DNA of 64,000 nt from Magnolia sinica (lineage: Eukaryota; Streptophyta; Magnoliopsida; Magnoliales; Magnoliaceae), in assembly GCF_029962835.1 (NCBI RefSeq), contig NC_080575.1, positions 63,219,493 to 63,283,492 on the forward strand, written 5' to 3'. Below the pieces are notes generated by a model that searched no databases, was not told the origin of the DNA, and was given only the letters and a program-made list of their open reading frames with translations. Of the stretch, positions 1 through 64,000 are shown piece after piece; position 1 is the stretch's first letter, and every line of letters starts with the position of its first letter. The translations under genes were made by a program, and so were the position numbers.

Positions 1-1664
1 TGCATAGAGTTTGATAGCTGCAAGTACATTACTATTTATTGGGGGTCTCAAACACTGCAGACATTCAACCATAAGTGAAGTGATCAATCACAAATATAAA
101 CTAATCCAGAAACAGAAAATTAGAGGCATGTTTTGAAAAAATTGGTAACATGTTCATAAGCTATGGACCCCTGGGTGATGATGTCATAAGTGGGGCCCAT
201 GCATGGAAGAGCCAATTGAAGCTAATTTGGGTTTGGTGAGGTCTAGTGGGTTTTCTGATTTCAATGTGGAGGTGTCCTTGGGATTCTAGGAATAAGGGAA
301 ATCAGAGTTCAACAAAGAGCAACATTTGACCCATAGATGAATCCATGGATGAGACCCGCAGGCCCTACACCTATGGAAGAACCCATTGGGGTATAATGAG
401 TTTCCGAATTCAATCTGGATGGGGAATGATTTCTAACTTAGTGTAATCAGAGTTCCTTAATTAACTGATTTCTTTGTTTAAAAGGTGGGTGTAGAGTCAG
501 TTTCTAGGAAGCTCTACAAGAGTCTTTGCTTAGAGGAGTCAAATTTTGGAAGTTCTCATGCAAGTGGTGATTGAAAAGTAAAAGGTGCGGGTAGGTGACT
601 GGTTCTTCTTCAGGTGAGGGGTGTTTATTCCGAGTCTTCAGAGAGCCAAGGTGTTTTGGCCTTTCTGGATGGGCATCCCATATATATGCATTCCTTTCAT
701 CTTTATAATGATTATTGAATTTTGAATCTTTTTAACTACATAAAAAGTGAGCTTCCGTATGCTCTCTTGAATATTCTTTCAACTGCATAACATTATGTTA
801 CCTATTTATCAGCATCCTATTATTTCACCTGCTTGGATGATAAAAACAAAAATAAAATGAGATTACAATAATTGGTGGTGACCAAAGTATCAGGGAAGTT
901 TTGCTCTTTTAATAGATCTGCATAAATCTATATAGATACAGCTTTGCTTGAACTGCTATCAGGAGGATTTGTTCTCCATGCATGTCCACCCCCCCCCCCC
1001 CTTTAAAAAAAAAACAAATTTGTTGTTGTCGGCTTCGGTTTTAGACATTTTCTTACATTAGCTCATGTCAAACCATTGTTCAAGAACTTGGATGGGATTT
1101 GGAAATTGGTATTTTGATTTTAGAGTTCTGTTTGTCTCAAAGATTCCCTCCCCCCCCTTTTAAATAAAAAATTGTTGTTGTCGCCTTTGGTTTTAGACAT
1201 TTTCTTACATTAGCTCATGTCAAACCATTGTTCAAGAACTTGGATGGGATTTGGAAATTGGTATTTTGATTTTAGAGTTCTGTTTGTCTCAAAGATTAAG
1301 CCATGGATGAGTGTGAACTACTCGAGCATGATCATTCCTGTGTGTGGGTGTTTCATGCTTAGCCGTTTGTGTGGCAAATGTCCGTCCATGACCCTACTTT
1401 GTTGCTTGCACATTGGGGCATGCATGTTATCATTGGACGGGACCATGTTGGCATGTGAGTGGTGCTGACATGAGCCACTGGTAATGCTGGTTCTATGAAC
1501 CTGAGTAAAGAGGAAAGTTGATGTCCCGTCGGCAACCAATTGTAAGACTTTTGCCCATTCACAATTAAAAGTGTTAGGCCCAAACACTCTGGGAGAGACG
1601 CTAAGGTGATGGTGGTGATGGTGACCAATCAAAAAATAAAAAAAGACAAAATCATCTGTGTAAC
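1..1664 (-). other. Downstream intron of argininosuccinate synthase, open at the left edge
   Basis: This stretch follows the splice donor of the exon at 1665-1847 when read on the minus strand. I looked for the next conserved exon of the family (the block with the HGCTGKGND-type motif) and did not find it, so the intron probably runs past the left edge. The stretch is AT-rich, contains a tandem duplication at 985-1297, and has no convincing gene. The short open frames at 1217-1632 are shadows of non-coding sequence. Confidence 0.6.
985..1297. repeat. Two-copy tandem duplication of about 155 bp with poly-C/poly-A lead
   Basis: Unit 1 (about 985-1145) and unit 2 (about 1146-1297) share a run of C, then an A-rich run, then about 125 bp of nearly identical sequence from TTGTTGTTGTCG to CTCAAAGATT. 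They differ mainly in the lengths of the homopolymers and at two bases near CGGCTTCGG versus CGCCTTTGG. This is a simple local duplication with no visible coding role. Confidence 0.9.
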
Positions 1665-1847
1665 CTTAGCAATAACAGGACGAGCCATTGAAGTCCCGAG
1701 CAAATACTTCCTCTCATAGATGGCACCAGCTCGCAAACAAGGAAATATGTAATCTCTCACAAATTCCTCCTTCAAATCCTTTACGACCAATTGACTTGCC
1801 CCACTAGCTTTGGCCTTTGTTTCCAAGCCATCCATTTCTTTAATACC
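1665..1847 (-). CDS. ASS: Argininosuccinate synthase, internal exon
   Basis: This 183-bp exon encodes 61 residues from [18 protein letters not shown] through REEF-like [18 protein letters not shown] to [14 protein letters not shown]. The family joins citrulline and aspartate, using ATP, in arginine synthesis; the plant enzyme is plastid-targeted. The segment belongs to the N-terminal nucleotide-binding domain, and the GTSMARP stretch is strongly conserved across bacteria, animals and plants. The reading frame is open, entered in phase 0 after an AAG acceptor (1848-1850) and left in phase 0 before a GT donor (1663-1664). It continues exactly from the VGQ that ends the exon at 3794-3842. Identification rests on recognising the conserved sequence. 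Whether the gene is whole cannot be judged here, because neither the first exon nor the later ones are visible. Confidence 0.9.
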
Positions 1848-2173
1848 CTTCAAAGATCAATTGTCAGGTAATTAATACAGACATAGACTGAAGGTCAAAC
1901 ATGAAGAAAAATGATGATTATGACAACCAGAAAAAAGGAAAGTTAAAATAAATTGTCAACTTCGGACATAACAGGGATCAATATTGATTGGTATTAAGCA
2001 ATGTGAAGTAAGTGATGGAAGTGGAGCATAAAAGAAAGAATGTGAAAGTACTAGCTCATATGTTTTCAAGATTAGAATGGAGACTCACAATAGAAAAAGA
2101 CAAAAATTTAATACAACACCTAATTTGATAATAAAAAACAAAAATAAAATAAAATAAGAAAAGCATGTGGAAG

Positions 2174-3053
2174 TAGTGTTGTCAAAATTCTACGATTTAC
2201 GATTTACAATTTACAATATACGATTTTAGTCAAATCTTAAGCAAAACGATTTGAATCCCAACCTTGAATCCCTTTTTTATATGAATCCTACAATTCTGTG
2301 ATTTGAATCCCACGACTTACGATTCAATTCCTGATTTACGATTCAAATCCTGATTTACGATGCAAATTATACTTGTTCTTTCTATATTAAGCTTCACTTG
2401 ACTTTCATTTTATGTTTTTAAATTGGGTGGGGGTTTAAGAATCGTTTAGAAAAGGTAAATTATTTTTATTTTATTTTTATAAGAGATTAAATGATATATA
2501 TATTCTCTTCAACGATAAATCATGTAGTTTTTTTTTTTTTTGGTGATTTCTTACTTCGTAACTAATTGCAACACCAAATTGATGTATGACTTGGCTGTAA
2601 TGTTTTTAAGGATGGTTACGATCATGATGACTAATATGTATTATGGAATGATGTTTAGAAATCAAAATATCTTTTTTCGTCGGTCTGCAGTATTGAAAGC
2701 CGCTTTTCCACCTTGATTCTACATTCAAGAAAGGTAAAAAGAACATAAATTATTAAAGGACCCTCGCATGTTTTTTAACAAAAAATAAAGGAATAAGAAT
2801 CCTTTAACACTATCATGGTATTACTTGGTGCACATTGATGGCAAAAGGACGATAGATGAGTTTAAAGTTTAAAAAAATAAAAATAAATAAAAAAAATAAA
2901 AAATAAAAAATAAAAAAAATCTGATTTATTTATATTTTTTCAAAATTTTAAGAAAATTGTAAAAAAATCTTATGATTTACGATACAATTTGCGATCCAAT
3001 ATGATTCAACCCCTACTACGATTTACGATATGATAATGATTTTGACAACATTG
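2174..3053. mobile_element. Non-autonomous hAT element inside the gene intron
   Basis: The left end reads TAGTGTTGTCAAAATTC and the reverse complement of the right end reads CAATGTTGTCAAAATC, an inverted repeat of the hAT type. Flanks are TGTGGAAG (2166-2173) and TGTTCAAG (3054-3061), matching 6 of 8 as expected for an aged 8-bp target duplication. Just inside both ends lie clusters of the motif GATTTACGA and its variants (about 2190-2360 on the left and 2965-3030 on the right), typical of hAT subterminal repeats. The 880-bp body is A+T-rich and has no open frame. It probably depended on a transposase from another locus. Confidence 0.75.
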
Positions 3054-3626
3054 TGTTCAAGAAATAAATTCTGATTAATTTGCCACTAGAGAATAATCAT
3101 GTAAAATTTGACTTCGTGCCTCTTATTTGTGTGTACTATGTGTGCATTAATCAGCTTGCCAACCACTTGAAACTAAAATTTTGCTTAGTTACTTTCACAT
3201 AAAACAATATTGCATATCTAATCACCATCATCATCCAAACTATCCCAATTAATTGATGTAGGGTACATGAATCCTTTACTGCCATTCCAGTCTAGTTCTC
3301 ATATTCTTCGGATTCAAGTTGGAAGTTAGCGCATAACTTTGATGTCGGCTGCCAACCTGATGCAACCCTTCTTTATTTGGGCTGGAGCCTGGCAATGAGC
3401 ACAAAAAAAACCCCACCTGCGCAATGTAAGAGACTACTACATAGTTTGATTACAACCAAGCACTATCTAATAGTCGATTGCATTAGGTTGATTACAATCA
3501 ACAAGTTGATTACATTGCGCATCTAATATGGAAAATTTAAATAAATCAAACAGTCCATGGGTACTATCTCCTTCAATGATTCAAAACCTCTACCCCCTCT
3601 GGAGTACTACTTTCATCAACTTAGAT

Positions 3627-3775
3627 TCAAGCATTAAACCCTAGTTTGAAGTACAAAACATGGACATTGGTTTGAGCATAAAGCCTGTTTTTAGGTACAA
3701 AATGTGGACATTGATTTGAGCATAGAGCCCTATCTGGAAGTACAAAACATGCAATATTGATTCAAGCATTAAGCA
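3627..3775. repeat. Minisatellite of about 45 bp, three copies
   Basis: Three adjacent units of about 44-46 bp share TTGAGCATAAAGCC, then AAGTACAAAACATGGACATT, with scattered changes. A fourth partial unit ends near 3775. The array lies in the intron just inside the splice donor of the exon at 3794-3842. Confidence 0.7.
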
Positions 3776-3793
3776 ATACATTCGTTGACATAC

Positions 3794-3842
3794 TTGACCA
3801 ACATCAGCAGTGAAGCAAACAACATCACATCCATAATTTTCC
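3794..3842 (-). CDS. ASS: Argininosuccinate synthase, short upstream exon
   Basis: This 49-bp exon encodes (R/K)-ENYGCDVVCFTADVGQ, the conserved strand following the SGGLDTS P-loop region in this family. It opens after a TTTCAG acceptor (from 3843) with one base completing a split codon, and closes with CAA before GTATGT. It joins in frame to the exon at 1665-1847. The exon carrying the P-loop should lie at higher coordinates, but I could not find it anywhere up to 64000. Either the next intron is very long and filled with the elements described below, or the gene has been cut here by insertion and is now a fragment. The conservation of sequence and splice sites argues that decay, if any, is recent. 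Confidence 0.88.
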
Positions 3843-4282
3843 CTGAAACATGCAAAAAGTAGAATATAATCAAATGAAGTACATGAGTATATCAATCAAA
3901 AGAAGCACATGGCGTAAAATATACATCAATCAAAAGAAGCACGAGTCGCATTGGATGAAGCAAGCATATAATCACGTTAGCGCATCCAATTGGATTGAGC
4001 TCACAACATCAATAAACTTTTCTTTTTCTTTTTCTTTTTCTTTCTGTCTTTTCTTTTTTTCTTTTTTTTTTCTTTTTCTCTTTTTTTTTTTTTTTCTTTT
4101 TGAAGATAAAGGACAAGTTATAATTCCAAGATGCAATTCCAACCAAAGTCTAGAAACTGCTCCATGGTACAAAAAAGTAGGGCCAAGCGAATACATAATG
4201 TTTATGCAAGAATCAATTTCCAAATGACATAAAAGAGGATAAAATTATTGCCAACATCATAAATGCACACCAATTGAATGGT
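3843..4282. other. Non-coding gap with a pyrimidine tract
   Basis: Upstream (minus-strand sense) of the short exon lies AT-rich sequence containing an 18-bp phrase ATCAATCAAAAGAAGCAC repeated at about 3891 and 3926. A long T/C tract occupies about 4019-4101. The apparent open frames across the tract are low-complexity Phe/Ser or Lys/Glu artefacts. No gene is seen. Confidence 0.6.
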
Positions 4283-4378
4283 TTTTTTAAGAAAGGCAAC
4301 AACATTTTTTTGAGAAACTTGCAAAAAGAGAAAAGAATACAAACACAAGAAAAACAAGATGCACAGCCCAAAGGCACC

Positions 4379-4488
4379 TTAGAAAAGGTAGCCAGCCGAG
4401 GCAGCCTTGACATAAAACACCGAATCCTTCACGAGACCTTTGACTTTCCTAATAGCCTCAAGGATTCCTACGCATTCATTCCTAAAAG
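4379..4488 (-). pseudogene. LINE1 ORF2 C-terminal end
   Basis: This minus-strand frame encodes NECVGILEAIRKVKGLVK and stops shortly after KAASAGYLF. It corresponds to the tail of LINE2 after its RCFR motif (about 24412 onwards). It is separated from the rest of the LINE1 frame only by the hAT insertion. After the stop the sequence becomes a T- and A-rich 3' untranslated region. Confidence 0.75.
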
Positions 4489-4862
4489 CAATGTTCGAAA
4501 TATCGGTATCGCGCAATGTATTGCACCCTTTGAATACAGATACGCATCGGTTATCGCACGGGATATATCGTTTGTATTGCATAATTTATCACACTTTTTG
4601 AGAAACATGGGGAAACATTGGGAAAAAGGTTGAATTTTTCAATGAAACTTCAGGGATTGTTAAAAAGACTTTGCACACTTTTAAATCATAACATCTCAAA
4701 AAAAAAAAATAATAATAATAATAATAATAATAATAATTGCACACAATAGGTTTCCTTTGTATAGGGTCATAGCCATGCACCGTCTAAATGAACTAAGGCA
4801 AATATATTCAAATATAATGCATAACATTTATAAATGTATCAAAACATGTATGAAAACACAAC

Positions 4863-5056
4863 CAAGTGGACCCCACCACAAAAAAAAAAAAAAAAAAAAT
4901 AGTGGGGACAGTGACACCCACTATTGAAACCTTCCTAGGGCCCATCACGATGTTTATTTGAGATCTAACTTGTTCATAAGGTTACACAGACCTGGATGAG
5001 CTTTCAAAATGGATGGACAGTGTGGATGTAAGGCACATACCCTACAGTGGCCCCCA
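4863..5056. repeat. Long-inverted-repeat element, deleted copy
   Basis: This fragment has the internal phrases of the dispersed family (AAGTGGACCCCACCAC, CACCCACTATTGAAACC, AGACCTGGATGA) and then jumps to the right-hand phrase GGATGGACAGTGTGGAT. Its left arm is replaced by a junction with the truncated hAT sequence, and its middle has a deletion. It is a decayed relative of the fuller copies at 5110-5595 and 6045-6485. Confidence 0.65.
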
Positions 5057-5109
5057 TAGTTAGGGATCCACCGAGTGGGATGTGGGATGCGTACTGATGC
5101 TGCCAGGGG

Positions 5110-5595
5110 CTGCGTATTGACACTGCCATTAGTGAGGTGGCTACTGGATAATGCTTTGTGAGCCCCACCATGATATTTGTTTTATCCGCATGGTCCATCT
5201 ATTTTTTCAGGTCATTTTAGGGCATGTGGCCAAATTTGAAATAGGTCCAAATCTCAAGTGGACCACACCACAAGAAAACATGGTGATTAAACATTCACCA
5301 TTTAAAACTTCATAGGGCCCACTGTAATGTTTATTTTGCATCAAACTTGTTGATTAGATTGCACAAACCTAGATGAAGGGAAAACACAAATATCAGCTTC
5401 ATCCAAAACTTTTGTGGCCCTCATGAAGTTTTTAATGGTGAGCCTTCAATCACCAATGTTTCCCTTAATGTGGTACACATGAGATTTTGATATACCTTAG
5501 CCCTAAAATGATCTAAAAAATGGATGGATGGCGCGGATAAAACACATACATTATGGTGGGGCCCACAAGGCACCGGCCAGTAGCTACTGGTACAG
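5110..5595. repeat. Long-inverted-repeat (foldback/MITE-like) element, near full length
   Basis: The left arm reads GAGCCCCACCATGAT, then TTATCCGCATGGTCCATC, CATTTTAGGGCATG and CAAGTGGACCACACCAC. The right arm is the imperfect reverse complement (GTGGTACACATGAGATTT, CCCTAAAATGATCT, GGATGGATGGCGCGGAT, GGTGGGGCCC). The arms are about 150-200 bp each around a middle with CACAAATATCAGCTTCATCC. The inverted repeat extends outward through GCTACTGG on both sides. No coding capacity is seen. The same family recurs many times in this window in both orientations. I do not recognise its published name. Confidence 0.8.
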
Positions 5596-5639
5596 ACAGC
5601 GTTAGTAGGCAATCCACGTCCCACCGAGTGGATCCCAAA

Positions 5640-6002
5640 ATGGACTCGATTTCCTGTGAACGCCTTTCGTAGGAAGTTCCAGCACTGAGATGCTAGGTGG
5701 GGCCCACCATGATGTTTCTAAAAAAATCCACGTCGTCCATCCGTTTTTCCGTATCATTTTAGGACAAGAGACCAAAAATAAGGTGGATACAAAACTCAAG
5801 TGGGCTGCACGAGAGGAAAGAGTGGAGATCAAGTGGGTCGTCTTGAGTTTTAGATCCACCTGATTTTTGGTCTCATATCCTAAAATGATCTGGACAAATG
5901 GATGAATAGTGTGGATTTTTCATAAACATCATGGTGGGCCCCACCTAGTATCACAGCATAAGAACTTCCTGCGAAAGGCGTTAGCAAGAAATCCGCATCC
6001 CA
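5640..6002. repeat. Long-inverted-repeat element, short subfamily
   Basis: This copy starts with TTTCCTGTGAACGCCTTTCG, has AGGTGGGGCCCACCATGATG, and ends with the mirror CATCATGGTGGGCCCCACCT followed by GAACTTCCTGCGAAAGGCG. The arms are at least 100 bp each and the centre is very short (about 5815-5835), so a single strand could fold almost end to end. The outer TTCCTG...AAAGGC extension defines a subfamily shared with 50820-51350. Confidence 0.8.
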
Positions 6003-6044
6003 CCATTTTCGCGCCCGACCCTGCTACGGAACCAAAGATGTGAG

Positions 6045-6485
6045 CGGGACCTTGACTGTGGCCCTCGCCATTATGTATGTGTTGTATCCACACCATCCAT
6101 CCATTTGGAGAGATCATTTTAGGGCCTAAGCCAAAGAATTAGGCCGATCCAAAGCTCAAGTGGACCCTACCACAGATAACAATGGGGCAATGACACCCGC
6201 CATTGAAACTTGAAACCACTTCTATGGGGTCCACCATGATGTTCATTTGAGATCCAACCTGTTAATAAGTTCATACAAATATGGGCCAAGGTTAAACACA
6301 AATATCAGCTTGATCGAAAACTTCGGTGGCCCTCACAAAGTTTTTGAAGGTAGGAGTTGGGGTCCACTTGAGCTTTGGATTTGACCCATTATTTGTCTTA
6401 TGAGCTAAAATAATCTCTCCAACTTGATGGACAGAATGGATATGCAATACATACATCTATGTGAGCCCCACCATAAAGGTCACAC
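6045..6485. repeat. Long-inverted-repeat element, near full length
   Basis: The left arm holds TATGTATGTGTTGTATCC, CCATCCATTTGGAGAGATCA and CAAGTGGACCCTACCAC. The middle holds CACAAATATCAGCTTGATCG. The right arm holds TCCACTTGAGCTTTGGAT and ACATACATCTATGTGAGCCC. Overall layout matches the copy at 5110-5595. Confidence 0.78.
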
Positions 6486-6559
6486 CGTCTTTAGTACAGC
6501 CAAGTTGCACCGAATCCACTTTCCCTTAAGGGGCGTGGATTAGGTGTTACATGGGTAAC

Positions 6560-7730
6560 TGTTTAGCGGGTGTTATCCTTACTATAGGGCCCACCTTTGA
6601 TGATATGTTGTAATCCACTCTATCCATTCGTTTTTCCATATCATTTTAGGATGTTGTCCCAAACATTAAGTACATCCAAATCTCAAGTGGACCACACCAC
6701 ATGAAACAATGATGATTGAACGTTCACCATTAAAAACATATCAACGCCTACTCTAAGTAGATCCATAATGTTTATTTTTCATCCAACCAGTTGATAAGGT
6801 CAATCAGAACTGGATGAAGGGAATATACAAAGATTAGATTAAACCAAAACTTTCGTGGCCTATAAAATGCTTTTAATGGTCATTCACCACTTTTTCTGGT
6901 GTGGTCCACCCAATATTCAAAATATCAGTATCACGTTACGTATCGCATTCTTGGGATACGGATACATATCAGTCATCACATGGTATATATCGGTTGTATC
7001 GTGTAATGTTTTGTTGTTGTTGGAAACATGGGGAAATTGGTTGAATTTTTCAGTGAAACTTTGGTGATTGTTAAAAAAGACATCAATACACACTTATAAA
7101 TCAAAACATTTAAAAAAAAAAAAAAAACAAGTACACATAATAGGTTTTCTTTGTATGGGGTCCTAATCTATGCATTGTCTAACAGAATTGATACAAGTAT
7201 ATTCAATGTCTATTCATATAATTTATGAATGTAATAAGACGTGCAGAAACACAAGCAATATATTCAAAAGCAAAAGAAGAATCACTAGATTAGGTTACAT
7301 GTTTGATTTGATGTTTGGACACAAATTACAAATGATTTGCGAGAAATTGGGATAATTTGATTTTTTTCAATTTTCCACAACTCGGCCCATCTCCTCCAAA
7401 TCTCAAAATCAAAGCTCCCAATCCATGATTTTTAATTATGGATTTATAATAATTTGACACTCATTTAACATGATTTACAAAAAATAAAATGATCGAAATT
7501 CGAAAATGCTCACCAGATTGAACATGTGGGATATATCACACTACTTGTGCGTTTCGTATCACACTGGTGGGATATAAGATATATTATCATCGATATTTAA
7601 AACATTGGGTCCACCTGAGATCTGGATCTGCTTAAGTTTTGGCATTACGTCCTTAAATGATATGAAAAAACGAATGGACGGCCTGCATAAAACATATACA
7701 TCAAGGTGAACCCCACAGAGCCCGTGACAG
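6560..7730. repeat. Long-inverted-repeat element split by a smaller hAT
   Basis: The left arm and middle run from about 6590 (GGGCCCACCTTTGATGAT) to 6910. The right arm resumes at 7616 and ends near 7715 (CATCAAGGTGAACCCCAC). Between them sits the hAT at 6911-7607, flanked by perfect GGTCCACC duplications taken from this element's own sequence. This orders the events: this element was in place before that hAT arrived. Confidence 0.78.
6911..7607. mobile_element. Non-autonomous hAT element, 697 bp, perfect target duplication
   Basis: The left end reads CAATATTCAAAATATCAG and the reverse complement of the right end reads CAATGTTTTAAATATCGA. The 8-bp flanks GGTCCACC at 6903-6910 and 7608-7615 are identical. 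The first 400 bp resembles the left part of the element at 4489 (GAAACATGGGGAAA, AATAGGTTTTCTTTGTATGG), so the two belong to one family. There is no transposase. It probably moved with enzyme supplied elsewhere. Confidence 0.9.
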
Positions 7731-8356
7731 ATCGTCTGCCTATACGTCACGTCTGTCTCTGCCGCATTCATAAAAAAAGGGCTTCCAAAGCCATTTTCGC
7801 AACAGAGATAGGGTTCCGGAATGACCAAAACTCTAAAATCCTAAAATTTCTCCAAAAAATCCCCCAAATCCCCTCGGTTTTTGGCAAACCGCTAGCTCTT
7901 GATCGAGTGGCCCACCAAATTCAGCTTCCGATCACGCAATCTTCTTCCACAGGTACCGAAATCCCCTCCTACATGGATTGAAAGATTTTCCCTCTTTTTT
8001 TTTAATTTTCCAGTAAATTTGCAGATACAACATGATAGTATCACTAATATTGGCGATTTCGCAAAAAATTCATGCAATATATCGCACGATAAAAAGAATT
8101 CTTGTTTAAAAATTTTTTTAAAAAAATAAAAAATTGAGGGGTCTTGGATGTGTTTCATCTCGCTGGCCAACAATAAAGATAATATCGGCCGATATATCAA
8201 CCAATAGTATCGATATTAGGAACACTGCCTAAAACATCGCCCATTCCTAATCCACCAAATGACCCAAAACATAGCCATGATAATCAACCTCCAAAAAGCT
8301 TTTCCACTCTTCCCCAACCCTCCCCCATGCCAAGCCCAAAGAAGGTTCTCCACTTT

Positions 8357-8985
8357 CTATAGCATCACCCAACGAATTTGAAGGAGGCCCAAAATATGAT
8401 CCCACATTTGAGTAGTGAAAGGGTGAATGAAAATGTGATCAATCGATTCTTCATTTCCCATACACATCAAACAAATGTTGGGAAGGGTTACGGATCTTCT
8501 CTGAAGGTTATTGGTCGTAAGAATTTTCTTCTGACCCACAAGCCAAACAAAAGCTGCTATGCAGGGAGGAGCTCCATAAAACCAATAGTGGAAAGGGTGC
8601 ATCGGCCTGGCCGAGTCAAGAATTCCGCAATCAAACTGAAAAATGATTTGACAAAAAACTTGCCAGATCAGTGTCTCAACCATATCATCAAATCACAATC
8701 CTGAGCAACCGACAAAACCTTCCCAAGCAACTGAAGCAGTCTCACGAACTTGAGAATCTCATCCTCCGTCTTATTCCTCCAATACGAAGGAAACCAAGAT
8801 CCTCCATTGAAAGAGAAGCAATCTACTACTAGAACAAAGCGATCTGGAGCCAACGCGACCAAACTTGGGAAGATCTCTTGCAGCGCTCTGTCCCCACGCC
8901 AAACATCTACCCAGAAGCAAATGCAACACCCATTACCAAGAGTGAAGGAGATTCCCCTCCGGATCAAGTGTTTTATCGACACCAC
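8357..8985 (-). pseudogene. LINE1 ORF2: C-terminal region with zf-RVT domain
   Basis: Two minus-strand frames cover this region. The upstream frame (8985-8668) has the post-RT block LGNGCCICFWVDVWRGDRAL, typical of plant LINE ORF2. The downstream frame (8683-8357) has AFVWLVGQKKILTTNNLQRR followed by CLMCMGNEESIDHIFIHP, the C-x2-C...H-x4-H zinc-binding reverse-transcriptase-associated (zf-RVT) domain. LINE2 has the matching WLAAKKKILTVDNLKKRG and CLCCMKNEESVDHLLIHCP at about 24090-24220. The protein is broken between frames and by the hAT at 8227, so it is not functional. Confidence 0.85.
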
Positions 8986-9150
8986 TACTTCCAGACCCCC
9001 GAAGCCCTATACAGAGACGAGCGTTTCACAAACTAACCGCACTCTTGGGTACCATATTTGGAAGCAACCACTTCCCTAGCCTCCCCTCTTCTACACTGAA
9101 TCTCCAAATCCACTTCTTGAGGACCACAAAATTCATATCACCTAAGAGCT

Positions 9151-10297
9151 TTAGCCAAGCTCCCTGTCCTTGATCATCCATCTAAGAAGATGAAATTCCT
9201 TCCTTCGCAAGCACCTTTCCACAAGAATTCTCTTCTTAACTTTTCCAACTAGTCCAACATCAATTTTGGGCACTTGAACATGGACATAAAATAGACCAGC
9301 ATATTGGAGAAAGCCACTTCGATGAGGGTTAATCTGGCTCCCAAAGATATGTAGCGGCATTTCCAAATAGTCGGTTTCCTTTCGATTCACTTAATAACTT
9401 TATCCCCGAGATGCCTGGCCGGTTTCCAAATGCATAGAGGCAACCCAAGGAACGTCAAAGAAATTGAAGCAGATTTACATCCAAAAATACCTACGAAATG
9501 GTTGAGCTCATCGCCCTGCACATGAACTCTTTAACATTTTGGATTTAGCCATGTTTATCTTCAGCCCCGAAACCGCTTCAAAGCACATTGTGATCTTTTA
9601 AAGATTGTTGATCGCTTCCATCTTCACCTCACAAAAAAGCAATGTATCATCCCCATACTGAAGATGGCTAATATAAGTCCTGTATCCAGCTATAGAGAAC
9701 CCACAAAAGAGTCTGTTCTCTTCCCCTTTTACTGAGCATCATATTAAGGCTTCTCCAACAATAATAAAAAGATTAGGGGGAGAGGGTTCCCCTATTTGAG
9801 ACCTTGCGATGCTTTGAAATATCCTTTAGGCAAACTGTTAACTACAACTAAAAACGACGATGATCGCACACAAGCTCTGATCCATGCCTCCATTTCAGCC
9901 AAAAGCCAACCGATGAAGCATGTAGTCTAAGAACTCCCAATAACATGGTCATACGCTTTCTCAATATCAAGCTTGCATAACAGCTGGCTTCTTTCCTCTC
10001 CATACATGGCGTCAATACATTCATGTGCCACAAGAGCAGTATCCAAAATCTGTCTTCCTGCAACAAACGCACCTTGATATACTGAAATAACCTTAGAGAG
10101 AACCTCCTAAATCCTTAACACAAGAATATTTCCCAGAATTTTGCAGGGGCCCCCAATAAAGCTAATACACTTGAAGTCCTTCAACTGCTCGGCCTCGTTC
10201 ACTTTTGGAATTAGGACTCTGACGATTTCTCTAAGCTCAGTATATAACTTTCCCTACTCATGAAACTCCACCAGAAAATCCATAACGTCTTTTCTAA
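9151..10297 (-). pseudogene. LINE1 ORF2: reverse transcriptase fragment
   Basis: Reading the minus strand from 10297 in shifting frames gives VRKDVMDFLVEFHE, then VLIPKVNEAEQLKDFKCIS, GAFVAGRQILDTALVAHECI, KLDIEKAYDHV, and CFEAVSGLKINMAKSK, followed by KCRYISLGARLTLIEVAF. These are the fingers/palm order of L1-clade reverse transcriptases. The segment for the catalytic F/YADD motif is degenerate (reading GDDTLLF-like). There are several stops and frameshifts. The upstream end is cut by hAT copy 1 at 10298, and the endonuclease is absent. Closest relative in the window is LINE2, but divergence is clear. Confidence 0.8.
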
Positions 10298-10891
10298 CAA
10301 TGTGCCAAAATTTTTTGCCAAAAAAATATGAAAAATATGGATTAAATCCCGAATATTCTAAGTATTCTAAATATGCATTCATTTATAAATTGGAACATGT
10401 TTATGGTGGTGTAACGGTCCACTCTTTGGTGAGAAGTTGTATCCTGTCTGATGAATTTATGAACCAGATAACCTGAATTTGACTACAAAATTCATATATT
10501 TAATTTTCTAACTATCTACTATCAATGATAGATATATTAGAATGAATGTAAAATGAAAATATCTTACATCAGGTGTTTGCAATTATTTTTGAGGAATTTC
10601 TCGAACATACCTGTGGACGTGACTGTGATTCCTATCTATGACCTGTCATCCTCATGTCTTGTGACCTGTCATCCTCAAGTCAAGAATATTAAAAAAAATA
10701 ATTAGTAGTGTCTGATATACTCCCCTGCAACTTGATTAAGGATTACTTGATTGGTTGTCAGGGGAGCTATTTTAAATACAAGTTCGGCAGTGTCAAGTGT
10801 GTGCATGGCTTCTTGCAATAATACTGTTGTGAGCTGTCTGCTGCAAATACTTACCTTAGTACAAATATATACTCACGATCACAATCACAAG

Positions 10892-13800
10892 TCACCACCA
10901 AAATGAAAATCACTTTTTGTGGTTGCTCGACCTCCACATCATCGTCATCGTCACCATCAGGCGGAGGCTGTCCAATAGGTGTAAGTGCTACATATCCATA
11001 ATATCCAGTGCGGAAGGAAATACTAGATCAGCGAAACTAGAGGATGGTGATCCTGACTACGACTCGACCCCGGAATAAGGATATCCACCGGTGCCGTCGA
11101 ATAGCCATCTTTGGTGCCCATACTCGAGTGTTGAGAATCTTGAGATTGAGAGTGTCTGTTGTGATGAGTAACTTGGATTTGGATCGGATATCAATAATCA
11201 TATGGATATTGATCGGGAGGGCTACTCCACATGAATGTGATGGAGCAGGCTCGTATAACCATCATAATTCAATTCACCATAAGAATATCCATCATAATAA
11301 CCAAGACCATGAGCCTGCTGATGTTCCGAACCTCTCGGACCCGGTGCACCACTAGATGTACCAACCTGCTGGCTGTATCGTGACTCGGTACACTCATAAG
11401 TCCGACCTCGTGTACCACCTCGTCGTTGTTCATCGACATCGTGATCTGTAGACGGCTGTATAGGGCACTGAGCAACACCAGAAGTGCCAGCACCAGGGGC
11501 AGGGGGGTCATCGTCTTCATCCGACACGGTCACGCTACCACTGCTCGTACTCTTTTGTTGATCTTGAGCCGTATCTGTACGTGGCATAAACGCTGCCCCT
11601 CTTACTGGGTCCAACACATCTGCACGACTCTCTTGTTGCGCTCTGCGTATTTCTGGGTCATCAATTTCCAATTCTTCACTATCCTCTTCAATTTGTTTTT
11701 CCCTTGTTTCCAACCAAGGTAGAAGTGGGTCATCCTCATCATAAATATTATCCAAGTTTATTGGACAGTAGTCTCCGTCATCAGTAGCTGTAATGCTCCT
11801 ATGATGTCGTCGCATTCTTAGTTTTATATTGTAGTGCATGAAGACAAGTCTATCTAATGTTCTAGTGCAATCTATTCATATTCTTTGAATGAATGAGCGC
11901 AAAACAACTCCAATTCCTTTCGCAGCTAGAGGAAGATGTTGTCGGGGCTCAAAACTTACTGCAATTTTTTGGAGAGCCTTCGTACTCTCTCCGAAATTAA
12001 TCCACCATTCGGCCGGTTGCAATCTAGATACTGCATGCTGTGCAAGAGCATCTCCAAAGCTACCAAGGCGATTTCCAAATGTATCTAATTCATTTAATGC
12101 CTTTATTTGAAGATCTAAGTCAGGCTCTAATCTCTTTATCACATTTTTTAGCCCGACACGAACTTCATCATCCGCAACAAATGATTGGGCATATCTATAC
12201 CTAGGATTTAGGTAGTAACCTGTTGCATGAAGATCGTGATGGAGTTGGTTTGTCCATCTCTTGTCGATCATCTTCCAATAAGTCTGCCAACTTCTACAAT
12301 CACGTTGAATTGCAAGCTTTACCTTATCCATGGCATCATATATGAAGCCCATGGTAGGTGCTTCATCGGATTCAACAAGACGGAGTACCCTCATTAGTGG
12401 CTCCATCACCTTTAGGATCGCCTTGACCTTCTTCCAATATTTGTTGTCCCGTATGGTGTTCACAACTTCGACCGGTATTTCTGATGTCTTCTTCCCATGT
12501 TTTGTGTTGAGCCATTCTCGGGAAGCGAACATCTCACTCAACTCTTCTCTATGCTGGAATAAACTCTCTAATGCTATAAAGTTTGTTGCGAATCTAGTCG
12601 CTGCAGGCCTCAACAACTCTCGTCCTTTCGTAAACTTTCTCATTATTGCAACTACTTGATTATGGTTGTAAATAAACGTCGTCACTTCCCTTGCCCTTTC
12701 GACCATTTCCTTAACATTCTTCTTCTTCCCAATATCTCCAATATAAGATCAATACAATGGGCAGCACATGGTGACCAAAAAAGATGTTTTCTCTTATCCA
12801 TCAACATATGTCCTGCAAGCTTATATGTTGCTTCATTATCTGTCACAATCTGCACTATATTCTCCTCTCCAATCTCGTCCACAACTTTATCCATTAGTCC
12901 ATTAATATAAGTAGAATTTTTTGTTGCCTCTGAGGCATCAATTGACTTGTGGTATATAGTTCTTAAGTGGCAGTATACCATGAAGTTGATTATGCTGCGT
13001 CTGGTTGGGCCAGTCCAACCATCACACATGATTGTGCATCCTCTGGCTTGCCATACAGGTTTAAAGGTAGCCACGTATGCTTTCACATCCGCATACTCTG
13101 CATCTGTCCATTTCCCCCTAATCTCATTAGCGGTGGGAGCTTTTATTCCTTCACCAGCTTCTGCTGCTGCATCAATTACCACCTGCCAATATGGAGAATT
13201 GGCTGCGTTAGGAGGTATGTTGGCATGTATAAATAACTTTGCTGTTGCTCTACCTAATTTCTCAACGGAAGTTCTACTCCACATTTGTTTTATCTTCTTT
13301 TGTTTAGTTGATTCTTTCTAAATAGGATTGGATCAATAGAGGGTCTCTAGGCTCATTTACTTCTTCATCCAAACGTATAGGGGCATCATGTGAAGATGTC
13401 ACTATCGTCGGCTCCCAAACATACGTCGTAACCCACCAAACCTAAACCTACCCCCCTGCAGAAGCAGTTGCACTCCCACTCCCACTCCCCCCGTATCACG
13501 CACCGACCCATGCGTGCCAACGGCGGCGTTCTTCCTCTTCACGAGCTAGACGCAAGCTCTCTCTCTAGCTATAGTAAGTTCTCGATCTGAATCTTCGTCG
13601 AATCAATAATATCTTCATCACGAATGCCCATATATTCGGGACCAAACACTTCCTCTGTCGAGCTGCATCCAAAATATCATCTTTCTTCTTTTGTACAAGC
13701 ACGTTTACCCTTGACTCATCCGGACTAGCTTGCATTAAAAGCATTATCTCTTTCGGTACTCTACTACATGGCGCAACTTGACCCTTTCGATGTGCCCATT

Positions 13801-13935
13801 ATCTCTTTCGGTAATTCCACCAGTCACTAGTCTATCACAATACTTGCACTTCATTTGGTGCCTAGTACCACCAACCCTCTCACAATGTTGCCATCCAATA
13901 TCATCACTTACTTGTTGTTGGCCAGATCCAGACAT
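10892..13935 (-). pseudogene. hAT transposase, copy 1, frameshifted
   Basis: The gene starts with MSGSGQQQVSDDIGWQHCER at 13935 and a BED zinc finger (CKYC pair). Its His half is replaced by a repeat of nearby sequence. DUF659 follows (about 13284-12682) with CDGWTGPTRR and VTDNEATYKLAGHML, which supply catalytic Asp residues of hAT enzymes, then SPCAAHCIDLILE. The next frame (12706-11876) reaches PAEWWINFGESTKALQKIAV, the start of the C-terminal dimerisation domain, whose SCERNWS motif continues in another frame. A long acidic, Gly/Ser/Tyr-rich tail follows (11839-11222), ending near 10892. Single-base deletions near 13320 and 12737 relative to copy 2 break the frame. The enzyme would have cut and pasted this element in the nucleus; it is now inactive. 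Confidence 0.88.
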
Positions 13936-14112
13936 TTATTTAGGCTTAGGTAGACACTAGATAATTAGATTTGAGTATGAGTGTATGACCTATGTTAATA
14001 AAGATGATTTTATATTCTAACTAAACCCTAAGAAGCTCCAAGGCAAAACCTGTCCAATATAAGCAAATAAAAACATAAAGTCACTAATTCGAAAATAGAA
14101 AAAAATTATAAA

Positions 14113-15135
14113 ATGACACCCCAAATCTGTAAAATACACATTAACATGTTCTACTATGATTAACATATCACATGGCATGATTAAAACAGTAAAACAATCA
14201 TTAAAAAATTATTTTTTAAATTTAAAAAAGAAGGGCCATAATTAATGCGTAAATAGAAAAAAATATTAAAAAATTATAAAATGGCACCCCAAATCTGTAA
14301 AATGCACATTAACATATTCTACTATGATTAACACATTATATGGCATGATTAAAACAGTAATACAACCATTAAAAATTGATTTTTCGAATTTTAAAAAAAA
14401 GGGGCAAAATTCATGCGTAAATAGAAAAAAATATTTAAAAAATATAAAATGGCACCCCAAATCTGTAAAATGCACATTAACATGTTCTACTATGATTAAC
14501 ACATCATATGGAGTGATTAAAACAGCAAAACAATCATTAAAAATTGATTTTTCGAATTTAAAAAAGGCAAAATTCATGCTTAAATATAAAAAATATTTAA
14601 AAAATATAAAATGGGACCCCAAATCTGTAAAATGCACATTAACATGTTCTACTATGATTAACACATCATATGGAGTGATTAAAACAGCAAAACAATCATT
14701 AAAAATTGATTTTTCGAATTTAAAAAAAAAAGGGGCAAAATTCATGCGTAAATAGAAAAAAATATTTAAAAAATATAAAATGGGACCCCAAATCTGTAAA
14801 ATGCACATTAACATGTTCTACTATGATTAACACATCATATGGAGTGATTAAAACAGCAAAACAATCATTAAAAATTGATTTTTCGAATTTTAAAAAAAAA
14901 GGGCAAAATTCATGCGTAAATAGAAAAAAATATTTAAAAAATATAAAATGGGTCCCCAAATTTGTAAAATGCACATTAACATGATCTACTATGATTAACA
15001 CATCATATGGAGTGATTAAAACAGCAAAACAATCATTAAAAATTGATTTTTTGAATTTTAAAAAAAAGGGGCAAAATTCATGCGTAAATAGAAAAAAATA
15101 TTAAATGGCACCCCAAATTTGTAAAATGCATATTA
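14113..15135 (-). repeat. Tandem array of about seven ~165-bp units in hAT copy 1
   Basis: The phrase ACCCCAAATCTGTAAAATG recurs at about 14116, 14283, 14451, 14613, 14782, 14950 and 15107, giving spacings of 157-169 bp. Each unit also has CTACTATGATTAACACATCA, GTGATTAAAACAGCAAAACA and ATGCGTAAATAGAAAAAAAT. The array lies between the transposase start and the terminus, where the promoter should be. Open frames across it (for example 14266-15001) are by-products of a unit that happens to lack stops in one frame; they are not supported as genes. Confidence 0.92.
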
Positions 15136-15398
15136 ACATGTTCTACTATGATTAACACATCATATGAGATAATTAAAACAGCAAAACATATTAAAAAAAG
15201 TATAAATACCTATTTTTGACAAATTTATGAAAAATGGCCCACCAAGCTTTGATTCAACAAAATCCGCCAATATAATGTGTTTTTTCCTCAAATATCCAGC
15301 CAAGGTTGGTCGAAATTAGCAGTAAAAGGAGTGAGGAGTTTGGAAGCAAGAAGTTTCGAAAAAACATCAAAAACGGACCTTAAAATGCAAAAAAAAAT

Positions 15399-15580
15399 GG
15401 CCGTTTTTCGACCGTTACGGCGCTGACCGTTACGGGTGACCGTTACGCCCGTATCGGCCGTTACGCCCGTATCGGCCGATACGGGTACAAAAATTGGAAT
15501 CGGCCGTTTCGGCCCCGAATCGGGTAACGGTGCGTACCGTTACCGTTACGTATCGGCCGTAACGGCCGATACGTAACCGA
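15399..15580. repeat. Subterminal repeat array of hAT copy 1
   Basis: Dense direct and inverted repeats of CGTATCGGCC and CCGTTACG fill the last 180 bp before the terminus. Such clusters are the usual binding sites of hAT transposases near their ends. The sequence is much richer in G+C and CpG than its surroundings. Equivalent arrays flank copy 2 (17266-17395 and 22296-22400). Confidence 0.85.
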
Positions 15581-15748
15581 TTTGGCATTCCTTGAGATGA
15601 CCTCTTCCAGCGTCCAGAACTCCAACGAAATCTCTTCCCAAATCAGTCAGCAATAGAGAACTTCAATGTCTAGCGTCCAGCTCTGGCCTATTATCAGACT
15701 CCATCATAGACTCTGGAAGGAAGGGAAGCCAGGGAAGCTCGATTACTC

Positions 15749-16777
15749 ATGATAATCATTTCATGGAACGTTAGAGGGGTGGGTTCAAAGCAGAAAAGAA
15801 GACTCATCAAAGAATCCGTGGGGAGGAGAAACCCCGACGTCCTCTATTTTCAGGAAACTAAGGTTCCTTTCTTCAAAGATGATCTGATGGCCACCCTGTG
15901 GAAGGCTAAAGATGCCAAATGGGTATCTCTCAACACTACGGGCAGTGCGGGAGGCATTCTGGTTGCGTGGAAATCGTCCGAATGGGATCTTGAGCATTCC
16001 TGGGTTGGAGTATTTTCGGTTTCAGTGATTCTCCAAGATAAATCAGCAAAGTTTCAATGTCTCATATCCGCTGTGTATGGCCCCACTCTCAATGCCAGGC
16101 GATCAGAGTTCTGGGACGAGCTAACAGCCTCAAGACAATCCTTCTCTGGTCCTTGCTGCATCGTTGGGGACTTCAGTATCACCAGATTCCCGGAAGAACA
16201 TTCTTGGAGTAGAAAGCCCTCCCTAGCTATGACAGTTTTTTCAGATTGGATCGAAAAGCAAGAGTTAGTCAATCTTCCATTACTTGGAGCTAAATTCACT
16301 TGGACCAATGGGAGACTGAATTCCATCCTTTCTAGACTCGACAGATTCCTAGTCTCCCCTGAATGGTTGGAAGCTTTCCCTTCTGTATCTCAGCTAGCAC
16401 TCCCGAGAACAACCTCCGATCATTGTCCAATTTTGTTACCGGAAGACGACAATGACTGGGGCCCTAAACCTTTCAGATTCAACTCCTCTTGGCTCTTAAT
16501 CGAAGGTTTCAGCAAACAGATCTCCGAATGGTGGTCGTCATTTCAGGTGGAAGGATTCGGAGGTCACGGACTTCTGGCCAAACTTAGGCTTCTCAAAAAT
16601 AACCTCAAACAGTGGAAGAAATCAATTCTCCACAAAAGAGAAAATGAAATGGATTTTATATTACCAGAGCTCCAAAAAATCGATGCAGATTCAGAATTAT
16701 GGACAATGTCCTCAGAAGTGTTGGGCCAAAGAATTCAACTTATCCAATCCATTTCTACAAGAGACTCTGGAAAATGA
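15749..16777 (+). pseudogene. LINE2 ORF2 endonuclease domain
   Basis: The 342-residue open frame starts MIIISWNVRGVGSKQKRR, the normal start of plant L1 ORF2. It carries the APE-like endonuclease motifs in order: WNVRG (about 6-10), FQETK (about 34-38), SAVYGPT, GDFS (about 140), RLDRFLVS and TSDHCPILL (about 221-229). This domain nicks target DNA to prime reverse transcription. The motif normally written GDFN is GDFS here, so a metal/DNA-contact Asn is replaced by Ser, which likely impairs cleavage. The frame closes at 16777 in the linker by a frameshift, and the protein continues in the next frame (KHKSRASCISEGEKNTKYFH). Start chosen at the conserved MIIISWNVRG. Confidence 0.9.
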
Positions 16778-16785
16778 AATCTCCC

Positions 16786-17252
16786 AAAAGCATAAATCAA
16801 GAGCTAGTTGCATCAGTGAGGGAGAAAAAAACACCAAGTATTTTCACAACATGGCAAGTATGCACGCCAGAACTAATAAAATCAGCAGCATCACAACAGT
16901 TAATGAGGAGCGCATTGAAGATAAAGATCAGATAGCAGCCCAGGCGATTCAATACTTCAGTTCTCTCCTCTCGTCTAAAGAATGGGATAGGTCGCGTTTA
17001 GATAATCTCTAAGTGGACAAAATCGACGAAGCATATGTCTCATCCCTCGAATCCCTCTTCTCAGAGGAGGAAGTGAAGCTGGCCATAGACTCGCTCGGAG
17101 GAGATAAATCCCCTGGTCCCGACAGTTTTCCTATCTCATTCTTCCAAAGCTTTTGGAAAGTTATCAAATCCGACATCATGGCCTTTGTTCAAGAATTTCA
17201 CAAAAGAGGCAGACTCTCTCTTAGTCTTGGTGCAACCCTCATTACTCTCAAT
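16786..17252 (+). pseudogene. LINE2 ORF2 linker and start of reverse transcriptase
   Basis: This part reads KNTKYFHNMASMHARTNKIS, the usual linker of plant LINEs, then a stop (17010-17012) and DKIDEAYVSSLESLFSEEEV with IDSLGGDKSPGPDSFPISFF, the SPGPDG-like motif at the start of L1 reverse transcriptases. It stops at LGATLITLNQ where hAT copy 2 begins. The continuation is at 22410. Confidence 0.88.
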
Positions 17253-17639
17253 CAGGGTGTGCCAAAACGGTGGCCGATACGCGTTTCGGGGTCGTATCGG
17301 CCGTTATGGTTTTTTGTGCCCGTATCGGCCGATACGGGCCCGTTACGAGTGTAACGGCCGTTACTGACCCGTAACGGCTAGCCCGTAACGATGAAAAAAA
17401 CGGTAACTTTTTTTTTTTTGCATTTTAAGCTCTGTTTTTGCTGTTTTTTTGAAACTTCTTACTTCCAAACTGTTTCTCTCCTTCTACTACTAATTTCAAC
17501 CAACCTTGGCTGGGTATTAGAGGAAAAAACACATTATATTATGGATTTTGTTGAATCAAAGCTCGGTGGGCCATTTTTCAGAAATTCGTCAAAAATAGGT
17601 ATTTATACTTTTTTTAATATGTTTTGCTGTTTTAATCAT

Positions 17640-18545
17640 GTCATATGATGTGTTAATCATCGTAGAACATGTTAATATGCATTTTACAGATTTGGGGTGC
17701 CATTTAATATTTTTTTCTATTTACGCATGAATTTTGACCCTTTTTTTTTAAATTCGAAAAATCAATTTTTAATGGTTGTTTTGTTGTTTTAATCATGCCA
17801 TATGATGTGTTAATCATATTAGAACATATTAATGTGCATTTTACAAATTTGGGGTGCCATTTTATATTTTTTAAATATTTTTTTCTATTTATGCATGAAT
17901 TTTGCCCATTTTTTTTAAAATTCAAAAAATCAATTTTTAATGGTTGTTTTGCTGTTTTAATCATGCCATATGATGTGTTAATCATAGTAGAACATGTTAA
18001 TGTACATTTTACAGATTTGGGGTGCCATTTTATATTTTTTAAATATTTTTTCTATTCACGCATGAATTTTGGCCATTTTTTTTAAAATTCGAAAAATCAA
18101 TTTTTAATGGTTGTATTGTTGTTTTAATCATGTCATGTGATGTGTTAATCATAATAGAATATGTTAATATACATTTTACAGATTTGGGGTGCCATTTTAT
18201 ATATTTTTTTCTATTTATGCATGAATTTTGGCCATTTTTAAAATTCGAAAAATTAATTTTTAATGGTTGTTTTGCTGTTTTAATCATGCTATATGATGTG
18301 TTAATCATAGTAAAACACGTTAATGTGCATTTTACAGATTTGGGGTGCCATTTTATAATTTTTTAATATTTTTCTATTTACGCATTAATTATGACCCTTT
18401 TTTTTAAAATTCGAAAAATAATTTTTTAACGACTGTTTTACTGTTTTAATCATGCCAAGTGATGTGTTAATCATAGTAGAACATGTTAATGTGTATTTTA
18501 CAGATTTGGGGTGTCATTTTATAATTTTTTTTTCTATTTTCAAAT
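17640..18545 (+). repeat. Tandem array of about six ~165-bp units in hAT copy 2
   Basis: The phrase CAGATTTGGGGTGCCATTT recurs at about 17687, 17847, 18013, 18179, 18336 and 18501. It is the reverse complement of the copy 1 unit. The units sit in the same place relative to the transposase, upstream of the start. Copy number differs by about one from copy 1, as expected for unequal exchange or slippage. Confidence 0.9.
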
Positions 18546-18696
18546 TAGTGAGTTTATGTTTTTATTTGCTTATATTGGACAGGTTTTGCCTTGGAGCTTC
18601 TTAGGGTTTAGTTAGAATATAAAATCATCTTTATTAACATAGGTCGTACACTCATACTCATATGTAATTATCTAGTATCTACCTAAACCTAAAGAA

Positions 18697-21600
18697 ATGT
18701 CTGAGTCTGGCCAACAACAAGTGATGATATTGGATGGCAACATTGTGAGAGGGTTGGTGGTACTAGGCACCAAAAGAAGTGCAAGTATTGTGATAGACTA
18801 GTGACTGGTGGAATTACCCATCTCAAACAACATTTGGCACATCGAAAGGGTCAAGTTGCGCCATGTAGTAGAATACCGAAAGAGATAATGCTTTTAATGC
18901 AAGCTAGTCTGGATGAGTCGAAGGGTAAACATGCTGCTGTACAAAAGAAGAAAGATGATATTTTGGATGCAGCTCGACAGGAAGTATTTGGTCCTGAATA
19001 TATGGGCATTCGTGATTAAGATATTATTGATTCTGATGAAGATTGAGATCGAGAATTTGCTATAGCTAAGAGAGAGAGCTTGCATCTAGCTCGTGAAGAG
19101 GAAGAACGTCGCCGCATGATTGGCACGCATGGGTCAGTGCGTGATACAGGGGGGGCAATGGGCGTGCAACTGGAAGTGCAACTGCTTCTGCAAGGGGGGT
19201 AGGTTTGGTGGGTTACGACGTATGTTTGGGAGCCGACGACAGACATCTTCATGTGATGCCCCTATACGTTTGGATGTAGAAGTAAATGAGCCTAGGAGAC
19301 CCTCTATTGATCCAATCTTGTTTAGGAAAGAATCAACTAAACAAAAGAAGATAAAACAAATGTAGAGTAGAACTTCCGTTGAGAAAGTAGGTAGAGCAGC
19401 AGCAAAGTTATTTATACATGCCAACATACCTCCTAATGCAGCCAATTCTCCATATTGGCGGGTGGTAATTGATGCAGCAGCAGAAGCAGGTGAAGGAATA
19501 AAAGCTCCCACGGCTAAGGAGATTAGGGGGAAATGGACAGATGCAGAGTATGTGGATGTGAAAGCATACGTGGCTACTTTTAAACCTGTATGGCAAGCCA
19601 GAGGATGCACAATCATGTGTGATGGTTGGACTGGCCCAACCAGACGTAGCATGATCAACTTCATGGTGTACTGCCACTTAGGAAATATATACCACAAGTC
19701 AATTGATGCCTCAGAGGCAACAAAAATTTCTACTTATATTAATGGACTAATGGATAAAGTTGTGTACGAGATTAGAGAGGAAAATATAGTGCAGATTTTG
19801 ACAGATAATGAAGCAACATATACGCTTGCAGGACATATGTTAATGGATAAGAGAAAACATCTTTTTTAGTCACCATGTGCTGCCCATTGTATTGATCTTA
19901 TATTGGAAGATATTGGGAAGAAGAAGAATGTTAAGGAAATGGTCGAAAGGGCAAGGAAAGTGACGACGTTTATTTACAACCATAATCAAGTAGTTGCATT
20001 AATGAGAAAGTTCACGAAAAGACGAGAGTTTTTGAGGCCTGTGGCGACTAGATTCGGAACAAACTTTATAGCATTAGAGAGTTTATTCCAGCATAGGGAA
20101 GAGTTGAGTGAGATGTTCGCTTCCCGAGAATGGCTCAACACAAAACATGGGAAGAAGACATCAGGGACACCGGTCGAAGTTGCGAACACCATACGGGATA
20201 ACAAATATTGGAAGAAAGTCAAGGCGATCCTAAAGGTGATGGAGCCACTAATGAGGGTACTCCGTCTTGTTGAATCCGATGAAGCACCTACCATGGGCTT
20301 CCTATATGATGCCATGGATAAGGCAAAGTTTGCAATTCAACGTGATTGTAGAAGTTGGGAGACTTATTAGAAGATGATCGACAAGAGATGGACAAAACAA
20401 CTCCATCACGATCTTCATGCAGCAGGTTACTATCTAAATCCTAGGTATAGATATGCCTAATCATTTGTTGCGGATGATGAAGTTCGTGTCGGGCTAAAAA
20501 ATGTGATAAAGAGATTAGAGCCTGACTTAGATCTGCAAATAAAGGCATTGAATGAATTAGATACATTTGGAAATCACCTTGGTAGCTTTGGAGATGCTCT
20601 TGCACAGCATGCAGTATCTAGGTTGCAACCGGCTGAATGGTGGATTAATTTCGGAGAGAAAGAACATCTTCCTCTAGCTGCGAAACGAATTGGAGTTGTT
20701 TTGCGCTCATTCATTCAAAGAATATGAATAGATTGCAGACTAGAACATTAGATAGACTTGTCTTCATGCACTACAATATAAAACTAAGAATGCGATGACA
20801 TCATAGGAGCATTACAGCTGCCGATGACGGAGACTACTATCCTATAAACTTGGACAATATTTATGATGAGGATGACCCACTTCTACCTTGGTTGGAAACA
20901 AGGGAAAAGCAAATTGAAGAGGATAGTGAAGAATTGAAAATTGATGACCTAGAAATACGCAGAGCGCAACAAGAGTCGTGCAGATGTGTTGGACCCAGTA
21001 AGAGGGGCAGCATTTATGCCACATACAGATGCGGCTCAAGATCAACAAAAGAATACGAGCAGTGGTAGCGTGACCGTGTCGGATGACGACGATGACCCCC
21101 CTGCCCCTGGTGCTGGCACTTCTGGTGTTGCTCAGCGCCCTATACAACCGTCTACAGATCACGATGTCGATGAACATCGACGAGGTGGTACACAAGGTCG
21201 GACTTATGAGTATACCGAGTCACGATACAGCCAGCAGGAGGTGGGTACATCTAGTGGTGCACCGGGTCCGGGAGGTCCAGAACATCAGCAGGCTCATGGT
21301 CTTAATTATTATGATAGATATTCTTATGGTCAATTGAATTATGATGGTTATACTGAGCCTGTTCCATCACATTCATGTTGGAGTAGCCCTCCCGATCAAT
21401 ATCCATATGATTATAGATATCCAGATCCAAATCCAAGTTACTCATCACAGCAGACGCACTCTCAATCTCAAGATTCTCAACAGCCTGAGTATGGGCACCA
21501 GTATGGCTATTCGACGGGCACTGGTGGATATCCTTACTCCGGGTCAGAGTCGTTGCCTAGTCAGGATCAGTCATCCTCTAGTTTCGTTGATCTAGTATTT

Positions 21601-21729
21601 CCTTCTGGCACTGGATATTATGGATATGCAGCACCTACACCTATTGGACAGCCTCAGCCTGATGGTGACGATGACGATGATGTGGAGGTCGAGCAACCAC
21701 AAAAAAACAGATTTTCATTTTGGTGGTGA
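18697..21729 (+). pseudogene. hAT transposase, copy 2, with stops and deletions
   Basis: The gene starts MSESGQQQ. A 4-bp deletion near 18722 (relative to copy 1) then shifts the BED finger, whose later part, CKYCDRLVTGGITHLKQHLA, is intact here and gives the full C-C-H-H set. DUF659 (about 19378-19920) has CDGWTGPTRRSMINFMVY and LTDNEATYTLAGHML. Stops occur at 19867 (TAG), 20368 (TAG) and 20458 (TAA) where copy 1 has TGG, TGG and CAA. A deletion of about 40 bp removes part of the dimerisation domain after WWINFGE. The Gly/Ser/Tyr-rich acidic tail (20986-21729) is open and ends RFSFWW. Copies 1 and 2 have different lesions, so both come from an ancestor with an intact frame. Confidence 0.9.
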
Positions 21730-22295
21730 CTTGTGATTGTGAGTATATATTTGTGTTAAGGTAAGTATTTGCAGCAGACAGCTCACAACAGTATTATTGC
21801 AAGAAGCCATGCACACACTTGACACCGCCGAACTTGTATTTAAAATAGCTCCCCTGAAAACCAATCAAGTAATCCTTAATCAAGTTGTAGGGGAGTATAT
21901 CAGACACTACTAATTATTTTTTTTTAATATTCTTGACTTAAGGATGACAGGTCATAGACAGGAATCACAGTCACGTGCACAGGTATGTTCGAGAAATTCC
22001 TCAAAAATAATTGCAAACACTTAATGTAAGATATTTTCATTTTACATTCATTCTAATATATCTATCATTGATAGTAGATAGTTAGAAAATTAAATATAAG
22101 AATTTTGTAGTCAAATTCAGGTTATCTGGTTCATAAATTCATCAGACAGTCCGATACAACTTCTCACCAAAGAGTGGACCGTTACACCACCATAAACATG
22201 TTCCAATTTATAAATGAATGCATATTTGGAATGCTTAGAATATTCTGGATTTAATCCATATTTTTTCATATTTTTTTGGCAAAAAAAAAATTTTT

Positions 22296-22400
22296 GCGCC
22301 GTTACGGCCCGTTACGCCCTTGTATCACCGTTACGCCCCCGTATCCGTATCGGTTTTGGAGGACACCATTACGCCAACCGATACCGATACGGGACACCTT
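22296..22400. repeat. Right subterminal array of hAT copy 2
   Basis: Repeats of CCGTTACGCC and CCGATACCGATACGGG lie next to the right terminus, mirroring the left array at 17266-17395. Copy 1 has lost the equivalent array. Confidence 0.85.
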
Positions 22401-22401
22401 G

Positions 22402-23344
22402 CTCTCAATCCCAAAAGTGCCAGGTGCAGCTTCCTTCAGAGAATTCAAACCAATCAGTCTAATAGGGGGCCCATACAAGATCTTATCCAAAGTTCTAACT
22501 CTCAGTTGAAGAAAGTCATCGGCAAGATAATTTCAGCTAATCAAAGCGCGTTTATCCTGAGAAGACAGATTGTGGATTGTGCTCTCATTGCTAACGAATG
22601 TCTTCACTTTTGCCACAGATTGGGCCTAAAAAGTATATTCTGCAATCTCGACATCAAAAAAGCCTATGACCGTGTCAATTGGAACTTCCTCCAATACATG
22701 CTTGAGCGGATGGGTTTTGGTCCAAAGTGGAGAGGATGGATGGGAGAATGCATTGGTTTAGCACACTTTCTATTCTTCTCAATGGAACTCCAAAAGGATT
22801 CTTCAAAAACTGTAGAGGTTTACGATAGGGCAACCCCTTATCCCCTTTCCTTTTTCTCATCATGGGGGAGGCCTTATCTAGAATGTTACATAAAGGCCAA
22901 CAAGAGGGTATTCTTCATGGTATCTTTATCCCAGGTATGCCCACCCCAATTTCTCATATCCAGTTTGCTGATGACATTTTGATTTTCTCGAAAGTGTCCC
23001 CTAACAAGATAGATAATTTGCGCACAACTATTTCGTGTTTTGAAGCCGTATCTGGGCTGAGAGTCAATCTGGCCAAATCGAAGATGTATGGGGTTAATTT
23101 GGAACAAGAAGAACTAGTCAGCTACGAGTCGTCCTTTCACTGCTCCTCGGCATCCTTCCCAACCACCTTTGTGGGCCTCCCTCTATGCCTAGGACCGCCT
23201 CCAAAGTCTCTATGGAACAAGATCTCCAATAGATTCGAGAAACACCTCGCCAGGTGGAAGTGCCGGTATCTTTCTCTACGAGGTCGCCTCACTCTTATCA
23301 AGGCGGCACTTTCCAATTTACCTCTATATTTTGTCTTTATTTAG
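22402..23344 (+). pseudogene. LINE2 ORF2: main reverse transcriptase region
   Basis: After the hAT, the frames give VPGAASFREFKPISLIGG, then (shifted) GKIISANQSAFILRRQIVDC, CNLDIKKAYDRVNWNFLQYM and, after another shift, HIQFADDILIFSKVS with the FADD catalytic pair, followed by CFEAVSGLRVNLAKSKMYGV and the thumb-like [20 protein letters not shown]. This enzyme copies the element RNA at the nicked target. At least two frameshifts (near 22490 and 22860) prevent a continuous protein. The catalytic Asp residues themselves are kept. Confidence 0.9.
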
Positions 23345-23663
23345 ATGTCCAATTTCTGTTTTGACATCTATAGACAAGTCGGGACGCAATTTCTTGTGGT
23401 ATGGAAAAGAAGACGAGAAGAAATTTCACCTCCTCAATTAGAACGAGGTTTGTTCTCACTTCCAAGAAGGGGACGCAGGGGTCATGAACCTTAGGATTAT
23501 GAATCAGGCCCTTCTTGCCAAGTAGATTTGGAGGCTAGGGTCTGAAAAAGGTTCCCTTTGGAACATCTTCATCAAAAGCAAATATGGCTCCTCTGCTGTT
23601 GGGTGGTGGACAAGAGACTCTTCCTATTATAGAGCTTCTCACGTTTGGAAAGGCATCCTTCGT

Positions 23664-24525
23664 ATGAAAAATAAAGTCCTTGCAGGCATTGGCTACGAGT
23701 TAGGAAAGGGCAGCGACATCAGATTTTGGGAAGATCTATGGGTGGGCGACGATCTTTTAAAAAATCGCTTTCCTGTCTGGTTCCAAACAAGGCTCCTTCA
23801 ATCGCTGAATACTTCTCTGTGTCGTCCGACAAGGTGGAATGGTATGTTAATTGCAAAAGAAATCTTCAGGACTGGGAAACCGACGAGTACGTGGACCTTA
23901 TTCTCTAAATTTATCAGGCAATGCCTAATCAACAAGTCAAAGACAAACTCATCTGGAGACTGGATAAATCCAGCAGATTTTCAGTCAAATCGTTCTATTT
24001 TTATCTTTAAAGCAATACGGCAGCTTCAAACAGTATCCCAACCCCTTTCATCTGGAAATATTTAGCACCCCCAAAAATAGTTTGCTTCGGCTGGTTGGCA
24101 GCAAAGAAAAAGATTCTTACGGTGGATAACCTGAAAAAAAGAGGAATGCAGATAGTCAATATTTGCTTATGTTGCATGAAGAACGAAGAATCGGTTGATC
24201 ATTTACTTATCCACTGCCCCTTCGTCGTTAAAATCTAGTCAGACTTTTGTTCTCGATTCAACAGCAGTTGGTGTTTTCCTGGTTTTGTAGATTCTCTCCT
24301 TCCTGCTTGGCATGGGGTCAGTCTAGGTAAGAAAAGAAAGCGTTTATGGAGAATGGCGATTCTTGCTATCTGGTGGTCTGTTTGGGAAGAAAGAAATAGT
24401 AGATGTTTTAGGAACATCTCAAATGCAGCAGAATCAGTTTCCTCCAAGGCTAAGGGTCTTATTATTGAATGGACTGTCAATGTTTCTTTTTTGAAGGACT
24501 TTGACTTTCGTTTTTTAGGAGCTTA
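23664..24525 (+). pseudogene. LINE2 ORF2: post-RT block and zf-RVT C-terminus
   Basis: The frame at 23664 has GIGYELGKGSDIRFWEDLWV, matching the equivalent block in LINE1. Further on, in another frame, come CFGWLAAKKKILTVDNLKKR and CLCCMKNEESVDHLLIHCP (zinc-binding zf-RVT), then RLWRMAILAIWWSVWEERNS and RCFRNISNAAESVSSKAKGL, ending at FRFLGA with a TAG near 24525. A T-rich 3' tail follows to about 24612. Confidence 0.85.
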
Positions 24526-24612
24526 GTTGTGTCTGCTTTCTCAGAAGACTCTCTCTCCTCTTTTGTTCTTGTTCTCCTTTTATATATCAATCGTTACTTT
24601 TTTTTTTTAAAA

Positions 24613-24890
24613 AATGGGATTATAAAATTGGTCAAAACTTTGCCTCTGATCCTATTTCCCAAAGTAACAACACAAAGGGAAAGTTTGTTACAACAACTAA
24701 TGGGAGATCAATCATCATTTGCTTCAAGCGTTTGGTCCTGGACATTACGTGACAATGTCTCTCTCGCAATCTCCAGTTTTACGAGGGACAAGAGGGTGAA
24801 TGGTACAAAGAAAATTTCATTATACACCAAGTGGAAGGTGAACATGAAAGCAAGATCCAAAAGATAATGATCCAGAACCTAAGGGCCTAG
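24613..24890. other. Unassigned sequence between LINE2 and a gypsy relic
   Basis: No recognisable domain is seen. The open frame at 24529-24867 crosses the LINE2 tail and is not convincing. It may be the gag side of the gypsy relic that follows. Confidence 0.4.
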
Positions 24891-24929
24891 ATGGCTTTAA
24901 TGAAAATAAGTTATCATTTGTGATCAGAG

Positions 24930-25310
24930 GATTTTGACCGCACCAAAAGAAGAGGCCCAACAAGATTGATTGAGAACCAATATCTTCCATGCACTAGTAC
25001 CATGTGGTGGAAAGGCTACCAAGGTTATTATTAATGGAGGTAGTAGTATGAACATGGCCTCACAAGCATGGTGGATAAGTTGAAGTTGAAACCTCACAAT
25101 CATCCCAAGCCGTACGAGATTGCATGGGTGAATGACATGATCATCCCCATGACTAAGAGGTGCTTAATGAAATTCTCCCTAGGTGATTAGGAAAAATCAC
25201 TTTGGCGTGGCATGACATCATTCCAACGATGGTCAAACATAAATTACTAGGGTGCTCGTGGATATACGACAAGGATGTAACTCATAGAGGCCTCAAGAAC
25301 ACAGCTTTAT
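24930..25310 (+). pseudogene. Ty3/gypsy aspartic protease relic
   Basis: Shifting plus-strand frames give VPCGGKATKVIINGGSSMN, MASQAMVDKLKLKPHN-like sequence, KPYEIAWVNDMIIPMTKRC, and DIIPTMVKHKLLGCSWIYDK followed by DVTHRGLKN. This is the retropepsin region of plant Ty3/gypsy polyproteins. The active-site triplet normally read as D-S-G or D-G-G is N-G-G here, so the protease is dead. It is broken off at 25310 by the LTR of a minus-strand gypsy element. Confidence 0.75.
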
Positions 25311-26003
25311 TGACGCAGGGTTGGATGTGATGAGGTCGAGCACCGTCTTCCTCAGGGGATAGTTACTCCGAATCCACGGAGCTTCTCTGGACTCCTCACA
25401 AAGATCCCTCGAATCCATGAGGAGAGATAGAAAATAGAATTGAAAATAAATTGATTAATGATAAAAATGAATTTACAATCATTTAAATAATATACCAAAC
25501 CTAGGAAGAAGTTTCAGAATCAAACTCCCTAAAATTATTGACTTACTATAAATAGTAAACTTACAATTTATAAACGGTCATGATTTCTACTAGACTTCAT
25601 GGTTTTTGGCCAAAAATAGTGTCCTATTTGGCCTAGCCACCTTGTTCTCCCAAATTTTCAAAGCTTTTTTTCATGTTGGACACAACTCTTAAAGCTCAAA
25701 GGATGAAGATTTATGATCAAACCAAAACTTACTATAAATGGTAAAACCAAAAATAAAATGGATTTTTGACCGTCAATCTGATGGAATCTCGCAAATTCAG
25801 GGTGGGCAACCCGGTGTAGCGGGGTTGGGTGGCTAAAGTAGCTTCTCCTACCCCAAAATCATCTACGGTACGTCAAATAACTCATTCCGGTTTGCGAGAT
25901 ATGCTTGTTGTAGTGTTCTGACGCTACTGATCACTTCCGCCTTTGATTGGGCCTTCTTTGGTCCATCTTGGACATGAAAGTGTCCATGACCCTCTCTACA
26001 TCA
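25311..26003 (-). repeat. 3' LTR of the Ty3/gypsy element (693 bp)
   Basis: On the plus strand the block starts TGACGCAGGG and ends CTACATCA, giving the TG...CA ends expected. It lies directly after the polypurine tract GTGGAGGGGAC (minus strand). The sequence is AT-rich with TTTATAGTAAG-type repeats near 25545 and 25735. A second LTR for comparison is not present, so the outer border at 25311 is inferred from the TG and from the break in the protease relic. Confidence 0.75.
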
Positions 26004-26017
26004 GTCCCCTCCACTTC
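26004..26017 (-). promoter_or_regulatory. Polypurine tract of the Ty3/gypsy element
   Basis: The minus strand reads GAAGTGGAGGGGAC directly before the LTR. This is the RNase H-resistant primer for plus-strand DNA synthesis in LTR retrotransposons. Confidence 0.75.
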
Positions 26018-26259
26018 AAAAGAACTCGTCCTCGAGTTATCGTCCTGCTTTAGTTTATGATACTCAGTCAGGTTTGCGACATTGAAAGTATGTGAGATCT
26101 CCATGTCATTCGAAAGATCAACAACGTAAGCGTTGTCATTGATTTTTCAGAGGATCGGTATCAGTCCAATTTTCTTGTTCTTCAACTTGTTGTAGGTCCC
26201 GGTCAAAAATCTCTCCTTGCGTAGATAGAACATAACATGGTCGCCCACCTCGAACACCT

Positions 26260-26992
26260 TTTGTCGTCAATGCTTGTCCGCTTCCTCCTTGTACTTGTCG
26301 TTCAAGGCATGCAACTTGGCTTGCACATCCGCATGAATGCCCACAATTTGGTCCACCATATACTCTGCTACAATACTCATGCCCGAGAGCTTAGGCAAAG
26401 GGACCAAGGCAAGTGTGTGGTAAGGCACTCGACCATAAACAATCTGGAATGAGGACTTCCCTGTCAAGCGGTTCACCATGTTGTTGAATGTGAACTCCAC
26501 TTGAGACAAGGCCAAATCCCACTGCTTCGGTTTTTCACTTGAAATACATTAAAGAAGGTTTCTCAACATGCTATTTACAACTTCAGTCTGCTCATTGGTC
26601 TGTGAGTGGTAGGCACTACTGAAATGAAGTTGTATACCGATTCCACAAAATTCGTCAGAAGTGGCTAATGAACTTCGTATCACGATCTGAAGTAATGGTC
26701 TTAGGAACCCCATGTAGCCGCATGACCTCTCTGAAGAAAAGATTAGCCACGTGTGTTGCATCAAGGGTCTTTTTACATGGGATAAAGTGCGCAATCTTTG
26801 AGAAACGATCTGCCACCACAAACACTGAATCCATGCTGCGTTGTGTTCGTGGTAGACGAAGCACGAAGTCCATAGATAAATTCTCCCAAGGGTCGTCAGG
26901 CACAGGTAACAGGGTGTAGATGCTCGTATTCTGAGACTGCCCCTTGGAGGTCTGACAAACATGACAGTGTTGCACTGCTTTTCCCACATCAC
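26260..26992 (-). pseudogene. Ty3/gypsy integrase
   Basis: The minus strand gives [14 protein letters not shown] (end of the zinc-binding domain), then [20 protein letters not shown] with the first catalytic Asp, [17 protein letters not shown] with the second, and, in a shifted frame, FSSAYHSQTNEQTEVVNSML with the catalytic Glu. The frame at 26515-26267 continues with VEFTFNNMVNRLTGKSSFQI, the conserved stretch after the core. A C-terminal part (TEYHKLKQDDNSRTSSFEVE) reaches the polypurine tract. It would join the cDNA to the chromosome, but frameshifts near 26550 and 26660 break it. Confidence 0.88.
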
Positions 26993-27014
26993 GTACTAAT
27001 TACGACCAATAATA

Positions 27015-28480
27015 TCACTCATCCACAAGAGCCCGCGTCTTCCCTCGCTTAAGGTGTCCACCAAGGCCACCTCCATGTAGCTCTTGAATAATTTGTTCCC
27101 TCAGAGAACTTTGGGGGATGCACACTCGATTCCCTTTGAAGAGGAAACCGTCTTGCATATGTAGGTCATTGGAATGACCTTCTTGGCACCCCATCCATGC
27201 ATCTTTGAAGCCCTCGTCTTCAGCATACAACTCCTTGAGATAGTCGAAGCCGATTACCTCATTGCTCATTGTAACAAGTAGTGAAGCACAATGGCTAAGT
27301 GCATCAACCACCTTGTTCTGTTGCCCTGACTTGTGCTTCAAAACGAACATGAATTCCTGTAAAAATGCAACCCATCTAGCATGCACACGATTCATGTTAG
27401 CCTGACTATTAATGAATTTGGGAGCTTGATGGTTTGTGTAAAGAAATAAACTCTATCTGAATTAAGTAATATCGCCAATGCCGCAATGCTTAGACCACTG
27501 CATACAATTCAAGCTCATAGGTTGACTACTTTTTGCATGCATCACTAAGCTTCTCACTGTAGAAGGCTACCGGCCTGCCTTCTTGAGATAAAAACTTCCC
27601 CAATTCCGACATATGAAGCATCATCACATTCAACCTTAAACAGCTTGTCAAAACTGGTAAGAACCAAGACCAGTGTCGTCGACAACCGATGCTTGATTTC
27701 AACAAAGCTCTTGTCAGCCTCATCGGTCCACTGAAACGGCTCATTCTTCATATAATCTGTAATAGGTGCCACCATCGTGTTGAAATTCTGCACGAATCGA
27801 CGATAGAAGGTCGCCAACCCATGGAAACTCCTCACTTCATAAATATTCATCATGGCTCGCACGTTTTCATCATCCACACGGATGCCCGTGAAAGTCACAA
27901 CAAAGCCCAAAAACAAGAGGCTATCAGTCAAAAAGCTACATTTTTTTTTATATTGAGGTACAACTTGTTTTCGATGAGCACTTGAAGGACTTGTTTGAGG
28001 TGTTCCATATGGCTTACTTCGTCTTGACTGTATATCAAAATGTCATCGAAATAGACTACTACGAAATGCTCAATGAATGGCTTTAGAACTTGGTTCATCA
28101 ACCTCATGAATGTACTAGGTGCATTCAAAAGACCGAATGGCATCACCAACCATTCATTGGTCTTAAAAGTTGCTTTCCACTCATCACCCAGCCGTATTCA
28201 AATCTAATGGTAGTCGCTCATTAGATCCAATTTAAAAAATAATTTCACACCATCAAGCATATCCAACATATCGTCCAGCCGTGGTATGGGAAATCTGTAT
28301 TTTATGTTAATCCTGTTGATCCCTCGGCTATCGACACACATGTGCCAACTCCCATCTTTCTTTGGAGTTAATAGGGTCGGTATGGCGCATGGGCTCATGC
28401 TCTTTTGGATTAGACTCTTACAGATCAATTCCTCCACTTGCCCTTGCAGAATATCGCACTCCTTCAGACTCATCCGATAG
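27015..28480 (-). pseudogene. Ty3/gypsy reverse transcriptase and RNase H
   Basis: The minus strand has [40 protein letters not shown] and [10 protein letters not shown], then [20 protein letters not shown] and [16 protein letters not shown], where the FDD catalytic residues are intact. After the RT come RSFHGLATFYRRFVQNFN and the RNase H segment (VECDDASYVGIGEV; SRRQAGSLLQ variants), then the linker VHARWVAFLQEFMFVLKHKS and VVDALSH. Several frameshifts (near 27930, 27745 and 27430) and stops are present. Confidence 0.88.
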
Positions 28481-28599
28481 AGAGGACGATTTGGTAAACT
28501 GGACCCCGATACAAGGTCGATATAGTGTTGAATATCTCACATGGGAGGCAATCCATCTGGTAACTGTTCGGCCCAGATTTCTTTGAATTCGTTCAGCAA

Positions 28600-29560
28600 T
28601 GGCCTTAAACTTGGGGGAATGTTTAAAGGTTCTGATTCTTCGGCCCTTACCACTACCGCGTACACCTCGCCGGTTTCCTTGGATTCCTCCATGAAATCCT
28701 GAATGATCAGAAGGGAACCCCCTCCACTTTAGAAGCTTCAGGATGGTTCTCTAGTGCCTTAGAGGCAAGGACCATCTTTTGACCGTCCTTGACGAAGACA
28801 TAACCAATGTCTCGTCTGGGTCACATCACGGTCCGACTACCATGCTCAACCGAATAACATATGGCATGCTTCCATGTCGACCACGTCACAAAGTACTTGA
28901 TCCTTATAATTTTTACCAATTGAAAACAAGATAGTGCATTGTTCGGTTACCTTGGTCTCGTTCACCTTTTTATCCCACCAATCGAGTAAGGAGAATGATG
29001 TTTTGTCATAGGTAGCCGCAACTTATCCACCATCACTTTTGAGACGATGTTCTCGCTACTGCGACTATCTATAATTACATCAAAGACCTTGCCGTTGACG
29101 GTACACCACGTACGGAAAATATTGTGCCGCTATGAATGCAACTCCTTTTGTGGGGTGTACAATAATCTTCTCACGAGTTACGACCAAGGATTCGTCATGA
29201 TCCTCGGCCAACCATTCCTCGTCACCAGCTCCTTCCTCAGCAGCTTGTTCATCGTCATCAAATCCAGGGCTTTCTTCCGCTGCATCATCTTCAATGCCCC
29301 ATTCATTAATGGTCAAGTGAGATGTGGGGCGTTGAGAGTATGTGTTTGATAAGTGACTCGGTTGGCCACAACGATAACAAGTGTTCGGCCTTAGCCGACC
29401 ATAAGGATTTGGAATCTTACTCGGGCCCACTGTTGTGGGTGCTACATGTTGAGGCCTAGATGGGCCACTCCCCGTATCACGGTTTGCGATAACAGGAAGT
29501 TGAGGATGCCCCCCTATTGGTTCTTTTCCTCATGCATGACAAGTCTATGAATGGTCGGAA
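28600..29560 (-). pseudogene. Ty3/gypsy gag tail and protease
   Basis: At 29430-29330 the minus strand has RPNTCYRCGQPSHLSNTY, a CCHC-type nucleic-acid-binding knuckle with the last Cys replaced, followed by an acidic linker (DDDEQAAEEGAGDEEWLAED). In shifted frames a protease follows with VFDVIIDSRSSENIVSK, where the third active-site residue Gly is Arg, and DQVLCDVVDMEACHML. The protein is not functional. Confidence 0.75.
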
Positions 29561-29590
29561 CAAGATTCATAAAGCTGGCCGAATAGCTAG

Positions 29591-30120
29591 GGCAACACTA
29601 TGATGATGATAAGATTAATGAGTGATATGGTCCCAAGTAGGGTCACAAGTTGAGCTACAAAAAAAATTGTGAGACTCAACTGAGTCAGCCCAAGTTTGTG
29701 CATTTTTCGAATTCATAGGACTGACCTACCTATAGCAATTTCAGGTTGACTGAGTCAGGTCATTGACCGACGTCCATTCAAGGAGGGTGCACAAAGGTGA
29801 CAATGTAGGGCTGCAGATGTGACTGCTTCTATTCTAAGTGATGCCAATGGGAGAAATATGGAGCGGTATCAATTAATTACCCTGTAGACCACCGTCCATT
29901 TGTTGTATGTACTATTCTTTTGCAGTCCATGAATTCGACGGTTAGCATGATGCAAATGGTCCAATTCTAGACCAAGGCTCATTGGAGGTGGAGCAGGCCG
30001 CATGGACAGTCCACATTGCATTTGCATGGTGAAGCTTGAGTCCATGGAGTTCCAAAGAACAGATGCCAAGCAGTGAAAATTTATCACAACATCTCAAAAG
30101 TATCATATTCTCATAGGAAG
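29591..30120. other. Unassigned sequence
   Basis: No gene or known element is recognised. Open frames in this stretch lack recognisable domains. It lies between the truncated gypsy and a fragment of the long-inverted-repeat family. Confidence 0.4.
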
Positions 30121-30124
30121 AGAT

Positions 30125-30385
30125 TTGCCAGGTTACAGGAATCCCTGTAGCCCAACTGTGATGTCTGTGTTATATCCACTCCGTCTATCGGTTGCCCCAA
30201 CCCATGTTAGGACACAATCCCAAAAATAAGGCAGTACCTAATCATGGGGGACAGAAGTTTTGAATCAGACTTATATTTTTGTGTGCCCTTCATCCCTGTG
30301 GGAATCACCTTATGAACAGTTCGGATGGCATACGAACATCACAGTTGACCCTATAGAAATTGGGGTTACATGGAAGTTTCGTCCA
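30125..30385. repeat. Fragment of the long-inverted-repeat family
   Basis: Recognisable phrases are ACTGTGATGTCTGTGTTATATCC, shortened here to the core GTGTTATATCC, then CCCAAAAATAAGGCAG, TGTGTGCCCTTCATCC and CACCTTATGAACAG. Parts of the middle and right arm are missing. Confidence 0.6.
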
Positions 30386-30520
30386 TTTTCAGCATATCAG
30401 ATGGTGGAAAAAACAAAAAATGAAAAAATGAAAATTTAAATCCGAGAAAAGGGCAAGTGAGACGAAACCCTAGGGCAATTGAAAGATAAGCCAGAGAAAC
30501 GTGAAAGGAGGAGAAAGAGA

Positions 30521-30610
30521 TGGCGTACCATGACGAAGAGATGGGGCTATCGAACGATCCAAATCCCCTGAAAATGGAGCTTTTGGAGGAGCTTTAATGG
30601 CGGAATTTCA
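30521..30610 (+). CDS. Possible first-exon fragment of an unknown host gene
   Basis: A purine-rich leader with GAAACCCTAGGG, like many plant 5' untranslated regions, precedes ATG at 30521. The frame reads MAYHDEEMGLSNDPNPLK then MELLEEL, a TAA at about 30596, WRNFRSR, and a candidate donor (GAG|GTGATA). If the TAA were once CAA, the exon would read through to the donor. I do not recognise the protein. No further exon was found downstream. It could equally be a captured gene piece or chance. Coordinates are approximate. Confidence 0.3.
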
Positions 30611-30984
30611 GATCGAGGTGATAGGAAAAATAAATAAATGAAGAGAAGAGAAGAGAGGGAGAGATTTTGCAGAGAGGAGGAAAGAGATGCGGGGAGTTGA
30701 AGGCAATTTTACCAGGATCTGGGAGCTATCGATGCCGATAGGCTACTGTGATAGTTCACCACCATTTTTCAATTTGTGGGCGTCTCCCGCTTTAGGTGCG
30801 AGCATCGTCTTCGGCAATCCTGACCATCCAGATTGTAGGTTCGACTGTTGGACTGGGACCGGGATTGCCTGCGAAAGCCGGAAGCTCGACGGGTCATCGC
30901 AATGGACACTGATTGGACACTACCCCACCAGGACTAACCAGAGACGGACGGTCCTCTCAGGGGCTCCGGGGGATCCACCGTGAT

Positions 30985-32110
30985 GTATATGTTTAATCCA
31001 CGCCGTCCAATCAATTTTCATGGATCATTTTAGGGCAATAATTCTGAGATGAGTCAGATTGAAGGCTCAAGTGGACCACAACATAGGAAGCAACGGGGAT
31101 TGAAAACCTACGGCTGAAAACTTCCTGAGAGTTGTTGGGGGAAAATTCTGACAAGTCGATGAATCGGCTTATAGAATGGACCAATTCAACTGACATGGAC
31201 CGGATTCTTTAGACACCAAGCCTAACCGAGGCCCACGTGTCTAGAAGCCAAAAGGCGAGACCTCTAAGGAGGCCGATGCACCTTAAAGGCCCCTCAGACA
31301 CGGCGTAATACTGACTCAATCCATAGGTCAGTTATTGGTCAAATACGGACCGATCATACCTTGGCCAAACCCGAGTACGACCTACTCTCTAGATCGGCTA
31401 TAAGTCAGCCACCAGCCCACCATAGGTCAATTACAGAACGATCGTACTTCATCCGATAGCCGATTAAGGGTCGGCCACCATCAGTCGACCATAATGTGGT
31501 CAGTGCACGAATTGGCCAGCATGAGCCCTTCAGAATCTGTTGATGATCGGGAGATGTGAATCCGGACTTGTCAAACTGAGCAATGTCAATACTCACCACC
31601 ATATCCAACTCAGAGCCAAGCCAAGGACTCGGCTAAATCTTAAAGATCTATCTTCCGAGATCCCCGAAAGATAACGCCCGATCCCGAAGATCTATGAGAT
31701 CTAAGATCTCAATTTCATCTTGGATAACAATGAATCTCCTATATCATCTTGGATAACAATGAATCTCCTACATATCTAGATCTCCTACATATGATCCCGA
31801 AAACCATGGGATCATATCTCCTCTATAAATAAGAGACGCCTAAAGGTAAAAGGTACATATACATTCTCACCCCTAAACCCTTTACAAAATTATTAAGACC
31901 TAGATTCTAGGCCCGACTTTGACATCGGAGGGTCCCCTGTAATAGTCGGGGTCTCCTTTGTCCTCTTCCTGTGAAGGTGTTCGAATGTAGCAAAAGGGGG
32001 TGAGCCGAAAACTGCATCAACAAGAACCATGGAAGTTTTGAATCAAGCTGATACTTATGTTTTCCCTTCATCCAGGTCTACGTGACCTTATAAACAGGTC
32101 AGATAGCTCA
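30985..32110. repeat. Long-inverted-repeat element split by a solo LTR
   Basis: The left part (about 30985-31132) has GATGTATATGTTTAATCC, CATTTTAGGGCAAT and CAAGTGGACCACAACAT. The right part resumes at 32023 with GGAAGTTTTGAATCAAGCTG and CCCTTCATCCAGGTCT. The LTR at 31133-32022 lies exactly in the break. The far right arm is replaced by unrelated sequence. Confidence 0.7.
31133..32022 (+). mobile_element. Solo LTR of an unplaced LTR retrotransposon (890 bp)
   Basis: The block starts TGTTGGGGG and ends CATCAACA, so the ends are the inverted pair TGTTG/CAACA. A TATA box (CTCTATAAATAAGAG, 31821-31835) is followed by CATTCTCACCCCTAAACCC and GACATCGGAGGGTCCCC, a layout I associate with plant gypsy LTRs. 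A 28-bp phrase with CATCTTGGATAACAATGAAT is duplicated at about 31716 and 31744. Flanks AGAGT and AGAAC match only 3 of 5, so the target duplication is weak. No internal region is nearby, suggesting LTR-LTR recombination removed it. Confidence 0.75.
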
Positions 32111-32777
32111 TAACCTACCATTAGGTGGCCGATCTTGATATCTCGGCCATTGGTTGGCTGGTTTTTGTAAGAATTGGTAATCATTTGGTCGGTTTTGATC
32201 AAAATCGGCCACTGATCGAAACCAATTATCTAATAGCAGGTCGTGGTTTTTTGCTGTGGTGGGCCAATCATAGCCTCACCACCTAACAGTTTTGTTTCAA
32301 TTTTTCCAAACCTCACTCCATGCCAAATCAGCAATACCTGGCCAGAGGTTCAACAAAACTGAACTAAACTCCGAGCCTACTTAGACACATACATGTCGGT
32401 ACAAGAGCATGAGCATTCAATTTTGCCTATTAAAAGTCATCTCAGCACCTGAAACAAGAGCTAAAAAAGAGGAGTAAAGGAGAGAGTCAAAATAATAAAT
32501 AATAAATAATAATAATAAAGAAAAAAAAAAAGGAGGCGTGAGAGCCAGAGGCAGCTGTCTACCTTAACCTTCACTCTAATAGCAAGCTCTACCTTCATCT
32601 TCCTTCTAAACCTTTTTAGCCTCTTTTTTTTTCTCCATTTTCTTCAACAGAGAAGTCGAAAGCCAACACCTAACCGAAGGCTAATCCCTATTCTCTTTTG
32701 CATATTCCCTAAGAATCCAAAGTTCTTGCACATGCTTACACCTTATTTTGCTTTCATTTTACTTATGTACACTCTTA
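32111..32777. other. Unassigned AT-rich sequence
   Basis: There are short repeats around GGTCGGTTTTGATC near 32200 and an (AAT)n-like stretch at about 32490-32530. No gene or element boundary is clear. Confidence 0.4.
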
Positions 32778-32778
32778 G

Positions 32779-34075
32779 GGCCCATTTGGATGAACGGATT
32801 AGATGGGTTTTGAAGGGATGGGATCACACGATCTCACCACTCAATCCTTCGCGCGCGTTTGGGCACACGGTTTTAAGGCAAACCGCCATATCCCATGGGT
32901 TTTAGATGGACTCGTACGTCCAGAGAAGGGATAACCCAGGCGTCCCATCTTCTTCCTGCAGCCCATCCACCAAATCCAACAAGGGATTTGGAGGCGATTT
33001 AAAAATAGCGTCTCTTTATTTCTCTCTGTCGCAGCGAGCCGTACCTAAAGAAGACGACTAGCGTCCGATCGCGTCTTCTACAGGTGATCCATCAATGCCT
33101 ATATAGAGATGGCCTCGTCTCTTCCTTATGGCTATGTATTTGTAGTGAAGAAGGTATGATCACTGCAGATTGCTCTTGGGTTGGCAATGACAGGTATGTG
33201 TAGCATGTAATTTCTTTAAGTCAATGTTGTCTTCCCCAATTCCTTCTATTTTTAGGGTTTAGTGGTAGATCTGGCTTTCTATGTTGAAGGACACCCCCAT
33301 GCCAGGTCCCTTTTATTCTCATGGGACATTGCCAGCATGCATATTATACCAAAAAGGGTTATGTGAAATGGGGTATCGAAACAAGGTTTTGTTCTCCTAA
33401 TGGTGGTTTTGAAGCCCATCATACCGCAGAGTGCTTGCATTTAATGAGACAGTTTTTTCACAAATGAATTCCTGACCACCTTGTGAATGACCTTTCTAAA
33501 CCATCAACGCATAAGACATGGGCTCAGCCTTTCCTGGACACATTGTTGCTTTGTGTTCCTAAAGTTCAAGAAAGAGTCAGCAGCATCCTGTATCTGCTTT
33601 ATGTTATGCAGAGAGTTACAAGGCCATCTCTGTCCTCATCCTGTTTCTACCATTCTAATATAAATGAAATATATGGTCTCAAGTCTAGGGAAATGTATAA
33701 CTTGCAGAGAAACAAGTCTATGTATGTTTGGTACCATGCTTCATTTGCCTATTCTCCTGGCAGTGCTCAAAATTGAGATGTGTCAGGTTCCTTAAAAAAC
33801 TTGGTAAACTGATTTCGCTTCCGTGAACACAAATGTTATACTTGCGAAACTTTTGGATATTGTGGCTTTTGCTAGGTCTGTCTTTATGTGGCCTGTGTTC
33901 TCTGCAAGATGATGCTTATTGAGATTTTAAGCTTATTAGGATGGCCTCCCTTTTTTTTGATAACTGCTAGTGTTATGAGACTGCAATTGCATTTTACCTT
34001 TCATTGTTCACAACATCACATGTACACTGCCTGCATTGATCCCATGACATCCCTTGGGAATGCTCAGGGTTGCAA
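32779..34075 (+). other. 5' region of the Harbinger element, no clear gene
   Basis: After the terminus comes sequence resembling a promoter and leader (TTTAAAAATAGCGTCTC, then CTTCTACAGGTGATCC near 33075-33090). A frame from 33298 to 33776 has no domain I recognise. It could be an untranslated leader, an old insert, or a captured fragment. Confidence 0.4.
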
Positions 34076-34079
34076 AAAG

Positions 34080-34430
34080 TTGGCCATTTGGGTTCGGGTT
34101 GAACCCTGACTCCAACTCAACATCAAGAGGACCTAACCTACTACTTGAGCCCAACCAAACATCAAGAAGCCTCAACCTGCAATCCAATCTGACCTAAAGT
34201 TCCAACAAAGGATGCCCAACTTGAAAATCCTCTATACTTGATCCAACCTGACCCCAAGTACATGTGATTATTCCCAATCCCAACCTAACCCAGCTGAATT
34301 TGCTCAACCCGGACCCAACCTGAATTGAAATTGGGTTGGTGTTTTCCAATCTGAATCTGACATGAGTACGTTGACAACCTAACCTAAGTTGATTGGGTTT
34401 GGGTTGACCTAAAACCAAGTTACCCTTCTG
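34080..34430. repeat. Degenerate CCAACCTGA/GGGTTGG-type repeat
   Basis: Many variants of CCCAACCTGA, CTCAACCTG and GGTTCGGGTTG alternate over about 350 bp. This resembles the low-complexity ends of some plant hAT elements, but I could not find paired termini, so only the repeat is reported. Confidence 0.55.
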
Positions 34431-34435
34431 CTTTG

Positions 34436-34572
34436 AAGTTTTTAATTTTTTATTTTCAAAGGCACTCACACCCCACACGCATGTATGCACTCACACCACA
34501 ATGGGTACTTGAACCCATTACCTTATGTTGAAACTCCAGAGAGTCTACCACTGGGGCATGAGTAAGGACCCT
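34436..34572 (-). mobile_element. tRNA-derived SINE
   Basis: On the minus strand the sequence has an A-box-like TGCCCCAGTGG (34558-34548) and a B-box-like GGTTCAAGTACC (34515-34504) about 33 bp apart, the internal RNA polymerase III promoter of tRNA-derived SINEs. It continues with GTGGTGTGAGTGCATACATG and GTGTGGGGTGTGAGTGCC and ends in an A-rich tail (AAAATAAAAAATTAAAAAC). A transcribed tRNA gene is unlikely, because no cloverleaf is evident. Target duplications were not found. Confidence 0.65.
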
Positions 34573-36383
34573 GCTTTGCAATTTGAGTTGCTTCTATCCC
34601 ATCCAAATTCACCCGTCCATGCTGCCCTATGTCATGCTTAGTCCCAATTGAAATTCAGCATGGGAAACTCTTATATTGAGTAAGTCTTTTATCTGTTTTG
34701 ATCTTGCAGTGTCCATGGCCAGAAAATTCTAATCAAATAATTTTAGCTATGTATTTTGACCAACACAGTGGTACAACAGAATCTCAAAGCTTAAATTCTA
34801 TTTATTTGTTATTTGATTGGTATCTTGAAGTCTATTTGTCTGATGGAGGATTATTTAATCTGAAGTGTTTTTCAACACCTCACAGTGGGGGCCATCCATC
34901 CAATGATCCGCATCTGTTGTGGGGCCTCCTATTCAATGCACTGAAATTTTTTTATTTCACTACTTTTTTATTGCCCACATATCCAAAGGTTTAGCAATTT
35001 TCTATTTGAGATTTTTGGGGCATGGGCGTAAAGTGTGGTCCATGATATCAATGGTTTGGATCATTGAACTATGGGCCCCACTTGTATAAATGGAAATCCC
35101 AAATGGTATGTATAGTCTCTTGCCCAAAGAATTGTATAATAACTTGGTATGAAAATGCACAACTAACTCATAATTGAGGCCGGTAAATGAGCAATGGCTA
35201 TATTCAACAGGAAAACAATGATAGATTGTATGGTTTAGCTCTTCTGTTCCCTGTTTTTTTTTTTCTTTTTCTGAGATATGGCGGCTCATTGATATAGTAG
35301 TTCCTTCAATCATCCAATCACCTTACACATTTGCTCTGTGTATGTTAAGGGCCACACTCTATGCAACTTGTCTGAAGAGTTACTCCCAGTGGCATTTCTC
35401 TTACTATGTTTTGTTTCTGCATCCTGTTGACTTAAAATTGATGATTATTTCATTTACTTCTTCACTTAAACAATGTGTTTGGATGTATTATTAAATTGAA
35501 TCACAATTAGGCTACTTTTAAAAGTCCTAAAAGGAGTGTATCTGCAATTTGAGGGCCATTTTGTAGTTATGAGTACGGGGAATTCAATTACAGTACTGTC
35601 ATTTCCTCTTTACTGAACTAATTATCACAATCCATTTCATTAGCGCACCAAAACGCATCCTAAAACTACACTGACTTCTTGCTCATTTGATTCATGTTCC
35701 TGCTATCTGCAGTTTTTCACTTCAACGAAAAAGAAAACTCTATCACCTGGTCTCAAGTTTGAGAAAATCGATAAATACGCAGAATTCATATTGGATGCGA
35801 AAATCAAATTTGATTCTATCTTTTCAGATTTTTAATTTTTCTCATTGTGCAGATTCTGTATAGACATTCTCTGCCCGCATTTACAGCATTCATATAACTG
35901 CAACACCTATCCAGGATGTTCTAAACATGTCAATAGCTACAAATGTTTGACTGTTAAGGGGATTTTGAGATGTCAACAACATCATGTTTTTGGTTAGCAT
36001 CAACTTACCACAAGGTAGTGCTTAGATCATAAGCCCTTGTTCCTAGTCTCAGCTATTTCTTTGTTCTAACTTAACTATAAGGTTTTTGAATATCTACCTC
36101 TTCCAACCCTTTACTACATTATATATCTGTTCAAGTAAGTAGAAGTCATGAAAGACATTTGTAGTCAACTTGATACTGGATTCGAAAAATTATTTGCATT
36201 ATTCATATTATCACAAAGAATAAACTGATGTCGATTTCTTACTAGAATTGTCCAAATATCTGCATTAGTCATTGTATCAGAAAGAATGAACTGATGTGAA
36301 CCTGCTACTGGATTCATCCAATTATAAAAAGCAAAGGACTTTGTTCACTACTCTGTTTTTCCCTTCTTCTTCCTCTCTCTCTC

Positions 36384-36428
<45 letters not shown>

Positions 36429-37140
36429 ACCACCAATGTGATGACTCATTCTGCAGATTCTAGTTAGACATGTGATGACTCCATAGATGTGTTTAGCTCA
36501 AACTTGTACTTCTATTAGTTATATATGAGCCTTGCTAATTTCACACTTAGGCACAAGTGCTAACATATGAAAGATGTCAGCTTTCCATCTGGTTGGAAAT
36601 AGTGCTTAGATCTTCTGCTTCAAAAATCAATCAGTTGCACTCACGCAGGGCCACAATGCACAAAGTAAACTAATTGTTGAAACAACTTTTTTCTTTGTCT
36701 ATTTGTTTTGCATGCTGTAGCTCACAACACCCAGGTGTGAAGTGGCCCAATTTATAGGCCAAAAGAGCTAAACAATGTAGCCTGTCTGATGGAAATTTCT
36801 GATATTGCATGTATTTCATCTTGTTGGCCTCTGTGTTTGGTCAGGGCTCCACATGCGGGGAACTAGCACACCAAACATTCACACACACGTTCTCTAATTG
36901 TTGGCCTCTACCCCTAGGTGTTTTGGACAAAAAGAAAGGTGGGGCCCAACAATAGGAAAAACTATAGTTCCATGGATTGTCCACTTTCAAGGTTTAGAAA
37001 CTTAGATATTGGTTTCTTCCAAAAAAGAAAATTGTTAAAATTCAATTTTCATAGCCGAGAGATAGCATCTCGTTTTTAGAGTGTTGGGTTTTTAACATCC
37101 GTTATACAAGCTAATGTTAAAGTCTTCTACTTCCACTTGT
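34573..37140. other. Non-coding part of the Harbinger element
   Basis: The stretch is AT-rich. It contains a possible small Tourist-like element at about 35473-35660 (ends ATGTGTTTGGATGTATTA and, inverted, ATGCGTTTTGGTGCGC) and a GA microsatellite at about 36384-36425. A repeated phrase with AAAGAATAAACTGATGTC occurs near 36215 and 36282. No protein domain is recognised. Confidence 0.5.
36384..36425. repeat. (GA)n microsatellite
   Basis: About 20 uninterrupted AG units preceded by TCTCTCTCTCT form a short inverted pair. Confidence 0.95.
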
Positions 37141-37158
37141 ATACATGGCGATAGATAG

Positions 37159-38599
37159 ATGGTGGAAGATGAAGATGAGGAAGAGATGGCCGATTCCATC
37201 TTTGTTCTTGCAATGGTTGCATGCGTTGTAGCTGTTGGGGAATACTGTTAACACTACATGTTGAGAGAGCCAGCTCGAGTAGGGGATGATGTGTAGGCCA
37301 GATTTATCAATTCTATTATTCGCACAGGTTATAGGGACTATTACTCAACTAAGGATGAAACAGGATGCATTTTTTCATCTATGTGAAGTAGTGCGTGAGA
37401 GGACGACCCTACGCGATACACGCAATGTTAGTTTGGAGGAACAACTAGTCGTATTCCTGCATAATGTGCATAATGTGTGATAGGATAGAAATTTTGTCAT
37501 TCAGGTGAAACTATAAGCTGTCATTTTCACTAAGTTCTAAATGTCGTTGTCTCCCTATAACCTAATTATGTTAAGCAAGCCGGCGCATAAACCCCCAATG
37601 AGATTCAATCAAATACACATTAGGCCAGCTATTTCCAGGTACCATTATAGACCAACAATTCCTTTGTGAATCTAAAGGTTAAATTTTGCATCATTCATAC
37701 TAATCTTATGGGCTCGAAAACTCCTCCACTATAGGATTGTGTAGGTGTAATTGACGGGACACATATTCCTTCACATATAACAGCATCAGAATATGCAAGC
37801 TTCCGCAACCGAAAGGGTATCTTGTCTCAGAATATATTTGTTGCTTGTTTGTTTGATATGTTAATATTATACGTGTTAGCCGGATGGGAAGGTTTAGTGT
37901 TGAATGCAAGGGTCCTACATAACGCCTTAACGTGAAATGATGATCCTCTAATTGTGTCACATGGTAAATAATCTTCACTATTATTCGCTCATCATTTACT
38001 GCGTAAAATCATGTTGCTGAAAGACTGAAAGAATCATTCCTACCATTATGTAGGAAAATACTTCATCATCAACACAGGTTACGCTCATTCAGTAGGCTTC
38101 ATGACCCCTTATCATGGAGTTCGATACCACCTGCAAGAGTATTATACCAGGAGAGCTCCCATGAATATGAAAGAATTATTTAACTATCGACATGCGCAAT
38201 TGTGAAACGCAATTGAGCGATGTTTCGGTGTAATGAAGGAGAGATTTCCAATTTTAAAGACAGCTCTGCAATATTCTTTTAATACGTAAGTCAAAATTGT
38301 TATTGCTTGTTGTGTGCTACATAATTTCATACGAAAAGAAGATGGATCAAACCAAGATTTGCGTGATATTAGTATACCTGTGAGTAACATTGAGGCTAAT
38401 CCTACCCCAAATGAGGTATCATCAGTTGATGAAAGATAATGGCTAGTCCAAGTCACTCAACGAGAGAAAGATGAGTGGATCAGAATTCGTGACAGGATTG
38501 CGGAGCGCATGTGGGCGTCTAGATGAGTGGATCAGAATTCGTGACAGGATTGCGGAGCGCATGTGGGCAGACACCCAAAACAATAGTAGGATTCGATAG
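37159..38599 (+). pseudogene. PIF/Harbinger DDE transposase, decayed
   Basis: The first ATG gives MVEDEDEEEMADSIFVLA, an acidic start like other plant Harbinger transposases. The N-terminal region in a second frame has LRMKQDAFFHLCEVVRERTT and LRDTRNVSLEEQLVVFLHNV (helix-turn-helix type). The catalytic core has GVIDGTHIPSHITASEYASF with the first Asp. It then has LYVLAGWEGLVLNARVLHNA, where the second catalytic Asp (expected before ARVL) is Asn, and NAIERCFGVMKERFPILKTA with the catalytic Glu. Near the end, a 48-bp phrase with GATCAGAATTCGTGACAGGA is tandemly duplicated (38469-38568). Many stops and frameshifts (for example about 37480-37760) confirm it is inactive. In an intact element it would cut at TTA targets together with the Myb-like partner. 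Confidence 0.85.
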
Positions 38600-38829
38600 G
38601 CCCACTCAGTTTCCTAAGTAGATTAATACTTAACATATACATAATCGATACTCCGATTTCTGTATAAGTTCTATATGTTACTATTTAGTATTTATATTCG
38701 GGTTTGATAAATTACCATGAAACATTAGCTACCGTTTATTTCATTCTCATTAACATATACTCTAATTGAATGATACACAACTCGCATGGTTTTCTTTTGT
38801 AACTACTTTCGCATGTATACATAGGTGAG

Positions 38830-39952
38830 ATGTTGGACATTTGGGGAGGTTTTACACCGTCTTCGATGCAGTCACTGGTGAGAACCCCGGTCATACCGAT
38901 GCATTGTTCACCACGTAAGAAGTCCGTCAAATCTCTCGCAGAGCCTTCCTCTTGCGCCACCAAAATCAAATGGACCAGAAGTATGGATCAAGTATTGTTT
39001 GACACCTTGATTGAGCAAATTGCGTTAGGTCGAAAGGCTGATAATGGCTTCAAAAGAGAAGCCTATCAAGCGGTCACCGACGAGGTGCATAAACGTACTC
39101 AAATCCTTGTTAACTGGAAAAATGTTTAGAATAGATTGAGGTATCACAAGAGAGAGTACAACGATGTAAGGGACATGCTGGCTATGAGCGGCTTTGGTTG
39201 AAACAGTGAGCGCATGGTCGTGATGGCACTAAACGAAGTTTGGGAGGAGTATCTAAAGATAACGATCCCTCCTAACTAATACACTTTCTATATTTATGAT
39301 TTAAAACCGTCGTGTCCAATCTAATTGCCAAATTCTTCATTGTTTGTAGTCTCATTCGAGAGCTGAGAGGTTGCGTGGCAAGCGAATTGAACAGATGAAT
39401 GATTTAGCGGTGATTGTAGGTTCTGACCAGGTTACGAGACGATATGCTCAAGGAAGTAGGAACATGGCTGCATCCTCATCTCGTGCTTATAGAGACTTGA
39501 ATGAAGTGTGGACAGAGCTGGACAATGATCTTGATGCTACCGTGGACCTCTCTGAAGAAAATCTCCATAAATCACTTAGAAATTATGGCCATTCAACTGA
39601 AAGTCAATCAAGGGAAAATATGTCGTTTCAAAAGACTCCCACTCATGGAACTGATTCCGATAGTACTCGTGGTGGGAGTGTGACAACAAAAAAGATGCGA
39701 CCCGCTCGTCCTTGCGACAACCTAAGCATGTCTCTCACGACTGTAGCAGAGGCAATGCGTAACTTCAAACTTGTGAAGGAGGTCAACCGAACAAGTAGGG
39801 TCTTACACATACTTGAAGAGGTTCAGGGGCTAACCAACTCTGAGTTTATTGAGGTTAGTTAGCTCCTGAGTAGGGATGACAAACTTGCATCCTTTTTTGT
39901 TGCTCTACGACCGGAACGTCGTGTTGATTGGCTGAAAAGAAATTCTGTCTAA
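38830..39952 (+). pseudogene. Harbinger-associated Myb/SANT-like DNA-binding protein
   Basis: The first frame has KIKWTRSMDQVLFDTLIEQI and GRKADNGFKREAYQAVTDEV, the Myb/SANT-like domain usual for Harbinger ORF1 partners. It then has, after a TAG at 39127, RLRYHKREYNDVRDMLAMSG and VWEEYLKITIPPN. A likely intron (about 39277-39348, acceptor TTTGTAG) leads to a second part with RAERLRGKRIEQMNDLAVIV, SSSRAYRDLNEVWTELDNDL and a C-terminal helix-rich stretch ending RRVDWLKRNSV near 39950. The family protein binds element ends and carries the transposase into the nucleus. Stops at 39127 and 39199 disable it. Confidence 0.8.
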
Positions 39953-40436
39953 TTTAAAGGCTAATGATGGTGGTGCTTCTAGTTGATAGAAGCGAATTCA
40001 ATGAGTTTAGAAACTTTGAAATTTACATTACAGTTTGGATAATATTTAGGGTGGGGGGAAGATTTGCTACAATAGACTTTGTTTGTTTTGATGAATTTCT
40101 GTGTGGACATGTAATAACTTTTTTGCTCTCTTTCTGGTTTTAATTTTTTGGATTAGTCATATTTGGTATACAATGTATACCAACGTGAAAGATTGCTCTT
40201 AGGATGACTCCTAGTTATGTAATATCTTAATTTCATGTCAATCAAATGCTTTTTGTATGCACATTTTAACAAATAGGACCACACACTTCGAATGGAGAAA
40301 GGGTACGTACTCACAACTTTTTCATTACATTTGATCACAGACAATATCTCTTTTTTATCGATTGGATACGCCTCATAATTTTTAAACGCATTTCTATCCA
40401 AATATATTAGTATACATTCCGATAATGGACATGTCT

Positions 40437-40840
40437 TTGCAGATGGCCAAAGAAAAGTACTATGTTGTACTGGTGAGGCGTCGGCCGGGCATATATGTAT
40501 ATCATAGGATGATGCATGATTGGAAGTCAAGGGGTACGATGGAGGCAAATATTGAGCATTCAAGAATTGGAAGGAAGTTGCTGCATGTTGGGACAATTTT
40601 TTTGGTACTACCAGTGCACAGTCGGGACTTGGACGAGGATCTCATTCGAGATATGTGGCCGAATATTCTAACAATGTTGATATTCTTCATTCATCAACTT
40701 CGTCTATCCAACAGACGACCCATGCCATGGTTTCTAAGGCCACGTCCACTGATGATCCCGCCCCGTCTTTAGGAGAGAGATTGTGTACACTGATGATTGC
40801 CATTCTGGTTCTTTTCTTTGCTTTATATATTATTTTTTAA
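40437..40840 (+). pseudogene. Third Harbinger gene: RNase H1 N-terminal-like domain plus C-terminal membrane anchor
   Basis: After an acceptor-like TGTCTTTGCAG the frame reads MAKEKYYVVLVRRRPGIYVY, the start of the RNA/DNA hybrid-binding fold found at the N-terminus of RNase H1 (the viroplasmin-like domain). A frameshift near 40500 moves the rest of the domain to the next frame: EVKGYDGGKY, a stop, then AFKNWKEVAACWDNFFGT. That frame continues through a Ser/Thr-rich linker to LCTLMIAILVLFFALYIIF and a stop at 40840, a single hydrophobic segment at the very C-terminus, as in tail-anchored proteins. It lies 0.5 kb downstream of the Myb-like gene, inside the element's ends and on the same strand. 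There is no catalytic RNase H part. Its role is unknown. Confidence 0.6.
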
Positions 40841-41108
40841 TTCTAGGTATTACTGGTTGTGTACGGGAGAGTACTTATTATGAACTGTTTGTTTATGGTG
40901 GTTGATTTCACCATGTGGGTATTATCAATTTCAGGGTGCTACACTACTACGTCTGCTTCACCTTAATTGTGATTTTAATCCCAAGATAAGTCAGTTGGTG
41001 TGGTCCACTGGATATGTGGACTTGCTAGACGGTGATTTGTCCAGTCATGATGGATCCACTACCCCTGCCTCCAGATGGTGTACCATACATGTGGCACATG
41101 TGCAGGAC

Positions 41109-42519
41109 TAGAGCTGGGCATATTTGATCCGATTCAGTGGATTTGACCCAATCAGACTCGATCTGACCCATTCTGAACCGAACCGATGGCCTGGATCGGT
41201 GCGGATCGAGTAGGGCCATTCAGATCCGACTGTTTTTTCGATCGAGATCAGGTTGTAGTCAATCCGGACCGATTCGATCCGAAGTGAAAATAAATACTTC
41301 TACTTTTTCCTATGGTATGGTCCACTTGAGCTTTGGATATGCATCAATTTTAGGTTCAACCACTAAAATGATCTGAAAAAATGAATGGACGGCGTGGATA
41401 AACCACATGCATTCGTGGTGGGCCCCATTAGAGTTTACTCGCCACTGAGTTATGTGCACAACACGTCAACAGGCAACAAGCTACAGCTGTACCACTGAGT
41501 TACGTGCTGTGCACGTCAACACGGGTAGGCGGCGAGAGTCCCTATTAAAGTGATGTAACCAAGTTCCGTGGGCCGCACCATGATATATGTTTTGTATTCA
41601 CACCTTCCATCCATTTGGAGAGATCATTTCAGGGCAATATCCAAAGAATGAATTAAATCTAAAACTCCAGTAGACCCCAACACAGAAAGCAGTGGGGACA
41701 GTGAAGCCCACCATTAAAAACTTCTAAAGGCCACAAAAGTTTTAGATCAACTTGATATTTGTGTTTTCCCTTATTTTTGTCTTTTTCAACTTTTGAACAG
41801 GTTGGATTTCAAATAAACATTACTGTGGGCCTTTGGATAGTTTCAACGGTGGGAATCACTCTCCCCATTGTTTTCTATGGTGGGATCCACTATAGCTTTT
41901 TTTCTACATCATTCTTTGGCTCATGCCCTAAAATGATATCTCAAAATGGATGGACTGTGTGGATACAACACATACAGCATAGTGGGGCCCACAGAACTTG
42001 GTGACGTTGCTTTAGTAGCCCACTTGCTCAACTTGTCATCTGATGGGACACAGATGACAGCTAAGGTGTAGATACGTGTCATGCAAAGACAAGGGGAGAC
42101 GTGCCTCGAGCTCCAAGTTGTACGAACGGTTCAAATGAGATCAAAATTACATGGGCTCCACAATGATGTATTTATTATATCCATATCGTTTATCCATTTT
42201 TCGTGATCATTTTAGAGCATTTGAAAAAAAAAAAGAATCATATATAAAGCTCAAATGGACCACACCGAAAATAGCAGCAAGGACAATGATTTTCACCGTT
42301 AAAAAAATCGATTCGAATCATACCCAACCTGATCCGACTCGGTTTCCCTGACCGAGTCGGACTCGGTTCGGGTCAGGCCAACCATGCATCGGATCGGTTC
42401 GAGCCAGATGTCCCAGACTCGGTCCTAGATCGGATCGAGTTCGGGTCAGCCCATGTAGATTTCAGACCGAATTGAGTTGGACCCATTCCGATCCAACTCG
42501 GTCTGATGCCCCAGCTCTA
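41109..42519. mobile_element. hAT element with TAGAGCTGGGCA ends, inside Harbinger
   Basis: The left end is TAGAGCTGGGCATATTTG. The right end, inverted, is TAGAGCTGGGGCATCAGA. Flanks TGCAGGAC (41101-41108) and TGCACGAT (42520-42527) match 6 of 8. Both subterminal regions are degenerate repeats of GATCCGA/CGACTCGG. The interior is occupied by a half copy and a full copy of the long-inverted-repeat family (about 41310-41435 and 41555-42005) and another half copy (42140-42300). No transposase is present. Its ends match the element at 52857-53698. Confidence 0.75.
41555..42005. repeat. Long-inverted-repeat element, full copy
   Basis: The left arm starts ACCAAGTTCCGTGGGCC and holds ATATATGTTTTGTATTC and CCATCCATTTGGAGAGATCA. 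The right arm ends ACATACAGCATAGTGGGGCC and CACAGAACTTGGTGACG, so the outer ends pair as well. The middle has AGATCAACTTGATATTTGTG. Confidence 0.8.
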
Positions 42520-42689
42520 TGCACGATGATCCGAACCATGCCAGGATCATCTATATGTGAACTTTTCAATTAAAGCCCACTAACCACTGGAAATACCGAA
42601 TGAATTGTCTATCTCATACATATGTATCCGAAATGACAAAGAAAAAAATAAAGGAAGAATGAGGTAGGCATGCCTATAGCCGAAGTGAA

Positions 42690-43035
42690 GTTCTATAGGG
42701 CCCACCTTGATGTTTGTGTACCATCTACTCCGTACATCAATTTAGCCTGCTTATTCTAGTACATGAGCCCAAATACCAAGTAGGTCTATAACTCACAATA
42801 ACCGATGGGGAAAGTAACTCTAGCCGCTGAAACCTTTCCAGGTCCCAACATGATTTTTATATACCATCGAACCTACTACAAGGTGATTCCCACCATGCTC
42901 AAAGACAAACATATAAGCCTATATCAAAATTTTTTTGTGGGCCGGTCGGGCATTCAATCACTATTGATTCTTTTGGTGTGGATTATTTGAGTTTTGTATC
43001 CACCTAAGATTTTTAAATTTGGTCCTAAAATGGTA
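42690..43035. repeat. Long-inverted-repeat element, diverged copy
   Basis: The copy begins AGGGCCCACCTTGATGTTTG and continues with TACTCCGTACATCAATTT and GAAACCTTTCCAGGTCCC. It ends with TTGAGTTTTGTATCCACC and GGTCCTAAAATGG. The right arm is truncated near the Harbinger 3' region. Confidence 0.65.
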
Positions 43036-43403
43036 TGCTGCACAGATTCCTACCCAGACGGATTACCGTCCGGCTGGGGGTAGGACGCTATCCCCATCTG
43101 TCCAGCAAACCACAAAGCCCACAAATTTTTTATATGGAAACAATGCCAAGTTTCCTGATCCTAATATCCAAACGAGCAGAGTTGTTTTCCCCAGTGGATT
43201 CATTCAATCCCATGCCACATCCAAACACCTTTACAACTATAATCCTGGGATTTTCCAACCTGCCCAAATAGCCCAAGGAACTTGTCCCATGATATAGCAA
43301 AACCATGGAACTTCAACCCATCTATTGACATCATCATCATTACCTTAAAAACGATCCCATCCCTCCTAACCCTATGGGATTCGGCCAGCCAAACACGCCC
43401 TTA

Positions 43404-44838
43404 CTAATAGGCTATGTCCTCATGCCACTTTGTATGCTCTACAGTTGCCTATTCGGGGATCTTTTGTATCAAAAAAATTGATTTAAATGGATAATTGAAA
43501 GTTTAGTATTGCTTACATTTTTTTGTTTATTTTCTTATCGATTCACGCATTTACTTTGCTTTAGTTTCTTTCCCTGTTTACATAGGATTTCTAGGCTAAT
43601 ATAATACATTTGATTTATTTAGTTTGTTGGAAGTTCTTTAAATTGCCTTTTAAAAATTATACAATCTGGCAAAGTAGATACCGTGCTTTTCATGAGGTGA
43701 AAAATGGTGTTTAACCCCTTCATTTTCTGTAACTGAGACCCTTACCCAGAATCTAGAGCACAGATCAATCCACGATTCAATCGAGATGAGGATTCTTTGG
43801 ATTCCTCACTCTCTAGGTGATTCTACGGGCCCTAGTTGATCGTATATTCTTGAGCCTTTTTTTTTTCCTAGTGGCAACTCTTAAAGTGCTCAAACGAGTC
43901 ATCCTGTTAACCTTGGAAAAAGTATTACACAACCAAGGAAAAACAAATCAAGCTAAGTGAATCTTTCACACGTTGGGGTTCTACGCCAAAGGAAATGAGT
44001 GGGGTATACCTTATGTGAGCGACATTCATGACATCATTACTTCCTTCATCAACCCTTCTTCACTAATTTTCCATTGAGTCTAAGCTTTGTGACTTGCCAA
44101 AATTTCATGTCTTGTCTCATCAAATGACTCGTGATAGACAAGTTCTTATACATTACAGTCTAGACACTCTACTACACCAAGCTCTATGACTTGCCGAAAT
44201 CCCGAATCATGTCTCATTAAAAAGCCCATGTAGTCTAAATCATTATGCGTTACATGCTGGACGTTTATTAGACATATGCTTCATGACTTGGTGAAACCTC
44301 GAATCTTCTCATATAAAAAATCTGTGTCTAGCACTATATTTATTATTCTATCATACATGCTGACGCTCGACAAGCGCAACTACAACTGATCTAATAGGGA
44401 CACGTGAATGTTCTTGACATATTTATCTTTTCCCCGCATTCACATGCTCATGCTCTAAAATGATTTGTCAAAATAGATGGACGATATAGATAAAACATAT
44501 ACATCAAGTGGGCCCCATAAAGCCCCTAACACAATGGTCCCTCTCTAGCTAGGTCCTAGTACGGGTAGTACCCAAACTAGGTCCTAGTGAGGGTAGTAGT
44601 CAATCTGCATCGCATCACATCACATCACATCACGATGTCTATTAGAAATCCCCCTCCATCCATTTTGCCAGTAGTCATGATAGGACATGGATAAAAAATG
44701 AGGGGGATCCAAACCTCGAGTGGGCATGAATGATATGGATAGCATATAAACGTTACTGTGGGTTTAGGAATGTTATGTGTAGACGTTCAATCTTCATTAT
44801 TTCCTATCATACCACCACTTTAGTTATTTGATATACCT
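43404..44838. other. Unassigned sequence between Harbinger and copia elements
   Basis: This 1.4 kb has no recognised gene. Around 44085-44310 a phrase of the type GCTTTGTGACTTGCCAAAA, then CATGTCTTGTCTCAT, occurs three times at spacings of about 90-105 bp in diverged form. Fragments of the long-inverted-repeat family occur at about 44455-44525 and 44630-44825. A short (CATCA)n run lies at 44608-44632. Confidence 0.45.
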
Positions 44839-44843
44839 CATTG

Positions 44844-45521
44844 TGATGGGGTTTTCCTCCTTAGTTCAAAGGAGAGGTAGTGCAGCGACCGTGTTGCTCG
44901 ACCGGTCGAGGCTCGCTTGACTCGAAGTCCAGCATGCTAGATTTTTTAGCCTCGACCAGTCGAGGACCTGGCTCGACTAGTCAAGGGTTATGCAAATTCT
45001 GTGCGATTTTGTGCAGACTGGATAAATTTGAGGCGGTATCGCAGAGGTACGGAAGGGGAGTTGCCTAAAATATAAATAGGGGTCCTTAGGGCTATTCTAG
45101 GGTATGCTAAGGCGTTTTCACGACTAAGGTGAGAGAGAAAAGAGAGAGAGGAAGCTTGTGGAAGGGAAGATTCTGCTCGTAGAGGTGACTGCGCAGTCAA
45201 CGTCTCGGCGCTTCTACGTCCTCGTGATCGGTGAGATCTCTCCATTTTTCATTATTCTCTTATTGTTCATCCACTCCTACGTGAGTGAAGAAGGTTTGAT
45301 CCAAGCGGTGTGTGCTTGTGATCGGTTATAACGTTCTACTTCATAGTGAATTGTTGCTCTGGACTAGGTCTCGTGGTTTTTACCTCTTCGAGTGTTTTCC
45401 AAGTAAAATCTCTTGTGTCGTGTGGTTTGTGCTTTGATTTATTTCATTGCTTTATTATATCTCATAATTCTAGTGTTTTAAAGAGGCGAGATCCTATGGT
45501 TTTGTGCAACGCAACCCAACA
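44844..45521 (+). repeat. 5' LTR of the copia element (678 bp)
   Basis: The start is TGATGGGGTTTTCCTCC and the end is GCAACGCAACCCAACA. Upstream of the TATA box (TATAAATA, 45071-45078) lie imperfect palindromes of the form CTCGACCGGTCGAG and CTCGACTAGTCAAG (44896-44990). GAGAGAGAAAAGAGAGAGAG follows the likely transcript start. The 3' LTR has an extra roughly 80 bp of palindromes. Confidence 0.92.
45071..45078 (+). promoter_or_regulatory. TATA box in the copia 5' LTR
   Basis: TATAAATA within CCTAAAATATAAATAGGGG is followed by GGTCCTTAGGGCTATTCTAG. The equivalent box in the 3' LTR is at 49819-49826. It would direct the genomic transcript. Confidence 0.75.
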
Positions 45522-45524
45522 AAG

Positions 45525-45536
45525 TGGTATTAGAGC
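45525..45536 (+). promoter_or_regulatory. Primer-binding site of the copia element
   Basis: TGGTATTAGAGC lies three bases after the 5' LTR. It matches the usual plant copia site complementary to initiator methionine tRNA (TGGTATCAGAGC) except for one C to T change. Confidence 0.88.
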
Positions 45537-45568
45537 GTTTAGGTTGGTTGAATAGAGTGGGATCAAGG

Positions 45569-48500
45569 ATGATCAGTCTCAATGGTTCTAACTGGACTAT
45601 ATGGAAAGCTAAGATGGAGGACTTGCTTTATTGCAAGGACTTGTATGCTCCAATTCTAGGCATATCAGCAAAGACAAAGAATATGCTAGATGATGATTGG
45701 AAGAAGTTAGATCAGAAGGTGGTGGAGTTTATTAGACAATGGCTGGACGATTCTGTATTCCACCATGTGTCTAGGGAGACCTCAACAGCTAGCCTATGGC
45801 TAAAATTGTAAGGGTTGTATGAGAGGAAGATAGCCGACAATAAGTTTTTTCTGATAAGACGACTTGTGAATCTCAAGTTCAAAGATAATGGTTCTGTGGT
45901 TGAGCACATGAATGATGTCAGCAATATATTGAACTAGCTCTTCGTTTTGAAGATGGTCATGGACGATAAACTACAGGCTTTGCTATTGCTTAGCTCTTTG
46001 CTTGACAGTTGGGAGACATTGGTGGTGTCTTTGAGTAATTCCACGCCAGACGAAAAGGTGTCCATGGAACAGGTAACTAATTGTCTCTTCAATTAGGAGA
46101 CAAGGAGGAAGTCTCAGGGGTTTACTCAATAAGAGGCCCTTGTGACACAAGATCGGGGGAGAGGAAAGAACAGAAAGGGCGGGAAGGCCCGGGATAAATC
46201 AAGAGATAAGTCGAGTGTTAGGAAGGATGTTGAATGCTGAAATTGTGGCAAGAAGGGCCACTACAAGCATGAATGTCATAAGAAGAAGCATGACAAGAAA
46301 GGAAAAGGAAAGGAGAAGGAAGATGAATTAGACTCCACTGCAGTCTCTTCAGATGGCGACGTTGTAGTTATTCTTTCGGCAGATCATGATGTTTGTCTCA
46401 TGGCTACGAGTCAGGACACCGACTGGGTGATAGACTTGGGAGCCTCGTTTCATACAACTCCACGTAGAGATTTCTTCACAAGCTACAAGTCAGGTGACTT
46501 TGGGACCGTGAACATAGGAAATTCTGGCATATCGAAGATCGTAGGGGTCAGTGATATTTGTGTGAAGACCGATGTGGGCTGCACATCGGTTCTCAGGGAG
46601 GTGAGGCATATTCTAGACCTTCGCCTCAACTTGATGTCGATGGGAAGGTTGGATGATGATGGCTATGAAAGCCGATTTGTTGGTGAGCACTAGAAGCCCA
46701 TCAAGGGTTCGTTAATCGCAGCCAGAGGAAACAAGTGTTGCATCCTTTACAAAGCAAGTGTCAGTGTGTGTAAGGTTGGGTTGAACACAGTGGAAGATTC
46801 AGCTACTGACATGTGGCATAAGCGTCTAGGCCACATGAGTGAAAAAGGGCTTCAACTACTAGCAAAGAAGCGACTCCTTCCAGATGTGACATGTATACCT
46901 CTCAAAACTTGTACTGACTATTTATCCGAGAAACAATATAGAGTTTCATTTGTTAAATCTGCTTATCATGTTAATAAAGTGCATGCATTAGATTTAGTTT
47001 ATTGTGATGTTTGTGGTCCTATGAGGATAAAAAACTTAGGTAGGGCATTGTATTTTGTCACTTTTATAGATGATCATCTAGGAGGGTTTAGGTTTATGCT
47101 TTGAAATCCAAGGACAAGGTCTTTGGTGTGTTTAAATTATTTTATGCTATGGTCGAGAGAGAGACAATTAGATTATTAAACTGCATCCGCATTAACAATG
47201 GTGGTGAATACATTGGCGACTTTCATGAGTATTGTAAGTCCCTGGGTATACGACATGAACAAATGGTTCCCAAGACCCCCCAACATAATGGTGTAGCTGA
47301 GTGAATGAATCACACCATTGTATAGAGAATCAGATGCATGTTATCCCATGCGAAGTTGCCCAGGATGTTCTGGGGAGAAGCAATGTACGGCAGTGTATTT
47401 GATAAACAGGTCTCCATCAGCCCCGTTAAATGGAGAAGTACCTGAGAAGGTATGGACTGGATAAGATCCATCGTACAATCATCTTAGGGTCTTTGGATGC
47501 AAGGCATCTGTTCACGTACCAAAGGATGAGAGGTCTAAGCTCGATACGAAGATCAGGCAATGTATGTTCTTGGGGTACGATGATGAAAAGTTCGACTATC
47601 AATTGTGGGATCCGACCGAGAAGAAGCTCGTCAAGAGCAGAGATGTGGTTTTCTTTAAAGATCAATGTATAGAAGACATTTGTAAGCCAGAGTAGACCCA
47701 ACCTAGTTCAAGTGAGCTAGAGGACATGGATCCGGTTATTCCTCCTATGGTGCCTGATGACGGAGGAGTACAACAAGGTGTAGAGGAGAGGGAGTTCCTA
47801 CAGAAGATGGATCGGGGGAGCAGCCCCCACTTGATCCACCAGTTGAGCAACAGGTGAGGAAGTCATATAGGGACTGACATCCGTACAAGAAGTACTCACC
47901 GCATGAGTACATTATGCTCACTGATAGGGGAGAGCCAAAAGATTATTTTGAGGCCCTATCCGACGAGCATAAGGGGGAGTGGTTGAAAGTTATGTAAGAG
48001 GAGATAGAATCCTTGCATAAGAACCACACCTATAATATGGTGAAATTGCCTAAGGGCAAGAAAGCTTTGAGCAACAAGTGTGTGTTTAGAAAGAAAGTTG
48101 AGAAGAATTCATAAATGAGGTTCAAGGCCAGACTTGTGGTGAAAAGGTTTGGTCAGAGGAAAGGTATAAACTTCAAGGAGATATTCTCACCAGTGGTGAA
48201 GATGACATCCATATGGGTGTTGCTTGGGTTGGCAGCTAACATAGATCTGGAGATAGAACAATTAGATGTTAAAACTGCCTTTCTCCATGGTGACCTGGAA
48301 GAAGAGATCTATATGCACCAACCAGAGGGGTTCGAAGTTAAGGGCAAAGACATATGGTGTGTAGGCTAAAGAAGAACTTGTATGGGCTGAAATAAGCTCC
48401 AAGACAATAGTACAAGAAGTTCGACTCGTTCATGTTAAAACATGAATATGGCAACGGAGTCAGACCACTATGTGTTCACGCACAAGTTCTTAGATGGTGA

Positions 48501-49493
48501 TTTCTTAGTTCTGTTGTTATACGTTGATGATATGCTCATCATAGGTAAAGACATCAAGAAGATCGACAAGCTAAAACAGGAGTTGGGAAAGTCGTTTGCG
48601 ATAAAAGACTTGAGCTCGGCTAAACAAATTATAGGAATGGAGATAACTCGTGACAGAAGCAACAGAAAGCTTTGGTTGTTACAAGAGTGGTATTTTGAGA
48701 AAGTCCTAAAGCGGTTCAATATGAGTGTAGTGAAGCCGGTCAGTACTCCACTGGATGGTCATTTTAAATTGAGCGACAAGTAGTATCCAAAGATGAAGGC
48801 AGAGGTAGATGAGATGAGGAAGATACTCTATACATCAGTGGTAGAAAGTTTGATGTATGCTATGTGTCTACGTGCCCAGACATAGCATTTGCGGTTGGTG
48901 TTGTCAGCCGGTATCTTGTCAATCCTGGCAAAGAACATTGGGCAGTAGTGAAATGGATACTGCGGTATCTAAGAGGCTTATCCAGGTTGAGCCTATGCTA
49001 TGGTGATGGAAAACTTGTGTTAGAAGGCTACACAGATGCAGATATGGCAGGTGACATAGACTCCAGGAAGTCTACATCAGGGTTCATGTTCACCTTTGCA
49101 GGGAGAGTCGTCTCTTAGCAGAGCAAGCTACAGAAGGTCGTAGCATTGTCGATGAGAGAGGCCGAGTACATTGCGTTCATTGAGGCATGTAAAGAGATGC
49201 TTTGGATGAAGAGGTTCCTATGGGAACTTAGCCTGAAGCACGAGCAGCACGTAGTCTATTGCGATAGTTAAAGTACTATATACTTGAGTAAGAATCCAAG
49301 TCAGCACTCCAAGTTGAAGCACATAGAGATTCGATATTACTGGATCAAAGATACTTTGAAACAGAATGTGTTATAGCTTGAGAAGGTCCACATGAACGAT
49401 AATAGGTCAAATATGATGACCAAGGCATTACTCAAGGGCAAGTTTGAGGTTTGTATAAACCTGACTGGCTTGAAGAAAAAGAATTCCTCTTGA
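45569..49493 (+). pseudogene. Copia gag-pol polyprotein, many stops
   Basis: Start MISLNGSNWTIWKAKMED is a typical copia gag. The knuckle CxNCGKKGHYKHECHKKK has its second position as TGA for Trp. Protease: DTDWVIDLGASFHTTPR, with DLG instead of DSG. Integrase: MWHKRLGHMSEKGLQLLAKK and YCDVCGPMRIKNLGRALYFV, then a shifted frame with INNGGEYIGDFHEYCKSLGI and PQHNGVAE. Reverse transcriptase: FKARLVVKRFGQRKGINFKE, LDVKTAFLHGDLEEEIYMHQ and VLLLYVDDMLIIGKDI, with the catalytic YVDD intact. RNase H: GYTDADMAGDIDSRKSTSGF and KVVALSMREAEYIAFIEACK. The end is LTGLKKKNSS with TGA at 49491. Many stops sit where Gln or Trp is expected (for example KxAPRQxYKKF at about 48390), consistent with C-to-T decay. 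Confidence 0.92.
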
Positions 49494-49495
49494 GT

Positions 49496-49511
49496 CGGAA
49501 AGGGAGAGATT
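49496..49511 (+). promoter_or_regulatory. Polypurine tract of the copia element
   Basis: CGGAAAGGGAGAGATT lies immediately before the TGATGGGG start of the 3' LTR and would prime plus-strand synthesis. Confidence 0.75.
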
Positions 49512-50271
49512 TGATGGGGTTTTCCTCCTCAGTTCAGAGGAGAGGTAGTGCAGCGACTGCGCTGCTTGACCGGCTGAGCAGGCTGCTCGACTGGTCGAAG
49601 GGAGTTGCTCGACCAGTTGAGTCTCGACTCGAAGTCCAACATGCTAGATTTTTTGGCCTTGACCAGTTGAAGGCCTGGCTCGACTAGTCGAGGGTCCACT
49701 CGAATAGTTGAGGACCTGGCTCGACTAGTCAAGGGTTACGCAGATTTTGCGCGATTTTATACGGACTGCGTAAATTTGAGGCGGTTTTGCAGAGATGCGG
49801 AATGGGAGTTGCCTAAACTATAAATAGGGGTCTCTAGGGCTATTCTAGGGTATGATAAGGCGTTTTCACGACCAAAGTGAGAGAGAAGAGAAAGAGAGAG
49901 AGGAAGCTTGTGGAAGGGAGGATTCTGCTCGTAGAGGTAACTGCGCAGTCGACGTCTCAGCGCTTCTATATCCTCGTGATCGGTAAGATTTATTCGTTTT
50001 TCATTATTCTCTTATTATTCATCCACTCCTAAGTGAGTGAAGAAGGTTTGATCCAAGCGGTGTGTGCTTGTGATCGGTTGTAACGTTCTACTTCATAGTG
50101 AATTGTTACTCTGGACTGGGTCCTGTGGTTTTTACCTATTCGATGGTTTTCCACGTAAAATCTCGTGTTGTATAGTTTGTGTTTTGATTTATTTCATTGC
50201 TTTATTATATCCTATAATTCTAGTATTTTGGAGAGGTGAAATCCTAAGGTTTTGTGCAACGCACCCCAATA
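49512..50271 (+). repeat. 3' LTR of the copia element (760 bp)
   Basis: This LTR is colinear with the 5' LTR but about 82 bp longer. The extra material is additional imperfect CTCGACYRGTCGAG palindromes at about 49575-49620 and 49690-49715. The TATA box is at 49819-49826 in CTAAACTATAAATAGGGG. It ends ACCCCAATA before CATCG. Confidence 0.92.
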
Positions 50272-50276
50272 CATCG

Positions 50277-50820
50277 TTTGGCCCATGTCCTCACATGATA
50301 TGAAAAAATTGGAGACAGGTAGATTTCTAACAAACATCACAGTGGGCTCCATCGAACTTGCTATGCTGTGGTGGGAAGTTTGACCGTCGCAGGCAAGGGA
50401 CACCATGTGCAGTAAGTTATTGTACTTAGAATCTAGGGGCTATGTAGGAAGTCCTTGCACGCTCAGAAGCTGGGGGCTGATGTTCGTGAGAAATTCACTC
50501 CATTGTATTGGAAGCTTGTGTTAGGACATGGGCCCAAAAATAAGTAGATTTAAAACTCAAGTGGGCCGCTGCACAGAAAAAAGTAGGCAGTGAAACTTCT
50601 ACCATTGAAATCTCGTGGAGTCCACCTTAATATTTATATGCCATCCATGCTGTTCATAAGGTCACTCCTGTGAGGATAAACCAAAAACAAAAAAATATTA
50701 GCCTGATCCAATAGTTATGTGGCAACACAAATGTTTGAATAATGGATGTTTAATTCTTACTTATATTATGTGGTGTGGACCCACTTGAGTTTTGGATTGC
50801 CTCATTTTTTGATTCATCTC
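50277..50820. repeat. Two fragments of the long-inverted-repeat family
   Basis: A right-arm piece (about 50277-50360) ends AACATCACAGTGGGCTCC. A second, near-complete copy (about 50440-50830) has TTAGGACATGGGCCCAAAAA, CTCAAGTGGGCCGCTGCAC, TGTTCATAAGGTCACTCC and TGGTGTGGACCCACTTGAG. Both abut the 3' end of the copia element and may have been its insertion target. Confidence 0.65.
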
Positions 50821-51350
50821 TGACGCAGATTTCCTGTGAAAGCCTTCTCCAAGAAGTTCCTGCAGAAGGATGCTGGGTGGGGCCCACTTCAATGTATGTG
50901 AGAAATCCATTCCATCCATCCATTTATCCATATGAAGAGATCAATTTAGGATGTGCAGCCAAAAATGATGTGCATAACTCGAGTGGGTAACACGAGGAAA
51001 AGTTGAGAAAACAAATTCCTACCATTGAATCCTTCGTGAGCTCGACCTTGATGTAACCGTTTATAGAGTCATTTCCAATTGAATGAAGTGGAAACACCAA
51101 AAATATACTCTGATACAGAACTTTTATAGTCATAAGAATGCTTCAACGGTGCTCACTGAATGCCCGTTGTTTCCTCTCGTTTGGGCCACTTGAGTGTTGG
51201 ATATATCTCATTTTTGGTCTAAAGTCCTAGATGAGCTAGAAAACCGGATGGACAAGGTGGATTTCTCACAAACACCCATGTAGGCCCCAACAAGCATCCT
51301 TGTGCAGGAACTTCCTGCTAAAAGCTTTGGCAGGAAACCTGCGTCCGTTC
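50820..51350. repeat. Long-inverted-repeat element, TTCCTG subfamily, full copy
   Basis: It starts ACGCAGATTTCCTGTGAAAG and GAAGTTCCTGCAGAAGGATG, then GGGTGGGGCCCACTTC. It ends with CAAGCATCCTTGTGCAGGAA, CTTCCTGCTAAAAGCTTTGG and CAGGAAACCTGCGTC. The outer TTCCTG/CAGGAA extension matches the copy at 5640-6002. Confidence 0.8.
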
Positions 51351-52848
51351 ATCTTCTAACATGATCCGGAAAAATGAATGGCGGTGGATTTCTCAAAAAT
51401 ATCACGGTAGGACCCATGTACTTTATGAGCGCAGGGCAGAGTCTAAGACAGTCCACGCCCTAGGCTGAGCATGGAGGAATCGTATGATGCGTAGCCCCAC
51501 GCTTTGAATTATGAGACCTGTAGCCACGGCTAGGTAATCCAGAACATTGGTCTGTTGTGCCCCCATGTTATATGTACTATATGTCCAAGTTCTCTGTGGT
51601 GGAATGATTTTGACCATTGGATTTGCGGCCCATGGATAGATAGTTAAGAAGAGAAATACAGTGATTTAAGTTCAACCGAAAATGGTCCTAATATTGATCG
51701 TTAGATTGGGACCCTAATCCGATTGCCAGAGATTGGATGGTTAGGATCCGACAATTGCTGTGGGTTTAAATTCAACTGAGTCGGTATGTGCTCTGTGAAC
51801 CATGGACCAACATCACCTCCTACAAATGGTGCAAAACTATCATTGTAGCCTTTACCATCGAAGTTACCTACCACGCATATTCAATGTCATTACATGCAAC
51901 GTACGTGTACCATCTCCAGACTTTTCATTTGTTGCCCCTCCCGTAAACGTTGGCATACTAGCCATCTCACAAACATAACGGTGGGGCCCCCAGATTTCAA
52001 ATGGGCCGTCAGGGACGAGTCCAACGGAGAGACCATAACCCTGGGCAATTAGCATGTATTAGTGGTTGTCGTCTTCATCTTCTTCTTTGTGTGCGTGTCA
52101 AGTGGGCGTTCGCAATTTCTTTCAGGCCATTTTTATTTTTCCAGATGGGTTTATTTCTTAGATGATTTTAGGCATTATCTTACCAGAAATCAGCAGATGG
52201 AGCAACTGTTAGTGTTATATGTCCGCACGATTCAATCAAACATGAGGCCATATTTAGTATTATGTGAATGCACGATTCAATCAAACATGAGGCTACACGT
52301 GTTAATGAGGGCCTTAACATGTGCGATTGGGATTAGAATAGGGCCGGCATGCTAGAGTCATACTTGACTCAAGGTTAATTGAACATTGGTGCCCCTGTGT
52401 TGAGATAAACTGATTAAGACCGAACTCATGGGATCGGGCCACCCATTCAACCACAGACGATTACAGCCATGGGATGATTTTAGAAGAGTAGGGTCTAGTC
52501 ATTCCAAATGAATTTTTTACCTTGCATTTAAGGACTTTTTCTTTCACCAGTAATAATAAACTTTGTATTTCTCAATAAAATGAAGATGAACATATTTAAA
52601 ACAAAAGGGGTTAAAAATGCTGATTTTATTGATATGGATCCGAAGCTTAAGTACAATCGACAGAGAAATAAACAGAAGATAAATACTTGAGATCTCCTAT
52701 TGGACAAACAATCAAGACAAATTTGTCAACATGATGTGATCTTCCAAGTAATCAGTTGATCAGGATCCAACGATAGAAGGTCATGGATATTTATATTACT
52801 CCTAAGCATATTGTAGCAATGGCGCTAGGTAGTAGTGATCTATCCTAA
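51351..52848. other. Unassigned sequence with a small duplication
   Basis: No gene is recognised. Small pieces of the long-inverted-repeat family occur at about 51360-51425 and 51945-51985. A phrase ACGATTCAATCAAACATGAG occurs twice (about 52227 and 52271), a 44-bp local tandem duplication. The open frame across it has no known domain. Confidence 0.45.
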
Positions 52849-52856
52849 CCTAAACC

Positions 52857-53143
52857 TAGAGCTGGGCAGGGGACTACTTGACTTGCCTAACTCAACTCAT
52901 CTAACTCATTTAGACCCAACTCGACCTGACCCGAACCGAATGGGTGAGTCAGTTCGAATCGAGTAGGTTTCTCCCAATCCGAACTCAAACCGAGTCGAGT
53001 TCGAGTTACCAAGTAACTCGACTCGACTCGATCTGAAACCGATTCGACTCAGTTTTGGGTATATATATATAATAAAAAACCTCGACCTGATCCTAAACTA
53101 GCTCTTCATCCCTCATCCTCCTCTTCCAATCCTGACAACCACC

Positions 53144-53187
<44 letters not shown>

Positions 53188-53232
53188 CTCCACTCCCTCT
53201 CATCCTCCTCTTCCAAGCCCACCACCATCACC

Positions 53233-53277
<45 letters not shown>

Positions 53278-53338
53278 CCTCCCTCCTCTCCACTCCCTCC
53301 CATCCTCCTCTTCCAAGCACACCACCATCACCACCACC

Positions 53339-53380
<42 letters not shown>

Positions 53381-53429
53381 CCACTCCCTCCCATCCTCCT
53401 CTTCCAAACCCACCACCACCACCACCACC

Positions 53430-53480
<51 letters not shown>

Positions 53481-53698
53481 TCTCTCAATCCTAATCGGTG
53501 CCAACTAGAACCGACTTGGTACTTTTTTCTGGGTCAAACTTGGTCTGGATCAATCTAGGCCAGACTCGGATTCGGATCTGTTTAGGCATGCTGGACTCAG
53601 AACTAAGTCGAGTCGATTTTGTGTCAGGCCTATTTCAAAAACCGGATCGAGTCGGGTCAGCCCTAACTCGGTCCGACTCGACTCGATGCCCAGCTCTA
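52857..53698. mobile_element. hAT element with TAGAGCTGGGCA ends, perfect target duplication
   Basis: The left end TAGAGCTGGGCAGGGGAC and the inverted right end TAGAGCTGGGCATCGAGTCG share 12 bp exactly. The flanks CCTAAACC at 52849-52856 and 53699-53706 are identical. Subterminal regions are repeats of GACTCGA/TCGAGT. The centre is a CT-rich minisatellite (53110-53480). The 842-bp element has no transposase and belongs to the family of 41109-42519. Confidence 0.92.
53110..53480. repeat. CT-rich minisatellite, four units of about 90-110 bp
   Basis: Each unit has CATCCTCCTCTTCCAA, then a CCACCACCATCACC-like run, then 15-25 CT pairs, then CCTCCACTCCCTC. Long Arg/Glu frames on the minus strand are artefacts of this composition. 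Confidence 0.93.
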
Positions 53699-53706
53699 CC
53701 TAAACC

Positions 53707-55264
53707 TCAGACATTGTGTAGTGTGGCTGGACAGAAGTGGAGGGGCAAAAAAATAATATAAAAGATAAAAGTAGTGTTGCGTTATGAAGATATATTTTGT
53801 TTGACGTGGGCCTAGAGCTCTTCATCACAATTTTCTTTTATAGCTTTAGAAGGCGGTAAAACCCTTGCTGGTTTTCCTTGCTAACCCATGATTCTTGACA
53901 ATTACGATGCTCGATTATTTTCTAATCATCCCAGCTTGGCCAAAGAGATTTTCACAAATTAGAACCGTTTTCAGATAACTGGCTAACATGACTGTGGAGA
54001 TCCGTTGATATTATAGGATTAGTTTTGCTCAATCCAAATCGATCTTGAATTCATTGTTTCCCATCCGCTCTGATATTGATCCAATTCTTAAATCTTCATA
54101 ATTGCCACAAGAGCACCGATCGTCTTTTGGAAGATCTCCCATTTTGGAAGGATTACGCTAGATGACCATACAAAGCATATTCAAATTTGTGATTAGATCC
54201 TTATCTCGACGGGTATTTTATATACTTGTCGAGCATGTTGTCTTGGTCACATGTGCCACATGAATTAGGGCTACATGTCATTCGTCACTTCGTCTTTGCA
54301 ACATATGTGTGGTTTTTCTACCACTTTGCTTTTGACAGGTGATTTGTCTCTGAATGAGGGGGGGCAAAAGATATCCTCGAGTGCGAATAAGATTTTATCA
54401 TTATTAAGCGCGTGATGCCAACACGTGGCAGTATCTTATTAGTCCACATCAGTATGCCAAAAGCGGGTGTAAACAATGTCTCACATCCCTTTGCATTGGA
54501 AGATGTGATGGGACGTTTGACATTTCAACTTCGACGGTCGCTCTGACACGCAACATGTGGTGGCATGGGGTACACACTTGTCTGCCGTGCGCATTAATGG
54601 CTACGTCGAAAATCTCCTGTCATGATTGCTAACTTTTAATGCGGATATGAAATCCGATAGCCATTTCATTTTTAAATGGTTTTGTTTCCATCCTTATCAT
54701 CTTTTCACTTTTATAATCTTTTGATTTCTTAATTTTTCCTATGGTTCATGTGGTGGCAACACCCTGAAAAAATGATGCTCTATGTGGGTGGTGGCTAAAG
54801 CTCAGGAGCTTAGCGATTATTTTATTAAGAAAAATGAAAATATGTAAAGACGAAGTACCCAACTTCTTGAAGGACAATTGGCTAGATACATTTTATTTCC
54901 TTTACTTTCTCTTTCACTTGCTATAATGCATGTAACCGTTTCTGAGAGAGATTTTTGTACCATGCCTATGTAACTAGCCAATTAAGGAAATACAAAAGTT
55001 CCTTTTCACATATGTTGATTCTTACATTTTCCCTTTTTATTATTTATTTTCATCGGCCTGCTCAACTGCTAATTCATCTTCTCTCTACATTAACTCCCAT
55101 AGATTTGGGTAATACTTTTTTCAAATATTGGCCATTAATGAGATTCCTACTTTCATAATCATTCATGTCTTATAGCAGATATGCTCCTCTTTTCAGCACT
55201 CACTTGATTTTTAGCAGTCCTTCCCATGTTGGAGACCACTTACCATACTTACAACTTTTAACAT
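53707..55264. other. Unassigned sequence
   Basis: About 1.5 kb with no recognisable gene, element end or tandem repeat. It may be old host intergenic DNA. Confidence 0.45.
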
Positions 55265-56646
55265 TGTTCACAACCCCAAGTGTAGGGTCGCGATGTAGTA
55301 ATAATCTCAGTGAGACCGAGGTCGAATCCACAGGGACTAATCTCATGTGATTTCTGAAAGCAACTAGAAGAAGAACTAGAAAAAGATGAAAACCTAAATT
55401 TAAAATATTTGAGAGTAATTGTGAGAGATTTAATGAAAAACTTAAGAAATTCAAAGGTGGGAAACTAGGGTTTCCAAGGATCTACTTGTAGAGATCAGGG
55501 AGATCTATACTTGATTCATGTCACACGATTGGAATCGGAGTCCCATCCTATCCAATTGGAAGATATCTGAGTAAAATCAAATTTGAACTTTCTTTGACCT
55601 AATTCTTAATGGAAGAGTAGTGTGAGAACTAGAAGGGATAACGTCACAAAACCATGCCCAGGAGACAAGGCAAACAACAGGATTTACCAATCCCATAACC
55701 AATTTGGGAGAATTGTGAAAGTTAGGGATGATTCCATCATCCAACCATACCCAAGGGACGATGGTGAACAACAAGATTTTCTAAATTCATAATCTCAATA
55801 TATGAAAAGAACATACTCAAAGCTATCGCAGATCCATTGTAATTTGAGTTATAACAAACCATTAAAAACTGAAAGTATTCCTTATAATCAAACTAGAATC
55901 AAAGAGAGTTCAATATAAACATGAATTAAAGCAATAGAAACATCCCATCACGCTACAAGCTTCACCTCTTAGCCATAGCTAAGAGGTTTAGCCAACCATA
56001 GACATGATTAAACTAGAATCTCTTAATAAAAGCATAAAAACTACTAAGGAAAGGGAAGAAAAACTCTGGGTGATGGCTTCTCCACACTTTTTCTCCACTT
56101 CTCAAACCCTAAATGATGCTTAGGGGTGCCCTAGGGACCCCTATTTATAGTTTTAGTCTTTAGACTTTGGCACTGAGTTGGAAATTTTTGAAAACCGCTT
56201 CAAATTTCCGCACTTTGTGTGCTGGCTGCGTAACTCAGGACTAGTCGAGGGTCACCTTCGACTGGTTGAGGATGACTTGATTTTAGCAATTTTAGTTGCT
56301 AGAGTTCGGGTCGAGGCAGCTCGATTGGTCGAGCCAGGACTAGTCGAGCGTACACAGGACTAGTCAAGCCGGAACTAGGACTGGTCGAGGATAACACAAA
56401 TTCACTTCAAAACTCCAATTTTCTTTATTCTTAACTTGATTTTCTTAGATCTTTAGTATGTGCATTCTTCATTCTTGGTCTTGGTAATTCTTGAGCATTA
56501 AATCCATGCTTTTAATATCCTTTTTAATCCAAGCTCTTAAATTCACCTTTCACCACAAACATGATTAAAATAGAACATTAAGCACTATCATGTTCATAAA
56601 TCTAAGGAATAACTATGGTCCAATATGCAATATTTGACCCTCAACA
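55265..56646 (-). repeat. 3' LTR of the Athila-like element (1,382 bp)
   Basis: On the minus strand it starts TGTTGAGGGTCAAATATTGC (56646) and ends GGTTGTGAACA (55265), giving TGTT/AACA ends. It contains a TATA box on the minus strand (56149-56142) preceded by CTCGACTAGTC-type palindromes (56235-56395). The U5 side matches the partial 5' LTR at 63603-64000, which fixes the left border. Confidence 0.88.
56142..56149 (-). promoter_or_regulatory. TATA box in the Athila-like 3' LTR
   Basis: The minus strand reads AAACTATAAATAGGGGTCCC and then TAGGGCACCCC. The neighbourhood is nearly the same as around the copia TATA boxes. Confidence 0.75.
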
Positions 56647-56660
56647 AAATCCCCAACTAG
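56647..56660 (-). promoter_or_regulatory. Polypurine tract region of the Athila-like element
   Basis: The minus strand reads CTAGTTGGGGATTT directly before the LTR start TGTTGAGGG, as in other elements of this group. Confidence 0.65.
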
Positions 56661-57774
56661 CATTTTGCTAGTCCCAGGTAAAGTATGCGAAAAATAAGTT
56701 TAATGCGCAATGTTCAACCTTTTGCAAAAAACAATCTTTTGTGTAATCAAGTATGAATTAGTAGACTCAAGATGAGAAATTGAGATTTTGAAGACCTAGA
56801 GCCGAACCATATAAGCAATTGATCAAGTAGGTTCTTTATCCATTAAGTCAAAGTATAGTTCGCATATCAAGTTTTTCAACGTGTTCAGTGAAAATACTAT
56901 ATTTTCATAATTAGCCATGCTCATCACTTCGAGATTGGTTGAAAACTTACGTACTGATTCCGAACTTATCCCCTTTTTCTTCTTTTTCCATTTTTTGATT
57001 TTATATCGACGGTTATTTGTATTTATTCCTCTTCTTTAGACATTACATGCTTTTCAAAGACATTTTTCATTCCCTCAAAGATGTTGGCATTCTTCATTCT
57101 TTACGACCTCCTTATCGATCTCCTATTTTTTAACTGGTTCTTTTTCTTCTTTTAAGGTGGATAAAACTCTCCGGACTCGGTTCTCAATATCTTTCAATGA
57201 TCATCATACTAACAATCAGAAAATCTAGTACTATTCATAAAAACAATTTGAATAACATAATATTTGAACTTACTCTTAATCACTTGAATGTAAGAACCAT
57301 AAGTGATAGGTCACGTAGTTGCTCTAACTCCAACAATTCAAAATTCGATTTCTATCTTAACTTCATGCTCAAAACAGTCTTAAATACACAACTTATCGCT
57401 TTCCAAATAGATAAACATTGAAAATTTTTCAAAAATTTTACTCAAAACTGAGAAAATACTGATTATGTTACCTAATCTCCCATCCCCAACCTAAAATCTA
57501 CATTGTCCTCAATGTAAAAGAAAGAAGCATGATTAGCAAAAGAGACAATAACATAAGTGAAGGAGAAGTGATGGAAAGATAGTACCTGATGAAGAGATTT
57601 TGTAGCTTTTTCCAAAAGATCTCAGCATGAAGGTGGGTTAGCACAAGAGTTAATCAACAAAAAACAAACTACCTAAAACTAACGGAAAGCAAACTATCCA
57701 AAATCGCATAAAGCCGACTATCTTAAAATGGCAGAAAATAATAGACCTAACTATACATCTGTCAGATTAGGAGA
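56661..57774 (-). other. Non-coding region between pol and 3' LTR
   Basis: This AT-rich stretch holds only short frames. In Athila-type elements an envelope-like gene can lie here, but no such frame, signal peptide or membrane segment is visible. Confidence 0.55.
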
Positions 57775-58865
57775 TCAATCCTGATAAATCGGATCATTCA
57801 GAGGTATGGACATGTCCTCTGAATCAAATTTCTCAATAAATGGCTTTAATCGATGTCCATTTACTTTGAATTCTTTGCCATTGTTCAGATCTTGTATCTC
57901 ATCGGCCACATGAGAATAGACATTAGTAACAGTGAAATGACCGGTCCAACGAGATCAGAGTTTGCTTGGAAAGAGATGTAACCGAGAATTATACAAGAGC
58001 ACTTTTTGACCTGGTGTGAATGATTTTCGAAGAATGTGTTGATCATGAAATACCTTCATCCTGTCCTTGTAAATTCTCGCGTTCTTGTATACATCATTCC
58101 GGATTTCGTCGAGTTCATTCAACTGAAGTTTGCGTAGCGAGCTAGCATTGTCTAAATTGAATTCAGATTTTTGATCACCCAGTAAGCCCTATGTTCCAAC
58201 TCCACAGGCAAGTGGCAAGCCTTCCCATAGACAAGTATAAAGGGAGACATTCCGATAGGTTTTAAATGCAGTACGGTAAGTCCATAAAGCATCGGTTAAT
58301 TGGACAAACCAATCTTTTCGATCAGGGTTAACCATTTTCTCTAAGATATGTTTAATTTTTCTATTGAAAATCTCATCTTGCCCACTTGTTAATCGTGGAT
58401 GACTTATTACAAAAATGTGAGCCCCCATCACTAATGATGGCTTGAGGCATTCCGAACCGGGAAATGATGTTCTCTTTTAAGAATTTAATGACCGTTTGGT
58501 GGTATTGTTCTGGCATAAAATTGCTTCAACCCATTTAGTGACATAGTCTACGGTGAGCAAAATATATAAATTTTCAAAAGATTGGAGGAATGGTCCCATG
58601 AAATCAATGCCCTAGTAATCAAATGCTTCAATGATCAGAATGGGGTTAAGAGGCATCATATTTTGACAGGACAATGCTCCCGACTTCTGACAATGCTCAC
58701 AAGTTTTGTAAAACTCATGAGTGTCCCTGAACATAGTGGGCCAGTAAAAGCCACACTGCAGAATCTTAGCCATGGTCTTTTTAGCAGAAAAGTGACCACC
58801 ACAGGCCTGAGAGTGACAGAAGGAGATGATGCTTTGGTGTTTATTGTTTGGCACACATCTCCTTA
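57775..58865 (-). pseudogene. Athila-like integrase
   Basis: The minus strand has the zinc-binding part [20 protein letters not shown] with [15 protein letters not shown] (H-H-C-C), then, after frame changes, GIDFMGPF-like sequence with the first catalytic Asp. It also has [20 protein letters not shown], where the catalytic Glu expected in NREIK is Lys, and [20 protein letters not shown]. The C-terminal part contains [16 protein letters not shown], a stop, SRWTGHFTVTNVYSHVADEI and NGHRLKPFIEKFDSEDMS, ending PIYQD at 57775. Several stops make it inactive. Confidence 0.85.
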
Positions 58866-60400
58866 ATATTTGGTCTAGGCAATATTTAAACAAATATGGA
58901 TCATCCCAGAAGAACTTACGAACCTTGGTGAAGAATTTTTTCTTATCTTTAGTAGTCCAACGTGTCGGCATGAAACTTGAGGTAAGATAATTAGCAATAT
59001 CAGCAAACCAATGTGAATGGGAGACTTTGAACAATTGTTCGTCAGGGAACATGTCATTTATATGTGTCGTCTCAAGGGAATAAGAGAGATCAAGGTGGGA
59101 AAGACGGTCAACCACTACATTCTCTACTCCCCTTTTATCTTTTATTTCCAAATCAAATTCTTGGAGTAGGAGGATCCATCTTATCAGGCGGGGCTTAGCA
59201 TCATTCTTAGAAAGAAGATACTTGAGCACTGCATGATCTGTATAAATGACGATCTTGGATCTAATCAAGTAGGACCTAAATTTGTCCAAAGCGAACATTA
59301 TGACTAAGAGTTCCTTTTCCGTAGTCGAGTAATTCACTTGGGTAGGATTTAGAGTTCTACTTGCGTAATGAATAACGTAGGGCTTCTTTTCTTTTCTCTG
59401 GCTTAGAACCACCCTAAGAGCATAGTCAGACACGTCGCACATAAGTTCAAAAGGAATGCTCCAGTCGGGTGGCTGCATGATATGTGCAGTGGTTAACATG
59501 TCCTTAAGCTTAGTAAAAGCTTCCTGGCATTGCTCAGTCCACTCGTATGGTGAATCCTTTTGAAGTAGATTACATAGAGGATGAGAGAGGTGAATAAAGT
59601 CCTTTGTGAATCTCCTGTAAAAATCGGCGTGTCCTAGGAAGGATCACATGTCTCGTATGTTCTTGGGTGGAGGCAAGTTAGAGATAAGATCAATTTTAGC
59701 CTTATCTACTTCAATTCCCTTGGATGAGATGATATGTCCAAGGATAATTCCCTTATAAACCATGAAATGACACTTCTCCTAATTGAGTACCAAATTCTTT
59801 TCTTCACATCTTTTCAGCACAAATTTAAGATTCTCTAAGCAATCGCTGAAAGATGGATCAAAGACAGAGAAGTCGTCTATGAAGCCCTCTAGATATTGCC
59901 CCACTATTTCAGAAAAAATACTCATCATACATCACTGAAAAGTGGAGGGGGCATTACACAGTCCGAATGGCACCCTTCGGTAAGCAAAGTGCCAAAGGGA
60001 CATGTGAATGTGGTCTTTTCCTGATCTTCAGGGGCTATCTCTATCTGATTGTAGCCTGAATATCTGTCAAGGAAACAACAATAGGAATGACCAGCTAACC
60101 TTTCTAAAATTTGATCAATGAAGGGTAGGAAAGTGGTTCTTCCTCGTGACGGTATTCAACTTCCTGTAGTCAATGCATATTCTCCAACTAATAGTAACTC
60201 TAGTTGGCATGAGTTCATTATGGGCATTGGCTACGGTGGTGATTCCGGACTTCTTAGGAACCACTTGAGTTGGACTCACTCATTGGCTATCGGATATTGG
60301 GTATATGATACCTACATCCAATAGTTTAAGAACCTCAGTCTTAACCACTTCCTTCATGTTTGTATTTAGTCTATGTTGTGATTACCGAGAGGTCTTCACA
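58612..60400 (-). pseudogene. Athila-like reverse transcriptase and RNase H
   Basis: From about 60300 down, shifting frames give SWRICIDYRKLNTVTRKNHF, FPLPFIDQILERLAGHSYCC and LDRYSGYNQIEIAPEDQEKT, then a damaged stretch and EGFIDDFSVFDPSFSDCLEN with the IDD catalytic pair. They continue with NLPPPKNIRDM and [20 protein letters not shown]. The long frame 59499-58612 carries RNase [41 protein letters not shown] and [20 protein letters not shown], then runs into the integrase zinc domain. The RT part is heavily mutated. Confidence 0.85.
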
Positions 60401-60737
60401 TTATCCTCAAGATAAATGCGGTGAGTACAAATCGAAGGGTTAATTCTCTTGAGATCCGCAATCGACCATCTAAGGGCTTCTTTGTGCTCAATAAGAGTAG
60501 AGATGATCATACTCTCCTATTCTTGCTCAAGGTGGGAAGAAGTCACCCGGTATGTCTTATCTTGACCTAAATAGACATATTTCAAATGAAAGGGCAAAGG
60601 TTTTAGGTCAAGCTTCAGTACCTTGAGGTTAGACGGTAGAGGCACCACATCAGTTTGGGACAATTCTTCAAATTATGGCTTCCACTGGTTAACTTCAAGT
60701 ACTGGCATAGTATTAAGCATGACACTCGTCTCCCTAA

Positions 60738-61808
60738 TCATGTCATCATCAAAATCATGGGATGGGACAGACACGTCTCTAGAGGGTCAGAGGATAAGGT
60801 CATCAAAGTCACGAAAGAGTCAATCATGTTAATGTCGTGGAAATCATCATCATCCTCTAACTGTTTTCCTGTGTTGAAAGAGAAATTCAACTCCAACGTC
60901 ATATTCCCGAAAGACATACTCATGACCCCATTCCTATAATTAATGATTGTGTTTGAAGTGGCAAGGAATGGGTGACCAAGAATGATGGGAATTTGAGTGC
61001 TCATATTACTAATGGGTTCCATATCGAGGATAATAAAATCTACCGAGTAGTAGAATCTGTCGACCTGGACCAACACATCCTCAATTACCCCTCTCGGTAC
61101 ATGAACTGAGTGGTCAACAAGTTGTAATGTGGTTAGGGTGGGTTTCAATTCACCCAAACGTAGCTGTTTGTAGACCGAGTAAGGAATCAAATTTAGGCTT
61201 GCTCTTATGTCAAGAAGTGCGTGCTTAATCCGGTAGTTCCCAATTATGTAAGTGATGGTTGGGCTACTGGGATCTTTGTACTGTTACGACACATCTTGCT
61301 TTAGGATGACACTCACTTTTTCAGTTAAAAAGATTTTCTTTTTGATACTTTGCTGTCTTTTGGTCGTACACAAATCTTTTAGAAATTTGGCATATGAAGG
61401 TATTTGCTTTACGGCATCAAGTAAAGGAATATTGACCTTCACTTGTTTCAACACCTCTAAAATGTCCTGAGAGTTAGAGAAAGGTTTTGGTGCAACCAAC
61501 CGTTGGGGGAATGGGGCAATCGGCTTGCCTTGAAATTCTGGTTCCAATTCTTGTGGAGCAGTGCTAGGTCTATCATTGTTGTCCTCTTCTGGGTCCTTAG
61601 GCTTTTTAGCCCTAACCGGAATAGTTTTGTCAATGGTCTTATCACTCTTAAGAATGGTGATAGATTTAGCTTGCTCAATCTGATTTGAAGAGCCTTGCTC
61701 CATCTGATTTGAAGAGCTTGGATCACTTATCTTGTATTGTGGTTTCAGATAGGGGAGATGTTGAGCAAGAAGCATCCCCCTTTCTATAACCGTAACACGT
61801 GAATCCAT
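60738..61808 (-). pseudogene. Athila-like protease region
   Basis: The frame 61808-61284 has IAPFPQRLVAPKPFSNSQDI and NIPLLDAVKQIPSYAKFLKD, the typical spacer before the Athila protease. After a frame break the protease reads ALLDIRASLNLIPYSVYKQL, where the expected D-L-G is D-I-R, then VHVPRGVIEDVLVQVDRFYY and QIPIILGHPFLATSNTIINY. The Gly to Arg change in the active-site loop should abolish activity. Confidence 0.82.
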
Positions 61809-62870
61809 CTTTTACATACATTTTGTAAGTTCTCGTATTTCTTGAGTAAGCTCTTGAGTTTATGTGGAATTTTGAACTGGTTCTTCCTGAGGTTTCACTT
61901 GATTTGGAATTTGATTAAAGAAACTTGTGGGGTAACAGCTTGTCCATTCCTCCAACTGAAGTTTGGATGATTTTTCCAATTAGGATTGCATGTATTAGAG
62001 GTAGGTCCATTGAAAGGGCTTTGGCAATTATTCACGACATTGGATTGCTCATTCAACACCTCTTGAAAGGAGAGGATTATTGGACAATTTTCAGTTGTGT
62101 GAACATTGCAAGCACAAATCCGCAAATAGTTTCCTTAACCATATCCTTCTTTAGTTCCATGGCCTCAAATTTCCTTATGAGATTAGACACTTTAACATTA
62201 ATATCATCATCCTCTTTAAGAAGGTATAATCCACCCCTCTCCTTTGATTGAGTGAGCCTAGAAGTGGTACTTGATTTTGGGTAAGTGTCTCATGATTGTG
62301 CATTTTTAGCAAGTCTATCCAAGTAGTCCTACACATCATCGAAATTTTTATTCATGAATTCTCTATTGCACATTGTCTCAACCAATTGGCGCATGGAAGA
62401 TGTTAGTCTATCATAGAAAAAGTGTGTAATGCACCATGTTTCAAAACCATTTTGTGGGCATGAACTGACAAGATCCTTGAACCGCTCCCAACATTGGAAG
62501 AATGTTTCATCCTCCTTTTGGGCGAAGTTCATAATTGACTTTCTAAGGGTGTTCGTTTTATGATGTGAAAAAAATTCTTTATGAATTCCCTTATCATGTC
62601 ATTCCATGTGCTAATAGATCTAGGACGTAGTGAATGCAACCATGTCTTAGCTTTCTCTTTCAAAGAAAATGGAAAGAGTTTTAGTCTGACCATGTCCTCA
62701 GACACGTTAGGAAAATATAAAGTGGTTATGATCTCATCAAACTCTTTCAAGTGCAAATATGGATTTTCAGATTCAAGTCCATAAAATTTTGGAAGGAGTT
62801 GGATCACCCCTGGCTTAATGTCTATATGTTTCGTATTTTCTGAAAAAATCATGCATGAGGGTGTACTCAC
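61809..62870 (-). pseudogene. Athila-like gag
   Basis: The start MSTPSCMIFSENTKHIDIKP leads to FYGLESENPYLHLKEFDEII and LFPFSLKEKAKTWLHSLRPR, then STWNDMIREFIKNFF, the classical retrotransposon gag core. In the next frame come DETFFQCWERFKDLVSSCPQ and FYDRLTSSMRQLVETM. A frameshift near 62530 and several stops between 62330 and 61810 disrupt it. The start is chosen at the first ATG of the long frame. Confidence 0.82.
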
Positions 62871-63578
62871 TCCTGCCGGTTATAAATAATCTTGCAAAGT
62901 ACGAGGCGGGGGTGCTTGATGCACCTCATTCTCATCCTAGAATTCCTCAACCCTAGGTTGAGGTTGTCTTCTCAGTTAATTAACTGGTTGATTTGCAGTC
63001 ATAACCTCAATTAACTCTGAGTATCTCGAGTGCTGTCTAATCATGTGATAGATAGATAACCCCTTAACCAATCCTCCTTCACTCAAAAGACGTCGAGTGT
63101 TATCACGAATTCACTTGGGCATGAAACACCCTCAGCCCTCAATTTCAGATTCTAACTTAAACCTAAAAGAGAGAAAGGAAATAGAAATCTAAAAATAGAA
63201 AGAGAGATGGAATTAAGAAGAAGTTACCAAATTGGAAGTTCCTAATTAAAATCCAGCAAAACAAAATAAAACAAGTCAGTTTCTAAAAACAAAAATTCTA
63301 AAATTAGAAAGTTCCTAAAAATAAAAATAGAAAGTAAACTAGTTTCTAAAAATGAAAAAGGACAGTTTCTAGAAAAAATAAAAAATAAAAAGTTTGTAAA
63401 AACTAATTAGGAAAGTTCTAAACCTAGAATTAGAAAGTAAGTTAGTTTCTAAGAAATCATAGAATTAGAAAGTTTCTAAAAATAGAAAACAAATCCTAAT
63501 CTAAAAATAGAAAATAGAAAAACCCTAATCTTAACCTAATTCTAAAACTAGCTAATCTCAGAAAAACGCAACCGTTAG
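62871..63578 (-). other. 5' untranslated leader of the Athila-like element
   Basis: It lies between the primer-binding site and gag, is A-rich on the plus strand (repeats of AGTTTCTAAAAAT around 63275-63480), and has no gene. Confidence 0.6.
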
Positions 63579-63596
63579 TCCCCGGCAACGGCGCTA
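63579..63596 (-). promoter_or_regulatory. Primer-binding site of the Athila-like element
   Basis: The minus strand reads TAGCGCCGTTGCCGGGGA, six bases after the LTR end. It matches the common plant gypsy site TGGCGCCGTTGCCGGGGA except for one base. Confidence 0.82.
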
Positions 63597-63602
63597 AAAA
63601 CT

Positions 63603-64000
63603 TGTTCACAACCCCAAGTGTAGGGTCACGAAGTAGTAATAATCTCGGTGAGACCGAGGTCAAATCCACAGGGACTAATCTCGTGTGTTTTCTGGAAGCA
63701 AATAGAAGAAGAACTAGAAAAAGATGAAAACCTAACTTTGAAATATTTGAGAGTAATTGTAAGATATTTAATGAAAAACTTAAGAAATTCAAAGGTAGGA
63801 AACTAGGGTTTCCAAAGATCCACTTGTAGAGATCAGGGAGATCTATGCTTGATTCAAGTAACACGATTGGAATCGGAGTCCCATCCTATGTAATTGGAAG
63901 ATATCTCAATAAAATCAAATATGAACTTCCTTTAACCTAATTCTCAATGGAAGAGTGGTGTGAGAACTGGAAGTGATACCATCGCAAAACCATGCCCAGG
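63603..64000 (-). repeat. 5' LTR of the Athila-like element, partial
   Basis: The U5 end (GGTTGTGAACA on the minus strand) starts at 63603, and the LTR continues past the window edge. It is closely similar to 55265-55665, the matching end of the 3' LTR, with scattered substitutions that show the element is not recent. Confidence 0.92.

Follow-up and report, generated by a model that had tools for sequence, protein, structure and literature searches.

A U3 promoter block common to copia and gypsy LTRs at one Magnolia sinica locus, probably the product of an old transfer

How does one promoter arrangement come to lie in the LTRs of retrotransposons that belong to different superfamilies? The question is raised by a 64-kb stretch of Magnolia sinica DNA (the window, meaning the whole stretch analysed), in which a first-pass annotation had proposed that both LTRs of a copia element and the LTR of an Athila-like element on the minus strand carry the same series of motifs. 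Motif searches with shuffles recovered this series, in order, in all three LTRs. The coordinates originally assigned to the LTRs hold for their U3 parts, but not for the full LTRs, which extend over 44844-45521, 49512-50271 and 56646-55265. On the evidence below, we consider it probable that one U3 module of common descent passed anciently between the Ty1/copia and Athila/Tat-type Ty3/gypsy lineages, its motifs having since been retained.

The copia element (44844-50271, plus strand) is bounded by a 5' LTR with TG...CA ends (44844-45521) and a 3' LTR (49512-50271) that repeats it with 89.8% identity. The flanking target site duplication reads CATTG on the left (44839-44843) and CATCG, with one mismatch, on the right (50272-50276). 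A primer binding site, TGGTATTAGAGC, which we take to be of the initiator-Met type, follows the 5' LTR at 45525. The internal domain (45522-49511) is decayed by stop codons and contains pieces of Pol_BBD, gag_pre-integrs and RVT_2, with gag scoring below the Pfam cut-off. The LTR pair with its target site duplication, the tRNA primer site and the position of gag_pre-integrs before RVT_2 identify the element as Ty1/copia. The gypsy element lies on the minus strand from 55265 to beyond 64000, and comprises a 3' LTR of 1382 bp (55265-56646), an internal domain (56647-63601) with pieces of Retrotrans_gag, RT_RNaseH and Integrase_H2C2, and the R-U5 end of the 5' LTR (63602-64000), the U3 of which is outside the window. 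The primer site TTTTTAGCGCCGTTGCCGGGGA in the internal domain adjoins this 5' LTR. The PF03732 gag, the order of RT_RNaseH before the integrase zinc domain and the Asp-tRNA-type primer site, which we presume to be characteristic of Athila/Tat, place the element in Ty3/gypsy of the Athila/Tat type. Of 7985 candidates scored against its RNase H piece, 7832 proteins matched at E values of 0.001 or below, and the minority of the 120 listed matches that carry an organism name come from flowering plants. The attribution of the two elements to different superfamilies was thus borne out by their domains (RVT_2, Pol_BBD and gag_pre-integrs versus PF03732 gag, RT_RNaseH and Integrase_H2C2).

The U3 regions of the three LTRs share a single colinear block, some 210-290 bp long, in which CTCGACTAGTCGAG-like palindromes are followed by GTTAYGCA, AAATTTGARGCGGT and TATAAATAGGGGTCYYTAGGGC. 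The comparison covers one locus with one element per family, the gypsy U3 being represented by the 3' LTR only. The block occupies 44885-45092 in the copia 5' LTR, 49550-49840 in the copia 3' LTR, where the palindrome array is longer, and 56128-56408 (minus strand) in the gypsy 3' LTR. The arrays themselves, counted at up to 3 mismatches, hold 3 palindrome matches at 44897-44985, 5 at 49586-49733 and 5 at 56236-56368 (minus strand). Downstream lies an island that reads AAATTTGAGGCGGTTTT in the copia 3' LTR (49772-49788) and AAATTTGAAGCGGTTTT in the gypsy LTR (56191-56207, minus strand), and that is decayed to AAATTTGAGGCGGTATC in the copia 5' LTR (45024-45040). The core promoter follows as TATAAATAGGGGTCCTTAGGGC (45071-45092), TATAAATAGGGGTCTCTAGGGC (49819-49840) and TATAAATAGGGGTCCCTAGGGC (56128-56149, minus strand), respectively, and contains the sole sense-strand TATAWA of each LTR. 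The motif forms originally quoted do not apply to the copia 5' copy, which is decayed to GTTATGCAA, AAATTTGAGGCGGTATC, ATATAAATAGGGGTC and TTAGGGC. Taken to its putative end, the U3 of the copia 5' LTR is some 250 nt long, and the block accounts for about 208 nt of it; on the 5' side of the block, U3 continues for about 40 nt in copia and 236 nt in gypsy.

The similarity of these promoters exceeds chance, and the alignment against shuffled LTRs that had been proposed as a check did not refute the sharing. Whole-LTR local scores between copia and gypsy were 45 and 47 (shuffle maximum 31, 300 shuffles each; reverse-complement controls 28 and 40). The blocks alone scored 100 and 105, compared with shuffle maxima of 35 and 41 (1000 shuffles each) and reversed controls of 17 and 21; the reverse-complement controls were high (48 and 63) because the array is palindromic. 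With the palindromes and TATAAATA masked, the copia 3' copy scored 34 against a shuffle maximum of 27 and the copia 5' copy 29 against 28, a narrow margin, so that none of the 500 shuffles reached the observed value for either copy. The middle part of the copia 5' copy is weak when taken alone (5 and 11 of 1000 shuffles). All 13 palindrome matches found in the window at up to 3 mismatches fall inside the three LTRs, with 1.10 expected and at most 4 seen in 100 shuffles. At the same threshold AAATTTGARGCGGTTTT has 5 matches in the window, a count attained by no shuffle (0.77 expected), and three of them are in the LTR blocks. The count of the TATA motif is unremarkable by itself, with 4 matches, of which 3 lie in the blocks, a number reached in 11 of 100 shuffles. 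Outside the block, R-U5 showed no clear similarity between copia and gypsy (one of four tests was marginal), and the U3 sequence 5' of the block in the copia 5' LTR was not clearly like that of gypsy (395 and 74 of 1000 shuffles). Searched with a profile of all three blocks, the window gave just two stretches outside these LTRs, with E values of 2.5 and 3.9. Block patterns had no match in the searched genome contigs; in viral contigs neither the patterns nor related loci were confirmed, the single pattern-matching contig being taken as chance. The translated copia promoter piece at 44865-45065 yielded no candidate in the protein database.

Within the block, the resemblance is uneven. Identity between copia and gypsy is 59%, compared with 88-90% between the two copia LTRs. 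The copia-gypsy matches are gathered in islands (8 and 0 of 5000 permutations were equally clustered; 145 and 31 of 5000 for the longest match run), although in a gapped alignment such clustering is partly produced by the aligner. Differences between the copia 5' and 3' LTRs, by comparison, are evenly spread (2914 of 5000 permutations equally clustered; 2494 of 5000 for the longest run). Between copia 3' and gypsy the islands include one of 17 nt (16 identical) and one of 22 nt (21 identical), in the same order, and both exceed one usual factor site in length. The spacers between islands do not align, and their lengths differ. Relative to TATA, the last palindrome half-site lies at -99 in both copia LTRs and at -100 in gypsy, GTTAYGCA at -84, -84 and -85, and TAGGGC at +16 in all three. 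Other distances differ: the AAATTTG island lies at -47 in both copia LTRs and at -58 in gypsy, and a CTCGACYCGAA unit, decayed in the copia 5' copy, lies at -196 in the copia 3' array and at -166 in the gypsy array.

Candidate functions were sought in the block itself. RRCSGTT, the DUO1-type MYB site, occurs once in the copia 3' LTR (GGCGGTT, 49780-49786) and once in the gypsy LTR (AGCGGTT, 56199-56193), and not in the decayed copia 5' LTR. The match is weak because the window contains 42 such sites (0.66 per kb), and the putative MYB site, which falls within one of the islands, serves as no more than a clue. One review (PMC6627097) mentions both DUO1 and Athila. TTGACY is present in each array, but a W-box function of the palindromes was set aside, since this sequence can arise by CpG decay of CTCGAC; differences between the copia LTRs comprise 56 transitions and 13 transversions. 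The arrays fold better than shuffled sequence (z = -2.82, -2.95 and -4.21), an excess expected from palindromes alone, and a reading as RNA structure was set aside. Among the downstream parts, only that of gypsy exceeds shuffles (z = -2.76; copia 0.57 and -0.51).

Since the islands are long and keep the same order, and the last palindrome and GTTAYGCA are equidistant from TATA, we favour descent from a common module. The main rival is convergence, in which selection to respond to common host factors and a common start machinery led each family to acquire the sites one at a time. The confinement of identity to islands between non-aligning spacers and the only partial conservation of spacing would suit convergence, as would the report that in some Sireviruses from distant plants, with very low overall homology, the palindromic motifs upstream of TATA are nearly identical (Bousios et al., 2010; PMC2829016). 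Sites gathered one by one would less readily yield islands of 17 and 22 nt that each differ at a single position between copia 3' and gypsy, a matching distance from the last palindrome to TATA, or a CTCGACYCGAA unit in both arrays, decayed in the copia 5' copy; nor did any of the 500 shuffles attain the masked score, if narrowly for the copia 5' copy. We consider convergence unlikely. Of the two explanations first offered, exchange or convergence, exchange is favoured in the form of descent from a transferred module, an old event that may or may not have been template switching between co-packaged RNAs; a recent template switch is not supported. Template switching or gene conversion shortly before these insertions appears highly improbable: recombination within a family during reverse transcription is documented in plants (PMC5668417) and switching between different co-packaged RNAs has been proposed (PMC1950507), but block identity is far below that between the copia LTRs, and the matches are island-bound, with spacers unequal in length and no sharp junctions seen.

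Least credible of all, and about equally so, are two further accounts. Independent insertion of a short transposon into each LTR, the second outcome that had been named as refuting the sharing, would fit the richness of the block in inverted repeats and the CpG observed/expected ratio of the gypsy palindrome part (0.96, whereas it is 0.00 upstream, 0.55 elsewhere in the block and 0.36 in R-U5), a contrast confounded by the CpG within the motifs, for which reason we do not read the array as foreign to the gypsy LTR. It fits badly because the copia U3 consists mostly of the block, and because the sole sense-strand TATAWA of each LTR lies in it; the window also holds no further copy. Vertical inheritance of the promoter from an ancestor shared by copia and gypsy LTRs would accord with the unitary LTR structure argued across groups from profile models, and with LTR trees in which the chromoviruses among the Metaviridae fall together with Pseudoviridae (Benachenhou et al., 2013; PMC3601003). 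The conserved features named there are short, however, with no colinear block of such length among them, and at the present locus R-U5 is not clearly alike between copia and gypsy.

Under the preferred reading, a common-descent module, the transfer would have taken place in the ancestry of this plant, long before both present insertions, and either directly or by way of a host promoter or a third LTR family. Each family would then have retained the working parts, presumably under selection, as the spacers drifted: an array of palindromic binding sites for a host factor, two more upstream motifs, and TATA with the downstream start region. The block would act as an ordinary pol II promoter, with a factor on the palindromes upstream of TATA and a predicted transcription start some 30 bp past TATA, close to where the shared stretch ends and at the U3/R boundary. 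The transfer was presumably an RNA-level event; a first-strand transfer in R would leave a break at that boundary. The shared stretch covers U3 only in part, and a single U3 swap is therefore not enough. On the evidence of this one locus, the block appears to have been borrowed long ago and retained by selection, and not to have been exchanged recently. The incomplete conservation of spacing to TATA, with the AAATTTG island and the CTCGACYCGAA unit shifted, was counted against this reading. A bolder version, which we regard as doubtful, sees in the block a mobile promoter cassette that passes between LTR retrotransposon superfamilies of this plant lineage and is retained because it taps one host regulator; unrelated elements would then be activated jointly, be co-packaged and go on trading parts. 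The regulator in such a cassette might be a male-germline MYB together with a factor binding CTCGACTAGTCGAG.

If U3 promoters do move between superfamilies, the gene tree of a retrotransposon would be silent on when and where the element is expressed, and the joint activation of unrelated families would be simply explained. With the block as a sequence tag, promoter movement can be tested genome-wide. Our search of open-licence literature, which does not prove absence from print, found no report of a U3 block common to copia and gypsy.

The closest likeness is to the Sireviruses, in which arrays of short palindromes, suggested to be regulatory, lie in a CpG-rich part of the LTR just upstream of a conserved TATA (PMC2829016); the present block likewise has a palindrome array upstream of TATA. 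The Sirevirus core, in one copia genus, is CGG-CCG in all members described except Tnd-1 (PMC2829016), whereas the core here is CTCGAC-GTCGAG, and CGG-N0-6-CCG does not occur in the three LTRs. Nor does the copia element have the structure of a Sirevirus. Multiple identical PPT copies of the Sirevirus type are absent upstream of its 3' LTR (48301-49511), where the two purine runs of at least 10 nt differ from each other and one adjoins the LTR; there is hardly any linker before this LTR, because a pol-frame stop codon lies about 18 nt from it. Unlike the Sirevirus set, the array and downstream motifs are found here in an Athila/Tat-type gypsy element as well. During ONSEN bursts, recombinant LTRs form in reverse transcription, mostly fitting a first template switch in R and once within U3 (Sanchez et al., 2017; PMC5668417); that recombination is within one family, whereas the exchange proposed here is old and between superfamilies. 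In Triticeae, exchange between different co-packaged RNAs is proposed as a source of new, complex elements (Sabot and Schulman, 2007; PMC1950507); these contain a third, internal LTR and derive from the same or closely related elements, in contrast to the shared U3 module described here. The recombination cases described in these two reports lie within a family or involve co-packaged elements that are closely related or unspecified, and none crosses superfamilies, which we counted against a common-descent transfer. Finally, profile models indicate an LTR layout common across superfamilies, with conserved end repeats, TATA, polyadenylation signal and a GT-rich stretch (PMC3601003). These features are short and general, and plant Metaviridae LTRs were left out of the models, whereas the block shared by the copia and gypsy LTRs is longer and colinear.

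The window is plant-like DNA with many transposable elements. The Ty1/copia element (44844-50271, forward strand) has LTRs at 44844-45521 and 49512-50271 (678 nt for the 5' copy and 760 nt for the 3' copy) and is flanked by target duplications, CATTG/CATCG; its primer site, TGGTATTAGAGC, begins at 45525. The gypsy element is in minus orientation: its 3' LTR spans 56646-55265, and of the 5' LTR the R-U5 end is present, at 63602-64000; adjoining this end is the primer site TTTTTAGCGCCGTTGCCGGGGA, which we take to be of the Athila/Tat type. Ten pieces of the two elements (six copia, four gypsy) were compared with Pfam, and seven gave matches. The copia pieces matched Pol_BBD, gag_pre-integrs and RVT_2 (twice), with a Retrotran_gag_2 match under Pfam's cut-off and one of the six (48813-49115) without a match. 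The gypsy pieces matched RT_RNaseH with Integrase_H2C2 and the gag family PF03732, while two of the four (60741-61283 and 58192-58476) had no Pfam match. Because of these predicted domain sets, the elements are assigned to different superfamilies. Other repeats in the window include an inverted duplication of ~4.8 kb (arms 10311-15042 and 17611-22286; one alignment gives 91.7% identity). Both tandem arrays of ~168 bp and transposase-like ORFs, resembling hAT by eye, are present in its arms; ORFs judged by eye to be LINE-like lie between the arms and next to them. Related self-inverted repeats, MITE-like by eye, occur at 5137-7258 and 41542-42018 (~450-670 bp, ~67-78% alike). Three or four CT-rich tandem units of roughly 95 bp with simple-repeat cores lie at 53102-53484, and ~152 bp is duplicated in tandem at 989-1297 (94-96% identity).

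Both copia LTRs (44885-45092 and 49550-49840) and the gypsy 3' LTR (56128-56408, minus strand) contain in U3 a putative promoter block with the same order of motifs: palindromes of the CTCGACTAGTCGAG kind, GTTAYGCA, AAATTTGARGCGGT and TATAAATAGGGGTCYYTAGGGC. A CTCGACYCGAA unit sits among the palindromes, replaced by TTGACTCGAA in the 5' copia copy. The only sense-strand TATAWA of each LTR falls within the block. Beyond these three LTRs, a profile of the block matched only two stretches of the window (E 2.5 and 3.9). The palindrome array is unequal between the LTRs of the one TSD-flanked copia element (three matches at 44885-45092, five at 49550-49840); such arrays may therefore shrink or grow after insertion.

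Whole copia and gypsy LTRs aligned with scores of 45 and 47 (maximum of 300 shuffles, 31; reverse complement, 28 and 40), and the blocks with 100 and 105 (maxima of 1000 shuffles, 35 and 41). Chance is thus ruled out for the block as a whole. We also counted, by part, how many of 1000 shuffles attained the observed score under a tight and a loose scoring. None did so for the palindrome part (both copia copies, both scorings) or in any test of the TATA part; for the middle part, none did so with the 3' copy under either scoring, and with the 5' copy 5 did so under the tight scoring and 11 under the loose one. With the palindromes and TATAAATA masked, the 5' copy scored at best 29, against a maximum of 28 in 500 shuffles, and the 3' copy 34, against 27 in as many. 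For R-U5 against gypsy, the tight counts were 252 (5' copy) and 292 (3' copy) and the loose counts 27 and 332, so that the likeness of the 5' copy is marginal and appears under one scoring only. U3 upstream of the block, compared for the 5' copy only, gave 395 (tight) and 74 (loose).

Copia and gypsy blocks are identical in 59% of aligned columns (139/235 and 164/278). These matches are clustered (equalled in 8/5000 and 0/5000 column permutations; longest run, 145/5000 and 31/5000), whereas over the same region the copia LTRs compared with each other show 88% identity (213/242) and evenly spread differences (2914/5000; longest run, 2494/5000), the pattern that a recently moved stretch would resemble. 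Three distances to TATA are retained: those of the half-site of the last palindrome (-99, -99, -100), of GTTAYGCA (-84, -84, -85) and of TAGGGC (+16 in all three LTRs). The position of the AAATTTG island varies (-47, -47, -58), as does that of the CTCGACYCGAA unit, which is at -196 in the 3' copia copy and at -166 in the gypsy LTR. Long islands in kept order and partly kept spacing would be hard to obtain by convergence and easy by descent, and the non-aligning spacers would reflect much time with selection on the islands. Over their full length (676 columns) the copia LTRs share 89.8% identity (K2P 0.112), and the gypsy LTR ends present in the window share 92.0% (398 columns; K2P 0.086), so neither insertion is new. 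Since the block has diverged much more between families than within either LTR pair, its common origin probably predates both insertions, as judged from one decayed element per family.

The 3' edge of the block would lie near the expected transcription start, the U3/R boundary, where first-strand transfer would join R-U5 of one element to U3 of another; in ONSEN, the majority of within-LTR recombination is described as fitting this step (PMC5668417). The functional promoter would also end there, so this edge does not settle the mechanism, and because the 5' parts of both U3 regions are unshared, a second junction would be needed.

Sireviruses are described as having repeated palindromic motifs upstream of TATA (PMC2829016), but the copia element differs from them in having neither their CGG-CCG core nor a cluster of PPT copies. 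GGCGGTT (copia 3') and AGCGGTT (gypsy) match the DUO1 consensus given as RRCSGTT (PMC6290024); as the window holds 42 such sites and the copia 5' LTR none, DUO1, as a candidate factor for the block by consensus match, is no more than a lead. Among the host factors that a review (PMC12786077) describes as acting on motifs in LTRs are HSFA2 for ONSEN and WRKY for EVADE.
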